40,663 nt of DNA from Chloroflexota bacterium (GTDB lineage Bacteria > Chloroflexota > Anaerolineae > Aggregatilineales > Aggregatilineaceae): positions 1 to 40,663 of the forward strand of contig JAADYV010000181.1 in the NCBI GenBank assembly GCA_010092855.1, written 5' to 3'. The notes below the pieces were generated by a model. That model did no database searches, was not told the DNA's origin, and saw only the letters and a list, made by a program, of their open reading frames with translations. Shown here piece by piece: positions 1 to 40,663 of this stretch. The translations under genes and the position numbers were made by a program. Every line of letters begins with the position of its first letter. Position 1 is the first letter of the stretch.

Positions 1-527
1 ATCTGGTCTGTCCGCTGCGGGGGCAATGATCCGATGTATTCACCGAGCTGCGTTTTGGCTACGGTGGATACTTTCGACACCTCGACGACACTTGGCCGGG
101 GCAGGTTCCCATCACCGGCTTCGAGCAGCACATTGCCGGGTAAGTTTGCCCGCTTGGTGTTGGATGTCACCGCACACGTCACGACTGTATCGACGCGGCT
201 GTGGTTCAAGACGTTTTCCTGAATGACCACGTGCGGATGCGGAATACCGGGTTCCGATTCGGTCGGACCGGTTAGCTGTACCCAGTAGACATCCCCTTGA
301 TTGATGACCGGGCGCACACCTGTGACGTGTGTTGTTTTCGCGGTTTCGTGTTCAGACGTTCCTGCTTGCATGTTCGAGCCAAGAGGGTCTTCGTAGCTGC
401 TGACAAAACTTTCAATCGCAAGCTCAACCAACTGGCGGCATGAGATATTGAGGCGCTGCGCCAGGGTTTCTGCCTGTTTGAATAATGTCTCCTGAATGGA
501 TACCGATGTGGTTGGTGTTGTAGTCAC
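1..527 (-). CDS. PemK/MazF-type toxin with N-terminal ribbon-helix-helix-like segment (C-terminus runs off the window)
   Basis: Not in the ORF track (partial, GTG start). My reverse translation: VTTTPTTSVSIQETLFKQAETLAQRLNISCRQLVELAIESFVSSYEDPLGSNMQAGTSEHETAKTTHVTGVRPVINQGDVYWVQLTGPTESEPGIPHPHVVIQENVLNHSRVDTVVTCAVTSNTKRANLPGNVLLEAGDGNLPRPSVVEVSKVSTVAKTQLGEYIGSLPPQRTDQ. GDVYWV, HPHVVIQ, TSN, PGNV and SVVxVSxVxTVxK are MazF/PemK hallmarks. GGAAAGG lies upstream of the GTG. Confidence 0.8.
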   Translation of the reverse strand, partial: MTTTPTTSVSIQETLFKQAETLAQRLNISCRQLVELAIESFVSSYEDPLGSNMQAGTSEHETAKTTHVTGVRPVINQGDVYWVQLTGPTESEPGIPHPHVVIQENVLNHSRVDTVVTCAVTSNTKRANLPGNVLLEAGDGNLPRPSVVEVSKVSTVAKTQLGEYIGSLPPQRTDQ

Positions 528-550
528 TGGCAAAACCTTTCCGTGCAGAA

Positions 551-577
551 CACAAACGGGCACCCCTGGAGGTGCCC
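551..577 (-). terminator. Putative hairpin terminator after the SPFH gene
   Basis: Inverted repeat gggcacc(558-564)/ggtgccc(571-577). On the minus strand it is followed by GTTTGTGTT, a weak U-tract. Confidence 0.5.
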
Positions 578-630
578 TGGTTGTTTCAAGACCATGTCGC
601 AGCGTGCAGCCGCATCTGGGCGAAAGCCGG

Positions 631-1725
631 TTATCCTTCGAGTTCGTTCAGGCGTGCTTCCCACTTGGCATACAGCCGCTCGTAAATGCGCTCCGAAACC
701 TCGCCCGAAATCAGCTTGGCGTCGAGTTGGTCCAGATAGGCGCGGATTTCGTCCGGGGTTTGCGGGACGGCGGCGGCTTCACCTTCTGGTGCCGCAACCT
801 GGTTGGGCTGGGTCGGTGCGTCGCTCTGGCCCTGGTCCATCATGCGCTGCATCATCTGCATCATCAACATCTGCTGCTGCTGTTGCAGAGCGGATTGCTC
901 CGGGTTGAGCGCAGCGCCGACTTGCTGCCCCACGCCAAGGCCAACCCCTGCGCTGGCCAGCCCGCCCCCCATACCGGGGTTCTGCGCGGCGGCGTCCGCC
1001 ACTTCCAGCCGACGAATGCGCTCGTAGGTCTCGAAATCGACATAATTACGCAGTTCTTCTGTGCCAATGTCTTTTGCAGTGAAGGGCTTGGCCTCGAACG
1101 CCTTGATGCGCATCCCGATCTGTGCGAACTGCTCGTTGAGCCTGGCCAGCGCTGCGCCTTCCAGGTCCGAGAGCAGGCGGTTGGCGTCCATCACGCTTTC
1201 CGCGCCCGACGATGACAGCAGCGTGGCGACTTCGCTGAGCAGCATGGACTGGATACGGTCACGAATATCGCCCAGGCGCAGTAGCGGTTTCCCAACCCCG
1301 TACTGCTTCACAAAGCGCACCGGGTCATCCACGCCAATATCGATCACGCCATGTGTGATCAACAACACCACGCCCACCCCGCGTCCGGGGGTTTCCAGCA
1401 CAATCGGCGGGTTGGTACCCCAGGGCACCTGTGGCATGTCTTTCATGTTCACGAAAAACAGGTCGGCGGTGAATGGGTTGCGTCCGCTGGTGATGAAGCC
1501 CAGCATACCGGACAGAATCGGCAGATTGGCCGTACTCAGCGTGTGCATACCAGGGCCCAGCGCATCCAGCACCTGCCCGCCGCGCACAAAGACTGCCACC
1601 TGGCTTTCCTGCACGATCACCTGCGACCCCATGCGGAAGTCACCACCGCCACCCTGCGGCTCGCGGTAGACTAGCTCATCGTCCATGACGTTGACATGAT
1701 CAACGACATCAATAATTCTCGGCAT
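631..1725 (-). CDS. SPFH domain-containing protein
   Basis: 364-aa ORF. The N-terminal part (VIVQESQVAVFVRGGQVLDALGPGMHTLSTANLPIL...DIGVDDPVRFVKQYGVG...) looks like an SPFH/virion-core-type domain, with a Q/M-rich C-terminal linker. Confidence 0.75.
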   Translation of the reverse strand: MPRIIDVVDHVNVMDDELVYREPQGGGGDFRMGSQVIVQESQVAVFVRGGQVLDALGPGMHTLSTANLPILSGMLGFITSGRNPFTADLFFVNMKDMPQVPWGTNPPIVLETPGRGVGVVLLITHGVIDIGVDDPVRFVKQYGVGKPLLRLGDIRDRIQSMLLSEVATLLSSSGAESVMDANRLLSDLEGAALARLNEQFAQIGMRIKAFEAKPFTAKDIGTEELRNYVDFETYERIRRLEVADAAAQNPGMGGGLASAGVGLGVGQQVGAALNPEQSALQQQQQMLMMQMMQRMMDQGQSDAPTQPNQVAAPEGEAAAVPQTPDEIRAYLDQLDAKLISGEVSERIYERLYAKWEARLNELEG

Positions 1726-1756
1726 CAGTTTTTCTCCTTAACCTTGAGCGTAGAAC

Positions 1757-2278
1757 CTACGTGATGCCCTTGAGCACGTTATCGCGCAGGCTGTAGGCAT
1801 CGTTGGCTTCGAGCGTCATCACATCCAATTCCCGGATCACTTCGGTCACACCTTCGCCGCTGAGCGCAGCTTGCTGCAATGCATCGATCTTGCTCCGGAA
1901 CATTTCCATGTAGTTTAGCATGGCCTCGTCAAAAGCGTAGACAACAGCCAGGTCATCGGCATCAACCTTCACCGCGTCAAAAAAGCCCGAATAACCCGGC
2001 GAGTCAGTTGCGATCCGGTCAATCAGGGTCTGGAACTTGGTCTTGATGCTGCGCGTTTTGCTCATGTATTTCAGGCCGCCCTCGTCCAACAGCAGCTTCT
2101 CGACTTCGACCAGCCGGTTGAGCGCCATCTTCATCTGTTCCGCGACATGCTCACGCATCAAACGATCCGCTTGCCGCCGTGCAGTCATTTCCATATAGCC
2201 GCCAAAGCCCGGCAGCCGCTTGAAGAGCTTTTCGGTTGGCCCGCGCTGGCGTATGATCCGGGTGTACAGGTCTTCCAT
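1757..2278 (-). CDS. Conserved hypothetical protein, helical, probably co-transcribed with the SPFH gene
   Basis: The ORF track starts at 2521, but MEDLYTRIIRQRGPTEKL at 2278 has a good SD (GAGGAGAAAGC). It lies 31 bp upstream of the SPFH gene on the same strand. Confidence 0.65.
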   Translation of the reverse strand: MEDLYTRIIRQRGPTEKLFKRLPGFGGYMEMTARRQADRLMREHVAEQMKMALNRLVEVEKLLLDEGGLKYMSKTRSIKTKFQTLIDRIATDSPGYSGFFDAVKVDADDLAVVYAFDEAMLNYMEMFRSKIDALQQAALSGEGVTEVIRELDVMTLEANDAYSLRDNVLKGIT

Positions 2279-2440
2279 GCTTCGCTTTCTCCTCGCATGT
2301 GATTGATCGAGATTATTCACCATGTGCGTCTGGCTAAAAGCATACAACAGAGCCACACGCTGCACAAACCCATATTTTGGGAGGAATTCCCCGCTGACTG
2401 CTGTTCGCGTGGCATGGTATAATCGTGGTGGAGGGAACAT

Positions 2441-2959
2441 ATGGGTGCCAAACAACAAGGCGCAGACGCTACCAATGGACGGTGGTTGGCGATTCCGCGC
2501 ACGCTCTGTTTTATCACGCACGGCGATGATATTCTGCTACTCAAGCGCGGGGAACACAAGCGTGTTTTCCCCGGTGCTTATAACGGCGTGGGGGGGCACC
2601 TCGAACGCGACGAGGACCCGCGCAGTGGCGCGATCCGCGAGATGCGTGAGGAAACCGGCCTGGAGGTGAACGGGGTGCGGTTTTGCGGCGTGATCCATGT
2701 CGATGTTGGGCATACGAACGGCATTCTGGTGTTCGTCTTCACTGCCGAGGCCACCTCCCGCGATTTCACACCCAATGAGGAAGGTACACTGAACTGGGTG
2801 CCGCGTACCCAGGTGCACACCCTGCCGCTGGTCGAAGACCTGCCGTTGCTTATCCCCCTGATCTTCGATGGTATGTTGGAAGGGAAACCGGCAGCGCTGC
2901 CCTTTTTTGCCCACACCCGGTACGATGCCGACGACCGGCTGGTCATGCGCTTCGCATGA
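2441..2959 (+). CDS. NUDIX hydrolase
   Basis: Nudix box GHLERDEDPRSGAIREMREETGLEV fits GX5EX7REUXEEXGU. Confidence 0.92.
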   Translation: MGAKQQGADATNGRWLAIPRTLCFITHGDDILLLKRGEHKRVFPGAYNGVGGHLERDEDPRSGAIREMREETGLEVNGVRFCGVIHVDVGHTNGILVFVFTAEATSRDFTPNEEGTLNWVPRTQVHTLPLVEDLPLLIPLIFDGMLEGKPAALPFFAHTRYDADDRLVMRFA

Positions 2960-2971
2960 TATACCGCCGTG

Positions 2972-4258
2972 TTACCTGGCGGAGTTGTTGTCGTCGCCAC
3001 CAACATCGACCCATGTGTCACCTGACGCTATTTCCGGTTCGCTGGTTGTGGTAGTTTGAGCACCAATTTCACCCGGTGAACGCAGTTGTGTACGCCCGCC
3101 ATCGTAGGGCAAGTGGATAGTAAAGGTGCTGCCCTGGCCTGCTGTGCTTTGTACCGTAATCGCGCCACCGTGACTCTCGATGATGTGTTTGGCAATGGCC
3201 AGCCCCAGTCCCACTCCATCGAACAGGTGATCGCCAATGCGCTCTGTGCGTTCGAACCGTTTGAACAGGCGCGGCATAAACGCTTCAGAAATACCTACCC
3301 CTTCGTCAATGAAATCCACATCGACACCTTTAGCGAGCTGCCGGGCCATAACCGTCACATCGCCCCCGTCCGGGCTGAACTTGATCGCGTTTTCCAGCAG
3401 TTCGTTGAACGCGCGCACCAGGCCGTCCGGGTCCGCCTGAATAGCAGGCAAGTTGGGTGGCACTTCGATCTTGATGTATGTATTCTGGTCCTCAGCGTCG
3501 TCACGCAGGTCGTCGGCCACCACGTCCAGCAGCGCGCGGACGCTCACCGGGCGCAGCGACGGCTCGATCAGCTCCTGCTCCTGCACAAACAGCAGGTCAT
3601 TCACTAGGCTGATAACCCGGTCTAGGTTGGTGCGGATTTTGCCCAGGCTCATCTGCAGCGCCGGGCCGGTCATCATCCCTTTCTCAACCAGTTGCATATA
3701 GCCACTTGACGATGCCAGTGGTGTACGCAACTCGTGGGCCAGTGTAGTCAGGAACTCGGTGCGCAGTTCTTCCTGGTGCCGCAGCTCATCATAGGCGGCT
3801 TTGATCTCTTCCTTCTGCTGCCGCATTTCTTCCAGCGCCGTGGCATCATTGGCCCGCATCCGCTGGATGAGCGTGCGCACAATATCAAGCATCATCGCCG
3901 GGTTTGACTGGATCGCTTGCTGAAACGAAGCCTTGTCGATCTCCAGCACCGTCACATCGGACAAGGTCCGGACGTTGGCGCTGCGCGCTTCTTCCTGCAA
4001 TAAAGCCATTTCGCCGAAGTATACGCCGGGGCCGCCGGTGCGCAGTTGGCGTTCCTCATCGGCCATGAAGCGCTTGGTAAATTCCACCGTACCCGCGCCA
4101 ATGATGTAAAACTTGTCTTCGAAGGCCCCTTCGCGGCAGATCAACTCCCCACTACCAAACGCGCGTTCCTGTGTCATCTCGGCCAGGGGACGCAACGCCT
4201 CTTCAGCCAGGTCCGGGAAAGCTTGCCGGAGTATTGCCACAGTATCAAATGCCGTCAT
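2972..4258 (-). CDS. Sensor histidine kinase with N-terminal cyclic-nucleotide-binding-like domain
   Basis: The M at 4258 is preceded by GGAGGTGAAACCA. N-terminal ICREGAFEDKFYIIGAGTVEF...GPGVYFGEMALLQEEARSANVRT (cNMP-binding), HisKA FLTTLAHELRTPLAS, HATPase ELLENAIKFSPDGG...DEGVGIS...GVGLGLAIAKHIIESHGG. Confidence 0.9.
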   Translation of the reverse strand: MTAFDTVAILRQAFPDLAEEALRPLAEMTQERAFGSGELICREGAFEDKFYIIGAGTVEFTKRFMADEERQLRTGGPGVYFGEMALLQEEARSANVRTLSDVTVLEIDKASFQQAIQSNPAMMLDIVRTLIQRMRANDATALEEMRQQKEEIKAAYDELRHQEELRTEFLTTLAHELRTPLASSSGYMQLVEKGMMTGPALQMSLGKIRTNLDRVISLVNDLLFVQEQELIEPSLRPVSVRALLDVVADDLRDDAEDQNTYIKIEVPPNLPAIQADPDGLVRAFNELLENAIKFSPDGGDVTVMARQLAKGVDVDFIDEGVGISEAFMPRLFKRFERTERIGDHLFDGVGLGLAIAKHIIESHGGAITVQSTAGQGSTFTIHLPYDGGRTQLRSPGEIGAQTTTTSEPEIASGDTWVDVGGDDNNSAR

Positions 4259-4412
4259 TGGTTTCACCTCCAACACGTCTACGGTCATTTGTGGCCCAAA
4301 ATCCACATTCGCGCAAGTTCCCTGGTTTCTGTTCCGTTTAGCTCGTGTGGACAAATCGGCTGTAACGCCAGGAATTTGCTTTTTTTCCCGAAATCAGACT
4401 ACACTTCTGAGC

Positions 4413-7316
4413 ATGTTGCCGCGTCGAAAGCTCCTTTCCTACCGCTGGTCGCTGGTTCTGGTCATGTTGTCGCTGCTGGCCGGGGTTTTTGCGATCCCGA
4501 TGGCGGCGTTTTCGGCCTTGCAAGACTCGACGTTGTCACCCACACCCGAAGTGACTGCTTCCCCCTTTTCGCCCCCCGCGAACCCGACGCTTACGGCGCG
4601 CACCGTCGAACTATATGGTTTGTTTGAAGTGGTATTCGAGGTACCGGGCAGCTACGATAATCCATACGATCCAGGCGAGATTGACGTTGTAGGCGTTTTT
4701 TCGCCCCCGGACGGTAGTCCCCCGCTGACGGTACCCGCGTTTTATATGCAGCCCTGCCTGGACGGTTCCGGCGTCCCCGTGTCTGGTATGGCGTTCGAAT
4801 GGCACTTGCGCTTCACGCCGAACCAGGTGGGCACCTGGAGTTACACTGTTCAGGTGCGCCAACCGGACGATGAACTGACGATCCTGGCCGATGAGTTCGA
4901 GGTGGTGCCGTCATACCGGCCTGGATTTATCCGCACCAGCGCCAACCCGCGTTATTTTGCCTTCGAAAATGGATTACCCTATTTCCCCGTCGGGCATAAC
5001 CTGGCTTGGTCCTGGAATGGCGTCGACGAATACGAACAGTGGCTGGACGACCTCAGCACAGCGCAGGCGAATTACGCGCGCCTCTATGTCGACGTGCCCT
5101 GGTTTATCGGGCTGGATTGGCCGGGTCCTGCTGGGAATTACGATGCGGCCCAGGGGGCGGCCTGTCGTCTGGACCGGGTCTTGACGCTCGCAGAGGAGCG
5201 CGGCATCTATTTGCAGTTGACGCTGGTCTGGCACCAGTCGTTCGCGCCCGCGCCCGATGCTCCACCGCTTGATATTCCGGCTGGCGCGGCCTTGCCACCT
5301 ATCGAAACTGGTTGGAATGACAATCCATTTAACGAGGCCAACGGCGGCCCGCTGACTGGCCCCTCGGCGCTGTTTTTTGACGCCCATGCGCGCGCTTTGC
5401 TGCAAAACCGGATGCGGTATGTGGTGGGGCGCTGGGGTTACAGCCCCAACGTTTTTGCCTGGGAGATAGTGGACCAGCTCGACAACATGCAGGGCTATAC
5501 GCCAACGCGCGCTGAAACCTGGTTGCAGAATACCATCACCGACCTGCGCGCCATTGACCCCTACGATCACCTGGTGACTGCGGGGACGCGCCAGCCCGTG
5601 CCCGAACTCTGGCAATTGCCCGAACTGGACTTCATCCAGGTGCACTATTACCAAAACCGACCCCAGGAAAACAACGCGGACCAGGTGACTGGCGTGCTAA
5701 ATGCCCTGAGCCAGGCGTTTGCCTACACCGACGGCCCGGTGCTGTTGTCCGAGTTTTCGCTCAATCCCTACTACGCGCCGCTGGACGATGATCCGCTGGG
5801 CGTGCACTTGCGCAACACCATCTGGGCGTCGGCCCTGTCAGGCGCAGCCGGGGGCGCAATGACCTGGTGGTGGGACGCTTACGTTGCCGAAGGTGACCTG
5901 TACCGCATCTATACGCCGCTGAGCATCGTCAGCCGGGGCATTCCCTGGAACTCGCCGGACCTCCAACCTGTGCAGGTGGGTCTGATCGCCGATACCCCTG
6001 TTGCCACCAGCGCGCTGCGGGTCGCAGACTTCAACCGCGAATTTCTGGATACGTCGCCGCCGGATACAATCTATCGCCTGACAGCCGACGGGGCTGTGCC
6101 CTCGACCGGCCAGTTATCGAGCTATCTTTACGGCGCGGCCAACGCTGATCTCAGCCGTCCGCAGACCTTCGTTATCACGCCGCCGGGCGCTGCCCAGCTT
6201 CGGATAGCGGTGCGGCGCGTGTCGTCAGATAACCCCGCCACGTTGGTGATTACCGTCGACGGTATTGAAACCACGCGCGTGGACTTCAGCCCATCCAGCC
6301 GGGACATCGTGGTGACGGTGCCGCTTTCCGCTGGAGAACATACCGTTGTGCTGGACAATCTCGGTGCGGACTGGCTCGAACTAGACTATATCGAGGTAAC
6401 CAACTACCGGACACCGGTGCGCGTATTGGCGCTTGCGGATCGAAGCCGGGGCACGTTCCTGGCTTGGGCACACCACCGCGACTATGTCTGGACACTGGCC
6501 AATGTCGGCGTCCGGCCCGAAGCGCTGAGTTTCAGCCTGTCCGTGCCCGATATGCCGCCGGGTGTCTATCGCGTGACCTTTTGGGATACTACCACTGGGA
6601 TCGCACTGGGTGAAGAAGAGATTACGCTGGACGAAGACAATGGTGGCCCGCTGCGCATTAGCCTGTTGCCGATTTCGTCCCAACTGGCGATCAGCGCACT
6701 GCGCATCGCTGGGCCGCAGATCGAAGCCACGCCTATTGACGGGACACCCGTTGCCACGCGCACGCCGCTGCCCAGCCCGACGCTGACTGCTTCCAGCGCG
6801 CCGGAACCCAGTGCGACTCTGTCGCCATCGCCGTCACTCACGTTGTCGCCGACTGCATCAGCGACTGTTACCCCCTCCCCATCCGCGACATCGTCCCCAA
6901 CGTTGTCTCCGACGCCAACCACTGAGCCAACGGTCACCGAGGAACCCACTGTTGACGAGCCGGAAGCGACTGTGACGCCTTCACCAACCCGGACTCCGCG
7001 TCCCAGCCGGACGCCCTCCCTGACATCGACGAATACTCAGACGCCATCGCGCACGCCTTCCAATACGCGCACCCCACGCCCCTCGCGCACACCGTCCAAT
7101 ACCCCGACGCTGACCAGCACGCGCACGCCGCGTCCTAGCCGGACACTTACGCCAACGCGCACCTCTACTCCGACCCTGACGCGCACGCCTTCCAACACGC
7201 CGACCCCGACCAACACGCTTGTACCTTCCAAAACCCCGGACCGATTGGAAGATCTGCTGGACGAGTACTTCAGTGGCATCGCTACCTATACACCGTCTCC
7301 GCCGCCGCTGCCCTAA
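4413..7316 (+). CDS. Secreted DUF5060 plus glycoside-hydrolase-like (beta/alpha barrel) protein with Pro/Thr-rich C-terminal tail
   Basis: Signal peptide MLPRRKLLSYRWSLVLVMLSLLAGVFA. DUF5060-like VELYGLFEVVFEVPGSYDNPYDP...FEWHLRFTPNQVGTWSYTVQV, barrel motifs WEIVDQLDNM and GPVLLSEFSLNP, and a long TPSRTPS-type tail. Start chosen downstream of the ORF-track start at 4113. Confidence 0.8.
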   Translation: MLPRRKLLSYRWSLVLVMLSLLAGVFAIPMAAFSALQDSTLSPTPEVTASPFSPPANPTLTARTVELYGLFEVVFEVPGSYDNPYDPGEIDVVGVFSPPDGSPPLTVPAFYMQPCLDGSGVPVSGMAFEWHLRFTPNQVGTWSYTVQVRQPDDELTILADEFEVVPSYRPGFIRTSANPRYFAFENGLPYFPVGHNLAWSWNGVDEYEQWLDDLSTAQANYARLYVDVPWFIGLDWPGPAGNYDAAQGAACRLDRVLTLAEERGIYLQLTLVWHQSFAPAPDAPPLDIPAGAALPPIETGWNDNPFNEANGGPLTGPSALFFDAHARALLQNRMRYVVGRWGYSPNVFAWEIVDQLDNMQGYTPTRAETWLQNTITDLRAIDPYDHLVTAGTRQPVPELWQLPELDFIQVHYYQNRPQENNADQVTGVLNALSQAFAYTDGPVLLSEFSLNPYYAPLDDDPLGVHLRNTIWASALSGAAGGAMTWWWDAYVAEGDLYRIYTPLSIVSRGIPWNSPDLQPVQVGLIADTPVATSALRVADFNREFLDTSPPDTIYRLTADGAVPSTGQLSSYLYGAANADLSRPQTFVITPPGAAQLRIAVRRVSSDNPATLVITVDGIETTRVDFSPSSRDIVVTVPLSAGEHTVVLDNLGADWLELDYIEVTNYRTPVRVLALADRSRGTFLAWAHHRDYVWTLANVGVRPEALSFSLSVPDMPPGVYRVTFWDTTTGIALGEEEITLDEDNGGPLRISLLPISSQLAISALRIAGPQIEATPIDGTPVATRTPLPSPTLTASSAPEPSATLSPSPSLTLSPTASATVTPSPSATSSPTLSPTPTTEPTVTEEPTVDEPEATVTPSPTRTPRPSRTPSLTSTNTQTPSRTPSNTRTPRPSRTPSNTPTLTSTRTPRPSRTLTPTRTSTPTLTRTPSNTPTPTNTLVPSKTPDRLEDLLDEYFSGIATYTPSPPPLP
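6720..7250 (+). repeat. Low-complexity Thr/Pro/Ser-rich coding repeats
   Basis: Translated TPTPSATSSPTLSPTPTTEPT...TPRPSRTPSNTPTLTSTRTPRPSRTLTPTRTSTPTLTRTPSNTPTPTNT. Degenerate CG/AC-rich short repeats. Confidence 0.85.
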
Positions 7317-7339
7317 ACCAGCCCTGGCCGCATGTAACA

Positions 7340-7365
7340 TAAAAAACTCGCCCGGATGGACGAGT
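7340..7365 (-). terminator. Rho-independent terminator of the LysM-hydrolase gene
   Basis: Minus strand ACTCG-TCCATCCGGG-CGAGT followed by TTTTT. Confidence 0.75.
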
Positions 7366-7429
7366 CTGAGGTTTGTTGCAGGGCTTCTTCTTGCGCACAC
7401 ATCAAGTTCTTGCGCGTAGTCGGAAGTGC

Positions 7430-9085
7430 CTATTCTTCTTGCATCATGGCCTGCAGCGCCAGGTATGCCGGGCGTGGATTACCCGCTGGGTCCAGCAGAC
7501 CCCACAGGCATTGCTCGCCCGATACGCCAACCACCTGGCACAGGTTCAGGTTCCAGACAAACATGGGGCCGACGTAGCCTAGCTCGCTGCCCAGTTGGAA
7601 CGCACGCGTCACGTACTGCGCCTGCTCGTCCATGGTGGTGAATTCCACGAAACCCAGGCTTTCTGGCGGCGTGATGTTTAGGCCGTCGTTGGAACCCCAG
7701 CCGAACTCGGTCGCCCAGATGTAGGTGCCGCCGTCGTCGTTCTGCCGCATGATCTCACGGTAGTCGTTGAGCGTCTGCTGGAAGAAGAAGCTGGGGTGAT
7801 CGTCCCAGCCCGGCACCGTCGGGCGCAGGTTACGGCAGCAGGTGCTGTCCGGTGGGTTGGCCCAACCGTTGGGATGTGCGCCGATTGCGTCCGAGAAGTC
7901 CGCCAGGCCTGCTGCGTACATCTGGTGCAAATACACCCGGTCATCAATAGCGCCCACACCATCGTTGACACCGGTGGGGGCCAGCCCTGCCGACACCACG
8001 ATCGCTGCCGGGTCCGCCTGTTTGATGGCGTTGTAGGACAGGCCAAGCAGCGCAACGTAGTCGGCGGCACTCAAACCGCGCGCGGTAGTCCATGAGCGTT
8101 GCAAGTTCGGCTCGTCCCAGATTTCGTAGGCATCGACGACCCCGGCATAGCGCGTAGCTAGTTCGCCCATGAAGTTGGCGAAAGTCTGGTAATCGGTGGG
8201 CGGACCTTTGTCCACGCTGGTGTCACGCGCCCAGGTCGGCGCCCCCGACACCGTCAGCAGAATGTTGAATCCTGCCTCGTCCATCGCGTCAACCATCGCA
8301 TCCAGCGGTTCCCAGTTGATGTTTCCCGCCGAGGGTTCGTACAGGCCCCATTCGATGTCTTGCTTGACCCAGGTGACGTTCAGGTTACCAGCAGACTCCA
8401 ACACCTGTGGCATGTCCTGGTTGGGCAGGTAAATGTGCAGTCCGTAGGCGAACCCAACGGTTTCCGCCTGGCTCTCAACCGGGCCGGTAGGCGCAATCGG
8501 CTCAACCGCGATTGGCGCTGCTTCAGTTTCGGTTCCCGCATCGCTCTCGGTTGTGGCTTGTGCATCGTCTGCAACAGATGCGTCTTCTGGTTGCGTTTCA
8601 GCCTGTGCATCGGGGGGTTGGGTCAGTGGGGCTGTTTGAACCTGGGGCTCCATCACCAGCGCGGTCGGGGGCGGAATGCGAATCTCTTGCCCCACGAAAA
8701 TCAAACTGGGAGTCGTGATGCCGTTATACTGCGCCACAATCGCCGTCAACAGGTTGTATTGCAGCGAAATGCGGAACAGGTTTTCGCCCGGTTGGACAAC
8801 ATGCACGATCTCACCGGTGACCGGGGGCTGAGGTGGCATCTCGTCGGATGAAGGGATGGCCAGCACCTGGCCTGTGCGGATCAGGTTTGGGTTAGAAATA
8901 TTGTTCGCCAGGGCAATGGCCTCAATCGTAGTCCCATATTGCAAAGAAATCCGGTACAAATTCTCTCCGGCCTGTACCGTGTGCTCGGTGCGCTGCCCGT
9001 CGCCATCCTGCGCCAGCGTCGCCAAGCTAGGCACGACCAGCATTACGACCAGAGCCACAATCAACAGTCGCCGTACATGTTGCAT
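7430..9085 (-). CDS. Secreted LysM (x2) glycoside-hydrolase-like protein
   Basis: SD TAAGGAGGCTAGTT before the M at 9085. LysM: EHTVQAGENLYRISLQYGTTIEAIALANNISNPNLIRTGQVLAIP and VHVVQPGENLFRISLQYNLLTAIVAQYNGITTPSLIFVGQEIRIP. GH-A-like motifs YEIWDEPN and YIWATEFGWGS. Confidence 0.88.
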   Translation of the reverse strand: MQHVRRLLIVALVVMLVVPSLATLAQDGDGQRTEHTVQAGENLYRISLQYGTTIEAIALANNISNPNLIRTGQVLAIPSSDEMPPQPPVTGEIVHVVQPGENLFRISLQYNLLTAIVAQYNGITTPSLIFVGQEIRIPPPTALVMEPQVQTAPLTQPPDAQAETQPEDASVADDAQATTESDAGTETEAAPIAVEPIAPTGPVESQAETVGFAYGLHIYLPNQDMPQVLESAGNLNVTWVKQDIEWGLYEPSAGNINWEPLDAMVDAMDEAGFNILLTVSGAPTWARDTSVDKGPPTDYQTFANFMGELATRYAGVVDAYEIWDEPNLQRSWTTARGLSAADYVALLGLSYNAIKQADPAAIVVSAGLAPTGVNDGVGAIDDRVYLHQMYAAGLADFSDAIGAHPNGWANPPDSTCCRNLRPTVPGWDDHPSFFFQQTLNDYREIMRQNDDGGTYIWATEFGWGSNDGLNITPPESLGFVEFTTMDEQAQYVTRAFQLGSELGYVGPMFVWNLNLCQVVGVSGEQCLWGLLDPAGNPRPAYLALQAMMQEE

Positions 9086-9136
9086 AACTAGCCTCCTTAT
9101 GCGTGGTGACATGATGTCTTGGTTATCGTGAGCTAC

Positions 9137-9335
9137 CCAATGCTAAGCAGGTGGGCTTCTAGGCTTCTCAGCAGTCCGCCCAACGGGAGAAGGCTTGGTA
9201 TTCGCCACTAGTCCCTGCGACGGGATTTTACAGCGGCTCTACGCCAACCACCTATCTCGTCCCGTCTGACAACCGCTCCACCTTTGTACTCCTGCGCTCC
9301 ACAGGAGGCGAGTTCAACAGCCTCTCGCAAGTAAG
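9137..9335 (-). ncRNA. Candidate structured 5' leader RNA (riboswitch-like or other cis-regulatory RNA) of the LysM-hydrolase gene; identity unknown
   Basis: Several clean inverted repeats: gcgag(9308-9312)/ctcgc(9324-9328); ctcctg(9289-9294)/caggag(9302-9307); gacggga(9219-9225)/tcccgtc(9260-9266) with an inner gcgg/ccac stem; cttctc(9164-9169)/gagaag(9187-9192). A TATACT -10-like box lies immediately upstream on the minus strand (9340-9345), and the coding start at 9085 follows closely. Confidence 0.45.
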
Positions 9336-9339
9336 CATA

Positions 9340-9345
9340 AGTATA
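9340..9345 (-). promoter_or_regulatory. Candidate sigma70 -10 box (TATACT), with a TTGCCC-like -35 about 18 bp upstream
   Basis: Minus strand TTTTGCCCACTAATCTCGCTCCATAGTATACTTATGC. Confidence 0.4.
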
Positions 9346-9593
9346 CTATGGAGCGAGATTAGTGGGCAAAACGCGCTAAAGCATTGGCCAGCCAGCCCTT
9401 TCTATCCTCAATCTAAAGTACGGAGCATTTTATATTACAATAGCAATGCCCCTACTTTCATTGTCGCTGCGTCAATGCACCGTTAGAGTCTCGTTCATAT
9501 TCTACGCCTAATGACTTGCGCAGCGGAATACTATGTACAATACTGATAGACAAAGTAGGCTTAATATTTCGCTTGTGGCGAAAGGGGTCCGGT

Positions 9594-10703
9594 ATGAGAT
9601 TATCTGTTCGCTTGTTGATTGTGATGGCAGTGGTAGCCATCAGCACACTTACACCCGTTATTGGTCGTCACCAGTCCGCCGAGGCGGGCGTTGTTGGCCC
9701 CATCGAAGTTCTTAACCAGTCCTGCTCCGGCGCGACCATCCAGTTCTATTATGATGGGCTAGAAGCCCGTGACCTGTATCTCGACCTGGAACGCGACCAG
9801 TTCCGCATCAAGGTCACCAACAGGACCTGCGCCGGCGTCAACTGCACCGGCCAGGTATCCGTGTTCGACATCGCCGAACACTGGCAGGAAGTCCCCGTTG
9901 GTTTCCAGTTTGTCACCGTATCGTTGACGTGGCCTGCTGTTTCGCAGGGGAACGGCATCGAAATCTCGGTGGCGCAGTATGACATCAATGTCAGTCCATA
10001 TCGTTTGGTCGGTAACGAGATCACGACCTTCTACACTTGCTCCGATGCAGGGCCGTGCGCCAACTGTGGTTCGAGCTACCAGCCATCCCAGCCGTACCAA
10101 CCCTATTATCAACCCTATCAACCATACTACCCGTCCCAACCCGTCTATCCTATCGCCAATCTCTCGATTCAGTGTGCAGGCGATGGCGTGATGGTCACGG
10201 CAGGTGGTGCCACGGTGGTCAGTGCCAGTTCCAGCCAGATTGCCGGCCCGTTGATGACCGCGCGACAATCCGGCCAGAACCAGCCGATTGCCTTTGGCGC
10301 GGGTTATAGTCTGTGGGCCTTGTCATCCGATGAACTCCAGGCCCATATGGACGCCAATCCGGACGCGACCAAAGTCATCGTACCCTCTAATCTTTGCGGT
10401 TCGATCTATACCGCGCCCACCTATCCGACCTATCCGACCTATCCCAGCTATCCGGGCTCCTATCCCTACCAACCGTACCAGCCCTACTACCAGCCCTACC
10501 AGCAGCAGCCGCAGTTCCAGCCGATTTACCAGCCTGCCTCGTACTATCCGCCTACCGGGGGCCGTGTGCACGTGGTCCAACCCGGTGATACCCTGTACAG
10601 CATCTCGATGCATTACGGCGTGTCCATGCAGTCGATTGCGGCGGCTAACGGCATTTACGATTACAGCACCATCTACATCGGCCAGCAGTTGATCATCCCG
10701 TAG
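9594..10703 (+). CDS. Secreted LysM protein with Tyr/Pro/Gln-rich linkers
   Basis: Start at 9594 (MRLSVRLLIVMAVVAISTLTPVIG, signal peptide) after GAAAGGGG. C-terminal LysM VHVVQPGDTLYSISMHYGVSMQSIAAANGIYDYSTIYIGQQLIIP. Two YQPYQPYYQP-type tracts. Confidence 0.85.
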   Translation: MRLSVRLLIVMAVVAISTLTPVIGRHQSAEAGVVGPIEVLNQSCSGATIQFYYDGLEARDLYLDLERDQFRIKVTNRTCAGVNCTGQVSVFDIAEHWQEVPVGFQFVTVSLTWPAVSQGNGIEISVAQYDINVSPYRLVGNEITTFYTCSDAGPCANCGSSYQPSQPYQPYYQPYQPYYPSQPVYPIANLSIQCAGDGVMVTAGGATVVSASSSQIAGPLMTARQSGQNQPIAFGAGYSLWALSSDELQAHMDANPDATKVIVPSNLCGSIYTAPTYPTYPTYPSYPGSYPYQPYQPYYQPYQQQPQFQPIYQPASYYPPTGGRVHVVQPGDTLYSISMHYGVSMQSIAAANGIYDYSTIYIGQQLIIP

Positions 10704-10740
10704 GCGCTGCTGCTTCTCAGTTCTCTCCGGTTTTCCGCGA

Positions 10741-10770
10741 GGGCATCGTTTTCTCGGCGGTGCCCTTTTT
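10741..10770 (+). terminator. Rho-independent terminator after the LysM gene
   Basis: GGGCATCG...CGGTGCCC (8 bp, one wobble) followed by TTTTT. Confidence 0.8.
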
Positions 10771-11033
10771 GCTTGTGTGTGAGATGGTGCGCTGCGAGGG
10801 TGTGTAAGCTCCCGGTTGTGCTGTTCCGCGCCAGTTTTTTGCGCCGTTTTGCATTCGCGCCAACGGGTTTCGATGGGTACAATTCGCGCTGGCTGGTTGG
10901 CGATAAGCCAGGTTTGTCTGGTTGTTGTTCAATGAAGCCAGTGGTTTTTGCCAGATACTTTTTGGAATACTGGTACAAAGACAGATACCTATTGCCGCCT
11001 ATTGCAGGGTGTAATCAGGAGGACGTTTCTCGA

Positions 11034-12377
11034 ATGGCTGTTGTAAAACCGTTTCGCGGCGTGCGTTACAATCCCGCTCGCTTCGACTCATTGCAGGTTG
11101 TAGTGGCGCAGCCCTATGACCGGATTACTGAAAAGCTCCAGGAAGAATACTACACGCTCAGTCCCCATAACATCGCTCGCATCATCCAGGGCCAGGCTCA
11201 TGATGGTGACCAACCCACCAACCCGGGCGGCCCTAATGTCTATACACGCGGACGCGCCTATTTCGACGAGTGGCAGGCCGACGGCGCACTGGTTCGTGAG
11301 GACCAGCCCGCTTTTTACGCCTATGAGCTGATCTTCAGCGTTGATGGCCAGCAGTTTTCACGACTGGGCCTGATTGCGGCGGTCCAGTTAGTCGAGTTTG
11401 ACGAGGGCATCATCTTGCCCCACGAGCGCACGCACAGCGGTCCCAAAGAAGACCGTTTGCGCCTGCTGACCGCGCTTGAAGCCAACACCGAACAAATCTT
11501 CATTCTCTATCCAGATGCGGAAAACAAGGTGAATGCTCTGATACGTGGGGCCATTGGAGACCGTGCGCCTGATATCGACGTGCGCGAAATCTGGGAGGAT
11601 GATGTTACCCAGCGTGTATGGATTATCACGGACCCGGATGTGCTGGCGAAGATCGAAGCCAGGTTAGCGCCCATGCGCAACCTGATCATCGCCGACGGCC
11701 ATCACCGCTATGCCACCAGCCTGACCTACGCCAAGCAGCAGCGTGAACAGTATCCCAATGCACCGGACAACGCGGCTTTCAACTTCTTACAGGCCACGCT
11801 GGTCAGCATGGATGATCCTGGCCTGGTGGTGCTGCCCACCCACCGCGAAATCTGCAATTTCACCGGTACCGCGCCCGCCGATATCCTTGCTCGGTCCGCC
11901 GAGCACTTTACTGTTAAGCCAGTAGCTGACCTTACGGCTTGCCTGAACGCGGTCAATGCCGGAGTTAATTCGCACACCTACGGATTCTACGGTGGGGCGG
12001 ATGTCGGCTTCCACGTCCTGACGCTTAAAAGCACGGAGCTGGTTGAACAGCTTATCACCGACGATCACTCGCGGGAGTGGAAATCACTGGCGGTCAGTGT
12101 GTTACATAAGATTTTGCTGGAGCAGGTAGCTGAGGTGCCCGCGCACGGCATCGAAGACAAAACCATGATCCGCTACCACCGTGATCCACAGCTTCCGGTG
12201 GATAACATCAACGCCGGGAACGGCAACTTTGTATTCTTCGTGCGTCCCACGCGCATGGACAACATCAAGGCGGTGGCGGCGCAGGGCGAGAAGATGCCGC
12301 AAAAGAGCACCGACTTTTATCCGAAGGTGATTTCGGGGTTGACGATGCTGCCCCTTAACCCGGACGAAACGCTTTAG
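11034..12377 (+). CDS. DUF1015 family protein
   Basis: MAVVKPFRGVRYNPARFDSLQVVVAQPYDRITEKLQEEYYTLSPHNIARII... and NLIIADGHHRYATSLTYAKQQRE are typical of DUF1015. SD CAGGAGGACG. Start revised from 10773. Confidence 0.88.
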   Translation: MAVVKPFRGVRYNPARFDSLQVVVAQPYDRITEKLQEEYYTLSPHNIARIIQGQAHDGDQPTNPGGPNVYTRGRAYFDEWQADGALVREDQPAFYAYELIFSVDGQQFSRLGLIAAVQLVEFDEGIILPHERTHSGPKEDRLRLLTALEANTEQIFILYPDAENKVNALIRGAIGDRAPDIDVREIWEDDVTQRVWIITDPDVLAKIEARLAPMRNLIIADGHHRYATSLTYAKQQREQYPNAPDNAAFNFLQATLVSMDDPGLVVLPTHREICNFTGTAPADILARSAEHFTVKPVADLTACLNAVNAGVNSHTYGFYGGADVGFHVLTLKSTELVEQLITDDHSREWKSLAVSVLHKILLEQVAEVPAHGIEDKTMIRYHRDPQLPVDNINAGNGNFVFFVRPTRMDNIKAVAAQGEKMPQKSTDFYPKVISGLTMLPLNPDETL

Positions 12378-12397
12378 TTCCATCGTGTAACAATTTC

Positions 12398-12437
12398 CTG
12401 CCGGGCCGGGTTCCTCTTTTTTACACCTGCCCGGCAG
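12398..12437. other. Intergenic stem-loop (9-bp perfect stem) between the DUF1015 and ACT-domain genes
   Basis: CTGCCGGGC(12398-12406)/GCCCGGCAG(12429-12437), with a T-rich loop (cctcttttttacac). Confidence 0.6.
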
Positions 12438-12455
12438 TTTGGGGAGAATTTCACT

Positions 12456-12887
12456 ATGTCTGATAATCCTGCTGTCCGCGCATTGGCACAAGCTACGCTC
12501 TATTCAGACGAGAAGCTGTATGTGGTGGTGCACCTGCCACCGCGCGCGATCACGGCGGGTGCGGGTGTCCTGGCCGAGGTCGCAGCTCCATTCAGTGCCC
12601 TGATAGTGGACAAAGACGAGGTTACCCTCGTCGTTAACCAGGACGATTGGGGATTCTTCGCGGACCGATTGCCAGAAAAGCGCGTTGAAACAGACTATCG
12701 CCTGATTACGTTTGATCTACCGCTCGATCTGGCACTGGTGGGGTTTATCGCGCTGGTGGGTCGCATTTTGGCCGAGGCTGGGGTATCATGCCTGCCATTT
12801 GGAGCTTATGAACGCGACCATATTCTCGTCTCTGCGGACCACTTCCAAACAGCTTGGGATGCGCTCATTGCCGCCCAACAAGCATAG
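12456..12887 (+). CDS. ACT-domain-like small protein
   Basis: 143 aa: LYVVVHLPPRAITAGAGVLAEVAAPFSALIVDKDEVTLVVNQDDW...YRLITFDLPLDLALVGFIALVGRILAEAGVSCLPFGAYERDHILV, resembling ACT/CASTOR-type domains. Confidence 0.6.
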   Translation: MSDNPAVRALAQATLYSDEKLYVVVHLPPRAITAGAGVLAEVAAPFSALIVDKDEVTLVVNQDDWGFFADRLPEKRVETDYRLITFDLPLDLALVGFIALVGRILAEAGVSCLPFGAYERDHILVSADHFQTAWDALIAAQQA

Positions 12888-12909
12888 TAGACCTTTCGCT
12901 GGAGCCAGC

Positions 12910-13986
12910 ATGATGAAACGCCTGATTTTACCACTAGCCGTGCTGTTGATCCTGCTGCCGTTCCTGGCCGCTGCGCCGCACGCTTCCCGTGCTCAGGAGG
13001 ACGCCTTCACCTATCGCTGCACCGTCGGCCCCGAAACCTGGATGCGCGAATGTCCTCACTGGGCGGGCTGCGCGCCGATCTACTGGTATTCGCACAACAC
13101 GATCCTGTTTGTGAAGGACACCGTCACCGGGGATCGCAACGCGGGCACCAATGAGTGGCTACTGATCGAAGACCCGGTGCAACATAACGAAGGATATGTC
13201 CATAGCTCGATGACGACCGAGTGCACGCCCGAAGCCTGGCAACTGCTTCCCGTTGTGCCGGAAGTGACGAACACCGCGCGCGACATCTACCAGCGCGGCC
13301 AGGAGTTGGGCACCGATCCGACACGCTTTTCGAAGGTAGGCGACTGCCAGAACGTTTCGGCCTATTTCCTGTCGTCCTTCGATACCCCGCTGCAATACGA
13401 CCTGGGCGACTATGAGCACCTCCAGTCTACCATTGACCAGTTCGCGGGATCGTTCTCGCGCGACAGCGCCGCTGTTGAAGGCGGGTTTACGGTAGCCTCT
13501 GTTCTGTCGCCGTTGTGGGCGGACCCGGCGCGCTGCGATGATGGGGAAACGCCGCTGGAGTGCGAGGCCCGGCTGCACAACCCCAGCATCGTCATTATCA
13601 GCATGGAAACCTGGAGCCGCGAAACCGCGCAGCCCTCTTCGCTCTACCAGGAATACCTGATGGAAGTGGTCGCGTTCTGGATTGACCGGGGCGTGGTGCC
13701 CATTCTGGCGACTAAGGCTGACAACATCGAAGGCGACCACAGCATCAACCAGGCCATTGTCGAGGTGGCAGCCACGTATGACATCCCGCTGTGGAACTTC
13801 TGGCTCGCGGCGCATACGCTGCCCAAGCACGGCCTCTCCAACCCAGAGCTGGACCAGTTTCATCTGCTATGGGGGCGCAGCTTCTACAACAATCCGGACC
13901 GCCTGCGCGATGGCTGGCCGGTGCGCAACCTGACGGCGCTGCAATCGCTGGATGCGGTGTGGCGCACAGTGACGGCAGATGAGTAG
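12910..13986 (+). CDS. Secreted SGNH-hydrolase-like protein
   Basis: Start at 12910 MMKRLILPLAVLLILLPFLAAAPHASRAQ (signal peptide). Block I-like KVGDCQNVSAYFL, block V-like LDQFHL (DxxH). Confidence 0.6.
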   Translation: MMKRLILPLAVLLILLPFLAAAPHASRAQEDAFTYRCTVGPETWMRECPHWAGCAPIYWYSHNTILFVKDTVTGDRNAGTNEWLLIEDPVQHNEGYVHSSMTTECTPEAWQLLPVVPEVTNTARDIYQRGQELGTDPTRFSKVGDCQNVSAYFLSSFDTPLQYDLGDYEHLQSTIDQFAGSFSRDSAAVEGGFTVASVLSPLWADPARCDDGETPLECEARLHNPSIVIISMETWSRETAQPSSLYQEYLMEVVAFWIDRGVVPILATKADNIEGDHSINQAIVEVAATYDIPLWNFWLAAHTLPKHGLSNPELDQFHLLWGRSFYNNPDRLRDGWPVRNLTALQSLDAVWRTVTADE

Positions 13987-14167
13987 CCTGTCCGTGCATC
14001 GCCCGGCAGTTTCCTGGCGAGATTCACCACGTCTGCGCTAGGTGTTTTGCGCGTCTTTGTGGTACAAATACGAGAGTAGTGCTGTGCACATCGGTTGCCG
14101 GTGGAAACAATCTGTAAATGCTTCACAATGGGTGGAAAATGGCCACAGATCGGTATACAATTAAAGT

Positions 14168-14524
14168 ATGAATGTTGAATTGTTTTTGCAAAACAACGAC
14201 AATCTATTGCCGCGCAATGAAGTCAAAATTGAGAGTGTTGCGGCTGATCCATATCCCGACCGGCAGCGTATCAAGATTTCGGTACAGGTTACACCCTTCA
14301 GAGAGCGGCCTAACCTGGAGATCGTGATCCGGGACAGTGACGGCAGCCGGGTGGCCGGTACCAGTGTCATTGAATCGATGGTCTTCAATATGGAATTCGT
14401 GCTGCACTTGCGAAATGTGGCCGATCCTGCCGGAAACTATACTATACAGGTCCTACTCTATTATGATACCATCGAAGAACCCCAGGACACTCACACGGCA
14501 GATTTGCATATCTCGGCTACGTAA
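14168..14524 (+). CDS. Small hypothetical protein, predicted all-beta (Ig/C2-like)
   Basis: 118-aa ORF isolated between terminatorless gaps, with alternating hydrophobic strands. A TATACAAT -10-like box lies just upstream (~14153). Confidence 0.5.
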   Translation: MNVELFLQNNDNLLPRNEVKIESVAADPYPDRQRIKISVQVTPFRERPNLEIVIRDSDGSRVAGTSVIESMVFNMEFVLHLRNVADPAGNYTIQVLLYYDTIEEPQDTHTADLHISAT

Positions 14525-14651
14525 AGGCCAGACCAGGCCACGTTCCTGGGACGGTTGGCCGCGGTATAGGCGGGAGGAATAGCCCAGCGATTGGGGTCTT
14601 CCCTAACATCCGTTATACTACGAGTTACACTAACCAGCGTAAAGGCGTCTC

Positions 14652-16958
14652 GTGGCCAGAAAAAAACTCGGCAAATACGAAATTACAGATCGAATTGGGC
14701 GCGGCGGCATGGCCGAGGTCTACCGGGGCTACCATGCGTCCCTGGACCGCTACGTCGCAATCAAGCTGTTGCATCCGTTCCTGGCGGACGATCCAGAATT
14801 TAAGGATCGTTTCGAGAACGAAGCCCGCAACGTGGCCAAGCTCAAACACCCCAACATCGTACAGGTGTACGATTTCGAGTACGATGCCGAGGGTGAGAGC
14901 TACTACATGGTCATGGAGTTGATCGACGGTCCTACCCTCAAGGACCGACTGTTCGAGTTAACCAGTGCAGCAGATCAAATCCAGTTGGCCGAGGCCATTC
15001 GTATCACCAAGAGTTCTGCCGAAGCCCTGGCTTATGCCCACCAGCGCGGCATGATTCATCGCGACGTCAAACCTGCCAACCTGATGTTGGACGAAGATAA
15101 CCGCGTCGTGCTGACTGACTTCGGGATTGCCAAAATTGTCACCGGTGCCCAGTTCACGGCCAGCGGCGGCATGGTGGGGACACCCGCGTACATGGCTCCC
15201 GAGCAAGGGCTGGGTGAGGCCGGGGATGAGCGCTCCGACATCTATTCCCTGGGCGTGATCTTGTTCCAGTTGGTGACTGGCCAACTGCCCTACGATGCCG
15301 ACACGCCGCTGGGCATCATTCTCAAACACGTCAATGAACCAATTCCGTCGCCGAAACAGTATGTACCAGAGCTGTCCGACGACCTGGAGCGCATAATCCT
15401 CAAATCGCTGGCCAAAGACCCGGAGGATCGCTACCAGTCGGCGGCTGAGTTTGCGGTGGACCTGGGCGCGCTGGACGAATCCGGACGCTATCGCTCACAC
15501 TTTGACACGCAGGTGCGGCTGGCGGCGGCTTCGAAGCTGGCCCCCACCGAAACCACGCCGACACGTCCGCCCATGTTGGACCGTGTGTTGTTTAATTCAC
15601 CTGACACACCAGTTCCGCCAATAGCGCCGCCCGCAGAACCTGATGGACGGTTACACGTAACCTGGATTCTGGGTGCGATTGCCGTGATCGCCTTCATCAC
15701 CGCGGCGGTTCTGTTCTCACTGGCCAGCGACAGCGGCCCTCTGGCCGATTTGTTTAACGGGGAGGGAGATACGACCTCGGAGTCGAACCCGGACGCCCCG
15801 ATAGCTGTTGCAGGCGCTGATCAAACACCCGACGATGGTTCCGCCGCTGGCACCCCGCCAAACGACTCGTCAGACAATAACGGCAACGGCGGCGATGACG
15901 ATTCCTCAGGCTCGAATACGCCAGGGCAATCGCCCCTTCCACCAGGCGTATCCCCTGAGGGGAGCGAGAACGGGACAGAAAGCTCGGGTTCATTGACGCT
16001 CACGGTAACCACGCCGGATGGTCCCGAAAGCGCGGGCGACGATGATGACTCACCGCTGCCGATTCGGTTCTCGCCCACGCCGGTTTCTCCCACACCTGAA
16101 ACGCCATCAAGCACGCCCATCACGCTTACGCTGATGCCGGAATCGTCAACAAATACGCCGACGCCCATCACACCCACGGTGACGCCGGAGCCGCCGACAG
16201 ACACCCCGACTCCTATCACACCCACGGTGACGCCGGTGCCACCCTCCGACACCCCGACTCCTATCACACCCACGGTGACGCCGGTGCCACCCTCCCACAC
16301 GCCGACACCCATTACGCCGACCTTGACACCCTCGCCAACGGTGCCGACGAATACACCCGCGCCGCCAACATCGACCCCGAATCTGACCGCGACAGCGGGT
16401 ATGTTAACCGCCGAAGCTGAGTTCGCGACCCGGGCCGCCAGCACGCCGACACCTAACGCCACGCAGACCTTGCAAGCGTGTGATTTCGACTACATTATCG
16501 ACTACCCGGACGGCACCGAGTCGGAATATGATGAACCACCGGCATCCAATGATTTTGGCAACGAGCGCCTTAAGAATGCCAGCGACGCACCCTGGTCGAT
16601 TAACATCCAGCTGCGCAATACGGGTACCTGTGCCTGGCCCGAAGGTTCACGCCTGAGCTTCAATGAGGTATTGACTGAAAGCCCGGACGAAACCGTTGAT
16701 CTCGACGCTTATCTTGCCGGGTGCAACGAATCGGAACGGCGGGGTGGCTTGAATTTCGCGTACCAGAACCGGGAGAATTTCCTCCTGGACGGTGAAGTGG
16801 ATATCAACGATAATGCCGAGCCGCTGGAATTCACAATGGAACCGCCTCCCCGCAGTGGCTGTTACTATGGCGTTTGGGACCTGCTGCATCCTGCCAGCAG
16901 TGAGGTCACAATTGGCCGCCCGTTGGTCATCACCATTCGTATCTGGGGCGGCAACTAA
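14652..16958 (+). CDS. Transmembrane Ser/Thr protein kinase with Pro/Thr stalk and C-terminal Nbr1-like Ig domain
   Basis: GTG start. YEITDRIGRGGMAEVYRGYHASLDRYVAIKLL, MIHRDVKPANLMLDEDNRVVLTDFGIAKI, GTPAYMAPEQ; TM WILGAIAVIAFITAAVLFSLA; C-terminal WSINIQLRNTGTCAWPEGSRLSF...PPRSGCYYGVWDL. Confidence 0.93.
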   Translation: MARKKLGKYEITDRIGRGGMAEVYRGYHASLDRYVAIKLLHPFLADDPEFKDRFENEARNVAKLKHPNIVQVYDFEYDAEGESYYMVMELIDGPTLKDRLFELTSAADQIQLAEAIRITKSSAEALAYAHQRGMIHRDVKPANLMLDEDNRVVLTDFGIAKIVTGAQFTASGGMVGTPAYMAPEQGLGEAGDERSDIYSLGVILFQLVTGQLPYDADTPLGIILKHVNEPIPSPKQYVPELSDDLERIILKSLAKDPEDRYQSAAEFAVDLGALDESGRYRSHFDTQVRLAAASKLAPTETTPTRPPMLDRVLFNSPDTPVPPIAPPAEPDGRLHVTWILGAIAVIAFITAAVLFSLASDSGPLADLFNGEGDTTSESNPDAPIAVAGADQTPDDGSAAGTPPNDSSDNNGNGGDDDSSGSNTPGQSPLPPGVSPEGSENGTESSGSLTLTVTTPDGPESAGDDDDSPLPIRFSPTPVSPTPETPSSTPITLTLMPESSTNTPTPITPTVTPEPPTDTPTPITPTVTPVPPSDTPTPITPTVTPVPPSHTPTPITPTLTPSPTVPTNTPAPPTSTPNLTATAGMLTAEAEFATRAASTPTPNATQTLQACDFDYIIDYPDGTESEYDEPPASNDFGNERLKNASDAPWSINIQLRNTGTCAWPEGSRLSFNEVLTESPDETVDLDAYLAGCNESERRGGLNFAYQNRENFLLDGEVDINDNAEPLEFTMEPPPRSGCYYGVWDLLHPASSEVTIGRPLVITIRIWGGN
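16163..16320 (+). repeat. 48-bp in-frame tandem repeat in the kinase stalk (about 3 copies)
   Basis: Units TCCTATCACACCCACGGTGACGCCGGTGCCACCCTCC... beginning at 16211 and 16259, plus a diverged copy from ~16163. Encodes PITPTVTPVPPSDTPT. Confidence 0.8.
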
Positions 16959-17041
16959 CTGTCGTCAAATGCTGGCACAGTTTCGCACACTTCTCCACAG
17001 ATCAGCGCACAACCAGCGTCGCCACCATCAAAGGAAAAAGC

Positions 17042-17075
17042 AGCGCCCCACGATGTCGTAGGGCGCTTGTTGTTT
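17042..17075. terminator. Bidirectional rho-independent terminator between the convergent kinase and giant genes
   Basis: AGCGCCC(17042-17048)/GGGCGCT(17061-17067) followed by TGTTGTTT on plus. On minus the hairpin is followed by GCTTTTTCCTTT. Confidence 0.75.
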
Positions 17076-17096
17076 CTAGCAGTGAAACTGTTGGAG

Positions 17097-17549
17097 TTAG
17101 CCTTGTACCGGGTCGGGAATGCGGATTGCACGCACGACCAGCCGCTCCGAGAACACGCCGTAACTCTGGTCCCAGTTGGTGCACGTGATCAGGGTCAGCG
17201 TTGGGTCGTTCGTCGGCGCGGTGACGGTCCAGTCATCGGGGGAAACGGTGTTTTTCTCCGTAACCATGAAGGTATACGTGCGATACTCACCTTCGCGAAC
17301 GATGATTTCGTCGCCCACCTCCAACTGATCGAGGTTATAGAACGGTCCGGGATCATCGAAGTTGAATTGGAGATGCGCCGCCAGCACGGTATTGCCCCAA
17401 TCCTCCTCCATCCAGGTCGTTCCTTCCAGCCAGCCCACTGCCCAGCGCATCGCGCTGATATCCCAGGTGCCATTTTCGAACGGCAGCGGTTGAATCTGGA
17501 TCTGCTGCTGCCCGAACTCTGGTAGCTTGGGGATTTCCAGGTAGCGCAC
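17097..17549 (-). other. C-terminal sortase domain inside the giant protein
   Basis: Catalytic triad candidates: His3887 (codon 17373-17375, VLAAHLQF), Cys3951 (17181-17183, TLITCTNW), Arg3964 (17142-17144, SERLVVRA). Spacing and motifs match the sortase family. Confidence 0.88.
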
Positions 17550-20500
17550 GCCATCCGGTGTTGGCTGGATGTACGGGGTGGCGCTGGGAGGCGAAACGAA
17601 CAGCGAGTCGGAGTCTGCCTGGGGAGTCGCTGTTGCTGTCGCTGGCGGCGGTGGCGTGGTTGGCAACGGTGTCGGCAGCGGTGTTGACTCGGAAGCATCT
17701 GGCCCCTGAGAAGGGTCGGTGGAGGTCTCCGGAGAGACCTCTACCTGTTCTTCTGGTCCATCGGGTTCCTGGTCAGCCACATCCGCTTCTGCACCAGATG
17801 GCGGCTCCAGTTCTTCCTCCCCAGCTTCAGCTTCTTCATCAACTTCCGAAACCGGGGTACCGGTGTCACCATCGTCATCGCTGTCCTGGGTGACCAGCAG
17901 TACAGCGGCCCCGCCGATAGCGATGAGGGCGACGATGACAAACAGCCCTGCCAGCGTTGTCCGCCGATTGGAAGGCTGGCTGCCCATCAACAGCATCAGC
18001 GCTCCCACCAGCAGCACGCCGAACAACCCATCCAGGCGGAAGCCCAGCGGAGCGCGTGGCTCACTACCGGTTGCGGGCAGTTCGCTGGCTTCCGGCCCGA
18101 TGTTGACCGTCGCGTCGTCACAGACTTCTTCACCGCCCTCGCGTGTTGCGCAAAAGGTGTTGGTGATCTGCGCCGGGGGCACCACGTCCGCGTTCACGGT
18201 CGTGGTCACCGTGATGATGATGCTTTCGCCCGGCGCTAACGGCTCGGTGGTGTCAACCGTGTAGACGTTGCCTTCGGGGAAGAGCTGGGTTCCACCCTGC
18301 ACGACCGACACGATGGTCAGCGTGGACGGGAATTCGTCTCGCATGGAGAGGATGCCCATCGGGTTGGTACCACCGTTGCGGACCTCAACCGTCCACGTCA
18401 CGGTGTCACCCGGTAGGGCGGATTCCACGTCCACCGACTTGGTGATCTGCGGCTCAGTGGCATTGGGGTCGAGCGTGGGCGTGATGGTTGCGCTGCCCGA
18501 CGGGGTCGGAGTCAGGTAGTTGGCCGGGGTGATGGTCCGATCGACTGTAGCGTTGATTTGTCCATCGACGTTGACACCGGCAACTGCCACTTCAAGTACA
18601 TAGCGTCCAGTCTGGTCCTCGGTGCGCTGGATAGTGGCCGTGATGCTCAAGCCTGCTCCCAGCGTGACTGGTTCAGTGCCCAGCGAGAAGGACGTCCATC
18701 CGGTCTGCTGTGGGGGCCGTGGACCACCGCTGGTCAACATCCAACTGCTGCTGGAGGTGGTCGCCAGCGGAACGATGCGGTACTGCCCGGCCAGCCCCGT
18801 GATGGGCGTTGTGCCATTGTTCGTGACCCGGACAGCGTAAGAAACGCTTTGGCCAGTCACCGGCGCGTTGGGGATGACTTGCAGGATTTCAACCACCAGG
18901 TCTTGCTGGTCGTCACCCTGGACATCCAGTGTCTCCGAGTCGGTTCCGAAGACTGTGTAGTTGTCTTCATCACCAGGAGTGAACAACGTGCTGTAGTACC
19001 CACCGTCCGCCATGACTTCGATGTCGGTGTTGTCTTCACCTTCGGAGACTGTGTAGTCTACGGTTGTCTCGGTTGCAGATTCTCCTGGCTGTAGCACAGT
19101 ATCTTCGAACAGTGTTTCCAGCGGTGTGAGCACCGCGTTGAGGTCTGTGCTGATCGGGTCGGTGGTAAAGAGTGCACGCAGGTGGCAGGTCGAGTCTGGG
19201 TCTACGCCGGGGTATTCCGTTGTGTTGCACCCAATCGGCGATGCGCCCTCGTTGGTGATGGTGAGCGTCACGTTGATGGCATCATCCGGTTGCACAGGGT
19301 TCTCGCTAAGGGTCAGTTCGACACCCAACCGCAGGTCCACCAGTTCTACAGTAGCGGTACCCTCTGCAATAAGGGTTTCCGTACCAGATTGGCCTGTAGC
19401 GTTTACGGATAGTGTCCGGTTTAGCCCGTTGGTGGTCAGGTAGTCAGGCTCACCGATTGGCGGGACAAACGTGCAAGTCACATTGACGAAATCATCAGGT
19501 TCGAGGGTTATCGGGTTCACATGCCCCGCTGGTTCGAGAATAGGTAAGGCGTCCAGTGCAGGAGTGCACTGGAAGTCTTGGGTTAGGCTGGGTATGGTAG
19601 TGCCGACAGTGGCTTGCAGTCCAGTTATCTGTTCTGCGCCAATATTACGTAGTTCGAAGGTGAGAGTTGCTGATTCGCCGGTTTGGAGCAGATCGGGCAG
19701 ACCAAAGCCAGAAGTCTGTTGAACACTCAAGATGGTCGCCGTCATGCCCGCCGTTGAGATGGTCACGCTGGCGGTGTCGGTGGCTACCGGCGTACCGTCA
19801 ACCTGGACCTCAGCCGTATTGTCATACGTTGGGTTCGTGTAGGGGTCTGGCACATCGTAGAACCCTTGCACCACCGTGTCGCCAGGCTGGACCGTGATCG
19901 GGAAGACCGTATCGAACGAGTCTACTCCCGGATCAACCAGGTTGACATTGGCGATGGGGCTTTGGGTGTGATTGGTGATGGTGAAGTTGTAGGTGATCGT
20001 GCTGCCGGGCACTGTCGTCGATGACGTCGGTGTTTTATCCAGCGAAATGATGTCGATGCTCAGCGGCACACTGGCGGTGTCGGTCGAAACTGTCGTACCA
20101 CTCACCTCCAGGGTCGCCGTGTTGTCCAGCGTTGGGTTCGCGAAGATTGGGTCGCCGGGGTCTGTCGGCAGCGGGAAGGTTGCCACATCAGGACCCCAAC
20201 CTCCCGCGGGTACGCTGAGTGTCCCGAAGGGCAACGGATCGAGCAGCGGGTCAGTTATCGTCACGCCTGTTACCGTGCTGCTGGTGTTGTTGGTGATCTC
20301 GAATGTGTACGTGATGGTGTCACCAGGATACGCGGTGGTCAGGTCTGCGGTTTTGGTCAGGGTCAGGATGTCGGTCTGCAGGGCGACGACGGCTGTGTCT
20401 TCATCTTGCAGCACACCGTCAATTGACACGCCCACCGTCGTATTAAGCGTCGGCGAGTCATAGATCGGGTCGCCAAAGGCTGGTAACTCGTAGAACCCGT

Positions 20501-23500
20501 TGAAATTGTTCGGGCCCGGATTCAGGCTGCTGGGCGGCAAGATGTAGGTAAAATCGCTGGGGTCGAAGTCCAGGGTGAAGTTGGTGATCGTGCTCTGGCC
20601 CAGGTTCGTTATGGTGAAGTTGTAGACGATGGTGTCGCCCGGATATCCAGAATCTGGGGTCGGGGTCACCGTCAGTTGCAGCACTTGCACCGTCACCGTT
20701 GCTGTTGCGGTATCCTGCGAAGTGCCATCCTCGAACACTTCCGCGGTGTTGGTGATCTGCGGTTCAGTCGTCGTATCGGGGATGATCACGTCGTAGGTGT
20801 ACTCCCACGCCTGGCCCGGAGCCAGCGCGGGTACCGTTACTGCCAACGGTGTGCCGGGCGGGTCCTCAATGGTGATGTTGTCCGCGCCTTCGAGGTCGTC
20901 GATGTTCTGGATACGCAGCCGGTAGGTGACCGTGCGGTCGGCATCGCTGCCATTGAGCGGCACCGACAATGGCGAGACTTCTTTCGTCAGTGCCAGGAGT
21001 GTGGTGTCCGAGTCGACAACCGAGACGATGGCCGAGTCGGTGTCCTCGAAGTCAGTTGCCGTGTTGGCACCCACCGCTGTTGCCGTAACCGTGTTGACCA
21101 CCTGGTCGTCAGTAACCTGCACGGTGTAGGTGCCGGTCATGGTGAAGCTGTTGCCCGGATCGAGCGTCGCGGGCGGTGCCGGGCCCAGGACCAGCATCGG
21201 GTCGATAACCGCGATGGTTTGCAGCGGTTCGTCGCCGACATTGGTGACTTCGATGGTATAGTCGATATCTTCGCCCACTTGTGCGGAAATCACGTCGGCG
21301 CTCTTGACAACCAGAATGCCGCCGGTCGTGACGTTCACTTCTGCGGTCGCCGAGTCGGAGAGAGCCGTTGGGCCGGTCGCTTCGACAAATACGGTCGATA
21401 CCACCGGTCCCGGCAGGTCAGCCGTGACAGTGCGGTACACCGTAACGCTGTCGTTGGCGAGCAGTGTCGCCGGGATCGTCAGCGCACCAAAGCTGTCCGA
21501 GAGTGTCAGGCCGGTCAGGTCGGTGTCGCTGAAGTTGGACACGACGTAGGTGAAGGTCACATCTGCGCCATCGAGCACGTAGTTTGCGCTCGGGGTGTTG
21601 GTGACCGCCAGGGTGTCATTCGACAGGATGTTGACGGTCTCTGTTGCCTCGACCATGATATCCTGCAAGCCAACCTGGCCGGTAACGGTCAGGGTGTTGA
21701 TGTAGGGGTCGGGGTCCGCGCCGGTCATGGTGCGGGTCACGGTGCGTGTTTCGATCTCACCGGGGTCCAGTTCCGTGGGCCAGGGCGGGCTAACTGTCAG
21801 ACCGGTGTCGGAGTCGGACACGTTCATGCTGGTGATCGTGGTGTCGCCCGTGTTTTCGATGCGGTAGGTGAAGGTCACCAGGGTCCCAACGGTCACGAAG
21901 TTGTCGTCTGCGGTTTTGGATACCGTCAGGCCGCCGCTCACCACGTTGATGCTGTGCGTGGCCACGTCGCTGACCGGAACGGTATTCTGGATACCTTCGG
22001 CGCGCGCGGTGTTGACCACCGGCGAACCATCTGCGGGCGAGATCGTGTGCGTGAAGGAGCACACTTGCGATTCGCCACCGTTGAGGTCAAACGGCCCGCA
22101 GATCGGGTTCGATGAACCGGTCATCGGGTCGAAGACTTCGATGCCCGTGATCGGCTGTCCGGACGGGTTGGTGTGGGTTACCGTCAGCGTATAGGTAACT
22201 TCTTCGCCGAGCGCAGCCTGGGCTGGTGCATCTTTGGTCAACTCCAGTTCGCCAGAAACCAGGCTGATGCTGGCCGAATCTGTCGCTTCGACATCCAATG
22301 GCGGGTCAGACGGTATCTGGCCCACGACCGTGATCGTGTTTTGCAGCGGGTCCGGGTCGCCAGGTTGGATTGTATAGGGGTACATCAGGCGCTGGATGGC
22401 TTCGCCCGGCCCCAACTCGTTCGGTTCGTCGGGCCACACGATGCCATCGAAGACACCGGCAGGTGCGTTCGGGTCAGAGATGGCGATGTTTTGCAGGTTC
22501 AGCGCACTGGGATTCGAGATGTCGACGTAGTAGGTGATGGTGTCTTCTTCGTCGGTGTCGACGACGGCGGCGCATGGGTTGTTGATCGTAGCCGGATTCC
22601 CGTCGATGTCGGGGCCCCCGCACGCCTGCTTGACGACTATCAGATTTCCGGTCTGGATGTCAACCGTTGCCTGGGCCACGTTGACAATCGTGGTCATGTT
22701 GATCGTATGGCCCGTGACCGTCACCCAATTGACGAACGGATCGTCGTCACCGGCGTCCAGGGTATAGGTGTACGTAGTTTCGTAGGTTTCATTCGGATCG
22801 AGGGTGCCGGCGTCACTGCCTTCGGTGTTCGGGAAGCCATCTTCAACCGTCATCGTGCTGCCGGGCATACTCGCGTCAGCGATCACCAGGCGTTCGAGCG
22901 CGATGCCGCCCACGTTGGTGACGCGCACGGTGTAGATCACACTGGTGCCCACCGGCCCCTGTGTGATCGATGACAGCTTCTCGACATTGATACCCGCGTC
23001 GCGGATGTCAATCGTAGCCGAGGTACGGTCGATCACGGGGCTGAGGGTCGGACCGGATTCGCCGGTCACTTGCACCACATTCGTATATTCGGCACCATCA
23101 TAGGGATCGGGCACCGTGACCGTGAAGCTGCCGATCAGTTGTTCGCCGGGCAGCAGCGGGTCGGTGCCGTTGTAGGTGGTGCCTGCTTTCGGATTCGGGA
23201 CATCTGGCGTCCCTGGGTCCCCGTCGTCGTCCCAGTAGGGCTGCAAGCCATACACAAACGTCGTCAACGGCACGACTTCGAATTCATCCACGTCCAGCAG
23301 TTCCAGGCTGGACAGGTCGTCGCCGGTGCCACCGGTGTTGGTGATGATCACGTTGTAGGTGACAGTCTGGCCCTGGCTGGCGGCCTGGATGGCCGGTGAC
23401 ATGCTCAGCCGGATGCCGGGTTGAATGATGTCAACTGCGACGGTCGCCTCTCCCTCAACCGGGTCGGGCAGCGGGTTGCCATCGGCATCGTTGACGTCAC

Positions 23501-26500
23501 CCAGCACTGTGATCGTGTTGACGAACGGGTCCCAGTTGGGGTTGGCCAGCAAGGTCGCAGCGTCGGGCAACGTTATTTCATAGGTAATGAATCCCGTTTC
23601 ATACGAATCGAGCTCTGGATCGCTGACTTCGCACGTCGCGGGATCACCGGGGTCGGGGCAGTCGTAAACCGTGCCACCCGGTGCGTTCGCGGGATTCACG
23701 TCGGTGCCCCGGATGTTGGAAACACGGCGGCTGCCGATGTTGAGGATGCTGATAGTGTAGCTCACGGTGTCACCGGGGTTAGCGGTCAGCGGCTGGGCAC
23801 TCTTGCGCACCAGTAACTGGCTGGAAGTAACAGCCACGGCAGTGCGCGTGCTGTCAAGGACTTCCGTCCGTTGATCGGGTTCAACATTGTCGTTCAGGAA
23901 GCCGACTGCTACCGCGTAGTTTTCCAGCGGATCGGGATCGTCAGCCTGGATGACGTAGGAATAGGTGTAGGTCGCATACCCGCCATCCTCAGTTGGGCCG
24001 GTCGGAGGAGCCAGTTGGCCCACCGGGTTACCCACCACGCCACTGTTCGACCAATCGAACTGGTCCAGCGGGATTTGCACCGGCGACCCACCGCCAAACG
24101 CATCCGTGATCACGATGTCTTGGATGTCGTAAGTCAGGTTGCGGTTTTCGATGCGGACGACGTAGGTGATCTCCTCGCCAACGTAGGCCAGCGGCTGCGA
24201 GGGCGTCTTGGTGATCATCAGGTCTTGCCCCAGCAGGTCAACGGCCAGCTCGTACTCGTTGTAGACTTCGGTGCCGTTGGATGAGGTGCCCGTCAGCGAG
24301 GCCAGGTTGACGACCGGGTCGCCCATCGTGATCGCATTCAGCGAGATCGGGCCACCGGGCGGCGCGTAGCAGAATATAACCTCTTCACCTGCGTAGAGCA
24401 TGGCTGGCCCGCGCGGACCAACTGCGCCGGGAGGCAGCGTGGGAAGCTGTGCCGCGATGGCGGCTTCGAACTGCTGCTGCAGCGTATTCGGCTCGGTGCC
24501 GATGGGCAACAGCATGGGGTCCACCAGTTGGATGTTTGCGACGTAGGATAGCTCCTCGCCAGGTTGGATATCGGTCGAGGCGGTGTTGGTGATGGTGAAG
24601 CAGTAGTCAACGGTCTGACCGGCGTCTGCTTCTGGCATCCCATCGCCATCCGGCAAGCTAATGGGCAGATTGTCCGGCAGAGGATCCCCGGTTGTACTAT
24701 CTTGCACCGTCTTGACGATGGCGATTTCCGGGTCTTCCAGGTCGACTTCAGCGATGACTTCGTTGGTGATGTCACGGTCCAGGCCATCGGGCACAATTAC
24801 GCGCCCAGCGGCGGTCACAGTGTTCACCAGCGGGTCCGGCGCATTGATCGGAATGGTGTATTCCACACCTTCCACCAGGATGAAGTCGAACGGAGCGAAC
24901 AGCGGAATCGGGTCGGGGATCAGGTCACCAATCAACGAGTCCACCAGCGTCACGTTTTGGATGTCGTAGGGGCTGATGTTGGTCAGGGTGTAGTCATACG
25001 AGATCGTGGTCCCTGGCGTTGCACTGTCAACACTGGGTTCTTTGGTCAGTTGCAGCGGGTTCGACGTGAAGATCATCAGCTCGAACCAGGTGATGAACGT
25101 GACATCTGGATCGGCAGGGTCTGGGAACTCGGCAGTGATGACGTTGACCAGTTCTTCTGGATCGGTAGGCAGCACCGTGCGCGGGACCGCGGTCGTCAGG
25201 ATTTCGCCGGGACCCATGATACCGGTGGTTTCGAAGGGTTCAGGGGGATCCCCGCTCCCATCGTAGTCCAGCGGGATCGGGCTGGGCTGCAGCAGCGAAT
25301 CGTACACGGTGACGGTGTAGTAGTCGTAGGGATCATCGTCGTCTTCGGTTACGTTTTCGACTGTGATGTCATAGGTAACCACGTCTCCGGCAAATGCCAG
25401 GAACATGTCGTTACGCGGCCACTTGAAGACGAAGATCGGACTATAGACGTAGTACCGGAACTCCTGCTGACATTGGTTGGACCCGGCCACTTCGGAGAAT
25501 GTTGCCGTAAGCCGGTCGCCCATGTAGTCCTCACCAGCGCCATAGTACTCGTTGGTGATCAGTTTTTGGAACGATTGCAGAGTTGCGGTCTGTCCCGGTT
25601 CCAGCGTGCCGATGGCCCCCGGCCAGTTGATGACCGGGTCGTTACCAGGCTCGCCCCAGTTGAGGGTTTCATCGATGACGATGTTGTTGATGGTTTGGGT
25701 GCTGACATTGGTGAACCAGATGTCCCATTGCAGGTCTTCACCCAACACATCGTCCGGATCGTCGTCCAGGTTAGTCACAACCAGGTCAAATTCAATAGGG
25801 CACGCGATATCGATTGTATGTTCCGCCTGGCCAGAAACGGTGCTGCCATCAGGCTTTCTACCGCTGACGACAAACACGTTGGTCAGGGGTGTGGGCACAG
25901 CTTCGACAGAAGCGATGGTGAAGCGGCCTACTACCGTGTCGCCTGGTGGCAGGATGCCGGGCTGCCCAGGCCATGTCCCAATCTGGTCGTAGTCGATGCC
26001 GAAGTCGGCATGTGTGATGACTGGGAAGTTGTACGGCGGCTGGTTCAGCACCGTGTCGGTGTAGCTGAGCACGGTCAGCGTCTGGCTGTGCGAGTTGTTC
26101 TTGATCTCGATGTCGTAACTGATGGCTTGTCCGGCATCGGCGGTAGATGGACCAGTTTTGATCACGCCGATCATCGGGATCAGCACTACATCTGCCAGGC
26201 CGTTGCCCTGGAACTCCTGGCCGCTGAATTCAGCCAGCACACGGACGTGCATCGTGAAGACCGTACCGGGCAGCGCGCCGGGTAGGTCGATGGTATGCAG
26301 GAAATTGCCCGAAATCAACCCGCCATCGGGGAACGTGTCGGCGGTGCCGACCAGTTCATAACCATACGGGTCGCCGGAGTCTTCCTGCGCCATGTTGTAG
26401 ATGCGCACGTTGGTCAGTTCAACGCCGGAGTTGTTGTAGACGTTGTAGGTGAACGTTTCTTCATCGCCATTAACGGCGTTCTGTGGGCCACCAACTTCGA

Positions 26501-29033
26501 CGACGATGTCCTCTGTCGCGACCGTGATGCGTGTCGCCGCGCGGATCGAGACTTCCTTACCCTCGGCATCGGTGCCATACATGGTCACTTCCACCACGAA
26601 CGGCGACTCCTCGATGTCCCTGGCCAGGATAGTGTAGTTGAATGTGCCCGATACCGGCTCGAACGGCACAATCGAGCCCGCTGTCAAGTCGTCAATTTCT
26701 TCGCCACAGATAACCGGCTGCGCGTGTGGGATGCAGTACGTGGCTGTTAAGTTGGTCAGCGTGACCGCGCCCACGTTTTGCGCCGCAAAGGTGAAGGTAA
26801 GTTCCTCGTCTTGCATCGCCGCGCCATCCGGCCCCAGGTCTACCAGCAGTTCGGCGTTAACCTGGGCATTGGAGATGTCCAGCGTCCGCACCGTGCTGTC
26901 GCTTAGCGCTCCCAGGTCATCACCAGGGCAGCTATCATCCGCGATCACTTCGAAGATCATGTGCAGTGGATCGGGATCGGACCCGGTCACCAGGTAGGTC
27001 ACGGACGTCGTGGCCGTTTCATCTCCGCTGCCCGTTGCTTCCAGGCGTCCTGGGGTGGCAGTCGGCCAGTTCATGGGAATCGCCATCATCACTGGCACAT
27101 CGGTATCCGTAAGCAAGTCGCGCCGGTATTGGTTAACGACCACGTTGCAGATGGGCGCTGGTGTTTTGTTCTCCACCGTGATCTCGTATACCACGTTACC
27201 CCCGCGCAGCACGGTGGGGCGATCGGGTTCGGTCACGATGACGCTGATCCCGATATCCGGGCTGGCGATATCGATGATGTGATCATCCTGCCCGTACAAT
27301 ACGCGGTTGGTGCCCGACACGCCACGTACTCGCGCAACACTGCTCAGCGGGTCTGGATCAGCACCGGTGATGTCGTATTGCCAGGTCAGCGTTCGCTCCC
27401 CGTTGGGCAGCAGCGTAACGGTGGATAGGTCTGGTGCACTCCCGACTGGTGTAATGACGTACTCCAGGTCGGAAATGATCGTGTCTGAACTCTCGTTTTC
27501 CAACAGCAGTCGGTACTCAACGGTTTGCGGTGGCGTGGCGATATCCACCGGGTCACCGGTGCCTGGATTAACGGCAGTCAGGGTGACCTTCAACGAAGAG
27601 TCGGCCAGGTCCACCGAGGTCGCGGCCACCGCGTCAACGGCTGCGCCGCCAGTGCCAACGCCTTTGGCTGTAACCTCTACCGTATTCACCAGCGGGTCGG
27701 GGTTGGAGGGTATTACCGTGTAGGTGGTTGTCGCCGCGAACTCCTGGCCGGGGTCGAGTGTCGTGCCGAATGGTACGGGCACAACCCCGGTCAAGCTGTC
27801 GACGATCCACAAGTCTTCTAGCTGGATTTCGCCGGTGTTTCGAACAATGATCGCATATGTGATTACATCGCCGGGTTCAGCGGGGGGCGAAACCACGTTA
27901 GGACCGCGCTTGATCTCCGTCACGTTCTTCGAAATCGAGACATCCGGCAGTTCCACTTCCACCGGGGTACTGGTAACCTGCCGTGAAACCTCGATGGAGC
28001 CATCTGATACCCGCAGTTGCCCCGTCAACGAATAGGTTTCTGGGGCGGGATTGCTCGGAATCGGGATATCAAAGATCTCACACTGAGCCTGTTCGCCGGG
28101 GGGCAGATTGCCTGTCCCAAAGACCAGCGGTGTCCCGGTCATGTCCAGCCAGTTTTCGAAGTCGGCACACGCGGTCTGGAACCCTGGCACCGACGAGGTC
28201 ACCGTGATGTCGGTGATGGTGTTGCCGGGGCGCACATTCTCGATCACCAGCGTGAAGTCAACATTCTGGTTGGGGGCAGCAGAGGCCACCGAAGGGTCAA
28301 ACGACACGACCTCGAACCCTGGCCCCAGGATTTCGACCTGGTCATCATCGAAGTCAACTGTGTCGTTGGGGTCAACGCCGATGTCATCCTTGTCGTTTTC
28401 GGCTTCGGCAGCGGCTTTTACGCGGATAGTGAGATCGCCGTTCACGGCTGCGGGCACGTCATACTCCACCACGGCCCAGGCCAGTTCCCCGTCCAACAAA
28501 ACTTTTTCCGGATCAGAGGTGGGGAACTGCAACGGAACGTCAATCACTGCCAGCCCGCTGCCACTGGTATCCCCAAAGACAAGTTGGGCCTCGACCATGT
28601 GGAGTCGTTCTGGGTTGTTGCATTCCGGGTCTCCACCGGTGGAATTCCCAACTACGACCAGCCAGCTCATCGGGTCACCGACTTGCCGTGATACGACTTC
28701 CGGTGTTGGCGTGGTCTCCGTATCTTCGACAGTAGCCCCATAGTTCGGCTGCTCAGGATCAGGCGGTCCGGTGAACGGTGCAGCCAACAAAAAGCCGTTC
28801 ACCGCCAGTTTACACGGGAAGCGGTCATCGTCTGGCAACGCCGGGCGAAGGGGGGCGTCCGGGGTGGTTTCCGCGCGCGGATCGTCTTGCCCATCCGCCG
28901 GGCCGTTTATGTCGTCCTGGACATCCCCTGCATGGGGTTGGTGGTCCAGGGCTAACACTACCTGTACCTGGCTAATCAACAGCGCCAGGACAATCAGTAG
29001 TGTACTCGACCAGGGAACTATCTTCCTTTTCAT
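17097..29033 (-). CDS. Giant 3978-aa surface protein: signal peptide, about 28 DUF11-like repeats, LPATG sorting motif, two TM helices, C-terminal sortase domain
   Basis: Single uninterrupted ORF; SD AGGAGACGTCT before ATG. Signal peptide MKRKIVPWSSTLLIVLALLISQVQVVLA. Repeats of the form PGDTITYTFEITNNTSSTVTGVTITDPL. C-terminal LPATGSEPRAPLGFRLDGLFGVLLVGALMLLMGSQPSNRRTTLAGLFVIVALIAIGGAAVLLV, then an acidic/PT linker and a sortase-like domain (…TVLAAHLQF…TLITCTNW…SERLVVRA). Confidence 0.93.
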   Translation of the reverse strand: MKRKIVPWSSTLLIVLALLISQVQVVLALDHQPHAGDVQDDINGPADGQDDPRAETTPDAPLRPALPDDDRFPCKLAVNGFLLAAPFTGPPDPEQPNYGATVEDTETTPTPEVVSRQVGDPMSWLVVVGNSTGGDPECNNPERLHMVEAQLVFGDTSGSGLAVIDVPLQFPTSDPEKVLLDGELAWAVVEYDVPAAVNGDLTIRVKAAAEAENDKDDIGVDPNDTVDFDDDQVEILGPGFEVVSFDPSVASAAPNQNVDFTLVIENVRPGNTITDITVTSSVPGFQTACADFENWLDMTGTPLVFGTGNLPPGEQAQCEIFDIPIPSNPAPETYSLTGQLRVSDGSIEVSRQVTSTPVEVELPDVSISKNVTEIKRGPNVVSPPAEPGDVITYAIIVRNTGEIQLEDLWIVDSLTGVVPVPFGTTLDPGQEFAATTTYTVIPSNPDPLVNTVEVTAKGVGTGGAAVDAVAATSVDLADSSLKVTLTAVNPGTGDPVDIATPPQTVEYRLLLENESSDTIISDLEYVITPVGSAPDLSTVTLLPNGERTLTWQYDITGADPDPLSSVARVRGVSGTNRVLYGQDDHIIDIASPDIGISVIVTEPDRPTVLRGGNVVYEITVENKTPAPICNVVVNQYRRDLLTDTDVPVMMAIPMNWPTATPGRLEATGSGDETATTSVTYLVTGSDPDPLHMIFEVIADDSCPGDDLGALSDSTVRTLDISNAQVNAELLVDLGPDGAAMQDEELTFTFAAQNVGAVTLTNLTATYCIPHAQPVICGEEIDDLTAGSIVPFEPVSGTFNYTILARDIEESPFVVEVTMYGTDAEGKEVSIRAATRITVATEDIVVEVGGPQNAVNGDEETFTYNVYNNSGVELTNVRIYNMAQEDSGDPYGYELVGTADTFPDGGLISGNFLHTIDLPGALPGTVFTMHVRVLAEFSGQEFQGNGLADVVLIPMIGVIKTGPSTADAGQAISYDIEIKNNSHSQTLTVLSYTDTVLNQPPYNFPVITHADFGIDYDQIGTWPGQPGILPPGDTVVGRFTIASVEAVPTPLTNVFVVSGRKPDGSTVSGQAEHTIDIACPIEFDLVVTNLDDDPDDVLGEDLQWDIWFTNVSTQTINNIVIDETLNWGEPGNDPVINWPGAIGTLEPGQTATLQSFQKLITNEYYGAGEDYMGDRLTATFSEVAGSNQCQQEFRYYVYSPIFVFKWPRNDMFLAFAGDVVTYDITVENVTEDDDDPYDYYTVTVYDSLLQPSPIPLDYDGSGDPPEPFETTGIMGPGEILTTAVPRTVLPTDPEELVNVITAEFPDPADPDVTFITWFELMIFTSNPLQLTKEPSVDSATPGTTISYDYTLTNISPYDIQNVTLVDSLIGDLIPDPIPLFAPFDFILVEGVEYTIPINAPDPLVNTVTAAGRVIVPDGLDRDITNEVIAEVDLEDPEIAIVKTVQDSTTGDPLPDNLPISLPDGDGMPEADAGQTVDYCFTITNTASTDIQPGEELSYVANIQLVDPMLLPIGTEPNTLQQQFEAAIAAQLPTLPPGAVGPRGPAMLYAGEEVIFCYAPPGGPISLNAITMGDPVVNLASLTGTSSNGTEVYNEYELAVDLLGQDLMITKTPSQPLAYVGEEITYVVRIENRNLTYDIQDIVITDAFGGGSPVQIPLDQFDWSNSGVVGNPVGQLAPPTGPTEDGGYATYTYSYVIQADDPDPLENYAVAVGFLNDNVEPDQRTEVLDSTRTAVAVTSSQLLVRKSAQPLTANPGDTVSYTISILNIGSRRVSNIRGTDVNPANAPGGTVYDCPDPGDPATCEVSDPELDSYETGFITYEITLPDAATLLANPNWDPFVNTITVLGDVNDADGNPLPDPVEGEATVAVDIIQPGIRLSMSPAIQAASQGQTVTYNVIITNTGGTGDDLSSLELLDVDEFEVVPLTTFVYGLQPYWDDDGDPGTPDVPNPKAGTTYNGTDPLLPGEQLIGSFTVTVPDPYDGAEYTNVVQVTGESGPTLSPVIDRTSATIDIRDAGINVEKLSSITQGPVGTSVIYTVRVTNVGGIALERLVIADASMPGSTMTVEDGFPNTEGSDAGTLDPNETYETTYTYTLDAGDDDPFVNWVTVTGHTINMTTIVNVAQATVDIQTGNLIVVKQACGGPDIDGNPATINNPCAAVVDTDEEDTITYYVDISNPSALNLQNIAISDPNAPAGVFDGIVWPDEPNELGPGEAIQRLMYPYTIQPGDPDPLQNTITVVGQIPSDPPLDVEATDSASISLVSGELELTKDAPAQAALGEEVTYTLTVTHTNPSGQPITGIEVFDPMTGSSNPICGPFDLNGGESQVCSFTHTISPADGSPVVNTARAEGIQNTVPVSDVATHSINVVSGGLTVSKTADDNFVTVGTLVTFTYRIENTGDTTITSMNVSDSDTGLTVSPPWPTELDPGEIETRTVTRTMTGADPDPYINTLTVTGQVGLQDIMVEATETVNILSNDTLAVTNTPSANYVLDGADVTFTYVVSNFSDTDLTGLTLSDSFGALTIPATLLANDSVTVYRTVTADLPGPVVSTVFVEATGPTALSDSATAEVNVTTGGILVVKSADVISAQVGEDIDYTIEVTNVGDEPLQTIAVIDPMLVLGPAPPATLDPGNSFTMTGTYTVQVTDDQVVNTVTATAVGANTATDFEDTDSAIVSVVDSDTTLLALTKEVSPLSVPLNGSDADRTVTYRLRIQNIDDLEGADNITIEDPPGTPLAVTVPALAPGQAWEYTYDVIIPDTTTEPQITNTAEVFEDGTSQDTATATVTVQVLQLTVTPTPDSGYPGDTIVYNFTITNLGQSTITNFTLDFDPSDFTYILPPSSLNPGPNNFNGFYELPAFGDPIYDSPTLNTTVGVSIDGVLQDEDTAVVALQTDILTLTKTADLTTAYPGDTITYTFEITNNTSSTVTGVTITDPLLDPLPFGTLSVPAGGWGPDVATFPLPTDPGDPIFANPTLDNTATLEVSGTTVSTDTASVPLSIDIISLDKTPTSSTTVPGSTITYNFTITNHTQSPIANVNLVDPGVDSFDTVFPITVQPGDTVVQGFYDVPDPYTNPTYDNTAEVQVDGTPVATDTASVTISTAGMTATILSVQQTSGFGLPDLLQTGESATLTFELRNIGAEQITGLQATVGTTIPSLTQDFQCTPALDALPILEPAGHVNPITLEPDDFVNVTCTFVPPIGEPDYLTTNGLNRTLSVNATGQSGTETLIAEGTATVELVDLRLGVELTLSENPVQPDDAINVTLTITNEGASPIGCNTTEYPGVDPDSTCHLRALFTTDPISTDLNAVLTPLETLFEDTVLQPGESATETTVDYTVSEGEDNTDIEVMADGGYYSTLFTPGDEDNYTVFGTDSETLDVQGDDQQDLVVEILQVIPNAPVTGQSVSYAVRVTNNGTTPITGLAGQYRIVPLATTSSSSWMLTSGGPRPPQQTGWTSFSLGTEPVTLGAGLSITATIQRTEDQTGRYVLEVAVAGVNVDGQINATVDRTITPANYLTPTPSGSATITPTLDPNATEPQITKSVDVESALPGDTVTWTVEVRNGGTNPMGILSMRDEFPSTLTIVSVVQGGTQLFPEGNVYTVDTTEPLAPGESIIITVTTTVNADVVPPAQITNTFCATREGGEEVCDDATVNIGPEASELPATGSEPRAPLGFRLDGLFGVLLVGALMLLMGSQPSNRRTTLAGLFVIVALIAIGGAAVLLVTQDSDDDGDTGTPVSEVDEEAEAGEEELEPPSGAEADVADQEPDGPEEQVEVSPETSTDPSQGPDASESTPLPTPLPTTPPPPATATATPQADSDSLFVSPPSATPYIQPTPDGVRYLEIPKLPEFGQQQIQIQPLPFENGTWDISAMRWAVGWLEGTTWMEEDWGNTVLAAHLQFNFDDPGPFYNLDQLEVGDEIIVREGEYRTYTFMVTEKNTVSPDDWTVTAPTNDPTLTLITCTNWDQSYGVFSERLVVRAIRIPDPVQG
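17892..18080 (-). other. LPATG motif (18066-18080) followed by TM1, an RR-containing loop and TM2
   Basis: LPATG-SEPRAPLGFRLD-GLFGVLLVGALMLLMG-SQPSNRRT-TLAGLFVIVALIAIGGAAVLLV. LPXTG, hydrophobic helix and RR match a cell-wall sorting signal, but a second TM helix follows. Confidence 0.85.
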
Positions 29034-29183
29034 AGACGTCTCCTGTACTCAAAAAGATAAGGCCAACTTGCGGAGAGCATAGGAACTGGTATTTTCAGGT
29101 GCGGTGCTATGCTCAAGACGATAAAACTGGGCACATTGCCACATTGTAAAGCTGAGATTCCATTTACGATCTTTATTAGGATA

Positions 29184-30470
29184 TCATGAATACCTGTTTT
29201 CATCCGTGAAATTGGTCCTAAATTCCTCCGAATTATGACAGTTTTTGACACCACTTAAACATGTGTATAGCTGTAATAGGGTGTCAGCCGCGCGCCCCCA
29301 ATGAAATCGGCTTCGACCCAGGCGTTGCGCTTGCCTGGCCAGCGCCAAACGCACCGGTGTGTTTCGAAGCTGTCGCAACGCTTTCAGCGCAGCCTCTGGT
29401 GTGGCGTCTACCAGTACCAAACCACAGCGTTCGCGCTGTACAACTGCGGCTATCTCGCCCACTGGTGTGACCAGCAGCGGACGACCCACGCCCAGCGCGT
29501 AGAATCCCAGGTTAGGCATGAAGTACTGGCTGTTCGGGTTGCGCGCATTAAGCCCATAATATACGACATCCCCGGCTGCCACCACTTCGGGGACCTCGTG
29601 CAAGGGCACCCAACTCAGCAACCGGATGCGTTCACAGTTTTGCGCCGCGCGCTGCAGGTCCACTTTTTGAGGACCGTCCCCACCAATGATCAGCCAGACG
29701 TCCGGTATTTGCCGCACAGCGTCGACCAGCGGCAGCAACAGGCGGTCCGGGTTCAGCCAGCCCACGTATACAACCACTAGCGCACCTTCCGGTATTCCCC
29801 ATTCTTCGCGAAGCACGCGTGCACGTTGGTCAAGTTTCGCGTGATCTGGTAGTGGCTGACTGTTATGTACCACCCACACGCTTCCGCCCATCAGGCGGAA
29901 TCGCGCCGCCAGCCGTTCCCCTACCGTGACCACCGCATCCGTTCGCGGCGTCAACCACCGGTCCAGCCGTTCCAGTCCTCGGGTCAGCCATGAACCGACG
30001 TTGTCACGCACCATGCCGGGATAGTATTCGCGTGCATCGTAGATCACCGGGCACCTCGCCAGCCTGCCATATGCCATCCCCACCGGAAGTGTATCCAGGT
30101 CGTGCGCATGTACAATGTCAGGCTGAAAGCGGCGTAGTTCCTGAAACGCGCGCCACCAGAACACGGGCAGTGTTCGCAGCAGACGGCGTCCCGTCTGGTA
30201 TCCGGCCTGAACCTGGATGTGCGTGACCACAACCGACGTAGGTGCAGTAGCGGGCTGGTTTGACCAATCTGCCAGTGCTGCCGAGAGCGATCCTGGCGTG
30301 TGCTCGATGGTATGCACCGGGTGGCGGCCTTCCCGGTCCCATGCAATGACGTGCATTTGGTAACCGGCCAGGGCCAGCGTATGGGCCTCCTTCTCGACGC
30401 GCACATCTGGCCCGTGCGCTCTAGAAATTAACATTGCTACCCGTTGGCGTGTGCCGCGTGTTTGTAACAT
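29184..30470 (-). CDS. Glycosyltransferase (GT4-like)
   Basis: RVAMLISRAHGPDVRVEKEAHTLALAGYQMHVIAWDREGR...DIVHAHDLDTLPVGMAYGRLARCPVIYDAREYYPGM...VVYVGWLNPDRLLLPLVDAV. Lies ~5 bp downstream of the next glycosyltransferase. Confidence 0.88.
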   Translation of the reverse strand: MLQTRGTRQRVAMLISRAHGPDVRVEKEAHTLALAGYQMHVIAWDREGRHPVHTIEHTPGSLSAALADWSNQPATAPTSVVVTHIQVQAGYQTGRRLLRTLPVFWWRAFQELRRFQPDIVHAHDLDTLPVGMAYGRLARCPVIYDAREYYPGMVRDNVGSWLTRGLERLDRWLTPRTDAVVTVGERLAARFRLMGGSVWVVHNSQPLPDHAKLDQRARVLREEWGIPEGALVVVYVGWLNPDRLLLPLVDAVRQIPDVWLIIGGDGPQKVDLQRAAQNCERIRLLSWVPLHEVPEVVAAGDVVYYGLNARNPNSQYFMPNLGFYALGVGRPLLVTPVGEIAAVVQRERCGLVLVDATPEAALKALRQLRNTPVRLALARQAQRLGRSRFHWGRAADTLLQLYTCLSGVKNCHNSEEFRTNFTDENRYS

Positions 30471-30475
30471 AAGAT

Positions 30476-31678
30476 TTACGCCAGAATCTCCTGGTAAAAC
30501 ATCATAAACTTACGCATTTCCGTCTGCCAGTTGAACACTTGCTGCGCTGCGCGCACGTTTTTTCGGAAGACTTCCTGGTTTTCCTCGCTTAGAATCGATT
30601 TCAGCGCGTCTGCAATCGAACCGGGATCGTTGGGGTCGCACACTACGCCAAGCCCGTGCGGTTGAACGAGACGCCGCAGCACGAACATGTCCGAAGCCAC
30701 CACCGGCACCCCTGCGCCAATAGCTTCGTAAAGCTTGTTGGGCTGCCCTGCCCGCGTATTCCACGACTCGGCGCGCATCAGGATCGCGGCGGCATGTGCG
30801 GTACGGATGGTGGCCGCGACTTGCTCCGGTGGGACTGGTGGCAGAAAGAATACACGCTGCGCGATGCCTAGCTGGGCTGCTAATCTTCTGGTCTCTTCGC
30901 ACGATTCGCCTTTGCCCAGGAAGACCAGCGTCACGTCCTCTGGCAGCAGCGCGATGGCCTTCACCAGTTCGCTGACGGCGCGTCGCCGGTTGGTGATCTC
31001 GCCGGTGTGTACGATGATGTGCTGCCCCTCTTCGGCCACTGTTTGTAGGTCAACTGGTGCGCGTGCGTCTTCCGGCACAGGATCGACCGCGTTTTGGATG
31101 ACGACTGGATGCACACCATACCAGCGTGCCATCAACCGGGCACGTCCCTCGGCCAGTCCCAGGACTCCATCTGTGTGTTGTGCTAGCTTGCCTTCCAGCC
31201 ACATGGAAAGTGGTCGATTCACGCGGTGCCACAGGTTGGTGGTGCGTGTCCGGAAAGGAGACTGGAATAAGAACAACTCATGTGCATCGTACACTAGCTT
31301 GGCGCGTGGGTTGAATCGTCTGCGTGCCAGGGTGAGCAAAATTAACGCCGGAAGGTCATGCGCGTGATAAACGCACGTAGGGGTGGCGCTCAGTGCACGT
31401 AGAATCTGCCAGGCTTGCAGCAGGTGTCGGATCCAGCGCCAGGGTTGCCATAGGCTTGCGCCCAAACGCCAATAACGTATCCGCCGCAGCTCGTAGCCAT
31501 CGACTGTTTCCCGATCCGGCAGTGTGCCACCGGATCGTTGAGTGCCCACTACCAGCACGCGCCAGGTGGTGGCCAGTGCTGCCGCTTCGTTACGCACCCG
31601 TCCATCATGGGCGATATCATTGAGCACGAGCATGATAACGTCGTAGGAGGCGGTTGTGGATTTTTGTTGTCTGCGCAT
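30476..31678 (-). CDS. Glycosyltransferase (GT4-like)
   Basis: VIMLVLNDIAHDGRVRNEAAALA...VYHAHDLPALILLTLARRRFNPRAKLVYDAHELF...IIVHTGEITNRRRAVSELVKAIALLP...AIGAGVPVVASDMFVLRRLV. Confidence 0.88.
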   Translation of the reverse strand: MRRQQKSTTASYDVIMLVLNDIAHDGRVRNEAAALATTWRVLVVGTQRSGGTLPDRETVDGYELRRIRYWRLGASLWQPWRWIRHLLQAWQILRALSATPTCVYHAHDLPALILLTLARRRFNPRAKLVYDAHELFLFQSPFRTRTTNLWHRVNRPLSMWLEGKLAQHTDGVLGLAEGRARLMARWYGVHPVVIQNAVDPVPEDARAPVDLQTVAEEGQHIIVHTGEITNRRRAVSELVKAIALLPEDVTLVFLGKGESCEETRRLAAQLGIAQRVFFLPPVPPEQVAATIRTAHAAAILMRAESWNTRAGQPNKLYEAIGAGVPVVASDMFVLRRLVQPHGLGVVCDPNDPGSIADALKSILSEENQEVFRKNVRAAQQVFNWQTEMRKFMMFYQEILA

Positions 31679-31726
31679 ATACTTCTACCCAGTCGAGTGC
31701 TGGAAACTTGCCTGAGTGGACTTGTT

Positions 31727-33244
31727 ATGAGCGATTCTTTGTCCCCGTTTGTTGCTATCCAAACTGATATGCCTTCCCGTGAGAAAGTAGTGATTGGTGT
31801 GGGGTGGGCGTTGGTTGGTGCTGCCCTGCGCTATGCACTGGCGGGAGCTACAGTACTTGCGCTTACGCGCATTCTCCAGCCCGAGGAGCTTGGCCTCGTG
31901 GCGTTGACCTACGTGGTGCTGGAGTTGGTGGGGCATGTGGCAACGGTTGGTTTTCACGACGCACTCATTCAGAAGCAGGACCTTGACGAGTCCGATCTGG
32001 ATACCGCTTTTTGGAGTATTGTAACGGTGTCTGGTTTTTTTGTTCTGCTTGTTATTGTAGCTGCACCCGTTATTGCGCACGAATTTGGGCATTATCGTCT
32101 GGCTCCACTGATGATCGTAATGGCGCTGGCAGCATTCGTGCACGCGCTGAGTATTGTGCCGCGTGCATTGCTTACGCGTCGTATGGACTTTCGGGTTCCT
32201 GCGTTGGTTCGCGTGGTAGGGATGATATTGGGTGGTGTGTGTGCAGTGACGTTGGCGCTGTTAGGCGCTGGTCCCTGGAGTCGGGTGTTTCAATTTGTGG
32301 TGCTGCATGTAGTTAGTACGGTGTTGATCTGGCGTTTGGTAGGTTGGCGTCCGGGGTGGCGGGTGACGCGGTTGTCGTTGCGGCGATTGTGGCGTTTTGC
32401 GCCAAGTGTGTCTGTGTTTACGGTGTTTGTTTACGTGATGCATAATGCCGATGACCAGTTGGTGGGGTATGTGCTGGGGCCGGAGCAGTTGGGATATTAC
32501 GCGCTGGCGTATAGTTTTATGGCGTGGCCGGTGCGGGATGTGATAGGTAGTGGTCAGGTGGTGTTGTATCCGGTTCTGGCGCGGTATCAGGATGATTTGT
32601 CTCGGTTTCAGGAGGTTTATCTGGAAGGGTTGCAGTTAGCAACGTTGTTTGCTTTTCCGGTGTTGGTGGTCATGATTGTGGCTGCGCCGGTGTTTGTGCC
32701 TTGGTTGGTGGGTGATCGGTGGAGTCCGGCGGTGTTGCCGATGCAGGTGTTGGCGTTTGGGGGGATTCGTGAGGTAACGATGATGTTAAATGGGTCGGTC
32801 TATCGTGCGCTGGGTAGGCCGGAGTTGCATATGATGTTGTCGGTTGCGTCGGTAGTGTGTTATCTGGTGGGGTTTGTTGTTGGATTGGATTATGGGATTG
32901 GTGGGGTCGCGTTTTTTTTTGTTTTTGTTGGTTTTTTGCTGCATGGTGTTTCGCTTTGGATGGTGTTGAGTTGTTTGCGGCTTTCGTTTTTTGGTTGGGC
33001 TCGGGTGTTGGTTGTTCCGTTGGTGCTTTTGGGTTTGGTTGGTTTGGTGGGTTCTGTGGCTTTGTATGTTGTTTTTGGGGATTTTGGTGTGTTTGTTAGG
33101 TTGCTTTTGTTTGGGTTGGTTTGTGTGTTGGTGTATGTTGTTTCGTTGATTGTGTTGGATCCGGGAGTGTTTGTTCGTTTGGGTGGGGTGCTTGGTGGTT
33201 TGGTTCGTTTGTTGGTGAATGACTATGCGAAATCAACTTCGTAA
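31727..33244 (+). CDS. Polysaccharide flippase (Wzx/MATE-like oligosaccharide exporter)
   Basis: ORF from 31538; M at 31727 (MSDSLSPFVAIQTDMPSREKVVIGVGWALVGAALRYALAGATVLALTRILQPEELGLVALTYVVLELVGHVATVGFHDALIQ) matches the flippase N-terminus. About 12+ hydrophobic segments. Start uncertain. Confidence 0.85.
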   Translation: MSDSLSPFVAIQTDMPSREKVVIGVGWALVGAALRYALAGATVLALTRILQPEELGLVALTYVVLELVGHVATVGFHDALIQKQDLDESDLDTAFWSIVTVSGFFVLLVIVAAPVIAHEFGHYRLAPLMIVMALAAFVHALSIVPRALLTRRMDFRVPALVRVVGMILGGVCAVTLALLGAGPWSRVFQFVVLHVVSTVLIWRLVGWRPGWRVTRLSLRRLWRFAPSVSVFTVFVYVMHNADDQLVGYVLGPEQLGYYALAYSFMAWPVRDVIGSGQVVLYPVLARYQDDLSRFQEVYLEGLQLATLFAFPVLVVMIVAAPVFVPWLVGDRWSPAVLPMQVLAFGGIREVTMMLNGSVYRALGRPELHMMLSVASVVCYLVGFVVGLDYGIGGVAFFFVFVGFLLHGVSLWMVLSCLRLSFFGWARVLVVPLVLLGLVGLVGSVALYVVFGDFGVFVRLLLFGLVCVLVYVVSLIVLDPGVFVRLGGVLGGLVRLLVNDYAKSTS

Positions 33245-33358
33245 GCAGTATTTCCTCACACTGCCCTCTCAATTGCCACACACGCGGAAAACCAGTACAC
33301 TTCATCATGTCGATGGGGGCACGACAACAGGTGATTGGCATTACAGCGGAGAAGAATT

Positions 33359-34573
33359 ATGACATGGGCCACCAAAAAACTGCCGCTTATCCTGGCAGTG
33401 GTATTTATCTTGCTCGCCGCGTTTCCTTCCCCCTCCCCTACCCTGGCACAAGGTCCGGGTACGCATACGGTGCAAGCTGGGGAAAATCTGTTCCGCATTG
33501 CACTGCGCTACAACACCACCGTTGAAGCGCTGAGCGTCGCCAACGGCATCGCCGACCCGACTCGCATTTATCCGGGCCAGGTCCTGGTCATTCCCGCCAC
33601 GGTTACCCCAACAGTAGCAGCTACCAACAGTCCGGCGGTCAACCCTGCCCCAGCAACCGCAGACCCGGCTCCGGCGGCTAATGCCGTGCCTGCCACCAAC
33701 CCTGGCCCGGTGTACTATACGGTCCAGGCCGGCGATAACCTGTCGGCCATTGCGCGTGCTTACGGCGTGCTATGGACCGATATCGCGGTGGCCAACGGCA
33801 TCGCCGACCCCAATACCATCTACCGGGGCCAGCAACTGCTGATTCCTGGGGCAACGGCTCCCGGCACAGCAGCAGTCGCGCCGCCAGTGAACGTGGCTCC
33901 CGCCGCAAACACGGTCCCAGTCACCTCCGACCCGGTCAACGTTGCGCCTCCGGTGCAGGACCCGGTACCAGTGACCAATCCCGTCCCAGCGACGAACACT
34001 GGCACCCGGACACACACCGTGCAAGGCGGCGAACATCTGGCGCAGATCGCGCGGGCGTATAACATAAGCTGGCCCACCATTGCGCGGGCCAATAACATTA
34101 CTGACCCCAACCAGATATATCCCGGCCAGGTGCTGACCATTCCCGCCACCGACGATGGCCAGGGTACCTATATGCAACCAGCAACCTTCAACGCCCCGGC
34201 TGCCCCACCGACGATCACCACCGGCAAGCAGATCGTGGTCGACCTCAGCGACCAGCGCGTCTATGCCTACGAAAACGGCCAACTGCTGCGGTCAGTGTCG
34301 GTCTCCACTGGTCTGGACGTCTACCCCACTGTGCAGGGCGACTTTAATGTGTATCTGAAGTACGACTCGCAGACGATGTCCGGTCCCGGTTATTACCTGC
34401 CCGGCGTGCCTTACGTGATGTACTTCTACCAGGGCTATTCGCTGCACGGCACCTACTGGCACAGCAACTTCGGCACGCAAATGTCACATGGCTGCGTGAA
34501 TATGTACACGCCCGACGCGCAGTGGTTCTATAACTGGGCACCGATTGGAACGCCGGTGCATGTCCAGGCGTAA
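33359..34573 (+). CDS. Secreted LysM (x3) L,D-transpeptidase (YkuD)
   Basis: SD GGAGAAG; signal peptide MTWATKKLPLILAVVFILLAAFPSPSPTLAQ. Three LysM units (THTVQAGENLFRIALRYN..., YYTVQAGDNLSAIARAYG..., THTVQGGEHLAQIARAYN...). YkuD signature GTYWHSNFGTQMSHGCVNM. Confidence 0.93.
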   Translation: MTWATKKLPLILAVVFILLAAFPSPSPTLAQGPGTHTVQAGENLFRIALRYNTTVEALSVANGIADPTRIYPGQVLVIPATVTPTVAATNSPAVNPAPATADPAPAANAVPATNPGPVYYTVQAGDNLSAIARAYGVLWTDIAVANGIADPNTIYRGQQLLIPGATAPGTAAVAPPVNVAPAANTVPVTSDPVNVAPPVQDPVPVTNPVPATNTGTRTHTVQGGEHLAQIARAYNISWPTIARANNITDPNQIYPGQVLTIPATDDGQGTYMQPATFNAPAAPPTITTGKQIVVDLSDQRVYAYENGQLLRSVSVSTGLDVYPTVQGDFNVYLKYDSQTMSGPGYYLPGVPYVMYFYQGYSLHGTYWHSNFGTQMSHGCVNMYTPDAQWFYNWAPIGTPVHVQA

Positions 34574-34597
34574 CTCAGGCAATCTCTTGAAATAGCC

Positions 34598-34622
34598 AGG
34601 GGCCTCCCGCGCGGTGGCCCCT
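34598..34622. terminator. Hairpin between the convergent LysM-LDT and iorB genes
   Basis: AGGGGCC-(11)-GGCCCCT; no strong U-tract on either side. Confidence 0.45.
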
Positions 34623-34680
34623 GTTGATATAAACTGAAATCTCTGTTGTTATCTATGCGTGCTTTTCTGACTACACGAAA

Positions 34681-35268
34681 TCAATCTTGGGCGGCTTCGC
34701 GGCCCCGGTGCAGCGCCTCGAGATTCGAAGCGACTACTTTCTCGCCTTTGCGCCCAAACACTTCGCGGATACCGGCCTCAAGCTGCGCCAGTTCCAGCGG
34801 CATATACACCGACGCGGCCCCCAGCAGCACCATGTTTGACGAGCGCGCGGCACGCATGGCCTTTGCAATCCCCTGCGCATCGATCAGTGTCACGTGTGGG
34901 TACTGCTCCAGTGCGCCGTAGACAGTATCAATCTCCGGGTAATCGGGTATGTTGATGAAGGGCGTTTTCTCCGTCACGATCACGCCGTCCGCTGAGAGGA
35001 AGCCCACGTAACGCAGCCCTTCCATCGGCTCCATCGACAGGATCATGTCGGCCTTGCCGTGTGGCACCAGGTCGGAATAGATCGGCCTGCTCCCATAGCG
35101 CAGGTGGCTTTCGACCGCCCCGCCCCGCTGCGACATACCGTGCACTTCCGCCTGTTTGAGATGCAGCCCGCTGTTGACCGCCGCGATCCCAATGATGGCC
35201 GCAATCGACAGCACGCCCTGCCCGCCCACACCGGATAGAATCACGTCGTATTTCACATTATCCGCCAT
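34681..35268 (-). CDS. iorB: Indolepyruvate:ferredoxin oxidoreductase beta subunit
   Basis: YDVILSGVGGQGVLSIAAIIGIAAVNSGLHLKQAEVHGMSQRGGAVESHLRYG is typical of the IorB/POR gamma family. Overlaps iorA by 11 bp. Confidence 0.88.
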   Translation of the reverse strand: MADNVKYDVILSGVGGQGVLSIAAIIGIAAVNSGLHLKQAEVHGMSQRGGAVESHLRYGSRPIYSDLVPHGKADMILSMEPMEGLRYVGFLSADGVIVTEKTPFINIPDYPEIDTVYGALEQYPHVTLIDAQGIAKAMRAARSSNMVLLGAASVYMPLELAQLEAGIREVFGRKGEKVVASNLEALHRGREAAQD

Positions 35269-36871
35269 TCTTCGCCGCCTTTTCTGCCTTACGCGAACGC
35301 TTGGCCGTCTCGATGCACTCCCGCCGCGCGATAATCACCGACACGCCCTCATATTCCAGCTCCTCGCGGATCACCTGCACATTCTGCTCATGCTGGCGTG
35401 GCAGCGGCGTGATCACACGGACGTGTTCCTCCGGCACACCGACTCCAACCGCGATGCGTTCCAGGTGTCCCTCCGCCGGAGAAGTCTGGCCGCCGGTCAT
35501 GGCCGTCGTCTCGTTGTCCACGATGACAACCTTTACCGGGGAATTGGCGTTCACGCAGTCCAGCAGGCCCGTCATCCCGGAGTGACTGAAGGTCGAGTCG
35601 CCGATCACGGCCACCGCCGGACGCAAACCGGCATCCGCTGCGCCTTTCGCCATCGTGATCGATGCGCCCATGTCCACACACGAGTTGACCGCGCTGTAAG
35701 GCGGCAGCGCTCCCAGCGTATAGCAGCCAATATCCGAGAATACACGTCCTTTGGAATAGTCCTCCAACGCGGCAGTCAGCGCCGTCAGGCTGTCCCCGTG
35801 TGGGCATCCATCGCACAACTGCGGCGGACGCCCGGTGATAATGTCCGGCGCGGGATAGGATGGCCCCGGCGGCTCAAAACCTAACGCCTGCGCTACCAGC
35901 GAGGGGTTCAATTCCCCGGTTCGTGGCAGCGAGCCGTCCAGTCGTCCGCGCACTTTCCCCGCATCGAACGGGTAACCGCGCAGCTTTTCTTCCACCAGCG
36001 GATACCCATCTTCCAGCACCAGGATTTGGTCACAGCTTTCGACCAGCCGCCCCACCAGCTTCGATGGCAGCGGGTACTGCCCGATCTTGAGCACCGGATG
36101 CGGACAACCATCCGGATAGTTTTCCATCAGGTAATTGTACGCCAGCCCACACGCCAGAATACCCAGGCGCTTGTCTGGACCATTCTCGTAGCGGTTCAGG
36201 AACGACACTTCCGACTCAACCTCGAACTCGCGCTGCTTCTCCACCAGGGCAGCATAATTCCGCCGCGAAATGGCAGGCAGCAGCAGGAATTGCAGCGGAT
36301 TCGCGGGCAGATTCAGTTCCTTTTCTGGGATGCGCGCCCGCGTCTCGATGTCGGCGCGCGAATGTGACAGCCGCGTCGTCAGCCGCACCAGCACCGGAAT
36401 GGCGTATTTCTCCGACAATTCGAAGGCATAAAACGGCAGGTCATAGGCTTCCTGCTGGTTGGCCGGCTCCAACGACGGCACCAGCGCGAACTGGGCGAAA
36501 TAGCGCGAGTCCTGCTCGTTCTGCGAGGAGTGCATTGACGGGTCATCGGCTACGGCCACCAGCAGCCCACCGTGTGCACCGGTGATCGCCGCGTTCATGA
36601 ACGGGTCGGCGGCCACATTCAGCCCAACATGTTTCATGCACGCAATCGCGCGTTTACCGGCGTAGGACATCCCCAGCGCGGCTTCCAGCGCCGTTTTTTC
36701 GTTGGCCGCCCATTCACGGTGCACATCGCGTTCGGCGGCTTCCTGCGAACGTTGAACATATTCCATAATTTCAGTTGACGGCGTCCCCGGATAGGCATAA
36801 CACCCGGACAAACCGGCATCCAACGCCCCCTGGGCCAACGCCTCGTTTCCTAACGGCACAAATTTCCGCAT
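35258..36871 (-). CDS. iorA: Indolepyruvate:ferredoxin oxidoreductase alpha subunit
   Basis: Start MRKFVPLGNEALAQGALDAGLSGCYAYPGTPSTEIMEYV. PPQLCDGCPHGDSLTAL; TPP-binding GDSTFSHSGMTGLLDCVNANSPVKVVIVDNETTAMTGGQ. Start revised from 37000. Confidence 0.88.
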   Translation of the reverse strand: MRKFVPLGNEALAQGALDAGLSGCYAYPGTPSTEIMEYVQRSQEAAERDVHREWAANEKTALEAALGMSYAGKRAIACMKHVGLNVAADPFMNAAITGAHGGLLVAVADDPSMHSSQNEQDSRYFAQFALVPSLEPANQQEAYDLPFYAFELSEKYAIPVLVRLTTRLSHSRADIETRARIPEKELNLPANPLQFLLLPAISRRNYAALVEKQREFEVESEVSFLNRYENGPDKRLGILACGLAYNYLMENYPDGCPHPVLKIGQYPLPSKLVGRLVESCDQILVLEDGYPLVEEKLRGYPFDAGKVRGRLDGSLPRTGELNPSLVAQALGFEPPGPSYPAPDIITGRPPQLCDGCPHGDSLTALTAALEDYSKGRVFSDIGCYTLGALPPYSAVNSCVDMGASITMAKGAADAGLRPAVAVIGDSTFSHSGMTGLLDCVNANSPVKVVIVDNETTAMTGGQTSPAEGHLERIAVGVGVPEEHVRVITPLPRQHEQNVQVIREELEYEGVSVIIARRECIETAKRSRKAEKAAKNGG

Positions 36872-37133
36872 GTACAGTCCCTTCGTCTTCTCGATTAACT
36901 CAAATAATCTACTGATTTTTCTGGGAATACTCCCTGATCGTAGTATACGCGCCGACCGCCCCACCCCAACAGGCCATTTCGCCCCTTCCTCCCCTGCCAA
37001 ACGTTACTTCTCCTATGTGACGCCCGACCCGGGTCTACCTCACACGGCCCGAGCTAGACAACTACCCGGAGGTTATCTTAGAATTGGCATATTGAGCACC
37101 CTCTAGTGTTATCATTCACTGTGTGGTGGAAAC

Positions 37134-39500
37134 ATGTCCGATGCCATCCATGAACTAAAAACAAGACTGGCGGCGGTTGAGCGCGACTCGCATACCGATA
37201 TCCGGGAACAGATCGATCTCCTCAACACGCTTGCCAGGAAATTGACGGATATCGACCCCGCCGGCGGCTTAAACTACAGTCATCGTGCCTATGAGCTGTC
37301 GCAGTCCGGGCCCTTTGCCACGCAACCATACGCGCTCGGCTTAGCTACCAGCCTGTTGATGCTGGGGGTCTGCAACTACCAGCTAGGCAACTACGGCAAA
37401 ACGCTCTCACTACTCCTCGAAGGGAAAGCTGTTGCCGAAGCTGGCGGCAATCTCCAGCTCCAGGCAGAACTGCTGCTGAATATCGCCAAAACGTACAACA
37501 TTCTCGGTGACCTGCCGGTGGCGACGGACTACCTGGTTCGAGCTATCGAGCTGTGCGAGGAAACAGCCTTCCAGCAAGGAGAAGCTGAAGCCTATCGCGT
37601 TATGGGTGTCATCCACCACCGGCTTGCCAATCACCAACGGGGCCTGAATGCCTTTCGCAAGGCTTTGAAAATCGAGCGGGACATCGGCAATAAGCCAGGC
37701 GAAGCAGCCCTGCTTAATGACATCGGAGTGCAATACTGCACACTCAAAGACTTCAACAATGCGCTGGACAGTGCCTGTCGTAGTCTCGCACTTTCCCAAG
37801 AATTGCAGCTTGACATGCTCGAAGCAAATGTACTCTGCACCATAGGCGAAATCTACTTCGCACTGGGTGATGGCGATCAGGCGCTGGCGTACTTCGAACA
37901 CAGTATCGTGTTGTCGCGGCGGCTAGGCTTTAAATATGTAGAAATGTTTGCGATGATGATGTCCGGCGAGGTCCATCTACGGCGGGATCGTGTCAACCAG
38001 TCCCTACCCTGCCTGCACCAGGCGTTAGCAATTGCCCACAAAATCGACACCAAAGCAGAACTGTACCGCTGTCACCAACTGCTGGCCAGGGCATACAAAC
38101 GCCAGAGCGACTTTGAAACTGCGTTATTCCATCAAGAACAGTTTCACATGGTATACGAGACAGTATTCAACGAGGAAGCGGATACAAGAGCAAGAAATCT
38201 ACAGATCGCTCACGACACAGAAACCGCTCAAAAAGAAGCCGAAATCTACCGCCTGAAGAACGTGGAACTCGAGCAAGAGATCGCGAAACGGCACAAATTC
38301 GAACAGGAATTGCAGAACTCCCATGACCGTTTGTGGGCCCTGCGTCGTACAGATTTTGAGCTAACGTCCGAATTGGCTGTTAATCATGTGCTGTCGGTCG
38401 CGCTGGAGTCCGCCATGCAACTCAGCGACGCCCAAGCGGGCGGGATTTGGCTGGCCGAAGGGGACAACTTCCGGTTGGTGCAGCCTGCTGGCCATTACCC
38501 GGCAGAGTTGATTGGATCGTGTTTGCCCACTGAAAGCGGAATCTTTGCGCGCGTTATCCTCCAACAACACGCAGAGTTGATACCCAACGTGGCTGCCGAC
38601 TTAGCGACCGTTCCTATCGTGGCTGGCATCTCCGCGATGTTGGCGCTACCTCTGCTGTCGCGCCAGCGGCTGGTGGGCGTGCTGAGCCTGGAAGCCGTTG
38701 AACCAAATGGCTTTGCTTCTGACACTTTCGACACGCTTAGCCTCCTGGCAGCGCGCATTGCGGTTGCCATCGATAATGCCCAGGCACATGAAGAACTGGA
38801 ACACCTCGTCGCAGAACTCGACGCATTCGCGCACACCGTCGCTCACGACCTCAAGAATCCGCTGACCGTAGCCTTCGGTTTCGCGGAGACGTTGCGCACC
38901 ACCGCTTTCGACTGCCTGACCGAAGACGATTTCAATGAGTCGATGGACACGATTTCAGACAGTGTCATCAAAATGAACAGCATTATCGATGCGCTCCTGC
39001 TGCTGGCCAGGGTACGGACGACAGACGAAGTCGACATCGACGTGATCGATACCCCCACCCTGGTGCGCGCCGCCCAGCAGCGTTTGCGCCACCTGGTACA
39101 TCCGTGCAAAGCCGAAATCACGGTTCCGACCAGTTGGCCTGCTGCACGCGGCTATGCGCCGTGGGTCGAGGAAATCTGGTGCAACTACCTCAGCAATGCG
39201 CTGAAGTATGGCGGCCATCCCCCGCGTATCGAATTGGGCGCTGATGTTCAACCCAACGATATGGTCCGTTTTTGGATTCGGGACAATGGACCGGGTCTCA
39301 AACCTGATGAACAGGCGCTGTTGTTCACCCCCTTTTCGCGCCTGAACCGCGTCAAAGTCGAGGGACAGGGCCTCGGTCTGTCCATCGTACAGCGCATAGT
39401 AGAGAAGCTGGGCGGGCAAGTCGGCGTCGACAGTCAGCCCGGTCACGGCAGCGTCTTCAGTTTCACGCTGCCGCTCGCAGAAAGCAAGCAGATACCATGA
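37134..39500 (+). CDS. TPR-GAF sensor histidine kinase
   Basis: N-terminal TPR-like repeats (ALNDIGVQYCTLKDFNNALDSACRSLALSQEL...), coiled coil, GAF-like LALPLLSRQRLVGVLSLEA, HisKA FAHTVAHDLKNPLTVAFGFAETL, HATPase NYLSNALKYGG...DNGPGL...GQGLGLSIVQRIVEKLGG. Confidence 0.9.
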   Translation: MSDAIHELKTRLAAVERDSHTDIREQIDLLNTLARKLTDIDPAGGLNYSHRAYELSQSGPFATQPYALGLATSLLMLGVCNYQLGNYGKTLSLLLEGKAVAEAGGNLQLQAELLLNIAKTYNILGDLPVATDYLVRAIELCEETAFQQGEAEAYRVMGVIHHRLANHQRGLNAFRKALKIERDIGNKPGEAALLNDIGVQYCTLKDFNNALDSACRSLALSQELQLDMLEANVLCTIGEIYFALGDGDQALAYFEHSIVLSRRLGFKYVEMFAMMMSGEVHLRRDRVNQSLPCLHQALAIAHKIDTKAELYRCHQLLARAYKRQSDFETALFHQEQFHMVYETVFNEEADTRARNLQIAHDTETAQKEAEIYRLKNVELEQEIAKRHKFEQELQNSHDRLWALRRTDFELTSELAVNHVLSVALESAMQLSDAQAGGIWLAEGDNFRLVQPAGHYPAELIGSCLPTESGIFARVILQQHAELIPNVAADLATVPIVAGISAMLALPLLSRQRLVGVLSLEAVEPNGFASDTFDTLSLLAARIAVAIDNAQAHEELEHLVAELDAFAHTVAHDLKNPLTVAFGFAETLRTTAFDCLTEDDFNESMDTISDSVIKMNSIIDALLLLARVRTTDEVDIDVIDTPTLVRAAQQRLRHLVHPCKAEITVPTSWPAARGYAPWVEEIWCNYLSNALKYGGHPPRIELGADVQPNDMVRFWIRDNGPGLKPDEQALLFTPFSRLNRVKVEGQGLGLSIVQRIVEKLGGQVGVDSQPGHGSVFSFTLPLAESKQIP

Positions 39501-40288
39501 CACCTCCCCAACCTCCCATCCACGCCGTCCTGCTAGACATCGATGGCACACTGTATTTTGCCGGAGACTGGATCGACTCCGCGCTAGACACAGTCCGCTG
39601 GCTGTTGAACCGCAATCTCCAGGTGCGCTTCCTGACCAACACCACCACCACAAGCCGCCGCGCCGTCTGCCAGCGGTTTGCACCTCACCTCGACGTCCCC
39701 GAAGACTGGTTCTTCACGCCCGCGCGCGCCGCCTATCGCTGGTTCCGTGCGCAAGCCTCACCCCCCACCAGCATCCTGCCTCTCGTCCATTCCGACGTTC
39801 TGCCAGACCTGGGAGACCTGCCCCTTGTCCACGACGAGAACGCCGACGTAGTGTTGCTGGGCGACATGGATGACGAGTGGACTATCGACGCGCTGAACAC
39901 CGGCCTGCGCGCCCTACTGAATGGGGCCACACTGGTGGCGCTGGCCCGCAATCGCCACTGGAAGGCGCGTGACGGCTACCGGCTGGATATCGGCGCGTTT
40001 GTGGCCGCGCTGGAGTACGGCGCGGATGCGCGCTGTGAAACTGTCTTTGGCAAGCCCAACCCGGTCTTCTTTTCTGCACCGCTGAATGAAATGGGCATCG
40101 AACCGGGACACGCGCTGATGGTAGGTGACGACCTGGAAGGAGACGTGATTGGGGCAGTAAACGCTGGTTTGCAGGGGGTGCTGGTCAAGACTGGCAAGTT
40201 CCGCCCTGCCCTGCTGGACAACATCCCAGCTCACATTCCCGCGATCGACTCGATTGCCGTCTTGCCGGACCTGCTCCGCGAGTCGTGA
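39497..40288 (+). CDS. HAD-IIA family hydrolase (NagD-like)
   Basis: VLLDIDGTLYFAGDWIDSALDTVRWLLNRNLQVRFLTNTTTTSRR...FGKPNPVFFSAPLNEMGIEPGHALMVGDDLEGDVIGAVNAGLQGVLVKTGKF. ATGA overlap with the upstream kinase. Confidence 0.92.
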   Translation: MTPPQPPIHAVLLDIDGTLYFAGDWIDSALDTVRWLLNRNLQVRFLTNTTTTSRRAVCQRFAPHLDVPEDWFFTPARAAYRWFRAQASPPTSILPLVHSDVLPDLGDLPLVHDENADVVLLGDMDDEWTIDALNTGLRALLNGATLVALARNRHWKARDGYRLDIGAFVAALEYGADARCETVFGKPNPVFFSAPLNEMGIEPGHALMVGDDLEGDVIGAVNAGLQGVLVKTGKFRPALLDNIPAHIPAIDSIAVLPDLLRES

Positions 40289-40481
40289 AACCCCGCACAA
40301 TTGCATATCCGCGCAACCGTGCAATTTAGGCTGGACGGTAAAGCCCATTTAAGGGTATAATGCAAATTCTGCCGGGGGACTGTGAAACTGGTTTTACCTT
40401 CAGGGCCGTTAACGTCCGTCAACCGCCAAACCGTCGCCTCAATTTCTATTAGCACGCAAGTAGCCTGCAGGAGAGGCACAT

Positions 40482-40663
40482 ATGAAGATTCTGCTTCGTA
40501 TTCTCCGCTATATGCGCCCCCACTGGCGGATCGCCGTCCTCGTCTATGCCTGCCTTATCGGTGTGACACTGCTCACTCTGGTCGGTCCCTGGCTGATCGG
40601 TGAAGCCGTCGATACAGCGCTGGGCGAGCAGGATAATTTCGCGCTTTTCCCGGATGACTGGTC
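40482..40663 (+). CDS. ABC transporter transmembrane/ATP-binding protein, N-terminal fragment (truncated by window)
   Basis: MKILLRILRYMRPHWRIAVLVYACLIGVTLLTLVGPWLIGEAVDTALGEQDNFALFPDDW, typical start of an ABC exporter TMD. SD GCAGGAGAGG. Confidence 0.8.
   Translation, partial: MKILLRILRYMRPHWRIAVLVYACLIGVTLLTLVGPWLIGEAVDTALGEQDNFALFPDDW

Follow-up and report, generated by a model that had tools for sequence, protein, structure and literature searches.

A giant surface protein encoded by a Chloroflexota bacterium carries an LPXTG sorting motif and a sortase in one polypeptide. We read it as a single-gene, self-sorting surface protein that would have arisen by gene joining, and we give this reading a probability of roughly 0.6. 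Judged from sequence, an intact sortase and an LPATG motif share a single chain and the same predicted side of a membrane hairpin, and the two are conserved together in Anaerolineae. The sortases known so far are free-standing enzymes acting on many substrates; in this design, which is apparently lineage-wide and includes forms lacking any membrane helix, a single molecule combines enzyme and substrate. The fusion of a sortase to an LPXTG protein is a new version of the sortase/LPXTG system. The original prediction knew of no described example with this layout, and our literature searches, which covered open-licence papers, likewise found no natural sortase-substrate fusion; engineered ones were found.

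The window analyzed here is the 40,663-nucleotide contig JAADYV010000181.1 (C561) of a fragmented MAG (5.45 Mb, 662 contigs, 87% complete). As predicted, one ORF runs from the repeats to the sortase: it has an ATG start and is a single uninterrupted frame of 3978 aa on the minus strand (window positions 29033-17097). The residue numbers originally assigned to LPATG and to the catalytic His, Cys and Arg were correct (Table 1). The interval 17097-18080 covers LPATG through the stop codon, and the feature proper is the entire ORF. A hydrophobic segment near the N terminus (ORF residues 5-23; frame residues 10-28) has the appearance of a typical signal peptide, from which we infer Sec export. The ectodomain matches Pfam DUF7507 (E = 3e-103, nine stretches) and DUF11 (E = 5e-59, four stretches). 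Lysine is very scarce in the protein (33 of 3978 residues), as it is in most relatives, except one (L228) at 5%.

Table 1. Features of the giant gene and its neighbors in the window, and related loci elsewhere.
Feature	Position	Strand	Residues or length	Basis or detail
Giant surface protein gene, C-terminal sorting signal and sortase	17097..29033	minus	3978 aa	
Putative Sec signal peptide (MKRKIVPWSSTLLIVLALLISQVQVVLAL)	28947..29033	minus	~1-29	Sequence and hydropathy
DUF7507/DUF11 repeat ectodomain	18144..28766	minus	~90-3630	Pfam
Last DUF11	18144-18449	minus	3529-3630	Pfam
LPATG sorting motif	18066..18080	minus	3652-3656	Sequence; alignment of orthologous tails
Helix 1 (TM1)	17985..18035	minus	3667-3683	Hydropathy; AlphaFold helix 143-159
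RR turn	17961..17966	minus	3690-3691	Same in six closest orthologues; inner face expected
Helix 2 (TM2)	17889..17969	minus	3689-3715	Hydropathy; AlphaFold helix 165-191
Disordered linker, acidic then Pro/Thr-rich	17568..17885	minus	~3717-3822	pLDDT <50; composition
Sortase catalytic domain	17127..17459	minus	3859-3969	PF04203; Foldseek 4d7w
Catalytic His (predicted)	17373..17375	minus	His3887	Kept in 97/97 sortase domains
Catalytic Cys in TLITC (predicted)	17181..17183	minus	Cys3951	Kept in 97/97 sortase domains
Catalytic Arg (predicted)	17142..17144	minus	Arg3964	Kept in 97/97 sortase domains
Two glycosyltransferase genes	29184-30470 and 30476-31678	minus		Pfam; directly upstream of giant gene
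Protein kinase with N_BRCA1_IG-type domain	14652-16958	plus		Convergent with giant gene; adjoins giant in relatives too
L195, LPATG protein				Complete sorting signal; same genome
L196, DUF11 protein	G000:C70, frame 3-2186			Ends LPATGYPPDEE, stop
L197, DUF11 protein	G000:C135, frame 113-2122			Ends LPATGYPPDEE, stop
L005/L056, PLD-LysM protein with C-terminal sortase	G000:C237, 1-2757	minus		Without LPXTG; cut by contig end
L230, unfused pair				LPETG...RRGNGKGD, stop; sortase frame 12 nt downstream
L231, unfused pair			giant of at least 2421 aa	LPETG...RKRK, stop; sortase frame 46 nt downstream
L232, unfused pair				LPETG-TM-basic tail ORF; sortase frame 110 nt downstream

The C-terminal domain is a sortase by profile, fold and residues, and its predicted activity is that of a transpeptidase. 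It matches the Pfam Sortase family (PF04203) with E = 3.1e-23 and 82-87 bits against a curated cut-off of 26.6, and the tail of the giant alone reaches 43.5 bits with TIGR01076 (cut-off 39.35). The nearest PDB sequences to the region are sortases. It contains the His, the Cys within TLxTC and the Arg, a triad present in every one of the 97 sortase domains compared. In an AlphaFold model of residues 3525-3978, a confidently modeled DUF11 beta-sandwich leads into a disordered LPATG; two helices come next, and a second disordered stretch, the linker, connects them to a sortase beta-barrel of moderate confidence. A model of the sortase by itself was also of moderate confidence (mean pLDDT 70.6). 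The top Foldseek match of the AlphaFold model is sortase C1 of group B Streptococcus (GBS SrtC1, 4d7w; probability 1.00). The domain originally called a sortase from its motifs thus passes the family profile, while class assignment failed: no cut-off was reached among the NCBIfam models for sortase classes C, D, E, F and GN, the best being class D with 42.2 against 165 bits. For this reason, LPXTG specificity is assumed for this enzyme. Class C and D sortases are its nearest known counterparts, by fold (SrtC1) and profile score (the NCBI class D model), but the window's enzyme falls far below each class cut-off and is without a C-terminal membrane helix.

Upstream of the enzyme lie the parts of a sorting signal: the LPXTG motif, then the hydrophobic TM1 and the basic RR. 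Hydropathy, composition and AlphaFold agree on the anticipated order of helix, RR, second helix and acidic to Pro/Thr-rich linker; the linker is about 105 residues long, with 23 Asp or Glu and no Lys or Arg over 93 residues. The LPXTG pathway of Gram-positive bacteria likewise combines the motif, a hydrophobic helix, basic residues, a His-Cys-Arg cysteine transpeptidase and a Sec-exported, repeat-rich protein. Unlike in that pathway, substrate and enzyme here form one chain, two helices (or none, or four) precede the enzyme, and the signal is internal, with 323 residues after LPATG, rather than at the very C terminus. Across eight aligned orthologous tails, the L, P, T and G of the motif and the His, Cys and Arg of the enzyme are invariant, and the 15 residues past the motif vary.

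According to the positive-inside rule, basic residues lie on the inner face of the membrane. The RR turn would therefore be inside, and both LPATG and the sortase would be on the outer face. We counted the helices between motif and enzyme in 51 entries at the standard cut-off and found none in 20, two in 28 and four in 3, an even number in 51 of 51; with a looser or tighter cut-off, 4 or 6 entries turn odd, helices merging or falling just short. Even numbers would put motif and enzyme on one membrane face, in keeping with the two-helix hairpin that had been proposed.

The relatives compared were MAGs labelled Anaerolineae or Aggregatilineales in the phylum Chloroflexota. Orthologues with the same tail occur in independent assemblies from several genera and are about 3.5-5.2k aa long (3687-5173 aa for family-search frames). 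An order-wide search of 154 genomes placed the layout in six more families, where the motif reads LPATG, LPTTG, LPQTG, LPVTG, LPLTG or LPETG. Within the class Anaerolineae, 11 families or more contain the fusion. Among 399 genomes sampled from the phylum outside this class, the matched sortases sat in short frames, under 600 aa among the matches listed. What had been proposed from a single case is thus a widespread family, with a helix-free form in addition.

To see how motif and enzyme are associated, we set 53 long-frame sortases from an Anaerolineae sample against 41 short-frame, mostly stand-alone ones. [LI]PxTG stands just before the sortase in 49 of the 53 and in none of the 41; shuffled stretches would be expected to give 1.7 in 53. 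The difference has a p value of 2e-22, which overstates the evidence since the sequences are related, although the occurrence of two forms in eleven families would limit this inflation by kinship. On these counts, chance placement of the motif upstream of a sortase is excluded. Retention of the layout across at least 11 families strongly argues that motif and enzyme work together, and the fused surface protein and sortase looks like a widespread, apparently class-wide self-anchoring design.

The helix-free giants occur in four other Anaerolineae families (f24, f34, f58 and f61), measure 2.2-3.8k aa and often number several per genome. Their tail has [LI]PxTGF[AST]P followed by the sortase within about 25 residues, with zero helices between. 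LPxTG lies 165-172 residues ahead of the end of the sortase match in 18 entries, and two more have IPxTG. The one helix-free giant that was scanned contains SdrD_B and SpaA-type domains. In three genes read over their full length, the N-terminal segment is hydrophobic and resembles a signal peptide.

Unfused pairs in other families suggest an origin for the gene. In these pairs, an LPXTG protein with a helix and basic tail is followed by a same-strand, stand-alone sortase gene (Table 1). Joining such a pair in frame would produce exactly the layout of the window. The fusion may thus derive from an LPXTG-protein gene and the sortase gene that followed it. TM1 would then correspond to the helix of the former sorting signal and RR to its charged tail, and the former signal anchor of the sortase would have become TM2. 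In a quick, weakly supported tree of sortase domains, the motif-bearing fusions fall in several places and three or four state changes are needed; one clade comprising every motif-bearing fusion was not rejected by an AU test (p = 0.59). Because split and fused forms exist within one class, an operon-fusion history is testable. Another split arrangement, at L118, begins with an LPVTG protein and ends with a sortase gene, and a DsbA-like gene for an oxidoreductase separates the two.

We propose that Sec exports the protein until the hairpin after LPATG stops transfer, which would leave LPATG and the sortase outside, the latter on a flexible tether of about 100 residues. Cys3951 would then attack the Thr3655-Gly3656 bond, most simply in its own chain; given the long tether, a neighboring copy could be cut just as well. 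The resulting acyl-enzyme would hold the 3.65k-aa ectodomain until an amine accepted it and anchored it. The acceptor probably belongs to a peptidoglycan precursor, as the same genome encodes penicillin-binding transpeptidases. The remnant, G-TM1-TM2-linker-sortase, would amount to an ordinary membrane sortase, for which other LPATG proteins may be substrates as well. The AlphaFold model counts against self-sorting in that its LPATG is undocked as well as disordered.

Engineered proteins make self-processing plausible. STEPL chains, in which cargo, LPETG and sortase follow one another, free their cargo once a Gly nucleophile is added (Warden-Rothman 2013, as described in PMC11561820); as in the giant, motif, linker and sortase share a chain with the cargo, which in STEPL is freed by the chain's own enzyme, as is proposed for the giant. 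Chains in the order sortase-LPETG-target self-cleave, 20-40% even during synthesis (PMC2901362). STEPL, Mao's method and BISOP (PMC2901362) differ from the giant in being man-made and soluble, and BISOP has the reverse order. As STEPL is described, the helix-free Anaerolineae form is its nearest natural match. We tentatively go one step further and suggest a natural self-sorting display: each sortase would act in cis, severing its own chain a single time to anchor the giant ectodomain, and the helix-free form would be secreted whole as a natural STEPL that sheds its enzyme after one turnover. If cis cleavage is true, the fusion would represent a single-turnover or substrate-delivered sortase, show how the little-studied Chloroflexota anchor giant surface proteins, and offer ready-made natural scaffolds for protein ligation.

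The same parts could be used differently. A stand-alone sortase might cut LPATG and anchor the ectodomain, freeing the fused sortase for other LPATG proteins, with fusion securing co-expression and a 1:1 supply. Four other sortase matches and separate LPATG proteins in the same genome speak for such processing in trans, as do the stand-alone sortases of most relatives and the split operons, which show that both parts function when separate. No match to PF00746 (Gram_pos_anchor), a short and weak model, rose above its cut-off anywhere in the genome. We therefore listed LPXTG proteins with an LPATG DNA pattern, which counts LPATG with CTN leucine codons only and leaves other LPXTG variants uncounted. 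One protein has a complete sorting signal (L195); two others (L196 and L197) end in LPATGYPPDEE with no helix, basic tail or frameshifted downstream remnant after it, and these ends represent sorting signals that are either helix-free or truncated. Processing in trans, however, leaves unexplained the retention of the motif in 49 of 53 fusions, its invariable placement on the same side as the enzyme, and its fixed distance from the enzyme in the helix-free form. We consider it unlikely, though worth keeping in view. The predicted one-gene, self-sorting system thus holds up as a layout, seen in at least 11 families; it is on its exclusive action in cis that the separate LPATG proteins and four sortases bear.

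Motif and sortase might also not be used together at all, LPATG being a relic while the sortase acts only on other substrates, or the motif serving as a lid that blocks the enzyme. The motif is altered in two giants (LAGTG and APQTG) and absent from a few fusions, namely the WD40-sortase proteins (L113-L115) and a PLD-LysM-sortase (L005). The last contains the sortase most closely related to the window's (74% identical) and can be read as a wall-binding protein that delivers a sortase; it indicates that sortases have also been recruited as C-terminal modules where the motif is absent, and further substrates may be open to the fused enzyme. A relic, however, should vary from family to family as its flanks do, and this motif is invariant; we find this account improbable. 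Much the same applies to an intermolecular polymer, in which fused sortases would link giants through an ectodomain nucleophile as class C pilus sortases do. The nearest fold is the pilus sortase SrtC1 and the DUF11 domain resembles pilin domains, but hardly any lysine is available in this or most other giants examined, and the only match to a YPK-like pilin lysine motif in the giant is a chance one inside the sortase; pilus-type polymerization is disfavored. That an assembly chimera or frameshift joined two genes might be suspected in a MAG of 662 contigs, but the same tail recurs in giant frames of separate assemblies and families with the same neighbors in conserved order. We reject this explanation as having a negligible chance of being right. 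Self-sorting is the reading we retain.

The order around several giant copies is that of the window: an opposite-strand kinase, the giant and two glycosyltransferases. The same two-glycosyltransferase neighborhood is found at L046, L047 and L049. These glycosyltransferases, though conserved, are not part of the proposed mechanism. The three WD40-like proteins (L113, L114 and L115) are about 550 aa long, with WD40-like repeats and a C-terminal sortase and without LPXTG or a membrane helix. L050 and L069 (also L107) have an extra domain of about 110-130 residues past the sortase, with shared sequence (...GEKIRIHY...FGMFDVYID...).
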